64,000 nt of DNA from the NCBI GenBank assembly GCA_022496805.1, contig CM040087.1, positions 33,380,253-33,444,252 on the forward strand. The letters are read 5' to 3'. The stretch is from Pohlia nutans. Lineage: Eukaryota > Streptophyta > Bryopsida > Bryales > Mniaceae. The translations under genes and the position numbers were made by a program. Below the pieces are notes generated by a model. That model did not search any database and was not told the origin of the DNA. It saw nothing but the letters and a program-made list of their open reading frames with translations. Of this stretch, positions 1 to 64,000 are shown one piece after another. The number at the start of each line of letters is the position of its first letter. The stretch's first letter is position 1.

Positions 1-1488
1 TTTTTGTAATTTCACATTTTTTTCTTTCAAAATTTGTCTAAATTTGAGATTTTGAAACTTTTCAAAAAACATTCCGCCTAAAATTTGAACACTCATAGAG
101 GTACCTAATCACCGTTCATATTTTTCAAAATAAAATACAATTAACGTAATGCATGTTTTACCAAATCACCATTTCTATACCTTCTTCCGGAAAATAATTT
201 GCATGAAGGTTTGAAATGCGTAATGAGTCTTTAAAATTTTGCATGAGCGTACTCAACTTGGTTATCTACATGGAAAAAAATGTCACCAAAATGTCTGGAT
301 TAAAAATCTTCAAGTCCCCCTTTGCACCATGGAGACAATGCCTCCCAAGCAATGCCCAAAAAAACTTTTGCACAAACTTTGGATGTTATGATCTTGCAAT
401 TGATAAACATCCAACGGTCAATTTTTGGATCAGTAACTATGTATAGGCTTAGGTACAAGATCATACGGTTGAAATTCTAAATGAAGTGATAAACTTTGGT
501 TCACATTCCCGGGAGTACATAGAGATAGAAAATCGCAGTTTTGAGGTTTCAAGCTCCCAAAAACACAAGGAATTTTAGGGGTTAAGGAATCTTGTTTAGC
601 TTCATGTGCTTGCAATTTTTTCTTGGTGTAGTTCACTCCTAAGGCCCAAGGGGGTAGTGGAGGCCTATACCACCTTAAAACAAAAGCCCTTCTTGAAATC
701 AAAGTGTGAATATTTCTAGAACTTTTTTCTGAGGATTCTAGCCCTTGGGTTTTGTTTCAAAATTATTAAATTAGTCTACTGATCAAGTATACAAATTTTC
801 AAAAATATGGAAGCTTAGGAATATTTTTCTTAGAGTCTTACAATTGGCTCAATTACAAAAAGAAAACAAGAATTTCACTTGATTCCAACCAATTAAATTC
901 TTTCACAATAGACTTCAACCAATTAGCTCTTTGCCTATTTGCATCACCTATGGATTTTTCTTGCATGGGAAGGCCACTGATTGGTTCATACGAAAATGTA
1001 GTGAGCATTATTAGAGGTGTTCAACTTTGAAAAATTGCCGAAGGTGGGGTTTTTGTCTAAATCAAGAGACTTTTTTTTGCCTATGGAGAGACAATTTGAT
1101 GAACTACATATCTCCATGGGCAGCGACTATAAAATAATTGATTGGGCCTTTAGGGGTTAACGTGGATTTGGAAGTTAAGAAAATTAATGAACATGTTTTG
1201 TATAATACATGACAATCTATATGTTTAGACTGTAGAATTACCATAAGATTACAAAATTTGTATTATATTGACAAGTATTAGTATTTTCTATTTTATTACA
1301 ATATTGTGAAGAATTTGAAATTTGGTACTAATTCTTTGTGTTCAAAGACCTAGGCTTTTTGAATGTTTTTTTAGGATAAAACAAGGTACAAGTTAACAAT
1401 TCCAAATAGATCATGGTATGTATGTGAAGTATGTCAAGCTTCAAATTTTTTATTGAACTTTGAGAATGTATTGGTTCCTAAAGAACTT
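1..1488. other. AT-rich gene-free stretch
   Basis: No coding region could be supported. Short open frames occur at 216-446 (plus) and 430-702 (minus) but show no recognisable domain and overlap each other. A segment near 270-300 (acatggaaaaaaatgtcacc) loosely resembles one near 63,040-63,070, which hints at an old dispersed repeat; the match is imperfect. Confidence 0.5.
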
Positions 1489-2467
1489 CTAGAATCTCAA
1501 GAGTTTGTGAGTTGATTTTTGATGCAATGTGTTTTTGTCTATATCATCGTCAATATTTTTGAATGTAGGCAATGATCCATATCTAGTTGAAGAGCCCATT
1601 TGGATTGGACGTGAATTAGGCAACTTCACAAGGTCATGTCCATAATCACAAATGACGTTGTTTTGTTTTAACCAATTTTTACCCAATGTGATATTATATA
1701 TTTGATTTGGTAGAACGTTAAGTTCTTCATATGATTCACTATCACCAATTTTTAATACCACGAAACAAGTGCGTTCTGGATACCTTTCAATGTGATTATT
1801 AGCTAATGTAACCACAAGTGTGTCTCTAGTCAACCAAGTATGAAGATTCAATTGTTGTACAAAAGATTCGGTGATTGCCGAAAAGGAAGATCCTGTATCT
1901 AGAAGAATATTTGTTTCTACACCATTTACAAAACCTCGAACAATAGCTACCAAAGATTCGTCCGAACTAGATGGATGAAGTTGGAGTAGGAAGATATAGT
2001 TGGAGAAAAAATCTCACACCTGTCTTTTCTCAAAATATTGGCATTACTTACTAATACTTGATTGTTCACCATATGCCACTTTGGCACTTGGAAACGCATT
2101 TGGGCACCTTGTTGAGCATTAGTATTAGATACTTTTGAATTCAAAGTTTTATTTCTTGGTTGGATTATTATTGTAGAGCAACATTTTTTGTTTAGAGGTA
2201 GTTGATTATATTCGGATTGCAATTTCCACAATTTTATTTCATTAGGTGGCTTTAGAATTGATTTAACTCTATTCTCTCTTTCAATATCATTTTCAACTTG
2301 TACATTGTTAATTGAATGGTCTTATTGAGTGGTAGTGCGACTTGGTGAAGACTTGTATCATGTTCCTTTCTGAAATTTATAGATTTCTTAATATTTTTAT
2401 TATTGATGAGATTAGCACTTGTATTTGATAGTGGCACCATAGAATGCATGTCATTGTTAGTTGACAA

Positions 2468-3459
2468 CTCGGGTGGGTCACTTACTGCATTTTACAAACA
2501 ACGTGCGGCAGAAAATAGCATGGGTTTTATTCATCATAGGTAAAATTTATAAGAATTTATAAAAAATTTACAAATAAGATAGAATGCAATGAAAGAGTAC
2601 ATGCTATTATAAATAATTTAGGTACACCACAATTCTGGTCCATTATGATTTTAGTACATATAACTTAGGGAACTGCTAATGGGATCCAAGGTATTAAACT
2701 GAGTACAATTTGTTTTGGGGGGGGGGAATAGCTCGAGCACAGTAGGTAGCACTAGTAGAAATCTTGTCTTATGTGACAAGTCTTTAATGACTAAATGTCC
2801 GGAAAGACAAGTCCATAATGACGCAAAGACCACTTTGTGTCATTATGGACTTGTCTTTCCGGACATTTAGTCATTAAAGACTTGTCACATAAGACAAGAT
2901 TTCTACTAGTGAGGAAAAGGAGGTCAGCTGCGCGGTGGACAAAAAGTAGGTCTAGAAGTGGATGAAAGCTCAGTTCTTGCATGGTTCTGAGGTTGTTTGC
3001 TTGGTGGTTGTTTGCATGGTTCTGAGGTTCTGAGGTAGTTCTATTGTTTGTCTATTGTTTTTCTGCTCAACTGTAAGGTAATGCTTCAAAAGAAAATCAA
3101 AGTGAACACCGATAGCACTGATTCTCAAATTGGAACAACTTTGAAGTATTTGTGCACATTTTCCAGAATGTATGAAAGAAGAATTAGTTCTGGTCATTTT
3201 CTTGAGGCCATTTTTCTCAAATTTTTAAAGTCATGTTACTTTTAGATTATATTTAAGCCTTTACAAAGAAGATAGCATATAAAAATTTGCATTGGTCACC
3301 GTTTTATAAAAAATGATAGAGTTCATAATATAGGCCATTTTTTCCCATTAAGTAATCGTAGGGGTCCTTTTAATTTCATCTAGGAGGTAAATAGCCCCCC
3401 AAAAGACACCCCCTCGCCGCACGTGGTATCCAAAATATATGAAGAGTGACCCACCCGAG
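2468..3459. mobile_element. 992-bp DNA transposon inserted in gag relic
   Basis: The ends are 15-bp perfect terminal inverted repeats: CTCGGGTGGGTCACT at 2468-2482 and its reverse complement at 3445-3459. Flanks are GTTGACAA (2460-2467) and GTTGGCAA (3460-3467), an 8-bp duplication with one mismatch, or 9 bp if one terminal base is assigned to the flank. This suits a hAT-like (8 bp) or Mutator-like (9 bp) non-autonomous element. No transposase is seen inside. Excision in silico joins the two halves of the minus-strand gag frame, which supports the borders. Confidence 0.75.
2750..2911. repeat. 162-bp near-perfect hairpin MITE (CACTA-type ends)
   Basis: Positions 2750-2828 pair with 2833-2911 to form a 79-bp stem with one mismatch (2823/2838) and a 4-nt loop. 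The ends read CACTAGTAGAAATC, the kind of terminus used by CACTA-derived miniature elements. Flanking bases are AG on both sides; a full 3-bp duplication is not seen (TAG versus AGG). It lies inside the 992-bp transposon. Transcription through it would give a long perfect double-stranded RNA. Confidence 0.8.
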
Positions 3460-3920
3460 GTTGGCAACTGCCTGCAATTTTCAGTATTGCTTCTACTTGT
3501 ATTGCTTCCATCTTCTTTATCATGATTAGTATATTTTAGGTGACTATGATTGGGATTACATTGGTCTATTGTATGGCCTGGACTACCACAACAAAGACAA
3601 TAACTTAGTGCAGGAAAACTGTTGTAACCAGGTGGCAATGAATCATTGATTTTACTATTTATTATAAGTTTTTTCAAGTCTGCAATAGAAGTAGTATTTC
3701 TTAATCGCCGCAAACGTCCAAGTCTATCACTAGGTTGAAACCTATATGTTGACCAATGTGGGGGTCCTCTTGTCAAACTTTTTCTCTTTGGAAACTTATT
3801 TGTAATTATTGGGGTTTCCTTCAATGTTGAATTAATAATCAAAGTGTTTGGTTGGCTCTTACATATTCTATTTGAATTATTGTCTATGTTGTTATTCATG
3901 GATTTCAATTTTATTACCAA

Positions 3921-6228
3921 AGGAAATCACAAAGAAATTCAAAAACATGTTCAAACTTTTAGTCGCAATTTAGATGGTTCTATAATTTGATCACATAAAC
4001 TTTGTCAAGACTTCAAAAGTGTTTAGTATGTGATGTACTATAAACTAGAAATTTGAGTGAGATGGATTTGATGCTTGGTCATAAGACTATTTAGATGGTT
4101 ACGCAAGCATCACATGAGATAATTTTTTAATTTTGAATTTGATTTTGAGTTGATTTTAAGTAATCTGGAAAAAATTGAATCTCTATAACTAAGATTAAAA
4201 GTAAATTCATAAGATCATCACTAGAATTTGAAGCATTTTTAGTTGTTGGTTTGTTATCTCTTGACTAGAATTGCTAGGGTAGTACACCTTAGAATGTGAA
4301 ATCATCTCTATGATCCTGTAGATTCTTGTAGTCAATGCATTAAAGTAATTTGATGAGAATTAATTCAAATATATTCATATGTATTCATGTTAAAATATAT
4401 AGAGATTATAGAAATCTAAGCATGATCATTGGGGCTTTGAAATTCTAGATTATGTCATAAAGGTAGTGTTTTTTACCTTCTAGAAATTCTTCAAACTTTA
4501 TAAAGTACCACAAATTCCTCTAATTTACCAAGTTGATATAGAAATGAGAGACATAATGCAAGATGCTATCTCCAAAAGAAGTGTCGTTTCAACTTCATAT
4601 CCGTGTTATTGATAAATATATTGTTGTTTCCAATAGTATCAAGTATACATATAGCTTGAAGTTAAACAAATGTATGTCTTAAGAAAATCAATAATTATTT
4701 TGTTCTTTTACGATCATAAATTATAATACATAACCTGCAAACTAAGATGGAGTTTTCCAATTTGGGCCGTCTTTAAAAAGTTCACTAATATTATGATGTT
4801 CTTGATTCTTGAAGATAATTATAGTCTCAATGCAAAAGACTTAGCATTTAATTAGGTAGTGATTATAAAAATCTCTTTTTTAAAGAATATTTACGTAATT
4901 CATTGTGGCTGAAGTTTTTTTATTTTTTTATTTATTGCACTTATAATCTATATTAAGTTTATGAAATGATCCTATTCTATACAAATTTTTCAAGTAGCCA
5001 TTTTTTTTAAGAAAATGACGTGAGAGATGAAATGAAGTAGAATGGTTAAACTTGTGTTTAGGAGAATATTATGCATATGATGTTGCATCATCAATAAAAT
5101 TAAAGAAGATTATACACAATATGTAGAGACAACTCAATACAATATTGATTTATATTATTAAATTCATTTATGCTATATTCTTTATGTAATTTTTGAACGT
5201 GATTTGAGTGTGTATAAAACATATCTCATCACAATCAAATATCCTTGAACATTCAATTATCCTAGAACTCTTCCCAAAATATTATTATATCCATGCATAA
5301 GTATATATTTGTTATATGACAATTTGAGGAACTTTGTTAAAACATTTTCTGGACTTTTCCAAGTCAACATGATTCACACCAAAGACCATCACATGCATGA
5401 TTCAATTAGCATAGACGGCTTTAAAGTTATAGATTTGAGGCTTTCCTCATTGAGTAGTATGCACACTTGCCAAAAATAATTGTATGGATGCACTCTAATG
5501 CACTCTTGATTGTATGGATCTTGTCAACCATGCAAATGGTAGGATATCATCATCAAAGTTAAATGTGCTGCGAAAAAATGTGTGATAATCATGAAATTCT
5601 TAGATTATTTATTATTGACTTTCTTATAGCAATTAGATGAAAAGGTTAGCTAACCTTATTTATTAGTATTTACATAAAAAGTTCAATGCATAGGCACTAC
5701 AACTGACCGTCAAGTAAAGTTCTATATTATGATAGTATTGTAAAGTCGGAAGGACTTTTGCTACCACTTTTGAACCAGAATCAAGTACACGAGACTTATG
5801 CGGCATGCCTGCTACTTGGACATTCTAGATCAATTATTTGTTGAAGTGCCCAAAATCTAATATTTTTGTCTCTATACCATAAAATAACAATGTTTGTACT
5901 TTAGAACTTGGAATCAACATGAAAGTAGGTTTGTTATTCAAATTTCAAAATAGATCAATTATTTAACACTGAAATGTCAAAGTGGCTTAGCAAGTACAAT
6001 ATGTGAACAATCATGTTGATAACCTTCTGATGATAGTAGTATAAACGTTGAGAAATCAAATTAAAAAAGTCAAATTAAGGGAGAGAGAATTAAATCAATT
6101 AATCCTCAAATTATTATATTTGTCAATCCTAAATCACTTACAACTATATGGATGATAAATATAGTACTCATCCTTCGTGCAACTTTACATAAACAAATAA
6201 AGATCCTCATAAGAGGAATTCGGCGTAT
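3921..6228. other. AT-rich intergenic, nothing recognised
   Basis: No open frame of note, no RNA gene and no terminal repeats were recognised on either strand. Confidence 0.5.
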
Positions 6229-6232
6229 CTTA

Positions 6233-6800
6233 GGGTGAAAGTACACTAGGGTGAATCAAATGGTAAGTTACGATTGGAATTTATAGGGAGTAATTTTTTT
6301 GAAGTTTATGGTGACGGACCTTGTGAACTTTGATAATCAATTGTCCTTTTGTTCCGAAAATATAGGGAACTAGATGTATAAAGTACTTTTTTACATTTTA
6401 GAAAGTTCATTACAGTTTGCCAAAATCCACGTAAGCACAAATATTATGTCAAATAAAGAAAGATAGTACTAACCAAACTTCTAAGTGCTTAAAGGTATCT
6501 CAAATGCCTCTAGATAATACATTTTTACATTGAAAAAATGACAATGTTTTATATGATTTTTGGTGTCAAAGTGCTAAACCTTTTGCATACCATAAGATAG
6601 TCCAATAAATGTCTTTTTTTAACTTCGTTGATTGGTTTTAGTACATCAAGGACTAACTTAGAAGGGCCAAAGCTCAAATTGCATAATAAGTTCATAAGCA
6701 TTGAATTTTTGTCAATCAATGATTAAAAACCTTGAATGTTTTGTACTTTTTTAGTACTTTTTGATGGCCGAAAGTGTGCCACCCTAGTGTGCTTTCACCC
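6233..6800. mobile_element. Tourist/PIF-like MITE, about 568 bp
   Basis: A 21-bp terminal inverted repeat with one mismatch is visible: GGGTGAAAGTACACTAGGGTG at 6233-6253 and the inverted form with C in place of T at 6780-6800. The left flank is CTTA (6229-6232) and the right flank is CTTA (6801-6804); TTA would be the expected PIF/Harbinger duplication. No coding capacity is seen. Confidence 0.55.
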
Positions 6801-6804
6801 CTTA

Positions 6805-9800
6805 TTAAAGTTCTCCTAAAAGTACTCCCAACCTAAGGTGAAAATCCTCTCTTACACCGAAATAGGGCATAGCAGCTCAAAAGGAGGAACCTTGTTCCTA
6901 ACTAATTATAAAAAAAGGATGAGATCCAAACTATTACCAAAAGAGAGCATAATTTCACTTTGAAGGTGTGTTTAATTTGGAGCAAGTAGCAATTAAATAC
7001 AAATAGGAATCAATCACACATGACATATGTTTAATTAGAGAGACCATCTACTGCCATCCCCTTTTGTTGCCTATTTTATTTTATTGATTGAGGGCAAGGT
7101 TCTGATCAGGGTATCCATTCCTAGACTGTCCGGACTTTAGAAGAATGTCCTTTTGGAAATGAAAAAATTATTGGAAAATTACAAAAATTATATGGTGTTA
7201 TAGACGGCATGTTAGTACACAATAATCATATGCTATATAGGTCAGATTCAAAAATTGAATTTTTTCCTAATTTATCATCTTCAGCACTTGGTCACATTAT
7301 AGTAGCAAAAGGACTATGTATTTAAGGTTTCGTATTGAAACAAATGTCCATGCACTTTATTAAGTTTATATTTAGGCATATCATATAGTTTTAAGACAAA
7401 TATATTATGAAATCATAGTCCTTTTAGATTGTGTAAAAGTAGTTGATTTTTGAAGGTTCTCATATATAAGGAAATATAGTAAAACATCAAATCAAAGGTT
7501 AAAATTAAACATAAATATGACTCAAACGTTGTTTTAGCTAAATTAATTATTTATGAACTACTTCACTTTAAATTGTTATTCCAGATTGTTCCTTTTGTCT
7601 CAAATCTGGAACTGAGACAGTTCTCAATTTAAACACTAAAGAAATAAAAAGGAATATGAAAATTGTTCAATTTTTCTTGCTCAATACTATTTTGGATGGA
7701 GTATTACAACTTTCTCATGGATCTATCATTAAATTCATGTGAATTGAAAATGTGTAATTTCTAGCACACATTAAGTGAGTTATAAAATAAGAGTGTTATA
7801 GTGAGACAGTCCTTTTTGAAACTCATATCAGAACCGTACCTTGACTTTTTGTTTACCTCAGAAACATAAGATAAAGCATTATGGCGGGGATGAAACTAGC
7901 AGTTTGTTTTAAGATATCTCTATTGTCTTAGACTTTTGAGTAGAAAATAGAGTACTTTGACTACCTATTCTTGTTCAATTCCAATGTTAGTTTTACTACC
8001 TTAAATCTTATAAACTTATCCTAGTATGTTCATTGAAATATGTCTAATACTTATCCAAAATTAAATTAGTTGTTCCAATTTTTTTTCTGAAGCAGTTCTT
8101 TTGTTCGCGGTTATCACAAATTCACACCAAAAATATCGCTATACTCTAACCTCTTTAACCTTTATACGTCCCAACGTCCAGAAACTGGATGACGAATAAA
8201 TTCAAATTCTTCTGATGTTCTCTTCAATGCTTGGATGAAACTCGTCGAAATTTTTGGAGGTTCTCTACTAAGTTGTTCTCCTATTTAACAATTTGATGTA
8301 GTCATTATTGATTACATATTTTTCTAAAATTACAAATGTAGAAGTATTTCCAATTGTTGACCAAGCCAAAATTGCATTGACTTTAGTTCAAAAGTGGAAT
8401 CGCAAAAATGAGGTTATAGATTTAAGAAACACAATTTTTTTAAAGAATCACCATGTTGAAGAGTATCTCATTTCAAACTCATTCCAACAAATTTTACTCA
8501 AAAAAGATTAAAATTTTGTTTGTAATCGAATTTAGAAAGATTTATAAATTTCAGCTTTCAAAATTTATAATTAAATATTGGTAGCAGTATTAGTGAATCG
8601 AACCGTACAGATGGAATCTAAAATTCAAAATCTAGAACTTTTGTATGCATGTACCAATTCCAAAATATCTTTCTAAATAGCAGTTTATAATTTTTTTTCT
8701 CAAATTGTCAATTCCAGGGACACCCTGTGTGAGCTCAAAAACCACCGTGGAGGTGAAATTTGGTCACAAGAAGTTATTAGAAGAAATTACATGAAGAGAG
8801 GAATAAGGGAGAAATAGAGACAAGAAGAGGATGAGGAACAAGAAGTGAGTGAGAAGAAATTCCCCCCAACCGGATAACATTGAAGTGCCTTTTAGTTTTT
8901 TGCTCGCCATTTTTTCCTCCTAACTAAGATCTGGGCGTGCCTTAGCTTTTTGGAAAGCTGACTTGATTTTGCATCCACCCTTAGAAATCTCAAATTAATA
9001 GGATCAAAACTTTAGGACTGATTGTTAGAAAAACTGAGACCCTTTCTCTGGCAGCGGGTGGAGAAACTCTTTTGACACCTTCAACTTTGGGAGTGCATAT
9101 CTCACACCCTATAACTCCAAATTGAACATGTTTCCTACCATGGAAAGCCCTATAAGAGGTCTACCTCCACACCAAATCTCGCTCTACTTGGGCAGGAAAC
9201 AAGGGACTGATGTGGAAAACACCGAGGACACTCCATGGAGATAAACAAAACACACCACACAACACTTGAATTCAAAGCAATTACTAACACAATGGAAGAG
9301 GAGATCAAGAGGAGTGAGAAGGAGGCCCACGACCTTCTTTTTCCTAACAACTAACCATCACAAGAGCAAGAGAAAAAGAACCAAGATGAATCAAGATACA
9401 ATGAGAGGGATTGATTCTAAGAAGCTTGAAAACAAGTTCTTAATTACAAAAGAAGAAGCCGCCAATGAGGCGGCTCACCTTAACCCTAAGGCTCAAAGGC
9501 CCTAATCTAAGGCCTTCACGGATGAATGTTGCTCCAACTTTCACGGCGTTCTATTCTTGAAGAACACCACTACTTTCACAGATGAATGTAACTCACAAAC
9601 GCCACCACGAAGTCAAATGGACAAAAGCAAGAAATCAAGTCACAAACACAAATATAAACATCAAAAGTTAATTGCGCAAGGCCAATGATAAAACATTCAA
9701 CTTCAAATCAAGCAACTAACACTATTCCTATTCTTTGGATACACTATGGGGATTTTTTCCTCCTCTAGTCCTTCGACACTAAATCTAACCTAAAGCTTAA

Positions 9801-10150
9801 ATGTAGTACCAAATGTCCTACTGAAAGCCTTGCAACAACCATCTTTAACATGCATATTGTGTCCACAACTTAATTATCTTAATTTCACCAAATTACCTCA
9901 AGATTGCATTGCTTATTAACAATTCATTTATAAAAGCAACAATAAACGATAATAAAACAAGAGAGCAATTTCGTGCTTTTACACCCTGGTACATTTAGGG
10001 GTTAATACAACACCCAATAATACGGCACCTTCAATTATACGACGCATTTTTGCGCGACCAAACTTTGTAGCGTATATCTCTTGCCATAATACAATTGGGA
10101 CAGCAAATAATACGACATTTCAGAACCTTGTTTTTTGACTTTTTTCATAT
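6805..10150. other. AT-rich intergenic, no supported gene
   Basis: Only short unsupported frames occur (8308-8511 plus; 9150-9350 minus; 9266-9505 plus). A short perfect hairpin AGCCGCC...GGCGGCT lies near 9460. The purine-rich tract around 8,790-8,860 is low-complexity. Nothing else was recognised. Confidence 0.45.
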
Positions 10151-10154
10151 TATA

Positions 10155-10290
10155 GAGGTAATAAATGCATTAGGAACATGTAATATAGAGGGTAATATAG
10201 AGAGAATATACAGAGGTAATATATAGGAAGAATATATTGAGAGAATATATAAGGTATATAGAGGTAATATAGAGAGAACATGTAATTAGC
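10155..10290. repeat. AT-rich degenerate tandem repeat
   Basis: Words of the type agaggtaatatag and gagagaatata recur with small changes across this stretch, giving a degenerate tandem repeat. Confidence 0.6.
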
Positions 10291-10506
10291 TTGGGAACCA
10301 TGTGGAAACGTGTTCTTATCAATGCAGTAGGTTTAGGTTTAGGAATATGGGGTTTTTCCTTGTCTAAGATTATAAGGTTTAACTCTACGTGATGCTCGAT
10401 TCTCTTCTCTTGTACGGCTGCTGTGTCTTTTGGAGAATTACGCCCAAGTCAAGAAAAATCAAGCATCAATCAAGGTAGCTACACACTCGATTCTTTTTTT
10501 TGTATT

Positions 10507-10735
10507 TTATTCATGAAGTCTACATGCTGGTTGCCGGGTTTTGAACCAATTTCTTATGGAAGTGTCTTTTTGTGGTTCGGACAAGAGATTGAGGATTCGA
10601 AGCCTACTGCAAAGCATAGCGTTTTTTTTCATCACTCTTTGTATTCTATGAGGGAAGCAAATAGAGCCTTGCCTTTGAAAATCAATTGTAAATTGGTCTC
10701 CAGAGCTCTTTTTACGAAGCAATTGTCCTCCTGAA
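10507..10735 (-). pseudogene. Relic of giant NTPase C-terminus
   Basis: On the minus strand an open frame includes LLAFSGGQLLRKK followed by an acidic-aromatic stretch ending TIDF. The intact gene 2 kb upstream on the same strand has LIAFSGGAFFKN followed by YCDFLGLY in the same order and spacing (nucleotides about 12,830-12,920). The nucleotide match is also visible (tttttacgaagc.. versus tttttaaagaac..). I read this as a diverged duplicate fragment of the 3' end of the DUF3638-family gene. The similarity covers only about 30 residues, so the call is moderate. Confidence 0.45.
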
Positions 10736-11086
10736 AAAGCAAGTAATCCTTCAAAGTTTGAAGTTATCTGGATTTCTCCAATTGTTGTCTAAATTTTTTA
10801 ATGTTTGTTTCAATGGTTGCATACACAGTATGAATCTCTTTACAATTTTTTGACTTTGATGTTTGTACTTTGTACATGTAGGATTCAAGAGAAATTTTGA
10901 ACTCAAGCTCAAAAAAAAAAGATGTAACATGACACATCTAACTAAATCTAAACTGTCCAGAGTCTAGAATCAACAACAATGTATACAAAAGTTGTACATT
11001 TCAAATATGTAGATTTTAAATTTATGAATGGGGGATCCCCATGTTTGAAAGTCCAAAATAAATGAATATTCCAAACTTAGTTAAAT

Positions 11087-11287
11087 GTGGCATCATTTGG
11101 CGATGGTAGGAAAGAATTGATCAAGCTCGACAACGTTAATCCTACTTGGTCACAACAAACTGTTACTAATGAATTTAACAAGTTACACCGTGGGAAGAGT
11201 ATCAAGAGAAACACCATCTCTCAAATGACAAAATCCTCTACTCAATCTATGAAAACAAATTTGGACATTGTGTGGGGGAAGAGATGA
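11087..11287 (+). pseudogene. CENP-B/pogo-type HTH fragment
   Basis: The 66-residue open frame contains a pattern PTWSQQTVTNEFNKLH followed by KRNTIS, typical of the helix-turn-helix DNA-binding domain at the N-terminus of pogo/Tigger transposases and CENP-B relatives. The DDE catalytic part is absent. Loosely similar inverted words (gacacctt near 11,560 and ggcacctt near 10,025) may be worn terminal repeats of a host element, but the match is weak. Confidence 0.35.
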
Positions 11288-11639
11288 AAGACTTCATGTA
11301 CTTGTGATTTAAATTTTATATTTACTTGTGATTTGTTTTTCATGTGATGCAATATTTTGAGTTTGTTATTTTTTAATCATCCACTTTGTGTTTCTTGTGT
11401 ATTTTTTTCTCATAGACATGTGTTGAATACCTTCTAACATTCAAAATTGTGTACTTATGACTAAATCTCGATATTGCGACACATTTGGTCCAAAATGTCA
11501 TATTGATGAATATTTGACACTTTCATAATACAACATATTCTACGTTTCCCAAAGGTGTCATATTAAAGAGGTTAGACTTTAGTACCATGTACCAAGTTTG
11601 CTTCATTCCTCAAATCGCTAAAGCTCCAAGAAAGTCAAA

Positions 11640-11880
11640 ATGGCTTTTTAGAGTTCCCACAGGAAAAAAAATCAGCCAACTTTGACCAATATGATCTCAC
11701 AAAGAAAGAAGAATCAACGGTTCAAATTTGACATGTGAGTAAATTATCAAGTTAACTTTAAGATCTCATGGTTGGATCTTCTAAATAATTCTTAAATTAG
11801 TTTTCCTAGGCCTGAAGTAGAAGGTCATATTTGGTAATTTAGGCAATTTTGCATTAAAGATCTTTAGGGGTTGATGTCCT
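11640..11880. repeat. Dispersed repeat, copy A
   Basis: This stretch is repeated at 23,690-23,920 in the same orientation. Shared landmarks in order are aaaatcagccaac, atcaacggttcaaatttga, gtcaagttaactttaa, ggttggatcttct, ggcaattttgcat and gatcttta. Neither copy has coding capacity or clear terminal repeats. Confidence 0.65.
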
Positions 11881-11949
11881 TGGCTCAATCCAAGATGTTC
11901 CAAAGTACTAGCATGCAATTTAGTGTAAGAGGTTTAGTTGTGGACTCTA

Positions 11950-12175
11950 TTTCAGGCACCACAGGCCTTGGCTTGGTGGTTGGGGCTCATGGCCCCCAAT
12001 GAGGAGGTTGTGGGTTCCATTCCCCATGCCGGCGTGGTGCTCACCACCATAGTCCACCCAACTTTGGTGGGGGGTCCTTGGACCTTGTTGTATGGGTACC
12101 TCAAAGCCCTTTGGGGGGATACTATGTCCGGTATCTTCAAGGCACTAGTAACTAGCTGGAAACTAGCGTAGTTAT
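11950..12175 (+). mobile_element. tRNA-derived SINE-like sequence
   Basis: An A-box-like TGGCTTGGTGG (11969-11979) and a B-box-like GGTTCCATTCC (12013-12023; canonical GGTTCGANNCC with one change) stand in pol III promoter order and spacing. The tRNA-like 5' part runs into an unrelated 3' body to about 12,175. No acceptor-stem pairing or anticodon arm convincing enough for a tRNA gene was found. The 3' tail and target duplication are not clear. Confidence 0.5.
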
Positions 12176-12521
12176 AGTGTCCATCGCAGACTCAAAAGAA
12201 GGACAATTCCGGCCCATTCCTTGATGGCATCAACGGCGACATTCAGTTGTGCCACAGGAAAAGAAAACTTGTGCCACTGCCCACCTGAATATGTACAAGA
12301 AAATAAGGAAATTGCTCGCAATTAGAAATATTTCTACCGCTTCTGCTAAATTAATTACTCCTGGACAGAGCATCACAATGAGTCGAAGGATAGGTCACCT
12401 GGCGTCTCTGTGAACATATTTACATGAGTAGTACTACGCGCATTGAAAATTCCTGATTGTCCACTCGATCAGAGTTGCCTTAGGAGATTAGCTATAAACT
12501 CAAAATCTTTCGCCAATATGA
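12176..12521. other. 3' flank of giant NTPase gene
   Basis: Non-coding; would hold the 3' UTR and poly(A) signals of the minus-strand gene. No specific signal was identified. Confidence 0.4.
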
Positions 12522-15500
12522 TTAACAGTGGTAGCAAAAGCTAGAGGTGGCCTCAGGTTTCCTTTCAGTTGTGTCGTCGAAGCTGTTGCCAATTTCAGCC
12601 CGCTGACCTATGAAGAGGATCTGACCCACATGAGATGCTGAAGCATGGCCCATCCACCCACGGTCAGTGAGCAGTTTGCTTATGAACCGCACTGGGCTCT
12701 TTTGAAATGCGCACTCATCACCCTCCATCTTCATAAGCTCTCGTTGTCGCTTCTGTGGAGAAAGAAACCCGTCCTCTTGGATGTCACCCCGTTGGAAAGC
12801 ATCGTCTTCAATGCTGCTTCTCGGACGCGGATACAAGCCCAGAAAATCACAGTACGCATCCTGTTCACAAGCGTTTTTAAAGAACGCACCTCCCGAAAAG
12901 GCAATTAGCTGGGCGATGAGGGAGTTGGGAATCGGCTGAGCTTGGTTGCTGCCACCCACAGGCAGGGACAGAGAGCGGTCACCAAGCATGAGATTCTGCC
13001 CTCGATGGATGCGAGGGGCAAACATGTGAAGCTGCGCTCCCCTGCCGAGTCGGAAGTTCGGGAGAAGTTCATTGGCTTCAAAGGGGCTCAAAAGAACTAT
13101 GACCTTGATCGGACAATATTGTTGCTGGATACCCCCCGACTCTGTTGTCACTGCGCACCATGCCACTGGCCGCAAAAATGCAACCCCGGTCGACACGCTT
13201 GTAGGTGCCAATACCATCGCAAACTCTCGCGTGACAAACAATCTGTCACTCCATCCACGAGACTCTGCCAGTTCCCATAAAGACGTGCCTCGAAATACCT
13301 CCATCAATGGTAGAAAGCTACCGTTGGGGTCTGGGTTAAACGAACCACTAGATGCAAGCTCACGAACGTCTTGAGAAAGGATTGGCTTCCGTGGTGTGGC
13401 CGCCCCAGGCCGTTGAATCTCCTCTTCCTCCTCCAACTCGTGCTCAAGTTCGCGTTCTTGCTCTTCATCTAGGACCTGATAGAAACATTTCACTCCACCA
13501 GCATACATGCAAATCTTTGCAGTAACAGAGAAGCCGTGCCTCAAAACCAGTGTTCCAGCGTCATGGCCAATTTTTGTTTCCATGTCCTTGGCTGTACTGT
13601 TCAGCCGGCTGGTCATGATCATGGGTAGCATGGTTTCCTTTCTTTCACCACCATAGGACATGACAAGCTCTGTGACTTCGGGATCTGTGCTTAGCAGCCC
13701 TAGCTCCAGCAATGAATCCACCCCCTGTTTCGACTCGTACAACTGATCGACAACCTTCTTGCGAGCATGTGCAATGCCCTGAGAACCCCAATGGCGGAAC
13801 CCATCTTTGATCGCTTCCACGGTGTTGCGAATTACCCAGTGGAGCACGTCGATGGTTGAAAGCTTGGGGTTAGACGAGGAGGATTGTTGGGTGATCGATG
13901 TGTGGACCTCCTGGGATGCCCAGAAGCACACCGAGTGACCTTCTCCCAGCATGCGCATCCTCATGCAAGCCTGCACAAGACGATCTTTGGTGATGCCTCT
14001 CCCGAACGTAACACAGGCGTGAGAGCCATGCGGAATTTTCAGGTCAGTTCCGCGTGTGTGCACGTCGTCAAGATAAACAACGCACCGATCCATTTGTCGA
14101 TGAAACGGTGATAGTGCCAGAGGTGCACTGCGTCCGTCCCGATCAACTGACATGATCTGGTCTTCATCGTCAAAATAGATTGCTGCCTGAATTTTGGTGC
14201 GGTCCCTGAGTTTCTTCAACCATTCAACCGCAACATTCCGGTTGCTCATGTCAACCATGAGAGCACCCACGTCGAGGAGAACGCGAGCTTCTTTCGCCAC
14301 AACACTCCTTTCAAGAATCTCCACGCTGCTGATGCATGATGGGAAGCTCTCATAACAAGTGTTCTCCTCTTGTAACAGCTTCGAAATCACGGTTCCATCT
14401 GTACCCTGCAACTCGGGGAGGTCACGCTGGGTGATTGAAGAAGGTAGAAGAAGACTCGTGTCCTTGGTGCCACTGAAACCAGACACTGGGTGTCCTCCCT
14501 TCGAGTGATCGCTTAAATCCCATGCAGAAGCTACGAGTTTTCCCTCAAACATCTTCGACTCAATGGGGAAAACCGCCGTTGATAGCCAAAAATTGATCAC
14601 TTGCATATTGCGACGCAGAATTGGAAACAAAACCTCCGTCCGTTGTACGAAGTCATCAAGGTTGACACCAGATAGAGTGCGCAGTGCCTCTGGCAAGGTT
14701 TCCAAGGGCACGTCTCGCAACCATCTCTGATATTCACTTTCACGTGTCGATGATTGATGGAGCCTGTCGAACGCGTCCAGCAGTTGCTCATCACTCAAGC
14801 CGCCATGGTAATAGCTGAGTTGCGTCAACATGATGGCTAGGTCTGGGTGGCCGAACTCTGCACGCTCCACTGGTACATCCTTTGCCCGGAACGGAACCGC
14901 CATCTTCGGTTTTCCTGAAGGTCTTACTCCATACTGAACGCGCCAACGCATCTGAAGTGCGTGCACCAACACCCCATAACAAAGCAGGCCTCGCAAAATC
15001 AGGATAGTCTCCAAGATGGGTCCCTGATTGTAAATTCTTCGTATTGATTCTACTGACACTATGTCAGCTGGCCTTTCCGGTGGCGGCAAAATGAAGCTAC
15101 GAATTAAGGCAGCATCCTTCCGTCGTAGCTCGCGGAGGGGCAAATTGTCATCTCCACCCCCAAGTATGTCCTCAGCAATCTTCTCGCAAAGTTCGGCACT
15201 GATAGATGCATCTAAGATGCGAATATGTGGGAATGCATATGGGCCCTCGGTGGCTGATTTCCACTCCATCTTTTCATTACCATACTTTTCAAGCAAAGCA
15301 CTGCAATGACGTTGAGCACTTCGAAGAACACTCTGTGAAACTTTCCATCGTAAATCTCCACCATCAAGGGGCTTCTGTTCACCAACTGTGTACACAACCT
15401 GGTACTTGACGTGAAGGAGCAGATCCGACTCGTCAAGAATGTCTCGTGCGTTCTTTTCCACCATGTCCTGAAGATTGCGCATCTCAGCTGCCAACGTTGC

Positions 15501-16544
15501 GCTAGTTGCACCAAGCCGACAGAGCTCCAAGCCCTTCAAGATGGTGCTCAGCCTTTGCTCAGGACGCATCACAACAACACCATGTTTAGCTATACATTCT
15601 TGGTACACATCGTGCATAGTATGAACCCCACGAGCTTCAATACTTATGTCACGCCGAAATGGGAAGGCGTAAACTCTTTGATTGAGGAGTCCGCCGAGCT
15701 TGGAAACCAACGCATCAAAGTTCATGCGGAACAAGGAGCCAAGGACCGTAAGGCGTGCAAAACGCTTGCCATCAGGAATATGAGCACAAAGTGCAGGCAC
15801 AATCACGCTAGTCTTCCCTTCACCCATGTTCAACTGCAAAACAATATTCTCAGAGTCATGTGGAAATAACATTTGATTGGCTACATCGACTTGGATGGCT
15901 CGCATCAAATAATCTCCTTCGAGTTCGAGAATGAGCCATTTTGGCCGATCCTTTGGCTGCCAATTCACGTGACCAGCGTTGGCCATCTCCTTCTGCAAAG
16001 CCACGTCTTCGTTCGGGGACTTGGTTAGTTTTAGCATCCGCAAGCACCGCTCTGCTTGCTGCTCCAATGTCCAGATCACAGCTAGAGCACCGAGAGCCTC
16101 CCGCACATTGCTCAAATCCTTGTCAACCATGCTGTTCCTATCACTAATGATGCATGGGAGTAGTACTATAGGAAGTGCTCGACGCCAAAGACTAGCAGCT
16201 GCCAGTGCCTGTGATAGGGGATCGTCAGAACAAGGCTGCACAGCGACGCAGATTTCTGTCCAAAGAGATTTCGATCTTTGCTTCAGCTCTTTCAATCTTT
16301 CCTCAAGCACCTCTTTGACCACACTGCGCGAGGACTGAGGCCGAATTTTTTGATGCTCTAACCAGCTTGTCTCTAGATCACTATTGAACTTTCTAGCAAT
16401 CGCGCAGCTGGACATTGTTGCATTCGGTTGCAAAGGAAAGGGAGGTGTTTCCGGTCTTCTGTTTTCAGTGGCCCTGCACTGGGCACTAGTATGATGACTC
16501 ATTGTAATATGGTTTCCCACCATGCTCCCGCATCCACTTGTCAA
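12522..16544 (-). CDS. DUF3638-DUF3645 NTPase/helicase-like segment
   Basis: About 1,340 residues. DUF3638 spans roughly residues 190-400 with a P-loop LQLNMGEGKTSVIVP (GEGKTS at 241-246) and a DESD box at 371-374. DUF3645 follows at about 550-585 (AKDVPVERAEFGHPDLAIML then LSYYHGGLSDEQL). Further on are GFSGTKD, a YLDDVHTRGTDLKIP stretch and QACMRMRMLGEGHSVCFW, which looks like a superfamily-2 helicase motif VI. These support an ATP-driven, SecA/helicase-like fold; the biochemical role is unknown. The ATG at 16,542-16,544 is internal; true coding enters from the preceding segment. The C-terminus ends at a TAA in a conserved-looking region, so the 3' end seems intact. Many antisense open frames in 12.6-20.1 kb are shadows. 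Confidence 0.75.
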   Translation of the reverse strand: MTSGCGSMVGNHITMSHHTSAQCRATENRRPETPPFPLQPNATMSSCAIARKFNSDLETSWLEHQKIRPQSSRSVVKEVLEERLKELKQRSKSLWTEICVAVQPCSDDPLSQALAAASLWRRALPIVLLPCIISDRNSMVDKDLSNVREALGALAVIWTLEQQAERCLRMLKLTKSPNEDVALQKEMANAGHVNWQPKDRPKWLILELEGDYLMRAIQVDVANQMLFPHDSENIVLQLNMGEGKTSVIVPALCAHIPDGKRFARLTVLGSLFRMNFDALVSKLGGLLNQRVYAFPFRRDISIEARGVHTMHDVYQECIAKHGVVVMRPEQRLSTILKGLELCRLGATSATLAAEMRNLQDMVEKNARDILDESDLLLHVKYQVVYTVGEQKPLDGGDLRWKVSQSVLRSAQRHCSALLEKYGNEKMEWKSATEGPYAFPHIRILDASISAELCEKIAEDILGGGDDNLPLRELRRKDAALIRSFILPPPERPADIVSVESIRRIYNQGPILETILILRGLLCYGVLVHALQMRWRVQYGVRPSGKPKMAVPFRAKDVPVERAEFGHPDLAIMLTQLSYYHGGLSDEQLLDAFDRLHQSSTRESEYQRWLRDVPLETLPEALRTLSGVNLDDFVQRTEVLFPILRRNMQVINFWLSTAVFPIESKMFEGKLVASAWDLSDHSKGGHPVSGFSGTKDTSLLLPSSITQRDLPELQGTDGTVISKLLQEENTCYESFPSCISSVEILERSVVAKEARVLLDVGALMVDMSNRNVAVEWLKKLRDRTKIQAAIYFDDEDQIMSVDRDGRSAPLALSPFHRQMDRCVVYLDDVHTRGTDLKIPHGSHACVTFGRGITKDRLVQACMRMRMLGEGHSVCFWASQEVHTSITQQSSSSNPKLSTIDVLHWVIRNTVEAIKDGFRHWGSQGIAHARKKVVDQLYESKQGVDSLLELGLLSTDPEVTELVMSYGGERKETMLPMIMTSRLNSTAKDMETKIGHDAGTLVLRHGFSVTAKICMYAGGVKCFYQVLDEEQERELEHELEEEEEIQRPGAATPRKPILSQDVRELASSGSFNPDPNGSFLPLMEVFRGTSLWELAESRGWSDRLFVTREFAMVLAPTSVSTGVAFLRPVAWCAVTTESGGIQQQYCPIKVIVLLSPFEANELLPNFRLGRGAQLHMFAPRIHRGQNLMLGDRSLSLPVGGSNQAQPIPNSLIAQLIAFSGGAFFKNACEQDAYCDFLGLYPRPRSSIEDDAFQRGDIQEDGFLSPQKRQRELMKMEGDECAFQKSPVRFISKLLTDRGWMGHASASHVGQILFIGQRAEIGNSFDDTTERKPEATSSFCYHC

Positions 16545-19500
16545 ATGAAACCAAGTTGTCCCTCACTACTCTTGTGACCATGTCCATGTCAAATTCAGTC
16601 TGGTCTGTATCCTCAAACGTATCGTACCTCGGAGGGATGACAGCCTTGAATTTTGCTGCATGAATAGCAACACAGTGTAGGATTGATAGAACAATATGGA
16701 TAGAAGGGTCGTTAGATAGGTATGCCAAAACCGACAAGAGCAAGGTGAATGTCTCACGGCGGTTGAGTTGCTCTCTAACTGTGAAATGTGTTGTCTCCCT
16801 GGCCATATTGTAGAGATCAAGAAATATATCATGAAGCCTCTCGTTTGCTAGTGTGCGCCATGTAGACACCGTTGAGTATCTCAAAGTTATTTCCCGGCCA
16901 CTTGCACCCTTCAATTCTTTGCACTGCAGCAGTAAGGCACTCAAGAAGTTCTTCCCTTCAGCAACTGCCAAATTCCTCCATTTGTGTCCAGCTTCCGCCA
17001 GGCTTCGCAGATATGTGTGTCCCTGGAATCTGACATATTCTTCCCTACACAAGTTCATGCATGCTGACAGATTGGCTGGAAGTCCACCCCAATGTTGTTC
17101 CATTGCGGAGTCCATTTGGGCTTCTTTTCCAAAGGATTCTCGAGATCTCCAGTAATACTTTAAGAGCAAAGGCATGTCGGCTTGAGGAAGAACAAGTGCT
17201 TCATTTGAACTAAAGAAGAGAAACCTAAGGCGCTCGCTATCAGACATGAGCTTCTCGACCACAAGTCGAAAAGCATCAAGAGCTGTGGAGGAAAATAACG
17301 CCTCAGGCCATTTCACTTGTTGCATGCATTTCAAATGTTGGGGATACCACTTCCGCCGAGGAGAGAGCTTTGCAATTTCTTGCAAAATAGAGATTGCCTC
17401 ATGCTTGTAAGGCATACATGACCAGCAACGAGGAGACTGGAGTAATCTCATTGCTGACTCTGTTCCTGTCAAGCCTGTGAAAGGGTCAGGCAACACATGT
17501 GATGTCGAAGCATGCAGGAGAGCTAGATAGAGCCAAGCCGTTGGACCACTAGCTGGGCCTCGAAGATTCTGGAGGCGGTGATCAACCTCAAACACAAAGA
17601 AACTTGGGGAGGAGAACTGGGTAAGGTCGATCCCAACTACGGGGTGTTGATCCAAAGTTCCAATACCACCCTCCATTTCTCTCGTGAGCAGGCCTCGAGT
17701 GTGAGGAATTATCAAATAGTGCTTTCGGATGCATTGATCTGGCACATCGTGTTCTTCAAGCAAAAGGCCACTCCGCAATCCAATTAACGTGTTGATGTTC
17801 TGGTTCTCTGAAACTGAAAATCCCGGATGGTCACAAGACCAAAAGATGCCTGCCTTTGGGTCTACAATGAAGCGTATTCCCATTCGCGGTAGCTCTGCAG
17901 CAACAGTATCATCATCTTGATTGTCAAACACATGAACAAACTGGGGTAATTCAAGACGATGAAGCATTCGCCTGTGGAGCTCCTTGAAGCTTCGGCTGCG
18001 AACATCAACCAAATTTCGATCCGTCATTGTATCGCGTACATATCTTGACGTAATATTGAGAACAAATGGGACACCTTCAATGTCCGCAAAGCCAACGTCA
18101 TCAAACTTCACGGGGCGAAACAAAATGCATCCCAGAGATTCATCTGGATCCATGTGCTTAAAAGGCTCCGTACTTTGCTTGCTTGCTTTCAAGATCCAAT
18201 GACTGTGCTCTTCGATAAGGAGCTGTGGGAGATCGCCCTCAAAAAACCGATTGGGAAAGAGCTGCAGCTCACAACCACCATTCTGTCGTTCCGTTACAAG
18301 TAGACGATTGCCATCCACCAAAGCAAATGTAAACGTGGAGCCATTCAGTTTGTAACAGGTCACAAATGATCCTGGGCTACCTGCGGCTGGCTGCACTTGA
18401 AATACATGCTTGCCAAACACCCTCCCGTAGTCCTGGTGACTGGTGATTGTGGTAGGAAGGCGAGCTACTGGACATCCATCTACAAGAAAAGAGCCTCGCA
18501 AAATGTCCATCTGCAAAGTCATCTTGCGTCCACTTTTGTGTTCAAAAGTAGCCTTCCACCAGCGTTCGCAGGGCGATGTGTAGCGTTCCCAAAGTCCGAT
18601 TCGACCTTGATCAGCATCAGCCCAATGCTTGGATACAAAATTGCTCAAGCACGACTCATAATTAGTGACCCAATCATTTAGAGCGTCCTCCAAACGTAGG
18701 GCCGTATTTTGCACTCTTCGAAGAAGATTGCGTTGAAAGAGTCCAGCAAATGTTTCACGTGAGGATGAATCTCTGGAGTTCAAAAGAGCGTTATCACAGA
18801 TACGAGCCACAGCCCGCAGCCATGAAGTAACATCACCATTGTCTCTCAGGATAAACTTCAAATGATGAGCACTAACATCAAATGTGAGCGCTGCAATGGC
18901 GGCTACATCAACGAGCTTGGATCGTATTACTTGAATCTTCTGGATTGAAGATGCCGACATTTCCCCAAGCACTTGCTCAATTTTCTCCAACCAGCGTTCA
19001 GCAATTTCACGGCAAGAGAGAAGAATATCACTCGCTGCCTCTTGCCAAGCAGCTTCAGAGAGTGCCAGAATTCGTGCAGCAATGATAACAATGCTCAGTA
19101 GGCCCAAATGATCCTTCCAATTCTCTTTGTTTCTCTCCAACAAAACTCGTAATTGACGGATCATGTACTCTGCAAATGGTTGTTCTTGCATGTCCAAATG
19201 TGACTCTCGCACCCAACGTTCGAGAGAAGACGTTGGTGGGCCAGTCTGCCAAAGCGCCTGTGAAAACAAATTCACCACGCTTGGTTGAAACAACGATAGT
19301 GTTTGCATCTCAAGCACGCGGGAGATATTTCGAATCTGCAGACGATGGCCAGTCCGCAATGATCCAAATGCCTGAAACTCTGCTAAATTGAGTTTTGGAG
19401 GGCACTGCATCTGACGAGCCAACACCTGATTCTCATCGTGTGTCGTTGAAGTGATGGTCCATTGAAGGCACTCATAATCACCATCTACAGTGAGCGTCAG

Positions 19501-20292
19501 AAAGGAAGTATTTGCCCCTTCCTTGTAGCATGCGGTGCTTGCACTGTGATCACCACCTCCAGCTTCCATCAAGTGAACGTTGTAACCGTTTGGCATAATG
19601 AACAACTCGTTTGAAGCAGAGATATGCAGTGAAGAATAGTGTGATACTGAGAAGAGCTTGGAAGTGCTACAAAGAGTAGTCAGCTTTTCATATTTCTGAG
19701 ATTGGTCAGTTCTCCAATGCTCCAAAGGTTCGTAATTCAACCAAGTCCCACGCTTTTCCATAGACCCCAGCTGGACGCCTAATAGGTCCCGATTGAGAAT
19801 GTGCAGAGCATCACGGAGCACACTCAATTCGGTTGGGGTCGCAAGCTCATACACAACTGCATTCTGAAGATATCCTTCTTCAGGCAATGGATGCTCGTAG
19901 ATTTCCACCTTCATTCCCTTCGCTCTATTCTCCATTTCGCATTTACTACAACACCAGGAATAATGCAGCGATTTATATCCATAACTATCATAGATATTCG
20001 TGTGAGATGCTTTCCTGATAGAATCAAGAAGTTCATCATAAATTTCACGTTGCCTAGACACCTCCACCCGCTTCGCATGTTCCTGTGCGCCATCAAATAC
20101 TAAAATTTCGGCCTTGATCCTCTGGAGGTTGTCGTCCCTGTCAACAAAACATACTGAGAAGGAATGCGGGGAAGGCTGATCCTCGCTGATGAGAGAGACC
20201 CTCGCTAATGAGGGAGATTCACCCCTGGAACGAGTGGCAAAATAGGCCTCCAATGTCGCCAACTGCTCCATATCAGCCCGATGTACCAGAAG
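16486..20292 (-). CDS. Central segment of giant NTPase
   Basis: About 1,260 residues in one open frame. The first ATG is at 20269-20271 but the frame is open to the TAG just upstream, so this is an internal segment, not an independent gene. Recognisable family-like stretches include repeated beta-rich blocks (for example SPGSFVTCYKLNGSTFTFAL and FRPVKFDDVGFADIEGVPFV) and helical blocks near the end (AEAGHKWRNLAVAEGKNFLS). No catalytic motif is assigned. It ends ...KPYYNESSY then TAG, overlapping the next segment in another frame by 59 nt. Either a one-base frameshift, or a short intron (for instance AA|GTGGAT to GTGCAG|GG, 72 nt, which restores phase), lies here. Confidence 0.65.
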   Translation of the reverse strand, partial: LLVHRADMEQLATLEAYFATRSRGESPSLARVSLISEDQPSPHSFSVCFVDRDDNLQRIKAEILVFDGAQEHAKRVEVSRQREIYDELLDSIRKASHTNIYDSYGYKSLHYSWCCSKCEMENRAKGMKVEIYEHPLPEEGYLQNAVVYELATPTELSVLRDALHILNRDLLGVQLGSMEKRGTWLNYEPLEHWRTDQSQKYEKLTTLCSTSKLFSVSHYSSLHISASNELFIMPNGYNVHLMEAGGGDHSASTACYKEGANTSFLTLTVDGDYECLQWTITSTTHDENQVLARQMQCPPKLNLAEFQAFGSLRTGHRLQIRNISRVLEMQTLSLFQPSVVNLFSQALWQTGPPTSSLERWVRESHLDMQEQPFAEYMIRQLRVLLERNKENWKDHLGLLSIVIIAARILALSEAAWQEAASDILLSCREIAERWLEKIEQVLGEMSASSIQKIQVIRSKLVDVAAIAALTFDVSAHHLKFILRDNGDVTSWLRAVARICDNALLNSRDSSSRETFAGLFQRNLLRRVQNTALRLEDALNDWVTNYESCLSNFVSKHWADADQGRIGLWERYTSPCERWWKATFEHKSGRKMTLQMDILRGSFLVDGCPVARLPTTITSHQDYGRVFGKHVFQVQPAAGSPGSFVTCYKLNGSTFTFALVDGNRLLVTERQNGGCELQLFPNRFFEGDLPQLLIEEHSHWILKASKQSTEPFKHMDPDESLGCILFRPVKFDDVGFADIEGVPFVLNITSRYVRDTMTDRNLVDVRSRSFKELHRRMLHRLELPQFVHVFDNQDDDTVAAELPRMGIRFIVDPKAGIFWSCDHPGFSVSENQNINTLIGLRSGLLLEEHDVPDQCIRKHYLIIPHTRGLLTREMEGGIGTLDQHPVVGIDLTQFSSPSFFVFEVDHRLQNLRGPASGPTAWLYLALLHASTSHVLPDPFTGLTGTESAMRLLQSPRCWSCMPYKHEAISILQEIAKLSPRRKWYPQHLKCMQQVKWPEALFSSTALDAFRLVVEKLMSDSERLRFLFFSSNEALVLPQADMPLLLKYYWRSRESFGKEAQMDSAMEQHWGGLPANLSACMNLCREEYVRFQGHTYLRSLAEAGHKWRNLAVAEGKNFLSALLLQCKELKGASGREITLRYSTVSTWRTLANERLHDIFLDLYNMARETTHFTVREQLNRRETFTLLLSVLAYLSNDPSIHIVLSILHCVAIHAAKFKAVIPPRYDTFEDTDQTEFDMDMVTRVVRDNLVSFDKWMREHGGKPYYNESSY

Positions 20293-20295
20293 CTA

Positions 20296-20948
20296 AGATT
20301 GCAGTACACCCACATTCACGCCATGATGATAAGTGAACAGCAACGGGTGTTCGCAAGCTGCCTTGAAGTCTAATATTGCAACAAGGGTGATTGTTGTGAT
20401 GACCATCTTGCTTGATCCCAGAGCATCGTCTTTATAGTACATTTTGGAAAGATTCAAATAACTCCGGAGAAGCTTCAAAACCATTTCAGAGCTTAAAATT
20501 TCAACAGAGCGTTGACGCCCAGGCCACAAAACCTTTTGCACCCATGCTTCAATGTCATAGAGCGCTTGCCCCATGTTGACCAGATTTTCATGGTCGTCAT
20601 GACCTGAAGATTTGTTGTTGACGAGAAAATTCAAATTCGGAAAGCTGATCATGCCTTTGTTTCGGTCGGAGCATACGGGGTCATTCACCTCGATTGGATT
20701 AGGCTGCAATGTAGAATCCAAAGCCAATTGGAGATGCTGCTGGGCATTCACCAGCGAGTGCGTGATGTGCTTCGCAAAGCTGAGCTTGCTTGTGTCCACA
20801 CGCACTTTGGATTGACGTTCCTTGTCTTCAACAATCCCTTTCCAGCGCTTATCAATAAAAGCACGGATGTTTAACACAGTTTTAGAACATCGTTGAAGGA
20901 CCTCCTGAACACGAGAATGAATTTCTTGCCAAATGGTTGGGCCCGGTC
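20296..20948 (-). CDS. Helical middle segment of giant NTPase
   Basis: Continues after the intron with PTIWQEIHSRVQEVLQRCSK and reads to TAG at 20293-20295. It is predominantly alpha-helical in appearance and has no named domain. The residues after the TAG (LLVHRADMEQLATLEAYF) continue the same heptad-like pattern in the same frame, so the stop interrupts rather than ends the protein. Confidence 0.55.
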
Positions 20949-21128
20949 CTGAAGAACCCAGTCACAGTAGCCAAAACACAATCAAAATTCGAAAACTTAT
21001 GGATCCATAGGCATAGGTAGACTTCAGTGTATGATCATTCGGAAAGAAATTTAGAATTGCAATTAGCAGGATGCCAGGAAATCTAGAAAGAAAGGCAGAC
21101 AGACTGTGAAAAAGTTGGAATTTTCTAC
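20949..21128 (-). other. Spliceosomal intron in giant NTPase gene
   Basis: Donor GTAGAAAATT and acceptor TTCTTCAG on the minus strand delimit 180 nt. Splicing joins ...NLMDR to GPGPTIWQEIHSRV in frame and removes the TGA at 20962-20964. The interior is T-rich and hydrophobic when translated, unlike its flanks. Confidence 0.7.
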
Positions 21129-21336
21129 CTCGATCCATAAGATTTCTTAACTTGGATAGGCGACGAGCCAACTTACTAAGCATCTGCAAAACAACATCTG
21201 TTTCCAGATTCTTGTAATTCTGCTCCAAGATGCGAGTCATGACTTGTATCAATATGTATTTATAGACTATTAAGCCCTGCTGCTCGCCCAGAGTACCTAT
21301 AAGTGTGCTGTGGAGCACAATTTTCACAGTCATGTA

Positions 21337-22026
21337 CTATCCCGATCGACGCCATGGCAGTTCAGTATCATCCCATAGGACATCGTCACGAATTTTTTTC
21401 CTTACGCGCACCACACCTTTCTCGCCAGTGATGATCGATTCACCAGCCACTGCTAACAACAACCATGATGTCACGTAGCTTGGATCTACAACATCTCGTG
21501 TCTCGGGCACCTTTTTTCCAGCCTTTTTGGACTTCGGCAACATCTCTACAAATCTGGTGTTTGCGAGATCTGCAACTTGTTTAGCAAAAATCTCATTCCG
21601 AACTCTTTCTGCATCGGTTGTGACGGCCCAGCTCGGAAAAACATCAGATAAGTCACCCTCAGCTTGCATCACCTCTCTTGCGCTGGCAGCAACCCGGAAT
21701 ACCGCCAGAGTTGCGGATGGAAGCTCATCTTTGAGTGATATAGTGATACCAGCATTTTGTGCACGTAGATAGAGAGGGAATGTTTCACCTGGTTGAAGTC
21801 TATTGATACTATCGTGTACAAATTCCCAGCTGACAGAAGCTCCCTGGACCCTTGACCAAGCTTTCATCATCCGTTCTGCTTCCTTCAGTGCACGTAAGTG
21901 GGTGGCATCTTCCGCAAGAACTTGAGCAAATATTCTCACAAATTCTCCTTCAGAAGGGGAGTCAGATTGAGGTAATATTCTAGGAAGGAAAATATTGTTC
22001 ACAACGTGCATTCTGGTGTCGCCCAT
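21337..22026 (-). CDS. N-terminal DUF6606-like segment
   Basis: The segment begins MGDTRMHVVNNIFLPRILPQ, the N-terminal FLP-x-LPQ signature I associate with DUF6606, and ends in a run RKKIRDDVLWDDTELPWRRS that recalls the family's R-D-x-V-x-W...PWRRS motif. The frame is open further upstream to 22083, but the second ATG fits the family start better. It ends at TAG (21337-21339), after which the same frame continues with family-like sequence. Function is unknown; the region is thought to precede the NTPase part of a single polypeptide. Confidence 0.6.
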   Translation of the reverse strand: MGDTRMHVVNNIFLPRILPQSDSPSEGEFVRIFAQVLAEDATHLRALKEAERMMKAWSRVQGASVSWEFVHDSINRLQPGETFPLYLRAQNAGITISLKDELPSATLAVFRVAASAREVMQAEGDLSDVFPSWAVTTDAERVRNEIFAKQVADLANTRFVEMLPKSKKAGKKVPETRDVVDPSYVTSWLLLAVAGESIITGEKGVVRVRKKIRDDVLWDDTELPWRRSG

Positions 22027-22099
22027 CTTGATCTCAAGCTCGAGCTGCATGCCCTTTTGGAGTGAGATGAAAGTGTATGTCAAGTAAATTTACAATGTC

Positions 22100-22190
22100 C
22101 AACTCTCTTCTACATTACCGTAGTAAGCGCAGAAGAATGTCTTCCACATGTATATACTCCACACTCCGAACAGATAAACCTGTGAAGTTT
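22100..22190 (-). repeat. Duplicated coding-like block, copy A
   Basis: A block readable on the minus strand as NFTGLSVRSVEYIHVEDILL recurs at 23,930-24,000, where a 4-nt deletion shifts the frame after VEY. It lies just upstream of the giant NTPase start. The origin is unknown; a duplicated exon of the LRR locus or a neighbouring gene is possible. Confidence 0.5.
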
Positions 22191-22324
22191 CTTAACCTCT
22201 TCTCAACATTCTTTTGCATTCTATCAGCATTCTCTTCTCAACATTCTTTTGCATCCTATCAGCATTCTATTCTCAGCATTCTTAGCATTCTATCATTGTT
22301 ATCCATGAAGATGTGGGGACGTAC
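22191..22324. repeat. cattct-rich simple repeat
   Basis: Imperfect repeats of ctcaacattcttttgcat and tctatcagcattct fill 22,200-22,300. Confidence 0.6.
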
Positions 22325-23197
22325 TTGAAAGTCCTGGGTCTGAAATTTGGTGGGAGGTAGCCAGTAAGCTCGTTGTTGGAGACGTCACTGTTTCAAGCAA
22401 CCAGAATTTAGTATAGTCAATCAAAAAGACTGCAAATAAAATGCATGAAAAGAAGGGGTTGAAGGATTACAGGACTTGTAAAGCTGCGAGATTCGATAAA
22501 GATGTCGGGAGAGGCTGGACTAGTGAGCTTGTTGTTTTGCAAGTACCTGTGCATGCACATCATGACATCAGATCACGGTTTTTCCACAAGCTTCAAGCAC
22601 GTGAAAACAATGATGGGGAAAAAGTTTGAGCTTACAGATATTGCAGGAAAACTCGTTGTTGGATAAATCTCTGCAAAAATAGAACTATTAGATACTGAAC
22701 TTGCACTAAAAAACATCAAAATCTTGCTAAACAGAACCGCTCTTTTTTCAAATAAAGGAGACTTACAGGGTGACCAAGTTGACGAGTTTGGAGAGGACCT
22801 GACCGTCGATTGATCCTTCCAGCGCATTGTTGTTCAACTTTCTACATTGTTATTACACGAGTCGTTTTTAATAATTGAACATCCCTAACCAAAGTATTGA
22901 TTAGTTCAGATAAAAACCAGTGTACAGACATGGTTATTTGGTGTCAATAGGATATCATCGTTCTAGTCATCTATTTCCAAGTTAAATTTTTCAGACGAAT
23001 GCTGAAGCCCTTACGATTATGCTTAAATCGACACACCACGAATACCATAGAAGAAATTCACTGTTCCATCAGTTTTAGTACTGAAGTGATTTACATTAGT
23101 TCGTATGTGTAGGAGCGGAACTTACACGGAAGTCAAAGTAGGGACGGTGATGAGCAGGTATGGGAATCTGCCTGTGAATTGGTTGTACGAAAAATCT
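22325..23197 (-). CDS. LRR gene, four consecutive exons (partial)
   Basis: On the minus strand four blocks bounded by AG and GT read as plant-type leucine-rich repeats: 23197-23126 (72 nt; DFSYNQFTGRFPYLLITVP), 22841-22767 (75 nt; KLNNNALEGSIDGQVLSKLV), 22670-22636 (35 nt; DLSNNEFSCNI) and 22387-22325 (63 nt; DVSNNELTGYLPPNFRP). One LRR per exon with similar phase is the layout of plant LRR receptor kinases. No signal peptide, transmembrane segment or kinase domain was found, so this is a fragment, or the remaining exons are too diverged to see. The 35-nt exon is about half a repeat, which suggests decay. The introns separating these exons are ordinary AT-rich sequence; a MITE lies upstream at 23,345. 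Confidence 0.6.
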
Positions 23198-23344
23198 CTG
23201 CAGATAATGGTAGAAATATGCACAAACCCATAGCCCTAAACAAAAAAATATTGATGAAAGTTAAGCATATAAGAATCTCTCAATGAAAACCTTGAGAGTT
23301 TTTCGGCACTAGTGTGTGTCGGTACAAATTCATGTTACCCCTAA

Positions 23345-23647
23345 GAGCATCCCCACTAGTCCCCTAAGCCTTTAAGCCCTTAAGTCATGTGAACGGATGA
23401 TTGAGGTTAAGGTTAAAGGTTGTAGGCAACCCTTAAAGGGCAATCCTTGAAGGAAATTGCCTTTAAGGGCTTTAAGGGGCGACCTTTAAGTTAAAGGTTG
23501 AGGCTCGTTTAAGGATCATGACCTGGATGAGAACTCTAAATATTAAAGGTTTAAGGGCACCACTGGGAGGTTTTCGAACCCTTAATCCCTTAAAGTGGAT
23601 GAAGATGGATGGAGCTTTAAGGGATTAAGGGACTAGTGGGGATGCTC
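23345..23647. mobile_element. Tourist-like MITE, 303 bp
   Basis: Terminal inverted repeat GAGCATCCCCACTAGTCCC at both ends, flanked by a perfect TAA duplication (23342-23344 and 23648-23650), as for PIF/Harbinger elements. The interior is filled with TTTAAGG/CCTTAAA words. No coding capacity. Confidence 0.8.
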
Positions 23648-23689
23648 TAAAGATACTTAAAACCTGAAACCCGAAATAGGTTTTGAGGG

Positions 23690-23920
23690 TTCCCGCAGAA
23701 AATAAAATCAGCCAACATTGACCATTACAATCTCGCAAATGAAAAATAATCAACGGTTCAAATTTGATATGTGAGTTGGATGTCAAGTTAACTTTAAAAT
23801 TCTACGGTTGGATCTTCTCGATAAAGCTTAGATTCAACTTATTTGGTCCTGTAATTTGATTCAGCTTATTTGGTCTGGTAATTTTGGCAATTTTGCATCA
23901 AGGATCTTTAGAGGTTAAAT
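23690..23920. repeat. Dispersed repeat, copy B
   Basis: Partner of the copy at 11,640-11,880; same landmarks in the same order. Confidence 0.65.
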
Positions 23921-24200
23921 GAAAAGCATGAGAAGTTGAGAAGAATGTCTTCCACATATACTCCACTCTCCGAACAGATAAACCTGTGAAGATTCTTAAA
24001 GTGCTACCAAGCTCAGGTATGAAATCTAACTGGGATACAGAGAATAAGGGAGCATAAAGAGACTGAGGGAGAACCTGCAGAGAATTATGATTTGGAAGCG
24101 CATGTGTATGGACCAATGTTTCCAACTGCTGTAGATCGTCTCCAAGCTCAATCGTCAGAGTCGTACATGACCGAGGCCTTAAAAACTGCAAAATTATCAA
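23898..24200 (-). pseudogene. Unrecognised coding-like fragment with duplicated end
   Basis: A 100-residue minus-strand frame (RSCTTLTIELGDDLQQLETL...) is preceded by an AG-rich acceptor-like site near 24,180. Its 3' part is copy B of the block at 22,100-22,190, with a 4-nt deletion. No domain was recognised. It could be an upstream exon of the LRR locus or an unrelated relic. Confidence 0.3.
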
Positions 24201-25500
24201 TCATAACAAAGTGAGCACCACGCGAGATAAAAAAAAATCAAAGCATCTTGCATATGTAGAAAACTTAATAATATATCTCAATACTTTAACTTAGGGGTCA
24301 GACCTGGTGAGCACAGTCAGACACAGTAGGGTTTACAAGAGAAAAGTGCTAGTTGTGACGGGCTAAGCAAGGCTGGTTCATGTTGTTTAATACGTACGTT
24401 CACGAACCTACCTTGACATACAAGGAGTATATACAAAATCTCATCTCTTCTAATAAATCCAAAACCAGAGTCTCTCCCAAAAATGACTGAGTGACAAGAA
24501 ACCTCTCATTTGAACGGTACAATTCAAAATGTGCTAAACACTGTACTTCCACTCACGCATGTAGCACATCAATCATGCATGATTCTCACACAGACACATG
24601 TACTGGTGACAAGATTTAAGGTTCAATAGAAAACATGGACAAGTAGCCAGACCAAGCAGGGGACTCTTAGACGTAGGCACAATAGAGAAAACTCACCCCT
24701 GATTCCTTTCCAAAGAGCTCCGGACGCAGATGCTGAGAGTTCTCTGATTCAACACGTAAATCGTAGTCAGTAAAACATATTCAAGCAGGATATGGTTAAT
24801 TCAAAGAACAGATGAGTCCATGGCTACCATTGTGAGCCTGCAAGAAATAGGACTTAGGAGATATCAAACGCAGAGGATGGAACTCTCGATATTCCTGACA
24901 TCGAGCTCTGTTCCTTCTGCGCTGTTAGTAACAAGAACCTCTTGACCTCCCTTGAATTTCAACACTCAGGTTCTCTATAAAATCTAGAAAATTCAACAGT
25001 CGGGTGATAAATATTGTGTGAAATTAAAGCTATAATTGTTGAAAAATTTAGCACTACACCAAGGAAAAAGGCTTAATATTTTTACCAATTTTGCAAGCGC
25101 ATGCAGTGTGTTCTTCTCCAGCCTGGAGGACCTCCTTGTAAAGAGATCTGCAGCAGGAATCAACTCGTCAACATCGCAAACGAAATGTTGGGCTTCTTAG
25201 TAGAAATAAATCCCTACATTTAAAAATTTACGCTGATGGATCTACTGCGAACGGCACTTCACATTCTACCGACGATTCTTCTGACGCTCGTGTTCCGAAA
25301 TTGGTCGGCCTCCCAGTATGCGAACAAGTGCTCTCGATATGACTAGCTCTCCCAAGTACTCAACAGACCTCTGCACTTGTGACTGCGAATTATCGCAGAC
25401 TGACGATCGAAGTACCGTACATTGTCACAAAATGCTCGGTTCTAGGACAAAGTGGTTCACTTCAAACCCTTCCAGCATATTATGCAGCGAGAGAAGGAAG
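24201..25500 (-). other. Intergenic with possible decayed exons
   Basis: Short coding-like pieces bounded by splice-like sites occur on the minus strand, for example 25,155-25,090 (acceptor CTGCAG, donor GTAAAA) and about 24,960-24,870 (FKGGQEVLVTNSAEGTELD). None is long enough to name. They may be more exons of the gene at 22.3-24.2 kb. Confidence 0.25.
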
Positions 25501-25539
25501 GAAGGCAGAGGATGGCTAAGGAAGCGCGAGTCTAGACGA

Positions 25540-25726
25540 TATATCGCACCCTCCATGGATGGAAAAACCAAACTGGTTAAAAATAGAATTTGGGGTGCAT
25601 TTGCTAAATCGCTCAGAAATCGAGTTTTACCGTTAGACTGACTGCATTCTTGATGACATTCTTGATGACAGGGTCCAAAAATTCTATTTTTAACCAGTTT
25701 GGTATTTCCATGGAGGGTGAGATATA
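25540..25726. repeat. Inverted-repeat MITE-like element, about 187 bp
   Basis: Arms of roughly 55 bp (25540-25595 and 25675-25726) are inverted copies around TATATC.CACCCTCCATGG and ACCAAACTGGTTAAAAATAG. The loop carries a 12-bp direct repeat attcttgatgac twice at 25,647-25,670. No clear target duplication beyond possible TA. Confidence 0.7.
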
Positions 25727-25739
25727 ATCCATCGCTTCA

Positions 25740-26600
25740 TGTCCAACCACTACGAATCGAGAACAGGGAAACGACGCAAGCACTCACCAGTATACCAGAT
25801 ACCACAAATTGCCTTCAGAGCTACATCACCAACACCAAAAGCTAATCACCGATGGCAGCACTTCAAACGTCAATCAACAAAGGAATCAAAACAGAACTAC
25901 AAGGGCGACGAGATCTACTATGCTCGGCGCTACTGTTGACTTAACATGATTCTTAATACCGACTCCCCACCGCTGATCGGGAGGAGCTAAAGTAAGTACA
26001 GACGATGTTCGACCTTGTTCCGCATGTGAAATTAATACGCAATGCCCAATCAACACAATGGCAAGTATGTGTCACATGGCGTAAATTCTGAAACAATAGA
26101 AGCAAGCAAGCATGCAAGCGAGTGCCAATTTCAGGACTCTCAACATTTTCAAACACAATACCCACATAAACTATCTGTATGAAAATTTTACCCGGTGAAA
26201 GGGGAATCGGGCAAGCGAATACGAATGCTCCGGAGGGCAGAATTAATGTGAGGCTTTACGATTTTGGAGCAGTTAGCTAGAAAGCACTCCTCTCCAAAAC
26301 ATTTGGGATTCAGTGCTTGGAGCTAGAACACCGTCCAGCCAGAAGCCAGTGTTGCTTCTTGCAGACAGTTTGACAGTGTAGGCAATTTGCTGTTGTCCTT
26401 CGTCCTGCTGCTATACATAATATAGCTAGCACAGCATATTCTGTTTACGGTCATGTGATACATGCTTGAGAGAGGCACTTCCGCCATGACGAGGAAACAT
26501 CGCTTCAAAATACAGTATTAAAATGATGATACTTTCGGTGCCTCGCATACTGCGTAGACATCGGTGCAGGATATGCAAGTCTTCTAATGGGGTGTGGGAT
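25740..26600. other. Intergenic, nothing recognised
   Basis: No open frame with recognisable features and no terminal repeats were seen. Confidence 0.4.
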
Positions 26601-26609
26601 GTGAGCTTA

Positions 26610-26754
26610 AGGGTCTGTTTACAATCAGAGGTATATGTGGTGATAGCAAAAGTATTAACAATGAATGTAGTCCATGTATTCACCTAGATTCATCACTGCT
26701 ATCTCGATATCACCACATTAACACCATTAATATATCTATGTGCAAACAGACCTT
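26610..26754. mobile_element. Tourist-like MITE, 145 bp
   Basis: Imperfect inverted ends around AGGGTCTGTTTACA and AAGGTCTGTTTGCA, with a second inner match at gtggtgata, are flanked by TTA on both sides (26607-26609 and 26755-26757). Non-coding. Confidence 0.6.
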
Positions 26755-26759
26755 TTATT

Positions 26760-27460
26760 ACTTGGATATCGTAACAGCCCCATCACAGCCAGACATCAAG
26801 TGCTTTGGAACAATGAACGGGGAGAACCGGCAGCTAGTGTAAGATGAGCCGGTTGATTTTCTAAAAAACCGATTGGAATTTAGAAGGAGCGGCTAAAAAC
26901 CGGGTGAAAAAGCTAAAAAAAATTCTATTTTATATATTAAATAGAGAAAATAACCGAACGCCACACTTGAAAAACTCGTTCAATCTTGGAATGAAAGGAA
27001 AGTAACCGGTAAAGCTCAAAAACTTCCCGGACTGTGCTTTGGAAATAGCTTGTGCCAACCAAATGCTTTTTCTTTGTTTAACTGGACTGTATCCAGATGT
27101 AGCTTTCGCCTGAGAGATGGGATTGACGGTCACGGTAACATACTTTCATGCATGTAGTGAGTCAGAGTACATTTATTAGCACACCATGAAACAGGCTTTT
27201 GGGAAATGTGAGTTTTTTCTATTGCTGTGGAGCTCAAGGCGCCGTATGATAAATTGATGAAGTACTTTCGCCTAATAGGGATGCCCACAAATGCAGCATA
27301 TGACGTAGGCTCGCCTCATACGCAGCGCATAGGGATTCCCACTGTAAAAAATCTCTCCTGGACCTGCCAGGGGCTAGATCAGCCGACAACTTACGATACA
27401 CGCAAGTTATATTAGTCTGAATATCGGCTCTACCAAGTTGTACGTAGAAGAAGAAACTGT
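26760..27460. other. Intergenic, nothing recognised
   Basis: Open frames at 26930-27133 and 27234-27545 (minus) show no domain or splice-supported structure. Confidence 0.35.
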
Positions 27461-27466
27461 AATAAA

Positions 27467-27646
27467 ATGGCAGATCATGCTGTGTGTGATGTAATTGCAC
27501 AATTGAAGGAAGCTCGTGAGAATCGAGGATTGATGAAACCCACAAAGAGTAGGAACGCGGCTCAAGCCGTCAGTTTTTTATATTTGCAAAAGCAGAGCTT
27601 ACTTCTTGCAAATCGGACAGGTTGCAGACATATGCTTTATGAATAG
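27467..27646 (+). CDS. Small ORF, 59 residues, unknown
   Basis: ATG in a good plant context (AAAATGG) opens a 59-codon frame ending TAG at 27644-27646. The product starts MADHAVCDVIAQLKEARENR and looks like a helical, mixed-charge protein. No family is recognised and no partner gene is adjacent; it ends about 100 bp before the MULE insertion site. It may be a first exon or a chance frame. Confidence 0.25.
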   Translation: MADHAVCDVIAQLKEARENRGLMKPTKSRNAAQAVSFLYLQKQSLLLANRTGCRHMLYE

Positions 27647-27749
27647 ATTAAGCTCGACACTTGGGTCGGTGTGGGCGGTGTCCGATCTTGTTGCCCCTCC
27701 TTGTGGAACATGCCACTTTACATATTAGGGCCCACTTCTAGGGCCCATT

Positions 27750-27758
27750 TCCAAACCC
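27750..27758. repeat. MULE target-site duplication, left
   Basis: TCCAAACCC, identical to 37854-37862; 9 bp is the normal Mutator-superfamily duplication. Confidence 0.9.
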
Positions 27759-28140
27759 CCCCGTCTCTATATCCCCCGGTGGTCTTAAATGCGCTGGCCG
27801 TGAATAGGCGTGGCAGCGCGAGACGCGCGAGACTGGTCCCACGGGGTCCCACGGCCCGCCCGCCTCTTCTTTTCCTTCCGAGCCTGATTTTCTTCCGCCC
27901 GATTCCGGCTTTTTTTCTTGCTTGCTGCCCCGGTCTCGCGTGGGCCCTCTGCCACGTCGGATGTCTCGACCCTCTTGCCACGTCGGATGGCTCGCTACCC
28001 CGCCTCTTCCGCCTGCCACGTCATCAGTCCCGAGACAGCTCGTGCCACGTCGTCAGTCTCGCGCCCCCTGCCACGTATGCAGTCCATGGCATGGGGTATC
28101 ATGCATTCCATGGCATGTGAGAGGGTCTCATCCGAGTGAC
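27759..28140 (+). repeat. MULE left terminal inverted repeat (382 bp)
   Basis: Matches the reverse complement of 37470-37853. It contains five GCCACGT words (27951, 27977, 28015, 28044, 28070) and six GTCTCG/CGAGAC words. Both are likely protein-binding sites, for transposase or host factors. Open frames in it are shadows that reappear in the right repeat. Confidence 0.92.
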
Positions 28141-28175
28141 TTATCTCGGGTGGAAAACGTCTGTAGCCGGCGGTC

Positions 28176-28244
28176 TAGGGTTTAGGTTTTAACCAGAGAC
28201 GCTAGTAGATTCGCTTGGAACAGTTTCGGTCTGGTTTAGGGTTT
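28176..28244 (+). promoter_or_regulatory. Telo-boxes upstream of MULE transposase
   Basis: TAGGGTTT occurs at 28176-28183 and 28237-28244, just inside the left terminal repeat and before the transposase ATG at 28263. In plants the telo-box (AAACCCTA) sits near transcription starts. A matching AAACCCTAAA lies at 36844-36853 in front of the convergent gene block. Confidence 0.45.
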
Positions 28245-28262
28245 CAAGATCTCCGAGACTGC

Positions 28263-31116
28263 ATGCACAGTATTGACATAGATTCTACGCTTGTACCCTT
28301 GGGCAAAGACGAGCTTGACGATCTTGACGCGTCTTGGATTGGTTCATTCGAGCGACAGTTCATCTTGCGGAATCGTATCCCACTTCAACTCATTCGAGAC
28401 CAGGTGCAACAATGTCCTGATGGTCCTTTCACGCACAAAGATCTGAAGTGGGATTATAGGGGTGTGAAGGGTGGCGCCGGCGTAGCCTACATCCCGTGGC
28501 TAAGGTACGAGGATTTCGTGTTGGGCGAGTCGACGAAGCGGTCGGATGTGCAGACAAAGTTCAACACGCGCGAGACAGAACGGTACAAAGGGTCCCACCC
28601 GCGACTTGACACTCCACTAGTTTCCATCAGGTGTGCAAATATTTCTCGAATCGTATATGCCCACACAGTTACGTTCGTGATGTGTCTCGGTCATGTTTTT
28701 TGACCACCTTGTTGCCAAGCAGAATGGAGTGCGAGTTCGGGCCTCAAGACAAGTCTCGCGATGTTCTGGAAGTCACTGAAGACATGATGACGCAACCACA
28801 GAAGTACACGAAGAAAGGGAAAAACCTCCCAAATGGGCGCGGCAAGAGGAAACCAAGACTCACAGCGGCTATGAAGGGGGGGTCTCGGAAACGTGGCTGC
28901 AAGTGTGCAATTTATGTGAGGCAGTTGTATTACCTCCGAGACGTTGCACAAATCGTCCTTCAACATCCGCGCCACACGAATGCCGACGGATTAATTGTTC
29001 ACGGCATCGTGAAGGAGGGCGAGAGGTCTCGCTTCACATCCCAATTGTCTCCTGAAACTAGGGCATTCGTTGAGGAAAACCTTCGTCTCGGCGTTCCAAT
29101 CTCCAAGATTAAGACCATGCACATAGAACTCGTGTTGAGGCTTAGGGCTCAAGGCGCACCCGCGTCTCGGGATCATTTCATGAAGGACTCGGACATCCGC
29201 AATGTAGCGGTGAAGGTCAACCAAGCTGTATACCAAAAACACGAGAACGATGCTGAATCGGTCCGCATGTGGGTTCAAGCTAATCGGAACATAGTATTCT
29301 ATTACCAGGAATTGAACTCCGGTTCAGTCTCGGGAGCTTTAAACGGAGATAACATGCCCTTTGTTATAGGTATTCAAACGGACTTCATGTTTAGGATGAT
29401 GCTCGAACACGGCCACAAGAGTGCCGTCTCGATTGATGCGACATTCGGAACAAACGAAAAAAAGGTATTGGGTGCATTGCATGTCTCGTTTTTTTTTTTG
29501 AAACCTATACAGATGGTTTAGGGCTCGGAGTTTAGGGCCATCCGGACATCTATTGTTTAGGCCAGACAGAAGTACTAATGTGCTTCAATTACTTGCATGC
29601 AGTTTCCCCTCTACACTATGATGATCTTCGACAAATGGCAGAATGGATGTCCCGGAGCTTACGTGGTGACGTCTCGCAGTAAGCAATTAGACCTAGCTCC
29701 GTGGATGTTGGCGCTCAAGACTAAAATGATTGCCACTCTTCCTGAATGGCGTCCAAATGCCTTCATTGTTGATGATGCCCATGCTGAGATCAACTCGCTC
29801 CGGTAAGTATTCGGTTTCCCTTTCCTGTGCTGTCTCGCTTTAGCACTTACATCATTCAAGTATGCATGGACTCATTTGCATGCTTCCCAAGACGCAGGGA
29901 GATATGGCCCAATTGCTTGGTGTTCCTGTGCCTATGGCACGTGCGGAGGGCGTGGCAGAAGAACGCATGCTCGAAGATCAACGGGATTGCCACGCGTGCA
30001 TGGGCACTTCGAGAGCTGGGGAACCTCATGTACCTCTCGGAATCACCCATAGCAGGAATGACATTGCTCGAATATGCGAGACAGAGATTCGCCACGATCA
30101 GAACCAAGGTTTCTGGTGCCAATGCATTCTGGAGCTATGTGGACAGTACATGGATGAAGAAACTCGATATGTGGGTCACGGGCAATCGGAACATCCCACA
30201 TGCAGGCCAGGACACCAACGCCGCAATCGAGTCGTCCCACAATAACCTGAAGGCCGTCCTCAGAGCGTCTCGGGAAAGGCTTGTGGGGAGACGCGTGGAC
30301 TGGCTTATTGACGAGCTAACCAATGATGTTATAAATCGATACGAGTTTAACGCGTACATGAAAGAGAATGGCTTCGAGGGCAACCGGAAGAGGGAACGGG
30401 TAGTTATTAACTCCCTTCTACAGGCTCGCAAGATTCCTGACCATTGCATCACACTTCCATCCGAGACTGGAGAACCAGCCTATGTGACATCCAACAAGCG
30501 GCCCCATCTCCGTTACGCTGTGCACAACCCCGAGACAGAGTGGGGGTGTTGTAAATGCCCTCACTCAATGAAGGGCAATCTATGCAAACACCACTTGAAA
30601 GTGCTGAGGATGTTGCGCCCAGACCTTGCTGAAGGTGGCATCGTCAAGGTGTGCGGAACTCTGTATGGTACATCTCGCGGCGGTATCTCGCAGCTTGTCC
30701 AGTTCCCGGAGCTCCCCGAGATAGAGCCCGAACTAGCAGGCGAGACCGACCTAGATAGAGCCCCGGGTAATCTCGGCCCCGACGTCGAGACTGAGGATGT
30801 CGCTCCACCATCACCTAGGGCCGTGGACGAAGACAAGCGTTTCACTGAGAGCATTGACCGTCTCGCATCTTCCATCAGCGACAGGGCATTGAAGCACCAT
30901 CTCGTGAAGAGGCACTTGGAAGCAGAGCTGCGCGCTATGGATGCGAGACACGCTGCTATGGAACTACACATCTCACATGGAGTTCTACATCCCGCGCAGA
31001 GAGAGGCGGCGCCATTCGTTGGTAACGATGTAAACGGTAGTAATACTCTTCGTCGGCACCGAGACTTCCTCAGTAGCTGTTTCAGGTCCTCCAGGAACAC
31101 AAGACAGCGATTGTAG
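28263..31116 (+). CDS. MULE transposase (DDE, SWIM zinc finger)
   Basis: The gene starts at ATG 28263; an upstream piece to about 28,640 is joined to the next frame by a short intron or a one-base break near 28,630. Two canonical introns follow: 29465-29602 (AAG|GTATTG...TGCAG|TTTCCC) and 29803-29897 (CG|GTAAGT...ACGCAG|GGAG), after which ...EINSLR joins EIWPNCLVFLCLWHV. The catalytic triad is visible: D in SIDATFGTN (29435-29437), D in FIVDDAHAEI (29771-29773) and E in NAAIESSHNN (30229-30231). A SWIM zinc finger (CCKCPHSMKGNLCKHHL) lies at about 30,545-30,595. An acidic, proline-rich tail ends at TAG 31114-31116. It cuts and pastes elements through the terminal repeats and appears intact apart from the uncertain N-terminal junction. 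Confidence 0.85.
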
Positions 31117-31742
31117 TGTGTTTAATTTTTTCCGAGGCTGTAACTGTCTGGCGAGACGGTGTCAGAGGCTACCGTGCCTGGATTATTGACTTAAGAATAT
31201 TGTAATGGATTGAAGGTACCAAAATTTGGAAATTAGTCCAATCTGTCTCGGAATGGTTATGCTAAAACTCTGAATGTTCACTTCACGCATTTGCCAAAGA
31301 CTTCGAAATTGTACATACTCATCGGACAACGCACATGATGTACGGGAAAGGATGTTACTGAAATTCAAGTCTTTTAATTTACAAGGATGAGTATTCCAAT
31401 GTGTCCGTTCTACCGATGAGACAATATCACCGAGGCCTGAATTTGAAATTGGCGCAGTCTCGGTGCAGGACGTATTATGTACAATTTCACAGAGAAAAAT
31501 CTGTACATCTGCAAAAAAAAAACCAAGCTCTAACAAAATTCTATGTACTACATTCCCTAAGACATTATACCCTACAATATTGTCACATTGCTCGGACCCG
31601 GCTCGACATTTGTCCGCAGGGACCTCAGCTTTTCGAGATTGTCTCGTCTCGCCTTCTTGTCCGCCTCCACCCTTGCTCTGGTCTCGTGAGCTTCCTCCTC
31701 CTTTGGAAATGGAGGGGCTTGGACGTTGACATCTTGAACGTC
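31117..31742. other. Convergent intergenic region of MULE
   Basis: Lies between the ends of the transposase gene and the Ulp1-like gene. It must hold both terminators. It contains several GTCTCG words, including a doublet gtctcgtctcg near 31,640. No coding region is supported. Confidence 0.5.
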
Positions 31743-32642
31743 TCAGATGGGTCCCAATACATCATCAAGGCCGTATATGGTGCGCCCGCCCTCGTGTCTC
31801 GCCCAAGTAGGAGCCTCGATCTCGCGGTAAACAAGTTGATGTTCAGCGAGATCAAGTACGAAGCGAGGCTTCGAGTACCTGTGATCTGGTCTGGCTGTCT
31901 CGCAGTATATCAACTGCAGCAGAAACCGAGCACATAACTCTCCATTCCAATCCAGCCACTTCACCCGCATTACGTCTGCTTTCTCGAACGCGACGGGGTC
32001 TCGAGTTTCAAGACCCCGGTACTGCAAGTACTGCCACAACATGACGATGAGCATGTACCCGCATTCCCAGTCCGATCGTTGGTTTGGCCATTCCACGTTC
32101 TTCCATTTCCACGCCACAAGACGGACCCATTCCGAGGAACCTGGCCGAAACCCTCGCACTATACCCCAAGCAGAGCTGACAAGCATGACGAAGTCGTCGA
32201 AGGCCTTCGTGTCGTGGACTAAGTTCCTGGTCCCCACCAACATCGTCCTCTTGTCCTCCACTATTGCGAGACTCCAATGCTGTTTATCCATGTAGGGGAC
32301 CACGAGGGTGTCTTCTTGACCACTGCAGCCTTGGAAGAATTTGAGACCCATGTCACCGAGCCACTCCCAACTATCCTTGTTCTCTACCAAGTAGTAAGGC
32401 AAGATCCCGGTCAGATTTGAGCTGACGACGTGAATCCTGTCTCGGAGCCAATCCGGTGCTCGGAGCACCAGGGAGCGGAGTCCGAGATCCAGAAAGGGGT
32501 CTCGGAGCATTTTACGGGGCTCGAGGATGCAATCCCAGTCCTGAATTTTCGTGGGAACCAGGACTAGCCTGCGGATGTCATCAGAGAAATACACTGCAGT
32601 GTCTCCAACCTCGTGTTCAGATTGAAGTTCATTTCCTTGCAT
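31743..32642 (-). CDS. Ulp1-like cysteine protease domain (C48)
   Basis: The frame reads about 299 residues. Catalytic-type residues occur in family order: His122 (YMDKQHWSLAIVE), Asp144 (LVHDTKAFDD), Gln188 (EWPNQRSDW) and Cys194 (DWECGYML). This is the H-D-Q-C arrangement of SUMO-protease-like C48 peptidases. The ATG at 32,640-32,642 is probably internal to an exon: the frame is likely joined upstream by an intron (donor TCTGAG|GTGACG near 32,765, acceptor ATACCAG|GGAAATG near 32,655) to the preceding segment. Captured Ulp1-like domains are known from plant MULEs (Kaonashi, VANDAL). The cellular substrate is unknown. Confidence 0.75.
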   Translation of the reverse strand: MQGNELQSEHEVGDTAVYFSDDIRRLVLVPTKIQDWDCILEPRKMLRDPFLDLGLRSLVLRAPDWLRDRIHVVSSNLTGILPYYLVENKDSWEWLGDMGLKFFQGCSGQEDTLVVPYMDKQHWSLAIVEDKRTMLVGTRNLVHDTKAFDDFVMLVSSAWGIVRGFRPGSSEWVRLVAWKWKNVEWPNQRSDWECGYMLIVMLWQYLQYRGLETRDPVAFEKADVMRVKWLDWNGELCARFLLQLIYCETARPDHRYSKPRFVLDLAEHQLVYREIEAPTWARHEGGRTIYGLDDVLGPI

Positions 32643-32761
32643 TTCCCTGGTATTTCCATCAGCATTTGTTAGAAACGAGTCAGAAATTGGAACAATCCGG
32701 TCTTATAACAACATTATAACGAAATATCAATTCAGGAATTTCAAGAGTGGTTAGGGTATCG

Positions 32762-35516
32762 TCACCTCAGACTGTTGTAGTGGTGGGGGAAGTTCAAGAG
32801 TTTCATTAACGTGTCCCAATGCCACGCTTCAACTTGCACGGCGAACTCGTTCTTCAACTTCGTAGGTCTTACGCTGCTGTTTCGGAGCGGAGTCTCGGGA
32901 TCCATGAACTCAAAATGCCATTGACGCCCCCCCCACCAACGGCTTGTTCGGATGAACAAAGTTTCCCGGGTCCAACTGGAAAATCCTGGGAACAAGGTCT
33001 CCCGCGTGACCTGTCCCTGGCTCGATCACCTCGAGAGCAGTCTCGGAGTTACCTTTGCTTGGGCCATCCAGAATGACCGCTACCTCCGCCGATGGGGGTT
33101 CCGGTCCCACAATACCCTCCACAACCACCTCTGTCTCCGTTGCTTCGGGTCGAGGCTCCTGTCTCGTCTGATCATTTGCTTCGACTGGTGCGGCTTCTCC
33201 CGGATTCAGTCTCGCCTTGGCTTCCGCTTCAACCGGTGCGGCTTCTCCTGGGTCCGGTCTCGCCTCACCTTCTGGTTCGACTGGTGCGGCTTCTTGTGCA
33301 GGCGGTGCTTGTCTGGGCTTGGGCCATTCGCACATGTCCCACCTCTTGCATGCCACACCCAAAACCAGACTCGACACTTTCTCGGAACACAAAACACCTG
33401 ATTTATAGAGGTTCACATCAGCTGCATCTGGAAACCAGGGATGGAAGTGAGTAAGGTAGAGCATCCACGACAATGAATAACCCGAGACAGCACACATGAT
33501 TTGGTCTCGCATGAATGAAAACGAATACTCGTTGGAATAGAACTTACCTAGGTTTCGAACCGGGAAGAAGTGGATATCCAAATCCTCCCGTCGTGCAAGA
33601 CAGTCCCGTAACTGCGCTGCTGGACCGGCCGGTCTACACACGGACTCCTTGGACAAATTACACCACAGCGCTGCAAATATGTCTGGCTCCGAGACAGCGT
33701 AGTCCTCTACACCTCGACTTTGCGTATGCATGACCCACTTACTGAAAGGGGTCTACTTCCCGTCTTGCACCGCTTTCAATGCAGCAGCGGATACCTCCGG
33801 TGTGAAGCCCGTATCGACCAATGCGTCATCAGGTACGCCAAATAGCGCAGCCCCCACTGCAACGAGCATTGCGGACGCTCCCTTGAGACGGACAGTGTCA
33901 TCAGCCCACTTCTGAAGGGTCTCGCCGTTAGTGGCTCCTGTCATGGGATCCACTAAGCCGTACTCCACTTTGGCCAAGATAGAATACAGGCAAAGGAGAC
34001 ATGCACTAGTGGGGGGTAAAAGGTGAAGTGTCCTTGAACGTAGGGCACTCACAACCGTCTTCGCCTCTTCCATGGTATGCTTCCATGGCAGGGGTGGCAT
34101 CCTCCGAGACAGCAGACTGTTACCCGTACACATATGGTATAAGGGATGCCAGCCCCACACGCATCTCTCCACCTCCAGAGCTTTTGTCTCATCCCATTGG
34201 CGTAGCTGCTCGCGCACCCACTCCTCCCTCTCTCGACGTACTCGCTTTTGCATATCATCCTGTCTCGCCCGGAATACCTTGATCAACGACAGGCTCGCAA
34301 AATACTTGTGCGTCTCCAGACATCCATGTTGGGTCTTGCTAGCCTTCTCATCCCCGCCCTCCAGCCATGATATGGTGTCGTTGACTTTGGCCACCTCCTC
34401 GGCTGTATACATGTCCGGATGCTGCAGTACAGGGGCAATTGTAAGCACACAAACGTGAACCCCACGGAAGAGTATGAACCACGCCAAACGATAGGAACAT
34501 CAACCCTACTAAAGGTGATTATTTTTTACCTTTCGTTGGAGCCACGAGAATTTGCCATCTGCCTGGCATATTGCATTCTCAAAAGTGTCCCCTCTCCGAA
34601 AGGCCAAGACCTTCCCCACCATTTCGTCTGCTGTCCACGACGAGCAGGTATTGCTGTCGTCTCTCATGAGGCCGCAGTCCATGAGCAGTATAGCGAGACC
34701 GGTTTTGGGAAGAGGAGTTGGTGCTGGGAGTGCTTCTTCGGGTATGGCGGTCTCGGCCTCCCGAGTGATTTTCAGAAGCTCCTCCTCGCGCTGCCTGCGG
34801 AGACGTTCAGTGTCCGTGACAGAAGGTGCTGCTGCCTGTCCTTCGCTATCCACTTCCATTTGGATGGGGCTAGAATGCGGCTCGTCCCCCGAAGTGGAGG
34901 GAAGAAGTGCTGGACTCGAAGGACGTGCCCCCCCAACACCACCGGAGTTGGAAGGCCGAGAGCCCTTCCTTTCGTAGACTAAACCCTCCACCTTTCTCTT
35001 CTTTTCCTTGCCCCGATCACTATCTGAGGGCACCTCCCTCTTCTTCTCCTTGCCGTGGTCTCCAACCGCGCCCCCCGCACCTGAACTGCTTGCCTGAACG
35101 TCTCGGCCCGACTCCATCTCCCTCTCCTTCCCCTTACCGTGGGCACCTCCCTCTCCAATCACTACCCCCTCTGATGGCTCGCTTGCATAACCGTCTCGGC
35201 CCGACTCCATCTCCTGCTCTTTGCCCTTACCAGAGTTTCGGGCAACGTCCTCCTCTACGCTCCCACTCCGATCAGCGTCTTGGGTAGAGTCTCGCATGGA
35301 GACGTGGAAATTTGAAGGGGAGCCACCACGTGATTCACGAAACTTTGGCGGTTTGGGGGCTCTAACCGTGCACGCAGGGCCAACCGAGACAGGCTCCGTT
35401 TCTGGCTCCTCTTTCTTAACCTCGGGCTGAATTCGCTGGGGCTTTCGCTTCGCTTTTCTTCGGGCCTTTTTGGACTTCTTTGAACCCACGTCCTCGAAGT
35501 CGTCGTCATCATCATA
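32762..35516 (-). CDS. MULE basic/linker protein upstream of Ulp1 domain
   Basis: The first exon (35516-34530) encodes a highly charged segment: a DDDDDFED run, a lysine-rich nuclear-localisation-like GSKKSKKARRKAKRKPQR, and repeats of KGKE.EMESGRD. An intron (34529-34422, donor AAAG|GTAAAA, acceptor TACTGCAG|CATCC) joins ...SWLQRK to HPDMYTAEEVAKV. The next exon, to about 33,755, is helical (ARQDDMQKRVRREREEWVRE). A further exon (33731-32910) has a threefold repeat of about 15 residues built on EAAPVE..A.ARL.PGE. The frame then shifts at a C8 run (32927-32934) and continues to 32765. Whether this is fused to the Ulp1 domain as one protein depends on that shift. No known domain was recognised. 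Confidence 0.55.
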
Positions 35517-35975
35517 CTAGATCCGAGCGGGAGCGGCCAAAACGGAGTCCACATCTCGCTCCTCCTTCACCTCCTGCTTCACCAGTGGCTGACCATCCGG
35601 ATGCTTTGTCCACCAATTGTCAATAAGCTCCTTCGGAGTTTTAGGGCGGTCTCCAACCAAAAGAGCAGGCCAATTTTGCTCCAATGCATTCGGATAGAAC
35701 TTCAACCCGTCGTGGTCTATCCGACGGTGGTTGTTTAAACGGTGCTTCTGCATTAAACGTCTACTCTTTATCGGACAGAGCACGCAATAAAATTGCTTGT
35801 GTGTATAGAAAACCGGGGGGTTGTGGCATTCTACGAGCATTCGTCCCCATTCCTCTTCTGTCCATGTCTCCAAATAGTGATGCTTGTCTATAGTTATTCG
35901 CTCCTGAACAATCCCGTCCTCCAAGCGAATTCTTGGGGCCTTCAAATCCGCGGCGCTGAAAATCTCTTGCACCAT
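35517..35975 (-). CDS. MULE-encoded C2H2-like zinc-finger protein, 152 aa
   Basis: ATG at 35,973-35,975 opens a 152-codon frame with a finger of the form C64-x2-C67-x10-H78-x4-H83 (FYCVLCPIKSRRLMQKHRL...H), rich in Arg and Lys. It ends at TAG (35517-35519), but the same frame continues directly into the basic linker protein, so the TAG may be a real terminator, a lesion or part of an unrecognised intron. A DNA- or RNA-binding role is inferred from the finger only. It is transcribed away from the right end of the element, downstream of the 216-bp tandem repeats. It is my preferred candidate for a factor that reads the GTCTCG word. Confidence 0.5.
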   Translation of the reverse strand: MVQEIFSAADLKAPRIRLEDGIVQERITIDKHHYLETWTEEEWGRMLVECHNPPVFYTHKQFYCVLCPIKSRRLMQKHRLNNHRRIDHDGLKFYPNALEQNWPALLVGDRPKTPKELIDNWWTKHPDGQPLVKQEVKEERDVDSVLAAPARI

Positions 35976-36194
35976 TCTGCCCTCCCAGTTGGTACTCCCT
36001 ATACCGAGACATTCATGTAATTAGTATATGAACCCATCTACAAACAAGGCAATAAACTACACGAGCCCGAGAAGTAGGCGAGACCCTATCACAGACCCTG
36101 AACCACCTAATCAGCAATGAAGAACATATATGAAATCATCACGCCATGCCACTGGATCCTGTAACGAGACATAAAGAAAGTCAACATCCCACAT

Positions 36195-36720
36195 ACATTT
36201 GCCACTACGAATGCACACTGCAGTAAACAGATGAAGCCAGCCTGATCAAGACCTGCGAGACTGAGCATGTAGCACTGCAAACTAAGCAGGTGAGTCTCCC
36301 TACACCGAGACTGAGATTTACATGATCAGTATTCCAAATCTAATGACAATCCATCACGCCAGGCCAGTGGACCATTTCAGAAGAGCTAATCGATGTTTTC
36401 GGGCTATTATACATTTGCCACTACGAATGCACACTGCAGTAAACATATGAAGCCAGCCTGATCGAGACCCGCGAGACTGAGCATGTAGCATTGCAAACTA
36501 AGCAGGTGAGTCTCCCTACACCGAGACTGAGATTTACATGATCAGTATTCCAAATCTAATGACAATCCATCACGCCAGGCCAGTGGACCATTTCAGAAGA
36601 GCTAATCGATGTTTTCGGGCTATTATACATTTGCCACTACGAATGCACACTGCAGTAAACATATGAAGCCAGCCTGATCGAGACCCGCGAGACTGAGCAT
36701 GTAGCACTGCAAACTAAGCA
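36195..36720. repeat. 216-bp tandem repeat, about 2.4 copies
   Basis: Units start at 36195, 36411 and 36627 (acatttgccactacgaatgc) with a period of exactly 216 bp; the third is cut at about 94 bp. A diverged partial copy (catcacgccatgccactgg) precedes them near 36,140. Each unit carries two to three CGAGAC words. The array sits in the promoter side of the minus-strand gene block. Confidence 0.85.
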
Positions 36721-37469
36721 GACCCTAAACCCTTCAATGACATCCACGCATGAATTTGCTAACCAATCACGGGAATGCAACAAAAACATAACCCTAAACC
36801 GGAAATGACCGAATCTCTAAACCGTAAACCAAACCTGCTGCTTAAACCCTAAACAATCTAGTCCGGACACATGCAATGTGAAGCAATGAAATGATAATCC
36901 GTCAACCTTCGCCAACTTAAGCGTTCAAACCGCACCCCAGATTATACAAACAGCTGCCTTTACAGACGATCATTTATGCATAGACGCAAAACAGTAATTC
37001 GTCTAATCTCTGATTGCATATACTCACAATTTTTTCGTGAATGAGATGCGCTGCGCTCCAGTCGATGAGGATCCCGACGTATGCCTAAACCGCGCTAAAA
37101 CCTTGAACCCTAAACCGAGTGCTGTTGCAGGAATGGCGAGACGGAACTTTATCCTCCAAAATCTCCAGGGCGCAAAAATTAAACCGCAAACAGCAATTCA
37201 AAATCCAATTGCAACAAGAGCAAGGCGCAAACAACCAAAAACAAAATGAGGAACCAAGGAAATCTGAGGAAGAAGAAGATGGAGGCCACCATCATCATCA
37301 GCCGTCTCGCCATCATCATGCCATGATTTGAAATGAATTACCAGAATGAAAAGCCATCCTAACCCTAGGCCGCCAAACGTACGAGACTGGGTGGGCCACC
37401 ACTTGAATGACATGATGACAGACAGCTTGGGTATGATGGATGACATCTAACATCGGATGGATGACACCT
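36721..37469. other. MULE right subterminal region
   Basis: Non-coding as far as can be seen, with several ACCCTAAAC words (telo-box-like; 36,722, 36,791, 36,844, about 37,107) and scattered CGAGAC. It probably holds the promoter of the minus-strand block. Open frames at 37037-37331 have no support. Confidence 0.45.
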
Positions 37470-37853
37470 GTCACTCGGATGAGACCCTCTCACATGCCAT
37501 GGAATGCATGATACCCCATGCCATGGACTGCATACGTGGTAGGGGGCGCGAGACTGACGACGTGGCACGAGCTGTCTCGGGACTGATGACGTGGCAGGCG
37601 GAAGAGGCGGGGTAGCGAGCCATCCGACGTGGCAAGAGGGTCGAGACATCCGACGTGGCAGAGGGCCCACGCGAGAGCGGGGCAGGAAGCAAGAAAAAAA
37701 AAGCCGGAATCGGGCGGAAGAAAATCAGGCTCGGAAGGAAAAGAAGAGGCGGGCGGGCCGTGGGACCCCGTGGGACCAGTCTCGCGCGTCTCGCGCTGCC
37801 ACGCCTATTCACGACCAACGCATTTAAGACCACCGGGGGATATAGAGACGGGG
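37470..37853 (-). repeat. MULE right terminal inverted repeat (384 bp)
   Basis: Inverted copy of 27759-28140. Differences seen: GTTGGTC for GCTGGCC, C for G in a GTCTCG (making CTCTCG), CTTCCTG for CTTGCTG, A for G before CCACGTATGC, and a T9 versus T7 run. Confidence 0.92.
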
Positions 37854-37862
37854 TCCAAACCC
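37854..37862. repeat. MULE target-site duplication, right
   Basis: TCCAAACCC, identical to 27750-27758. Confidence 0.9.
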
Positions 37863-38437
37863 TAGGCATCAGCCAATGAGAGTGCTTAGATTGTCCAAAT
37901 GGGCCCTAATAAGGGTCGAAGGGCTTTATATTAAGAGTTGGCCCACTTCTCCTAAAGCTTACGTGGCAGGTGACGTGGTGGCGTTTTGCAGGGAAAGAAA
38001 TCGGCCCTAGCCAAAAAATTGGGTCCTCATGGGATGGAGACCGGTTTCTCATATAGAGCCCATTTGATTAGTTATGGGCTTTCCGAATGAGCCTAGGGCC
38101 CATATATTAGGGCCCATTTCTAAGGCCCATTTCCAACTCCTAGGCATCAACTTTAAAGTGGGCCTTGGAAATGGGCCCTAATATAAAGTCGCCTAGGCCC
38201 ATTTGGAAGGCGCACTTTAAAGTAGAATTTTCAATTTGGGCCCTCCAAGTGGGCCTATGGGCTTTATATTGCAAGGTCCAATCTACGGCCTATTTTGTAA
38301 ATTAGGGTTTAAGTTAAAGGTCACTTCAACTCCAAATGGGCTCAACTCCAAATGGGCCCAACTCCAAATGGGCCTTAGGCCAAGTGGGCCGTAATTTAAA
38401 GTAGCCTTTAGAACCACAACTTGGATTTTGTTGAGTT
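37863..38437. repeat. GGCCCA-rich repeat block (target of MULE and Gypsy-1)
   Basis: TGGGCC/GGCCCA-type words recur about 17 times by hand count, many as catttggaa-linked pairs and inverted pairs (ttagggcccatttc and gaaatgggccctaa near 38,110-38,200). The same sequence type precedes the MULE at 27,720-27,758. It is probably an older element broken by two insertions. The TGGGCY word is also the plant site II (TCP-binding) motif; regulatory use here is speculative. Confidence 0.5.
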
Positions 38438-38981
38438 TGTTAACCGAATATTAGTAGATATTCCCTTAGGCTAAGAGTAGGCTAGTCTATACCCGGCAGG
38501 AATAGACCCAGCAGGAGACACGTGGTAGTACAGGCTGGTACAGACTGGTCGACCCGACTTTTCCAGTCGACCAGTCTGACACACTGTCAGACTAGTCTCC
38601 TATATGTACCTTCACTCTCTTCGAGAGAGTGGTTGCTATACCATTTGTACATCTTTTTGGCAGCCTCAGTTGTACTTCATTCCTGTCTTAAGCTCCTCTT
38701 GTGCACACTAGTATGTTAGACTACTGCTGTTAGACTACTACTGCTTCCTGCCCTTGAATCATTCCTTGTGGTTGTATTTTGGATAGTTGCAGTAGTCTGT
38801 GGGTATGCAGGAGTCGACTTACTAGTATACTAGTGCTTTCCTTTAGTCGACAGGTCATTCTTCATAGTAGAGATCTCTTACTACTCCTCTCAATCTCTAT
38901 AAAACTAGTCGATAGTGGAATAGTGAGAGGCGCAGTAGCTTCATTCGTTTAAGGTCGGTTCCTAGAAAAACCTCCTTAACA
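38438..38981 (+). repeat. Gypsy-1 5' LTR
   Basis: 544 bp, TG...CA ends. It holds three small hairpins: AGACTGGTCGAC/GTCGACCAGTCT (38542-38553, 38566-38577), AGTCTGACA/TGTCAGACT (38573-38581, 38585-38593), which share AGTCT and so exclude each other, and CACTCTCT/AGAGAGTG near 38,611-38,629. Confidence 0.95.
38898..38904 (+). promoter_or_regulatory. TATA box of Gypsy-1 LTR
   Basis: TATAAAA about 80 bp before the LTR end implies a long U3 and a short R-U5. Both LTRs of Gypsy-2 have TAGAAAC at this place. Confidence 0.6.
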
Positions 38982-38983
38982 TT

Positions 38984-38995
38984 TGGCGACCATGC
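38984..38995 (+). promoter_or_regulatory. Primer-binding site
   Basis: TGGCGACCATGC, two bases after the LTR end, begins with the TGG expected for pairing to a tRNA CCA end. The isoacceptor is not assigned. Gypsy-2 has the same site beside its 5' LTR. Confidence 0.65.
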
Positions 38996-39035
38996 AAAGT
39001 TCAGCTCAGACGCTAGTCTTTCTGTTGGGCTAGTC

Positions 39036-39103
39036 AGATCCAGATCTAGATCTAGATCCAGATCCAAATCCTGGTCGATCCAGATCTAGATCCTAGTCGA
39101 TCC
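39036..39103 (+). repeat. AGATCY hexamer array in Gypsy leader
   Basis: Nine GATC words occur in 68 bp, mostly as back-to-back AGATCC/AGATCT hexamers. The equivalent array is present in Gypsy-2 near 55,111-55,180. The leader 38,982-39,446 shows no other feature. Confidence 0.75.
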
Positions 39104-39446
39104 TATCACCTATCACTAAAGCGCTATACGTCCCTAAGAAACAGCAGCCATCTGCTTTCTATACGAAAATCACAAGTCTTGAGAAAAATCCAGAGCCCGA
39201 GTAGCCGAAAAGTGCCTCGGAGATCAGTCTGTATAACAGTCGACCAGGGTAGTCAACAGTCGATAAAGGCTACTGTCCAAGAATCTGTAGGAGCAGTCTG
39301 TGAACAAGGCTTACGGTGCCACAGAGCAACCGACTAGGCCAGCACAAAAGACTAGCCAAACGGATCTCAGAGCCCGACCTACCTAGCAGAAGTCGAATCT
39401 AAATCCCTGATCCAAATCTAGATCCGATAACTGCCAAGTCGATAGT

Positions 39447-42400
39447 ATGGAACGACCGCGTACACGCGCTACCGGTTCTCCTTTAGTAGTTGAAGTAACT
39501 GCCGACCAGCTCTCTAACCCACGTTTTCATAGAGAATGGCAAAATTTACAGTCGGAGATCGTTCCACCGACAGTAGTCCATGAGACTACCACGGGAATAG
39601 ATCCCCGACCAACATACGAGATTCGAAGGCAAGTCGCAGCATCGACTTCTACCGACCCATCTTTACAGCACTACATGGAGTTCACGCAGGGAAGGATGAA
39701 TACCCCGAAAGGCACCATTTTTCACGAAACTTCGGTACCAATGGGACGCGGCATCCTAGACATGCCAATCCGACCCCTGGCGATTCTACCAACCATGTAC
39801 ACCACGAATCATCAGACCCGCCCGACAGTGGCGTTTCAGACAAGGTCGAACCCGACTTCTCCACGAAGGCTCCTGGATGACCCGCTCGACTTACCGGAAC
39901 GACCTTCCAGTGCGCATCAACGACTAGTAACGTACGCTACCGAACCTCACATCATTTCATATCAACGACAGTTAGAAATAGAACAACTACGTCGTAATAG
40001 GGATGAATTGGACGCCCAATTGGCCGATCTTTTATCTAGCCAGAACCCGACACCTGAGCAACAACACTCGGAATCGCAACCAGGTCGACCGGACCAGTCG
40101 CCTACATTTCACCAGGAACCCAGTTCTCCTGGTCAAATGAATAGTCGACCCGGATCACCAGGTACCGACAACCCATACTCGACCGGCATAGACGACTTTG
40201 ATAATGACTTAGTCGATAGGATCAGACAGATCTATCACTCCAACCAACCAGTCGACCAAGTTGTTACTCGACCCAGTCTCCCGAATATTCGCACTCATAT
40301 TCATGAGCCAAATATTCTATACATAGATCAGCCGAGGGTAACCCACACTACAACACCCAAAGTGTCGACCCCTCGGACTAGTCTACCACCTAGTTACCCA
40401 ACTCAACCAGCGATAGGCATTCCTATAATGCAACCTATCAATCAACCATCGTTTTCACAGACGCATAATAGGTCCATGCCACAAAACCCATACAACCGAC
40501 CGGTAGCCTCCCAGCCACGAGTCCTACCGATTGTGACCGAGTACCAACTCACCGTACCTATGTGTACATCTTGTGGCGACTATGGTCATCTTCTCGACCA
40601 ATGTGCACTATACAACCCTCGGTCGATAGGCTATTCGGCACCTGCAGCTCAGACGCAGCAGCAGCCTCCCTACCCAGCAGCTACACTCCCGACTCGGACG
40701 ACTGCTCGGAAACCGGTAGCGATGCCTACCTACAAGGAAGGCAAGTGTGCCATTACGCATGTCCATCGATTCCTCAATGCCCTTACGTTGAATGGCGAAA
40801 CCGACTCGACTATTACTATAGCGTTGTTCGGAAATTCCCTAGTCGATTCTGCTAACTATAATTGGTTCTCGACTCAACGAACGTCATACCCACACCAAAA
40901 CTTACATGAAATCCTCGATGCCTTCAAACATCGCTACCAGGATATCGACAATGATGACGAGGCATACCTACGTTTCCGCAGTATGAAACAGGATGCCAAA
41001 GAGTCGGTTGACGATTACTATGAACGGATGATGAAACTAGCCAGCCAGTTTGAGGTCCTTTCGGCTGATAATTTCCTACTAAGCAATTTCCGAGCTGGTT
41101 TGCTGAAGTATCTGCAGGTAGCCACAGTCGGACTACCAAGATCGACACTAGCCCAGGCCAAGAAATCGGCTAAGCTTGCAGAAAGCGGACTACCTAAGGA
41201 ACCCGACTCGACTACTACCGAGCGGCCCGAGACTACAAAACGCGCATTTTGCAACCGATGCAAGAAGCCAGGCCATTTCGAACGCGATTGCTGGCTCAAT
41301 CCAGAGAGCGAGATCGGAAAAAGGCGCGCGGCGGCTAATAGGACCGCGCCAGTAGCAGCAGCAACACCAGTGTCAACTACCGCGGAATCAAGGAGTCGAC
41401 CACCGCGAGATAGCACACCACGACGGATATTCCCTTGCTCTCTGTGCAAAACATTGGACCACCCAACACACTTGTGTCCCCTACTGAAGGATCCGAAGGT
41501 CGTCCAATTCCTTAATCAGCAGATCGAGACCAAGCCCAACACATCGTCAGTGGTCATTGAAGAACTACTGAACACCTCGGTTGGTGTCCTAACGGTCGCA
41601 GCAATTACAAGAAGCCAGTCGACTACCGACCAACCGACCCCTGACGAAACCACAGAGAAGACCAACTGGACTGCCCAAGAAAAACTACGTGATCAAATGA
41701 TGCAGGAAGTTCGTCAACTCCAAGCCGAGCTGGAAACAACCACTTCCACTAAAGACCCAAAGACGACTGAGGACTCGTCCTCACTCGACTGGGACGCGGA
41801 GGCATTACCGCAACAAACGATCACCCTTCAAGACGACCGAGACCAACCGACTCCGGCCACAGTCGACCAAGGCAGCATCGCATTCGGCGCCGTCCAGCAG
41901 CAGATCCTCGATCAACTCCAAGACTGCAAATTACAGGTTTCCATCCGTGACTTACTACAGTTATCACCGACCCTCACTAAACTGGTTAGGGATCGACTAA
42001 CGCATTCAGACCCAGAGTCGGCTCAACCGTTACCCTACTCGACTTCAGAGGAGGTGACGATCGCTGCTGCAGCAGTCATCGACAAACACATGCCAGTCAT
42101 CACAGTATCAGTCGGTAAAAACATGGTCGACGACGTTCTAATCGATGGCGGCTCCGGCGTCAATGTGATCACCGAAGATGAACGCCGACGGTTGGGACTA
42201 GCCAAACCGTCACCCGCACCATTTAACCTCAAGATGGCTAATGGCACCATAGCACGACCCAAAGGATTGATCAGGGATGTCAAAATTCACATTCATGGCA
42301 TCCCCTACATAGTCACGCTTATAGTCATCGACTGCTCGACAGTCCAGTCAGACTACCGGTTATTACTCGGTCGACCCTGGCTTCGACATGCCAAAGTCAT

Positions 42401-45390
42401 ACACGACTGGGGCAACAATGAAGTGCAGATCATGGGAAATGGCACAGTCAAGACCGTCAAGATAAATCGACAGTTAGGATACGAGGCGGTTACACCACAT
42501 GCGCTAGTCTGTTACAACTTCGCGGAAGGAATCACCGATGAAGAAGAGGAAATTTTGATGGCCTCCGACCCGACCCTCCACACAATGGGCACAATCGACT
42601 GGACCCTCCTAGCTACCGAGTCGACAGTCGACCAGTCTAGAACGGAACCGACTTCGTCGGCCAGTATCCCTAGGCACCAAGGGATTCAACATAGACCAGG
42701 AACAATGTTAGTTGACGAGACACCTATACAAGACAAGCTGCGATTCATGGACATTGCCCATTGGAATCACCATGAGGAGGATCGACTCGACCATGTCAAT
42801 GTAGGTACCTCTACCGACCCCAAGCTGTTGAAACTGAACGCGAATTTGAGCCCTAGTCTCAGAGCTAGCGCAGAATCCCTGTTCAAGGAATACATTGACA
42901 TTTTCGCCTTCTCTTACGAAGATCTACGAGGAATACCGGAACACATAGCGACTCATCGGATCGAGCTCGACCCGACCATCTCCCCCAGTCACGAAGCAAG
43001 ATACCGGATGAACCCGAATTATGCACAAGCGGTAAAGGACGACCTGGAACGACTTCTAAAAGCAGGATTCATCACACCAGTCGACCAGGCGACATGGCTA
43101 TCCCCTATAGTCGTGGTCCCCAAAAAGAATGGGAAACTACGGATATGCATAGATTTCCGTCGACTTAATGCAGCAACCAAGAAAGACCCGTACCCCCTTC
43201 CATTCACGGACGAGGTACTCGACGCAGTAATAGGCTATGAAGCCTACTCCTTCATCGACTGTTTCTCAGGCTACCACCAGGTACGGATCGACCCGACCGA
43301 CCGCCCCAAAACAGCGTTCATTACCGAATGGGGCGCGTATGTATGGGTCGTGATGCCGTTTGGATTGAAGAACGCCCCGCCGACCTACCAGCGCATCGTC
43401 AACCAGATCTTCAAAGAGTACCTGGGCGACTTCATGAAGCTATTCCTAGACAATTTCAGTGTCTACAGCGACATCGACTCCCACCTACCGAAGCTCAGAC
43501 TAGTCTTCGACCGATGTCGACAGTACGGGGTAAGCCTCAATCCAGAAAAATGTAAATTCTATGTTCCTTCTGGTGTAATTTTGGGCTACATTGTAGGACG
43601 GGAAGGCAAGTTTCCGGATCCAAAGAAAATCCAGGCCTTAGTCGACATGCCATCACCAAAGGACGTCAAAGCCATTCCGACGTTCAACGGACTAGCCCAG
43701 TTCAACCGATGCTTCATAAAAAATTATGCTGCCATCATGGAACCCATCACCAAGCTGACCAGGAAAGGCGAACCGTTCGACTGGACGCCAGCGTGCGCAA
43801 CAGCATACCAGACCATCAAGGATCGATACCAGACTGCACCAATCCTGATCGGAGTCGACTGGTCACTCGACTTCCACATACACACAGACGCATCCGACAT
43901 AGCTGTCGGGGCGATGCTAGCACAGAACCCGACCGGCAACATCAACCAGCCGATAGCCTACGCTTCTCGACTACTCAACAAAGCAGAGAAGAACTATACA
44001 ACAACCGAGAAGGAAGCTCTCGCAATGGTGTACGCCATCAACAAATTCCGCCATTACCTCCTAGGTAATAAGTTCGTCTTCTATGTCGACCACCTGGCGC
44101 TCCAGTACTTGATCAACAAACCCCAGGTATCGGGTCGACTGGCACGCTGGCTACTACTGTTTCTTGAATTCGACTTCACTGTGATTTATAAACCAGGCGA
44201 AACACATGGAGTAGCCGACGCACTATCAAGAAATGAAGGGGTCGAGCCAGCCATAGGCATACCCGACCAGACAGTCGACGCACAACTATTCTCCACCGAA
44301 CCCGACTGGCTACACCCGATAGTCGACTACTTGACTACCGGGACTTTTCCAACCCACATGACGAAGGAAGCCCGCAAACGAATTGCTCTCAAAGCCATTC
44401 CGTACCAAGTACTCGACGGACAACTGTACCGACTCGGCAAGGACCACCAGCTCCGACTAGTCCTGACTGGCAGTCAGCCGACAACAATACTCCAAGAATT
44501 ACACAAAGGCAACGCGGGAGGACATTTTTCTCATGACATCACGGTCCGGAAAATACTAGACGCAGGCTACTGGTGGCCGACTCTACACCAAGACGCTGTA
44601 CAGTACTGCCAATCGTGTCATGAATGCCAGCTGACAGGCGGACTACCCAAGACAGTCTCCTCGAAGCTCGTCACCCAACTACCCGCAGAACCGTTTATGA
44701 AATGCGGACTCGACTTCATCGGCCCCGTCAAGAAGACCCGACATACAGCCTGTCGATACATTTTGGTGGCTACCGACTATGCCACCAAATGGGTGGAGGC
44801 TAGAGCTCTCCGGGGAAACACCGCCAGGGAAACCGCGCAGTTCCTATACGAGGCAATCCTCACCCGGTTTGGATGTCCACTCCACCTAGTAAGCGACCAA
44901 GGTACCCATTTTATCAATAGCACGGTGCACACTCTCACCGAGCATTTCTTACTCCGACAAACGACTTCAACGACATACTATCCGCAAGGCAACTGCCAAG
45001 CCGAGTCGACCAACAAGATCATAGTCCGAATGCTCCAAAAGCTAGTCAACGAGAATCGAACCGACTGGGACTTACAGCTCCACACGGTCCTATTTGCTTA
45101 CCGAACGGCATACAAAGTTAGCACAGGCCACACACCTTTCCAATTGGTTTATGGTCTGACGCCGTTGATGCCAACCGAATACATCATCCCGACCCAACGG
45201 TCGACATCGACTACCGACTTCACTCCCAGGCGAGTCCTAGCAGCCCGAGCCGCCAAACTTGAGAAGTTAGACGAGACCCGACTGACAGCAGCCACCCACC
45301 ACGGCGCACAACAGTGGAACCGAGCCCAGTGGGCACACACCCAAGGTCAGTCGACTCGATACAATGTAGGCGACTACGTCCTATGGCACC
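39447..45390 (+). CDS. Gypsy-1 gag-pol polyprotein, 5' part
   Basis: ATG 39447 opens a frame without stops up to the Gypsy-2 insertion. Features by residue: zinc knuckle CTSCGDYGHLLDQC near 373; gag core about 440-560; second and third knuckles near 602 (CNRCKKPGHFERDC) and 664 (CSLCKTLDHPTHLC); aspartic protease with Asp900 in VLIDGGSGVNVI; RT with Asp1271 (SFIDCFSGYHQ) and the active-site box FLDN at 1333-1336 where F/YxDD is expected; RNase H Asp1481 (HTDASD); integrase zinc-binding region around GYWWPTLHQD; and integrase catalytic D1756, D1817, E1853 (DX60DX35E). The frame runs a further 10 codons into Gypsy-2 before an accidental stop. In the uninterrupted element it continues at 55782 in phase. 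Confidence 0.93.
45386..45390. repeat. Gypsy-2 target duplication, left
   Basis: GCACC, repeated at 55777-55781. Confidence 0.93.
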
Positions 45391-45932
45391 TGTTAAGGGG
45401 GTTTTCTAGGAACCGACCTTAAACGAACGAAGCTACTCCGCCTAAGACTATTCCACTCTAGACTAGTTTCTAGAGATTGAGAGAAGTAGTAAGAGGTTTC
45501 TACTATGAAGAATGAACTGTCGACTAAGGAAAAGCACCAGTATGCTAGTAAGTCGACTCCTGCATACCCACAGACTACTGCAACTATCCAAGATACAACC
45601 ACAAGGAATGATTCAAGAGCAGGAAACAGCAGTAGTCTAACAGCAGTAGTCTAACATACTAGTGTGCACAAGAGGAGCTTAAGACAGGAATGAAGTACAA
45701 CTGAGGCTGCCAAAAAGATGTACAAATGGTATAGCAACAACTCTCTCGAAGAGAGTGAAGGTACATATAGGAGACTAGTCTGACAGTGTGTCAGACTGGT
45801 CGACCGTAAAAGTCGGGTCGACCAGTCTGTACCAGCCTGTACTGCCACGTGTCTCCTGCTGGGTCTATTCCTGCCGGGTATAGACTAGCCTACTCTTAGC
45901 CTAAGGGAATATCAACTAATATTCGGTTAACA
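45391..45932 (-). repeat. Gypsy-2 3' LTR
   Basis: 542 bp; starts TGTTAAGG and ends TTAACA on plus. The adjoining TTACCCTCCCTCTG (45,933-45,946) is the polypurine tract read on minus. Confidence 0.94.
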
Positions 45933-46063
45933 TTACCCTCCCTCTGAGCTAAGTACACTCCTGTGGACTTTAGACTACCCTGGTCGGTGACTAGGAAAAT
46001 TTGTTCACGAGGAATGACAAAATTACCCGCGGTCAAGTAATCGACCCAGCTGAGGTCGAGTCA

Positions 46064-48558
46064 TCAGTCGTGGACGTCGCTAGAGTCCTGGGTCATGCCT
46101 GGCAAGCGAATATCGGAAGGCATTCCTGAGAAGTCGAACCCCAGAGAGTGTGGTGAAGAGATGACCGGTAAGTCGACTGAGGTGTTGTCGACCGATGGTG
46201 TCGGTGCTGTCATCATCTGGTCGGGTGCTAGGGTCTGCTGATCCTGCTGTTGCTGTGGAGGAGGAGGATGTGGAGTGGCTGGCTGCTGTTGCACCGTGTC
46301 TTGACTGTTGACTGGCGGTGGCTGCGGGTCTTGTTGCTGCTGATCGCGGTCTTCGTCTTCATTGGTCGACTCGCTGTCGTCTTCGTCTTCGTCCTCACTT
46401 AACTTGATATCGGTAGTCAAGACCTCGTCTTCGTCAGTCGACTGGTTCTCCCAGAGCGAATGGTCGGGTTCGAGGTGGCTCGTATCCTCCTCTTCGTCTT
46501 CGTCGACTGCTCGAATCTCCAAGTCTGGGTGGTCGAGCTGAAGTTGGTCGAGTTGCCTGCGGTACATGTTGAGTTGGTTGCGGTCGGTGCTGAGGGTGTG
46601 CTTCAGAACCTTGATACGATTTCTTGCCTTGAGTCGGAGTCGGTACTTGCGCGCTCAAAGCTTATGTAACTGCAGCTCTCGACTTGCGAACTGGCGGGAC
46701 TTCTCCTCGTTGTCCTGGAGTAGTAGGTCGAGTCGGTTATTGGAGTCGACTATCTCCCTCCGAGCTTGCTGAAGACTGCGCTGGGTTGTTGCTACCTCGG
46801 TTCGTGCCGCCTCAAGTTCGTTTTGTGCTAGCACGAGCTCGCTCTGGTGTTTCTGTTCCTGCTGTCGACTGCTGTGGAGGTCGGCTTCTAGCTAGGTCAA
46901 TCTGTTGTCGGTCTGATTCTTCGCCTCTGTGACGGTGGTGAGAGTAGTACGGAGTCTTGCCAGTTCGATGGTGAGGTTGTCGACCTGTTGCTTGTATGTT
47001 GTGGAGTCCTTGGTCAGTCGACTGCTTTCCAATCGGTGGCGGTCGAGCTCGGCTTGAAGTGTGGTTTTTGCTTAAACAGCCTCAAACAAGAGGAAGTTCA
47101 CTCGGGAGCCGACATCCTCGAGTCAACCTACTGCTCCTTGGACGACCTACTGCTCCTTGGACGTCCTCCAAGCGCTGGCGCCAGTGCTCGTGTTGTAGCT
47201 AGTGATGTTGGTGAGTCGGGTGCGGGTCGATTGATTCCAGGTGATGGCGGCGGTCGAGTCGTGGGGGAGACGGGTGGTGGCTGGCGAAATTCGCCGGTTG
47301 GTGCCGCTCCATATGCTGCTTCGAGGTTGAGCGGCGCGAAGTCGGATAGAGAAGGCGGAGGTGTGTCGGGGATGGGAGTCTCTTTTGGCGTTGGTGGTCG
47401 AGTCGACTGGGCCTCACTGTCAGAAGAAGTCAGCTCGACCTGTCAAGGTCCAAACTGACTCAAGGGTGTGAGTTTACCTCGTTTGGCACGTTTCTCTAGT
47501 CGCTCCTGGTCCCGCTTGCGTGCGAGTGAGGAGCGCGTCTCTCTTCGTTCTGTGGTCGGTTGGCTCCCGGTAGTGGCTGTCGGTGCTACTGGGTCGGGTG
47601 TAGTTTGTCGACTAGGAGGTCGAGCAGTCGATGTTTGGCCCTGGTCAACTGGTCGGGGCGGCCGAACATGGTCCTTCGAGGTGCGGTCGGATCCCAGCCC
47701 GCCTTGGAACACGATGTAGTCGGGTCCTCGGAAGTTGTTTTCCGAGTTCTCCGACTGTCGACGTCGGTCTTTGGTGTTCTGCTGGGCGACTGTTTGGTGT
47801 GCATATTCCTCGTCAGTGCTAGGAAAATAAGACTCGAGAAGGAAGTCTAATACCTCGGCTGAAGGGCAGATCGTGGTCTTCGTGGTTTGCATCGCCTTGA
47901 TGTCGATGGCGATCGAGTTGAACATCCATGTCGCCCAGTCCCATTGCATGTCGCGGTCGATCAGGGCCTCGACTGTGCAGACTACGTCGAGCATTTCCTT
48001 GCTGATGTAGGTCGTCTTGCGTTTGAATCCGAGGCCTTGAATGAATGCCGTCAGTCGCCTGTGGTGTTCGGGTTTGCAGTGGCAGATGCTGTAGCCCTCG
48101 GCAGTCCTGCCGGCTGCAGAATATTCTTCTAACCGACCCGGTGGGAACTCCTCAGGGTCGATTGGCTGGATAGTAATGCCAAATGGCAGTTTGAGAACCT
48201 CGTGAATCACAGTCGGGTCGACTGTGACTGTATGCGTGCGGACTCGTGCAGTGATCAACTTGTTGGGTAGGTCGACTACCGCAGCGTTGACGAACTCCTC
48301 GATCAGCTCCATGCGTAGCACGCGTTGAGGGTTGTCCCAGTCGAGTGCTACAAAGTCTGCAACGCCGATTGCCTTGATGAAGTCGGCCTCCGTCTTGTGT
48401 TCAGCTGCGTACTCGCGCCATTCTCGCATCGGCCGCATCGACTGGAAGGCGAGGGTTTTGTAGAGTCCCTCCCTAGTGCGGATCAGAATTTCGTAACTCG
48501 GTGGTGCGGAGGACCAAAGGTGTCGGGCGCTGCGATCAGTCGACTTGCCTTTCGCCAT
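46064..48558 (-). pseudogene. Gypsy-2 C-terminal (3' ORF) domain, decayed
   Basis: The counterpart of the Gypsy-1 C-terminal domain. It starts at an ATG (48,556-48,558; MAKGKSTDRSARHLWSS) right after a TGA (48562-48564) where Gypsy-1 has CGA. Further stops come from CGA to TGA (47443-47445), CAA to TAA near 47,074, CAG to TAG near 46,893 and CGA to TGA near 46,655. The last open piece (46567-46064) carries the acidic run and a Q/P-rich tail ending near SSDVHD. This is a fragment of the polyprotein, not a separate gene in the intact family. Confidence 0.85.
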
Positions 48559-48561
48559 CGA

Positions 48562-51500
48562 TCAATCGGCTGTAAATCTGCGCACAAGGAGACAAGAGAA
48601 AGGTCGGCGTAGTCCCGAAGTCGGCTCGCACACAGTCGGCTGTAGTGAGGATGGGCGCGCTCGTTTCCTACTCAATCTACTCTCGATGATCTCACGCACA
48701 GTCGGGCTACGGGATCGCTTCACTACTCGTCGCCGTTCTACTTGTGACCGTCTAAATCCCTTGCTAAGAATGCATAAGGCGAGGGCTGCGGAGTGGCGGT
48801 CGACCGGAGGAGAAGGGAAGGAGGGAGGAGAGTGAGAAATGGGAGATAGAAGGTGCGCGGCCCGTGGGTCGGGTGGAGAGGAAGCTAATGGCGAGGAGGC
48901 AAGAGGAGGAAGAAGAGGTGCGGCCATGGTGCTAAATACCTGCCCTGTGGGCCTTGCATTCAAAACTGAGAAGATAGGTGAGGGCGGCGGCCATAAATAT
49001 GGCGGCTCTTCTAGGGTTTCACCGGTCAGGTTGACCAGTCGGGTCGACCAGTCGAGTCGACCCACGATAACTAGGTCGGGTCGGTTCCGTTGCTGTCGGT
49101 TGGGCTCATCTTCGTTCTGTTCTAGAGTCGACCTAATCTCTGATTTGCTAGAGAGTGGGCTAGCCAGGTCGGCTGGAGGTAGCTCGCCTAGAACTCTGTA
49201 GGGTGTGAGTTTGTTGACGTTGACGACTACCGGGTCGGGGTCAAAGTGTTGGATGCTGACTAGGAGGACAGTGTTGTTGGGGAGGGTATACTGGACACGA
49301 TAAGGACCGAACCATTTGCTACGAAGTTTACCGGTATGGACATTTTTCCCTTTCGGGTGACATAGGACGTAGTCGCCTACATTGTATCGAGCCGACTGAC
49401 CTTGGGTGTGTGCCCACTGGGCTCGGTTCCACTGTTGTGCGCCGTGGTGGGTGGCTGCTGTCAGTCGGGTCTCGTCTAACTTCTCAAGTTTGGCGGCTCG
49501 GGCTGCTAGGACTCGCCTGGGAGTGAAGTCGGTAGTCGATGTCGACCGTTGGGTCGGGATGATGTATTCGGTTGGCATCAACGGCGTCAGACCATAAACC
49601 AATTGGAAAGGTGTGTGGCCTGTGCTAACTTTGTATGCCGTTCGGTAAGCAAATAGGACCGTGTGGAGCTGTAAGTCCCAGTCGGTTCGATTCTCGTTGA
49701 CTAGCTTTTGGAGCATTCGGACTATGATCTTGTTGGTCGACTCGGCTTGGCAGTTGCCTTGCGGATAGTATGTCGTTGAAGTCGTGTGTCGGAGTAAGAA
49801 ATGCTCGGTGAGAGTGTGCACCGTGCTATTGATAAAATGGGTACCTTGGTCGCTTACTAGGTGGAGTGGACATCCAAACCGGGTGAGGATTGCCTCGTAT
49901 AGGAACTGCGCGGTTTCCCTGGCGGTGTTTCCCCGGAGAGCTCTAGCCTCCACCCATTTGGTGGCATAGTCGGTAGCCACCAAAATGTATCGACAGGCTG
50001 TATGTCGGGTCTTCTTGACGGGGCCGATGAAGTCGAGTCCGCATTTCATAAACGGTTCTGCGGGTAGTTGGGTGACGAGCTTCGAGGAGACTGTCTTGGG
50101 TAGTCCGCCTGTCAGCTGGCATTCATGACACGACTGGCAGTACTGTACAGCGTCTTGGTGTAGAGTCGGCCACCAGTAGCCTGCATCTAGTATTTTCCGG
50201 ACCGTGATGTCATGAGAAAAATGTCCTCCCGCGTTGCCTTTGTGTAATTCTTGGAGTATTGTTGTCGGCTGACTGCCAGTCAGGACTAGTCGGAGCTGGT
50301 GGTCCTTGCCGAGTCGGTACAGTTGTCCGTCGAGTACTTGGTACGGAATGGCTTTGAGAGCAATTTGTTTGCGGGCTTCCTTCGTCATGTGGGTTGGAAA
50401 AGTCCCGGTAGTCAAGTAGTCGACTATCGGGTGTAGCCAGTCGGGTTCGGTGGAGAATAGTTGTGCGTCGACTGTCTGGTCGGGTATGCCTATGGCTGGC
50501 TCGGCCCCTTCATTTCTTGATAGTGCGTCGGCTACTCCATGTGTTTCGCCTGGTTTATAAATCACAGTGAAGTCGAATTCAAGAAACAGTAGTAGCCAGC
50601 GTGCCAGTCGACCCGATACCTGGGGTTTGTTGATCAAGTACTGGAGCGCCAGGTGGTCGACATAGAAGACGAACTTATTACCTAGGAGGTAATGGCGGAA
50701 TTTGTTGATGGCGTACACCATTGCGAGAGCTTCCTTCTCGGTTGTTGTATAGTTCTTCTCTGCTTTGTTGAGTAGTCGAGAAGCGTAGGCTATCGGCTGG
50801 TTGATGTTGCCGGTCGGGTTCTGTGCTAGCATCGCCCCGACAGCTATGTCGGATGCGTCTGTGTGTATGTGGAAGTCGAGTGACAAGCCGACTCCGATCA
50901 GGATTGGTGCAGTCTGGTATCGATCCTTGATGGTCTGGTATGCTGTTGCGCACGCTGGCGTCCAGTCGAACGGTTCGCCTTTCCTGGTCAGCTTGGTGAT
51001 GGGTTCCATGATGGCAGCATAATTTTTTATGAAGCATCGGTTGAACTGGGCTAGTCCGTTGAACGTCGGAATGGCTTTGACGTCCTTTGGTGATGGCATG
51101 TCGACTAAGGCCTGGATTTTCTTTGGATCCGGAAACTTGCCTTCCCGTCCTACAATGTAGCCCAAAATTACACCAGAAGGAACATAGAATTTACATTTTT
51201 CTGGATTGAGGCTTACCCCGTACTGTCGACATCGGTCGAAGACTAGTCTGAGCTTCGGTAGGTGGGAGTCGATGTCGCTGTAGACACTGAAATTGTCTAG
51301 GAATAGCTTCATGAAGTCGCCCAGGTACTCTTTGAAGATCTGGTTGACGATGCGCTGGTAGGTCGGCGGGGCGTTCTTCAATCCAAACGGCATCACGACC
51401 CATACATACGCGCCCCATTCGGTAATGAACGCTGTTTTGGGGCGGTCGGTCGGGTCGATCCGTACCTGGTGGTAGCCTGAGAAACAGTCGATGAAGGAGT

Positions 51501-54500
51501 AGGCTTCATAGCCTATTACTGCGTCGAGTACCTCGTCCGTGAATGGAAGGGGGTACGGGTCTTTCTTGGTTGCTGCATTAAGTCGACGGAAATCTATGCA
51601 TATCCGTAGTTTCCCATTCTTTTTGGGGACCACGACTATAGGGGATAGCCATGTCGCCTGGTCGACTGGTGTGATGAATCCTGCTTTTAGAAGTCGTTCC
51701 AGGTCGTCCTTTACCGCTTGTGCATAATTCGGGTTCATCCGGTATCTTGCTTCGTGACTGGGGGAGATGGTCGGGTCGAGCTCGATCCGATGAGTCGCTA
51801 TGTGTTCCGGTATTCCTCGCAGATCTTCGTAAGAGAAGGCGAAAATGTCAATGTATTCCTTGAACAGGGATTCTGCGCTAGCTCTGAGACTAGGGCTCAA
51901 ATTCGCGTTCAGCTTCAACAGCTTGGGGTCGGTAGAGGTACCTACATTGACATGGTCGAGTCGATCCTCCTCATGGTGATTCCAATGGGCAATGTCCATG
52001 AATCGCAGCTTGTCTTGTATAGGTGTCTCGTCAACTAACATTGTTCCTGGTCTATGTTGAATCCCTTGGTGCCTAGGGATACTGGCCGACGAAGTCGGTT
52101 CCGTTCCAGACTGGTCGACTGTCGACTCGGTAGCTAGGAGGGTCCAATCGATTGTGCCCATTGTGTGGAGGGTCGAGTAGGGTAACGCTTGAATCAACTC
52201 TGGGTCTGAATGCGTCAGTCGATCCCTAACCAGTTTGGTGAGGGTCGGTGATAACTGTAGTAAGTCACGGATGGAAACCTGTAATTTGCAGTCTTGGAGT
52301 TGATCGAGGATCTGCTGCTGGACGGCGCCGAATGCGACGCTGCCTTGGTCGACTGTGGCTGGAGTCGGTTGGTCTCGGTTGTCTTGAAGGATGATCATTT
52401 GTTGCGGTAATGCCTCCGCGTCCCAGTCGAGTGAGGACGAGTCCTCAGTCGTCTTTGGGTCTTTAGTGGAAGTGGTTGTTTCCAACTCGGCTTGGAGTTG
52501 ACGAACTTCCTGCATCATTTGATCACGTAGTTGTTCTTGGGCAGTCCAGTCGGTCTTCTCTGTGGTTTCGTCAGGGGTCGGTTGGTCGGTAGTCGATTGG
52601 CTTCTTGTAATTGCTGCGACCGTTAGGACACCAACCGAGGTGTTCGGTAGTTCTTCAATGACCACTGACGATGTGTGGGGCTTGGTCTCTATCTGCTGAT
52701 TAAGGAATTGGACGACCTTCAGATCCTTCAGTAGGGGACACAAGTGTGTTGGGTGGTCCAATGTTTTGCACAGAGAGCAAGGGAATATCCGTCGTGGTGT
52801 GCTATCTCGCGGTGGTCGACTCCTTGATTCCGCGGTAGTTGACACTGGTGTTGCTGCTGCTACTGGCGCCGTCCTATTAGCTGCCGCGCGCCTTTTTCCG
52901 ATCTCGCTCTCCGGATTGAGTCAGCAATCGCGTTCGAAATGGCCTGGCTTCTTGCATCGGTTGCAAAATACGCGTTTTGTAGTCTCGGGCCGCTCGGTAG
53001 TAGTCGAGTCGGGTTCCTTAGGTAGTCCGCTTTCTGCAAGCTTGGCCGATTTCTTAGCCTGGGCTAGTGTCAATCTTGGTAGTCCAACTGTGGCTACCTG
53101 CAGATACTTCAGCAAACCAGCTCGGAAATTGCTTAGTAGGAAATTATCAGCCGAAAGGACCTCAAATTGGCTGGCTAGTTTCATCATCCGTTCATAGTAA
53201 TCGTCAACCGACTCTTTGGCATCCTGTTTCATACTGCGGAAACGTAGGTATGCCTCGTCATCATTGTCGATATCCTGGTAGCGATGTTTGAAGGCATCGA
53301 GGATTTCATGTAAGTTTTGGTGTGGGTATGACGTTCGTTGAGTCGAGAACCAATTATAGTTAGCAGCATCGACTAGGGAATTTCCGAACAACGCTATAGT
53401 AATAGTCGAGTCGGTTTCGCCATTCAACGTAAGGGCATCGAGGAATCGATGGACATGCGTAATGGCACACTTTCCTTCCTTGTAGGTAGGCATCGCTACC
53501 GGTTTCCGAGCAGTCGTCCGAGTCGGGAGTGTAGCTGCTGGGTAGGGAGGCTGCTGCTGCGTCTGAGCTGCAGGTGCCGAATAGCCTATCGACCGAGGGT
53601 TGTATAGTGCACATTGGTCGAGAAGATGACCATAGTCGCCACAAGATGTACACCTAGGTACGGTGGGTTGGTACTGGGTCACAGTCGGTAGGGCTGGTAG
53701 CTGGGAGGCTGCCGGTCGGTTGTATGGGTTTTGTGGCATGGGCCTATTATGCGTCTGTGAAAACGATGGTTGATTGATAGGTTGCATTATAGGAATGCCT
53801 ATCGCTGGTTGAGTTGGGTAACTAGGTGGTAGACTAGTCCGAGGGGTCGACACTCTGGGTGTTGTGGTGTGGGTGACCCTTGGCTGATCTATGTATAGAA
53901 TATTCGGCTCATGAATGTGAGTGCGTATATTCGGGAGACTGGAACGAGTAACAACTTGGTCGACTGGTTGGTTGGAGTGATAGATCTGTCTGATCCTATC
54001 GACTAAGTCATTATCAAAGTCGTCTATGCCGGTCGAGTATGGGTTGTCGGTACCTGGTGATCCGGGTCGACTATTCATTTGACTAGGAGAACTGGGTTCC
54101 TGGCGAAATGTAGGCGACTGGTCCGGTCGACCTGGCTGTGGTTACGAGTGTTGTTGCTCAGGTGTCGGGTTCTGGCTAGACAAAAGATCGGCCACTTGGG
54201 AGTCTAATTCATCCCTATTACGACGTAGTTGGTCTATTTCTAACTGTCGTTGATATGAAATGATGGGAGGTTCGGTTGCGTACCTTACTAGTCGTTGATG
54301 CGCACTGGAAGGTCGTTCCGGTAAGTCGAGCGGGTCGTCCAGGAGCCTTCGTGGAGAAGTCGGGTTCGACCTTGTCTGAAACGCCACTGTCGGGCGGGTC
54401 TGATGATTCGTGGTGTACATGGTTGGTAGAATCGCCAGGGGTCGGATTGGCATGTCTGGGATGCCGCGTCCCATTGGTACCGAAGTTTCGTGAAAAATGG

Positions 54501-54768
54501 TGCCTTCCGGGGTATTCATCCTTCCCTGCGTGAACTCCATGTAGTGTTGTAAAGACGGGTCGGTAGAAGTCTATGCTGCGACTTGCCTTCGACTCTCGTA
54601 TGTTGGTCGGGGATCTATTCCCGTGGTAGTCTCATGGACTACTGTCGGTGGAACGATCTCTGACTGTAAATTTCGCCATTCTCTATGAAAACGTGGGTTA
54701 GAGAGCTGGTCGGCAGTGACTTCGACTGCTAAGGGAGAACCGGTAGCTCGTGTACGCGGTCGTTCCAT
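48562..54768 (-). pseudogene. Gypsy-2 gag-pol, protease-less and broken
   Basis: Begins at ATG 54766-54768 and is broken by TAG (54571-54573), TAA (54142-54144) and TGA (52921-52923) in gag. A long frame from 52845 to 48562 then covers the third zinc knuckle, RT, RNase H and integrase. At about 52,172-52,175 the CGAC word marks a deletion junction: the 177 codons that hold the protease in Gypsy-1 (42044-42574) are absent, with CGAC at both ends of the missing segment. The RT box is FLDN, as in Gypsy-1. The integrase is closely similar to Gypsy-1. Open frames on the opposite strand are shadows. Confidence 0.88.
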
Positions 54769-55233
54769 ACTAGCGACGCGGCAGTTATCGGATCTAGATC
54801 TGGATCTGGGATTTAGATCCGACTTCTGCTAGGTAGGTCGGGCTCTGAGATCCGTTTGGCTAGTCTTTTGTGCTGGCCTAGTCGGTTGCTCTGTGGCACC
54901 GTAAGCCTTGTTCACAGACTGCTCCTACAGATTCTTGGTCAGTAGCCTTTATCGACTGTTGACTACCCTGGTCGACTGTTACACAGACTGATCTCCGAGG
55001 CACTTTTCAGCTACTCGGGCTCTGGGTTTTTCTCAAGACATGTGATTAACGTGTAGGAAGCAGATGGCTGCTATTTCCTAGGGACGTATAGCGCCTTAGC
55101 GATAGGTGATAGGATCGACTAGGATCTAGATCTGGATCGACCAGGATTTGGATCTGGATCTAGATCTAGATCTGGATCTGACTAGCCCAACAGAAAGACT
55201 AGCGTCTGAGCTGAACTTTGCATGGTCGCCAAA

Positions 55234-55776
55234 TGTTAAGGAGGTTTTTCTAGGAACCGACCTTAAACGAATGAAGCTACTCCGCCCAAGACTATTCCAC
55301 TCTAGACTAGTTTCTAGAGATTGAGAGAAGTAGTAAGAGGTTTCTACTATGAAGAATGAACTGTCGACTAAGGAAAAGCACCAGTATGCTAGTAAGTCGA
55401 CTCCTGCATACCCACAGACTACTGCAACTATCCAAGATACAACCACAAGGAATGATTCAAGAGCAGGAAACAGCAGTAGTCTAACAGCAGTAGTCTAACA
55501 TACTAGTGCGCACAATAAGAGCTTAAGACAAGAATGAAGTACAACTGAGGCTGCCAAAAAGATGTACAAATGGTATAGCAACCACTCTCTCGAAGAGAGT
55601 GAAGGTACATATAGGAGACTAGTCTGACAGTGTGTCAGACTGGTCGACCGTAAAAGTCGGGTCGACCAGTCTGTACCAGCCTGTACTGCCACGTGTCTCC
55701 TGCTGGGTCTATTCCTGCCGGGTATAGACTAGCCTACTCTTAGCCTAAGGGAATATCAACTAATATTCGGTTAACA
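55234..55776 (-). repeat. Gypsy-2 5' LTR
   Basis: 543 bp; the primer-binding site lies beside it at 55,220-55,231 read on minus. The hairpins of the Gypsy-1 LTR are conserved in position; the TATA box is changed to TAGAAAC. Confidence 0.94.
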
Positions 55777-55781
55777 GCACC
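55777..55781. repeat. Gypsy-2 target duplication, right
   Basis: GCACC, identical to 45386-45390. Confidence 0.93.
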
Positions 55782-58700
55782 CGAAAGGGAAAAATGTCCA
55801 TACCGGTAAACTTCGTAGCAAATGGTTCGGTCCATATCGTGTCCAGTATACCCTCCCCAACAACACTGTCCTACTAGTCAGCATCCAACACTTTGACCCC
55901 GACCCGGTAGTAGTCAACGTCAACAAACTCAAACCCTACCAAGTTCTAGGCGAGATACCTCCAACCAACCTGGTTAGCCCACTCACTAGTAAATCAGAGA
56001 TTAGGTCAACACTAGAACAGAACAAAGATGAGCCCAACCGACAGACACAGAACCGACCCGACCTAGTTACCGTGGGTCGACTCGACTGGTCGACCCGACT
56101 GGTCAACCCGACCGGTCAAACCCTAGACGAGCCGCCATATTTATGGCCGCCGCCCTCACCTATCTCCTCAGTTTTGAATGCAAGGCCCATAGGGCAGGTA
56201 TTTAGCACCATGGCCGCACCTCTTCTTCCTCCTCGTGCCTCCTCGCCATTAGCTTCCTCTCCACCCGACCCACAGGCCGCGCGCCTTCTATCTCCCATTT
56301 CTCACTCTCCTCTTTCCTTCCCTTCTCCTCCGGCCGACCGCCACTCCGCGGCTCTCGCCTTATGCATTCTTAGCAAGCGATTTAGACGGTCACGAGTAGA
56401 ACGGCCACGAGTAGTGAAGCGACCCCATAGCCCGACTGTGCGAGAGATAATCGAGAGTAGATTGAGTAGGAAACGATCGCACCCATCGCCACTGCAGTCG
56501 ACTGTGTGCGAGCCGACTTCGGGACTCCGCCGACCTTTCTCTTGTCTCCTTGTGCGCAGATTTACAGCCGACCGATCGATGGCGAAAGGCAAGATGACTG
56601 ATCGCAGCGCCCGACGCCTTTGGTCCTCCGCACCACCGAGTTACGAAATTCCGATCCACACTTGGGAGGGACTCTACAAAACCCTTGCCTTCCAGTCGAT
56701 GCGGCCGATGCGAGAATGGCGCGAGTACGCAGCTGAACACAGGACCGAGGCCGACTTCATCAAGGCAATCGGCGTTTCAGACTTTGTAGCACTCGACTGG
56801 GACAACCCTCAACGCGCGCCACGCATGGAGCTGATCGAGGAGTTCGTCAACGCTGCGGTAGTCGACCTACCCAACAAGTTGATCACCGCACGAGTCCGCA
56901 CGCATACAGTCACAGTCGACCCGACTGTGATTCACGAGGTTCTCAAACTGCCATTTGGCATTACTATCCAGCCAATCGACCCTGAGGAGTTCCCACCGGG
57001 TCGGTTAGAAGAATATTCTGCAGCCGGCAGGACTGCCGAGGGCTACAGCATCTGCCACTGCAAACCCGAACACCACAGGCGACTGACGGCATTCATTCAA
57101 GGCCTTGGATTCAAACGCAAGACGACCTACATCAGCAAGGAAATGCTCGACGTAGTCTGCACAGTCGAGGCCCTGATCGACCGCGACATGCAATGGGACT
57201 GGGCGACATGGATGTTCAACTCGATCGCCATCGACATCAAGGCGATGCAGACCACGAAGACCACGATTTGCCCTTCAGCCGAGGTATTAGACTTCCTTCT
57301 TGAGTCTTATTTTCCTAGCACTGACGAAGAAAATGCACACCAAACAGTCGCCCAGCAGAACACCAAAGACCGACGTCGACAGTCGGAGAACTCAGAAAAC
57401 AACTCCCGAGGACCCGACTACATCGTTTTCCAAGGCGGGCTGGGAGCCGACCGCACCTCGAAGGACCATGTTCGGCCGCCCCGACCAGTCGACCAGGGCC
57501 AAACATCGACTGCTCGACCCCCTAGTCGACAAACTACACCCGACCCAGTAGCACCGACAGCTACTACCGGGAGCCAACCGAACACAGAACGAAGAGTGAC
57601 GCGCTCCTCACTCGCACGCAAGCGGGACCAGGAGCGACTAGAGAAACGTGCCAAACGAGGTAAACTCACACCCTTGAGTCAGTTTGGACCTCGACAGGTC
57701 GACCTGACTTCATCCGACAGTGAGGCCCAGTCGACTCCTCCACCAACGCCAAAAGAGACTCCCATCCCGGACACACCTCCGCCTTCTCTATCCGACTTCG
57801 CGCCGCTCAACCTCGAAGCGGCATATGGAGCGGCAGCAACCGGCGAATTTCGCCAGCCACCACCCGTCTCCCCCACGACTCGACCGCCACCATCACCTGG
57901 GGCCAATCGACCCGCACCCAACTCACCAACATCACGAGCTACAACACTAGCAATGCATTGGCGCCAGCGCTTGGAGGACATCCAAGGAGCAGTTGGTCGA
58001 CTCGAGGATGTCGGCTCCCGAGTGAACCTCCTCTTGTTCGAGGCGGTTCAAGCAAAAACCACCCTTCAAGCCGAGCTCGACCGCCACCGATTGGAGAGTA
58101 GTCGACTGACCAAGGACTCGACAACATACAAGCAACAAGTCGACAACCTCACCCTCGAACTGGCAAGACTCCGTACTACCCTCACCACCGTCACGGAGGC
58201 GAAGAGTCAGACCGACAACAGATTGACCCAGCTAGAAGCCGACCTCCACAGCAGTCGACAGCAGGAACAGAAACACCAGAGTGAGCTCATGGTAGCACGA
58301 AACGAACTTGGGGCGGCACGAGCCGAGGTAGCATCAACTCAGCTCAGTCTTCAGCAAGCTCGGAGGGAGATAGTCGACTCCAACAACCGACTCGACCTAC
58401 TACTCCAAGACAACGAGGAAAAGTCCCTCCAATTCGCAAGTCGGGAGCTGCAGTTACACAAACTTCGAGCGCGCAAGTACCGACTCCGACTCAAGGCACG
58501 AAATCGTATCAAAGTTCTCAAGCACACCCTCAGCACCGACCGCCACCAGCTCAACATGTACCGCAGGCAGCTCGACCAACTTCAGCTCGACCACCCGGAC
58601 TTGGAGATTCCAGCAGTCGACGAAGACGAAGAGGAAGATACGAGCCACCTCGAACCCGACCATTTGCTATGGGAGAACCAGTCGACTGACGAAGACGAGG

Positions 58701-58783
58701 TCCTGACTACCGACGTCAAGTTAAGTGAGGACGACGACGAAGACGACAGCGAGTCGACCAATGAAGATGAACAATTTTCCTAG
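55782..58783 (+). CDS. Gypsy-1 polyprotein, 3' part with fused C-terminal domain
   Basis: Continues the integrase frame (GPY/F-like WFGPYRVQY.., then DPDPVVVNVNKL) with no stop to TAG 58781-58783; total uninterrupted coding would be 2,981 codons. After a basic Ser/Pro linker (about 56,200-56,575) comes a globular domain starting at an internal ATG 56579 (MAKGKMTDRSARRLW) with a pattern TVTVDPTVIHEVLKLPFGI, which recalls plant retroelement ORF1/putative transposon protein domains. A long coiled coil (about 57,950-58,560) and an acidic tail follow. This is the position of env-like genes in plant gypsy elements, but no signal peptide or membrane segment is seen. Relative to Gypsy-2 the end lacks about 350 bp coding for a Q/P-rich tail. 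Confidence 0.85.
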
Positions 58784-58828
58784 TCACCGACCGGGGTAGT
58801 CTAAAGTCCACAGGAGTGTACTTAGCTC

Positions 58829-58841
58829 AGAGGGAGGGTAA
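58829..58841 (+). promoter_or_regulatory. Polypurine tract of Gypsy-1
   Basis: AGAGGGAGGGTAA directly before the 3' LTR; primes plus-strand DNA synthesis. Confidence 0.85.
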
Positions 58842-59385
58842 TGTTAACCGAATATTAGTGGATATTCCCTTAGGCTAAGAGTAGGCTAGTCTATACCCGG
58901 CAGGAATAGACCCAGCAGGAGACACGTGGTAGTACAGGCTGGTACAGACTGGTCGACCGGACTTTTCCAGTAGACCAGTCTGACACACTGTCAGACTAGT
59001 CTCCTATATGTACCTTCACTCTCTTCGAGAGAGTGGTTGCTATACCATTTGTACATCTTTTTGGCAGCCTCAGTTGTACTTCATTCCTGTCTTAAGCTCC
59101 TCTTGTGCACACTAGTATGTTAGACTACTGCTGTTAGACTACTACTGCTTCCTGCCCTTGAATCATTCCTTGTGGTTGTATTTTGGATAGTTGCAGTAGT
59201 CTGTGGGTATGCAGGAGTCGACTTACTAGTATACTAGTGCTTTCCTTTAGTCGACAGGTCATTCTTCATAGTAGAGATCTCTTACTACTCCTCTCAATCT
59301 CTATAAAACTAGTCGATAGTGGAATAGTGAGAGGCGCAGTAGCTTCATTCGTTTAAGGTCGGTTCCTAGAAAAACCTCCTTAACA
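58842..59385 (+). repeat. Gypsy-1 3' LTR
   Basis: 544 bp, three substitutions from the 5' LTR; two of them fall in the first hairpin region (GACCGGAC, CAGTAGACC). Confidence 0.95.
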
Positions 59386-59390
59386 GAGTT

Positions 59391-61005
59391 CACTCTGAGG
59401 CCGCTTTACACAAAGGGCCAAGCCATTGATGGAGGCCAATTCATGGCAAAATCCTCTAATGTGATTGGTCCATTTCTTGAAATTGGCCCTAAGAGCCTTA
59501 CATGGGGAGTTAAGGCCAATTTTCTGAAATTATATTTTAATCGGTGGGGACAAGTTATGACACGACCCGCGCTCGAAAAATTGGGAGGTACAAGAATGGA
59601 AGGCCAATTCATGGCCTTGGAGACGTTTCTTGATTTCATTGCAAAAGTGTTTATTCATTAAATTATTTTATTGTGAACAAATCAAAAGCATGGAATATAG
59701 TTAAAAAAACAAATCGACCCATGGCCTTGTGAATTGGCCCGATGGTCTTGTTTTCCCTCTACAAAACGGCCCCAAGGACATTGCACATGAGGGAATTGGC
59801 CCCTATTTTATTAATTTTCTGATGTATTCTCCAAGCAACCCATTAAGCCAATTGAGCTCAAAATGTGAGTGAATTGGTTTGGAGATTTGTTGGCCTCGAC
59901 TCCCCATGTAAAGCATCCGTAACAGTCTTTGTTGAACCTTGTTTTCTCCAGAAGTGACCAGTTAGGGTTTTAAGGGAAGTTAGGAGTAGTTAGAATCTCT
60001 AGAAAAAAACGCGTGAGTGCATGCGGTAGAATCATTACAAATCGGACTTGACGTGACGTGTTGAGCGACTTGCGACTCGTATCAGTTGCGATTCCGAACC
60101 TAGAGAGTAGTACGTACTACTAGAGAAATGGGGTTCCAGTGTAAGAGGAATTCAACAGACATTATGTTGGTTTTGTGTGTGGGTTAGAAACACTTGATTT
60201 CTGATTACAATTAAGAGAATATATCTTGATTTGGTGTTGTTTCAATGTCCAAGTTAGCAGGGATTTGTGATAGTAATTCCCAATGCCACATGCACACGTA
60301 TACAAATAAATAATGTTTCCAATCTAGCAATCCTGTCTATTTTGATATGGTCCACTCCTACATTCAATAGCTTTTCAGTTTTGATTACATAAATTGATCA
60401 AGATTTGGATGTAGTAATCTTCCTTGATTTGTCCAATTACACGTGCCTCCATATTGATGAGTACGCATCCTATATTAGTTAGGATTCTGACATGCCGTTG
60501 GTTTTGCATCTGCTTTTGTAAGGACCAGAGTTGACATCAACATTTTTTTTAAATTCAACTTCAATTTATCTTCTACATACACTAAGGTCTGTGCATGCCA
60601 TGCGTGGTCTACGTCAGTGTGTACAAGATTATTGGTACTTCTCGTCACATGCATCACATGCATTGAGAAAACTTTATGAAGTTCACATTTTGGGCCAACC
60701 TAGAAAAGCTTGCACACACAAAAAGTAAGTCAAAAAATCAATGTCTGATAAAACAAATCAATGCCCAAGAAATGGGTCTTTGTTACCCACTTCCTCCCTC
60801 TTGTTCATGACAAGCTTTGGCATATTGAAACGTTAAACAAATGCAATCCAACATGTTGATTTATCGTTGCCACCACACTCGAACGACAGAAAGGAAGCTG
60901 AACAATGTAAAGATTTACTAAAGGAACTGGAAATTGGAGAATCAAGCTAATATACCGCAACAATATGACATACTTGCATTAAGAGTGGAGACCCAAAGGG
61001 CATAC
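59391..61005. other. Intergenic; GGCCAATT-rich then featureless
   Basis: From 59,391 to about 59,900 the words GGCCAATT and AATTGGCC recur about seven times, suggesting a repeat relic that may belong with the block left of Gypsy-1. From 60,000 no gene is supported. A minus-strand stretch at 60,640-60,560 (HAWHAQTLVYVEDKLKLNL) faintly recalls the second part of an extended PHD finger. Confidence 0.4.
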
Positions 61006-61200
61006 CTCACTACGACAGAAAGCACATTCTTGGGCATCATTTTGCTCCACCACAGCTTTCTTACTTTTCGCAACCATACTAGAGACTTCACATGAAGAAT
61101 CCTTGTTACCATTATGTGTTCCCAACTTACTATCAATAATTCTAGTGGTGTCACTTTCATCATTGTTGCTATCTTCAAACTGCTCTAAGAATGGGTTTTG
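61006..61200 (-). CDS. Exon resembling BRCA1/BARD1-type ePHD start
   Basis: A 65-codon open exon on minus between an acceptor (GATGCAAG, 61,201) and a donor (GTATGCCC, 61,005). It is Asp/Ser/Lys-rich and ends NDAQECAFCRSE. In plant BRCA1 and BARD1-like proteins the extended PHD finger before the BRCT repeats begins with a CAFC-x-S motif after an acidic linker, usually near an exon border. No RING or BRCT domain was found in this window, so the piece is partial or a relic. Confidence 0.4.
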
Positions 61201-61358
61201 CTTGCATCAACAAGCCAGCACAGTATTGTGATAAGTACGCACCCACAAAAGAAACCGAATAAACATGGGACAAACTAAAGCTAAGCCAGATTGATCTCAG
61301 CAAACCAGTCGATAAAGTACGCGGTCACAATGGTCGATAAAAGCAAAGGTAGTCTTAC

Positions 61359-61441
61359 TTGGCTTTGAATTGCGCCATAATACCTTCCTGCCGTTGTTTC
61401 TTCTATAACCTCTCGTCATCTTTGGTGGCATGAATTTGAGC
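61359..61441 (-). other. Candidate upstream exon, 83 nt
   Basis: Bounded by CTCGCAG (acceptor) and GTAAGACT (donor) on minus. One frame gives DDERL-stop-KKQRQEGIMAQFKAK; another is open. It does not join the exon at 61006-61200 in an open phase, so either the gene is decayed or an exon is missing between. Confidence 0.25.
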
Positions 61442-61444
61442 CTG

Positions 61445-62350
61445 CGAGATAATATAGAAACAATTTAGCACAAAGGAGAGCATGGTCGGTCAACAACCAG
61501 ACAACAAAATATTAACCCTTTAAGGACCTTGATTGATTTTAGGGGTGGGCAACTTACATATTGAGTAAATATGGGCTTTGGCGAACTATTCTGGAAAGCG
61601 TGGGTTTTTGCTAGTAAATCGGACCGTACAAAGTGAGCATGTATGGTCTTATATATTAGTCACCCAAGTTTCATTCGAATCCACCGTACAGATTGGTAGA
61701 TTATAACATTAGAAGATTAAAGTACCAGGAACATTGTCGATGGATCATACCGGATGTTTCGGCATGCGCCAATTGCTATAGGATGTGTCAATTGAACTCA
61801 GATGTTTTGCATAGATCATGAAAATTGCAAATTTATCAGACGGGACAATTTTCAAAAAATATATACACTTTTTGAGTGCGGTAAAAATCTTTGAATGTTG
61901 AAAACAGAGTGGATGCATCAAGGCATATACAATACATATGGTCACTAGTCACTACTACATGTATTTCTCAAATGGTCCGGAAAATCTATACGGTGACCCT
62001 CTCCAACAAGCATTCTGACATTCATTTTCAATTGAGGTTTTAGCTTTCATTATGCCTATGAGGGCAATACGGGTAAAATCCGTTTGGGTTACGAATTTGG
62101 CTAGATGTGGTTGTAGAATTCTTTTTGGCATTCTCTCTTGGCGACGTGTACAAGCCATGTGGGCTTTTTCTTCGACGGAAGATTGCCAAGCCATTCTGGA
62201 TAACGTTCCCTTGAGCCTGAGAACACGGACATATACTATTGACGTTGCACGGCTTGATCAAGAAGCCACAAGACTCTGGCAGTTGGGATTCAGAATCACA
62301 AGACAAGAGAGGGTTTGGGATTACCACTCCAGCACCGTAAACTGCAGACC
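61445..62350. other. Intergenic, nothing recognised
   Basis: The open frame at 62052-62354 overlaps the start of the MITE and has no domain. No other feature was seen. Confidence 0.4.
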
Positions 62351-62353
62351 TTA

Positions 62354-63359
62354 GGGCATCCTCAATGGATGTCCCAAAAAGCGGGCGCTAACGACACATG
62401 GCGGGAGTCCGCTCTCGTGGCGGGGGTTGGCACAACGGAGGCTTTGCCTGGTAGCGCGACCCGCCATTGCCTTCGCTCGCCACGGTGGCACGGCGACCAC
62501 CACGGTCACTATTGACTCGAGCTTCGGAGGATGACGAAGATCAAACATAAGAGCAAGTTTTATGCTTTGATACATATTTTTACAATCATATGGTACCACA
62601 TCTCCACTTGACTTTATTCCTTCATGGGCTTGCAAAGACTTTTACTTTGATTTCCAATTCAAAAATATTTTCAAAAGTATTATTAAATTATTTAAATATA
62701 AAAGTGTGTATTAAATTAAGCTTAAAGTTAAAAAAATAAAGACCCTAGCTGTAGCAGTTGGGGCCCCAACTAGTATAGCTGGGGTCTCTAGCTGGTGGAG
62801 CTGGGGCCCCAACTAGTGCAACTGGGGTCCCCAACTGGTACAGTTGGGGCCCTAACTAGTATAGCTGAGGCCTCAACTAGTGCAGCTGGGTCCCAATTTG
62901 AGCCGTAACTAATGCAATTTTTCCCAAATTGTACATATAAGGTGAAAGTAGATTTTTTTTGCACAAATTGCTTTTAGGTAAAGTCCAATTTGTAAAATTC
63001 ATCCACACAATTTTTTATACACATTCTTAACTTAGTGAAGTACTTGGAAAAAAATATGACCAAAATGTTTGTGTAAAATATCATCAAATCATAGAGAGAG
63101 GCTCAGCTCCTCTTTTGCGCTAATTGTTTTCTCCTTGCGTGTCTTTTCAGCCTTCAGTGTGCCATTATGGCCCTTTGACTCCTTTAAGCGAGAGGGCCGC
63201 GTCTCCCTGTAAAACTCAAAAATCTGCCGATATTGGGAGCTGCAATAGCGGACTCGTAAGGGTCGCAGGTGCTGTAGCGCGACCGTTGGGTCAATTTTTT
63301 GGAGAACTCCCTCTTGCAGTCGTTGGCAAGACCCGTTACCGGGTCCATTGAGGATGCTC
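62354..63359. mobile_element. PIF/Harbinger-like non-autonomous element, 1,006 bp
   Basis: Ends GGGCATCCTCAATGGA and, inverted, GAGCATCCTCAATGGA; flanked by TTA on both sides (62351-62353, 63360-63362). The GAGCATCC terminus is shared with the MITE at 23,345. No transposase inside. Contains the palindromic minisatellite. Confidence 0.65.
62755..62900. repeat. Minisatellite of palindromic AGTTGGGGCCCCAACT units
   Basis: About seven degenerate units of roughly 20-22 bp built on GCTGGGG/CCCCAACTAGT. Individual units are self-complementary (for example AGTTGGGGCCCCAACT near 62,758). Confidence 0.8.
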
Positions 63360-63362
63360 TTA

Positions 63363-63790
63363 TGCATACATTCACTGGAACGCCGGAACATTGGTACCAC
63401 AATGACTCATGTTTTTTTCAAAACTATACTTTATTTTTTATTTTATTTTTTAGGCTTTACATAGTATTTGGACCACCCATATGGGACTATATGCGCGCTC
63501 GTAAAACAAAATTGCACTACGAGTTCAAGTTCTACACCTACAATGCCTAACACGCCGAGTATGGCTCTGTAATGCAGGCCATACTATGAAAGCGAACACC
63601 TTCCCGCCACCTCCAAAGTGAGTACCGCCAAAGTCAGTTCCTTCACACATTTATCTGCCAGCACCTCGTCATTGCAATGCCACACACAATGTCCGGTCAT
63701 ATTCATAACAGCGCTGCATATTTGGAGTTAGATCATTCATGATATAGAAATAAAACGAATGGATACAAACCAACGTGAAACACGTACCTA
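63363..63790. other. Intergenic, nothing recognised
   Basis: No supported feature. Confidence 0.4.
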
Positions 63791-63803
63791 TGTACTCCAC
63801 AAC

Positions 63804-63929
63804 TCAAATAGTAGGGGCTGATCGGGGAAACCAATCAAAACAGTCTGGAATGCAAAGCCGGCAACCATCACAACGGTCACAAACCCACTGAGTTTTCTTT
63901 CTGCAAACTCGGCAGACTCGACAAAGATC
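63804..63929 (-). pseudogene. piggyBac-like C-terminal Cys-rich domain fragment
   Basis: The minus frame reads DLCRVCRVCRKKTQWVCDRC followed by a C..LC..DCF..F pattern and a stop at 63804-63806. Paired C-x2-C motifs with K-T-x-W/Y-x-C and LC-x3-CF are typical of the C-terminal cysteine-rich domain of piggyBac-family transposases. The catalytic domain would lie beyond the window edge or is lost; a TGA lies in frame upstream near 63,975. An alternative zinc-binding protein cannot be excluded. Confidence 0.35.
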
Positions 63930-64000
63930 CGAGCGGCTTGGGATGTGAGTGTCAGGCGCTGGTCTTGCTCAAGCATATGAACGAGGATTGCGGATCGGGA

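Follow-up and report, generated by a model that had tools for sequence, protein, structure and literature searches.

Repeated short sites for an element-encoded protein are known from the transposons Ac/Ds (subterminal transposase sites) and Spm/En (TnpA sites), TnpA of the latter also being able to reverse methylation. Such sites are confined to the few hundred bases at the ends of the element, whereas the word GTCTCG/CGAGAC dealt with here spans an entire MULE of Pohlia nutans. The publications on the VANDAL21 and VANDAL6 MULEs of Arabidopsis describe many copies of a short motif, which is bound by an element-encoded protein (PMC5735166, PMC10398659). In these publications, the motif is YAGTATTAY in VANDAL21 and AGTTGTCC/AGTTGTAC in VANDAL6, relatives such as VANDAL8 also having the latter; the former is bound by VANC21 in non-coding DNA, and methylation disappears from entire elements; and the VANDAL motifs lie in non-coding regions and accumulate by tandem repeats (PMC5735166, PMC10398659). 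In bacteria, DNA uptake sequences constitute an over-represented word of self DNA that is explained by mutation and uptake bias, i.e., by molecular drive (PMC1939737). Like these uptake sequences, which mark self DNA, the MULE word is short and over-represented; unlike it, uptake sequences span whole bacterial genomes and serve DNA uptake, whereas the present case concerns one plant transposon family. Searches of open-licence full texts listed no description of a transposable element in which a single word saturates the coding DNA as well. By comparison with the systems above, a family-specific anti-silencing motif is known, and an array throughout coding DNA would be new.

The element was a full-length MULE of 10,095 bp, located at positions 27759 to 37853 of the window, i.e., the whole stretch of 64,000 nucleotides that was analyzed (Table 1). 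It possesses long terminal inverted repeats (TIRs) of about 383 bp, as is typical of MULEs, and a 9-bp target site duplication (TSD), which falls within the range of MULEs (8 – 11 bp). A perfect 9-bp TSD was also seen at seven of the nine other full copies analyzed, while reading of the flanks revealed no clean 9-bp duplication at the edges of copies C11a and C3b. The limits assigned to the element in an earlier note are thus exact according to the TIRs and the TSD, and its designation as a MULE agrees with the TIRs, the 9-bp TSD, and the MULE transposase domain, all of which were present.

Table 1. Coordinates in the window of the features of the MULE
Feature	Position	Strand	Remarks
Left TSD, TCCAAACCC	27750..27758	.	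9 bp, perfect match to right TSD
Left TIR	27759..28140	+	99% complementary to right TIR; 40 scored genome matches
Array of 77 GTCTCG/CGAGAC words	27759..37853	.	extended motif [GC]CGAGACNG
Transposase exon 1 (model)	28263..28582	+	ORF, splice sites, relatives in alignment A1
Transposase exon 2 (model)	28669..29464	+	acceptor revised after alignment with relatives
Transposase exon 3	29603..29802	+	ORF, splice sites, alignment with relatives
Transposase exon 4	29898..31116	+	Pfam, alignment with relatives
Gene 2, last exon	31743..32702	-	by eye, resembles a Ulp1 cysteine protease (order H, D, Q..C)
Gene 2, middle exon	32910..34499	-	two ORF pieces in window copy
Gene 2, first exon	34509..36020	-	C2H2-like zinc finger near N-terminus, lysine-rich stretch
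216-bp tandem repeat	36193..36721	.	2.4 copies, 7 words; upstream of gene 2
Right TIR	37470..37853	-	99% complementary to left TIR
Right TSD, TCCAAACCC	37854..37862	.	9 bp, perfect match to left TSD

The word GTCTCG/CGAGAC was the commonest 6-mer of the MULE, with 77 occurrences (42 GTCTCG and 35 CGAGAC) versus 5.8 expected from the dinucleotide composition, which represents a 13-fold enrichment (Poisson P ~1e-57). In 200 first-order Markov simulations, no hexamer reached a count above 22, so that the word also exceeded its Markov background in the k-mer check proposed previously. The remaining 53.9 kb of the window contained 14 further words. This recount bears out the earlier note, which had counted about 75 copies in 10.1 kb against about five by chance and had described the word as scarce elsewhere in the window; its estimate of one copy every 130 bp or so is matched by a measured mean spacing of 131 bp. 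The words were evenly spread along the MULE (ten equal bins, chi-square 6.8, 9 df), and their spacing had a CV of 0.82 (P 0.05 by simulation for regular phasing). The enrichment concerned this very word, as its one-mismatch neighbours were enriched at most 2.6-fold and, among the 48 CG-containing anagrams (CGAGAC/GTCTCG included), the next counts were those of CCGAGA (37), which overlaps the word, and then 11. Retention of CpG as a cause was rejected, given a CpG observed/expected ratio of 0.83 outside the words and counts of at most 11 for the other CG anagrams, CCGAGA excepted. The extended motif was SCGAGACNG, with graded flanks as in a binding-site matrix (G/C at position -1 and G at position +7); all other columns up to 12 bases on either side of the word carried at most 0.11 bits of information. 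The 77 sites stood in 69 distinct 22-bp contexts, and word-bearing tandem arrays were few (the 216-bp repeat, a 48-bp repeat, and short ones of two copies). Unlike in VANDAL elements, most sites of this MULE are not in tandem, and accumulation mainly by tandem repeats does not apply to it. The location of the 216-bp repeat (36193 – 36721) nevertheless recalls the tandem motif arrays of VANDAL elements.

The density of the word amounted to 14.4 per kb in the TIRs, 8.05 per kb in other non-coding DNA, and 6.67 per kb in coding or ORF DNA. The latter two values correspond to 22 words in 2.7 kb and 44 words in 6.6 kb, respectively, and do not differ (Fisher P 0.50 for coding versus other non-coding DNA). 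A restriction of the motif to non-coding DNA, as in VANDAL elements, was therefore not found (6.67 versus 8.05 per kb), the coding DNA of this MULE being as word-dense as its spacers. Moreover, the words in coding DNA fell in all reading frames. Densities and frames are in agreement with the claim made before that the word ignores strand (42/35), frame, and coding status. Similarly, the transposase contained 21 words versus 2.4 under synonymous-codon shuffling (sd 1.4, maximum 7, 1000 shuffles), and the gene-2 ORF pieces contained 23 words versus 6.8 (sd 2.3, maximum 15). Coding constraint as a cause was ruled out by synonymous and codon-order shuffles, and the earlier note was correct in considering it insufficient. 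Residues overlapping a word matched those of relatives in 48 of 144 cases (33%), versus 883 of 2,059 (43%) elsewhere, in a comparison that treats related sequences as independent (P 0.03); judged from these sequences, the words would seem to come at some expense of conservation in the proteins.

The genome of 697.8 Mb (332 contigs) was searched with the TIR, resulting in 40 scored matches among 312 candidates. All ten full-length copies that were read, namely that of the window and nine others, held 73 to 89 words each. Of 92 word sites (alignment columns present in at least nine copies), 86 occurred in at least seven of the ten copies, indicating that the array is ancestral to the ten copies, and individual copies had lost some words in the ten-copy alignment. 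A contrast of the word with other hexamers, pooled across copies, gave no proof of selection, being confounded by ancestral abundance, in which the word ranks fourth. The enrichment ended at the element borders. Across 20 edges, corresponding to half of the 40 scored TIR matches and including the two of the window, with several being both ends of one element, 355 words were counted in 37.6 kb inside (9.4 per kb) versus five in 30.0 kb outside (0.17 per kb). The latter count, together with three and zero words in two long host exons, answers the host-gene check with nothing comparable in the host DNA covered (element flanks and these two exons). Genome-wide, close pairs of GTCTCG numbered 1,620 versus 3,764 pairs of a control word, the latter being of different make-up. 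Among about the first hundred close-pair places, which lie on C1 and C2, four C1 clusters surrounded transposase loci and most others were scattered pairs.

A search with a related transposase as the query yielded 103 matches (532 candidates, 68 of them scored), and seven loci of 2 kb were taken from these. One of them, L074, represents a sister family with 85.4% DNA identity to the window MULE over 1,531 bp. It contained 17 words in 2.0 kb (z 14.2, whereas 300 simulations reached at most 7.25). The aligned block of 1,531 bp comprised 14 word positions, nine of which were shared, three were present in L074 only, and two in the window MULE only. Hence, nine of 11 window words (binomial P 0.007) and nine of 12 L074 words (P 0.017) were kept, against a baseline of 0.405 for hexamers in general, the conservation in the sister family being measured over 1.5 kb of this one locus. 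The six farther relatives (L075-L080; 2 kb sampled each, about three groups by similarity, four loci resembling one another) contained one word in 12.0 kb. The earlier note had proposed that related MULE families be checked for enriched words of their own; none of these six loci was comparably saturated, L078 (G000:C13:15793500-15795499) being borderline. In the latter, CAGTCG occurred seven times in 2.0 kb versus 0.5 expected (z 8.9, whereas 300 simulations reached at most 8.86) and was absent from the next 900 bp; from its sequence, CAGTCG is possibly this locus' own word. In addition, ten words were counted in 98.8 kb from a further set of MULE loci (the best 30 of 150 PF10551 matches), which formed a single similarity cluster and whose top hexamers had z values of at most 8.3. 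As the farther relatives and the cluster of thirty loci are nearly devoid of the word, its saturation is, among the MULEs sampled and on sequence evidence, a trait of one lineage and not of MULEs generally. Having a dense short motif specific to the family, common here to the family and one sister family, is a feature shared with VANDAL21 and VANDAL6.

The transposase gene (28263 – 31116, + strand) was modelled with four exons and displayed the MULE domain PF10551 above the cut-off (E 3.4e-10; exons 2 – 4), in a scan that used the first exon model. Its catalytic region aligned with relatives from Ceratodon (moss), Adiantum (fern), and Riccia (liverwort), the nearest named match being that of the moss (43% over 64% of the query). 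Judged by these relatives, the host would be a land plant and probably a bryophyte. A C-rich, SWIM-like motif recognized by eye aligned with relatives too, and was without a Pfam SWIM match. Gene 2 (36020 to 31743, - strand) is convergent with the transposase gene, and its C2H2-like finger was also present in P0023 and P0024. This gene is interrupted in the window copy; some other copies are intact there and broken elsewhere. In particular, the junction in the middle exon was open in some other copies, for example C3a, C11a, and C11b, and the last exon stopped early in the window copy relative to other copies. This last exon gave a weak PDB match (6dg4, E 0.71), which a two-sequence profile did not repeat, and the structure predicted for this end of gene 2 was of poor quality (pLDDT 37.7). 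Pfam searches retrieved no C48 peptidase domain in gene 2, nor any match over the cut-off in the gene-2 ORF pieces. A VANC/DUF1985-like domain was not found either (Pfam, E <= 1, gene-2 ORF pieces), in a search of raw exon pieces that a very divergent domain could escape. Relatives were absent from the viral_contigs and genome_contigs searches. An assignment to VANDAL is withheld, because the VANC domain was not found in the ORF pieces of this MULE, in which it differs from VANDAL, and the motif is neither exclusively non-coding nor mainly in tandem.

Next to the MULE, two nested Gypsy LTR elements (window positions 38438 – 59385) were saturated with a different word, which the earlier note does not bring up. 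AGTCGA was found 145 times versus 16.4 expected in 38701 – 59000, and AGTCGAC 85 times versus 4.7. The matrix fitted to the inner Gypsy copy was palindromic (RGTCGACY); counted strand-wise, its sites numbered about 440 in 10.1 kb, which corresponds to about 220 places. The Gypsy word runs through gag-pol and an extra ORF; in gag-pol, AGTCGA occurred 42 times versus 10.6 in 200 synonymous shuffles. The MULE word was not in excess in the Gypsy elements (5 versus 6.9 expected). Substitutions between the Gypsy copies were not depleted in the motif (4.1% inside, 2.9% outside, and 3.9% in permuted motifs), so that purifying selection on it after insertion is not visible. The extra long ORF follows pol (55775 – 58783, + strand, and 47443 – 48561, - strand). 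The former showed a coiled-coil-like match (WEMBL) below the cut-off, the latter a weak Pfam match to Transposase_32 (E 0.04). This ORF is a candidate for the reader of the Gypsy word. Elsewhere in the genome, G000:C17:13366365-13401328 contained six RT-RNaseH matches, four of their five steps measuring 5,964 to 5,965 bp, a pattern suggestive of tandemly arrayed retroelement copies. As to host DNA, the window contained a large gene (12522 – 22089, - strand) with DUF3638 (E 8e-74) and DUF3645, whose two longest exons (12.5 – 20.3 kb) held CGAGAC three times and not at all, and AGTCGA three times and once, all within the shuffle range.

The reading preferred here, the chances of which are about even, is that the whole DNA of the MULE constitutes a binding-site array for a protein of its own, anti-silencing and probably element-encoded. 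The words would be the sites of one sequence-specific DNA-binding protein with SCGAGACNG as its motif. Its reader would most likely be encoded by the element, either as the protein of gene 2, which has a C2H2-like finger and a Ulp1-like end, or as the transposase. It would coat or mark the element's own DNA, most likely sparing active copies from silencing. A copy richer in sites would be at an advantage, and sites would thereby accumulate by point mutation, even at the expense of amino-acid conservation. A non-palindromic motif that is blind to strand, together with its density in coding DNA, suggests that double-stranded DNA is recognized along the entire element, in contrast to RNA signals or transposase sites at the termini. 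Anti-silencing self-marking may be inferred by analogy with VANDAL and VANC. The earlier note had suggested such self-recognition, and the dense family-specific motif, with a matrix like that of a protein-binding site, supports this part of it, but the counterpart of VANC, a VANC/DUF1985-like domain, was not encountered. Further findings count against self-recognition, namely that farther transposase relatives persist nearly without the word (one in 12.0 kb), that the parallel Gypsy motif shows no depletion of substitutions between two copies, and that the Ulp1 reading of gene 2, the ORF pieces of which gave no Pfam match over the cut-off, is based on motif order and a PDB match of E 0.71, with a poor fold model. 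A broader proposal, more doubtful and offered tentatively, is that, in this plant lineage, unrelated transposons (the MULE family pair and a Gypsy family) each carry throughout their DNA, coding parts too, an element-specific address word every 50 to 130 bp, read by a cognate DNA-binding protein that keeps the chromatin of that element alone open, and that words, coding constraint, and reader co-evolve as bacterial uptake sequences do.

An unlikely alternative to this self-recognition, yet the best surviving one, is that the sites bind a host factor (a transcription factor, an insulator, or a chromatin protein), which the element exploits to stay active. The motif resembles a binding matrix and is without a tie to any element protein, as would suit a host factor, although the word is scarce in host DNA (5 in 30 kb of flanks, three and zero in the exons), its close pairs are fewer genome-wide than those of the control word of different make-up (1,620 versus 3,764), and the adjacent Gypsy elements employ another word. 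In addition, the auxin response element TGTCTC misfits, since a preference for T before GTCTCG is absent. Still less probable is a reading in which the transposase binds the words, these sites either promoting transposition or titrating the protein and playing no role in silencing. The density of words is highest in the TIRs (14.4 per kb), and a transposase is present, as are ten full-length copies, but cut-and-paste transposition needs the ends and not 44 words in coding or ORF DNA, the subterminal sites of Ac/Ds and Spm stay near the ends, and the six related transposase loci are nearly without the word. Lastly, it is disfavoured and very improbable that the words merely arose, without function, through duplication, gene conversion, or biased mutation, for although some words lie within duplicated DNA (the TIRs and the 216-bp and 48-bp tandem repeats) and substitutions of the nested Gypsy copies were not depleted in the Gypsy motif, the 77 sites stand in 69 distinct contexts, neither the neighbours nor the other anagrams are comparably enriched, the words exceed synonymous shuffles, and their positions are kept in the sister family.

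If the words are indeed the target of the element's own protein, selection for self-recognition would be strong enough to shape coding DNA across a whole transposon. Should readers of the two words, that of the MULE and that of Gypsy, be found, the case would go beyond a variant of known motifs. If true, self-recognition would extend beyond flowering plants and to two transposon classes that are unrelated, and it would offer a direct handle on the selective escape of transposons from silencing as well as a supply of orthogonal proteins that bind specific DNA sequences.
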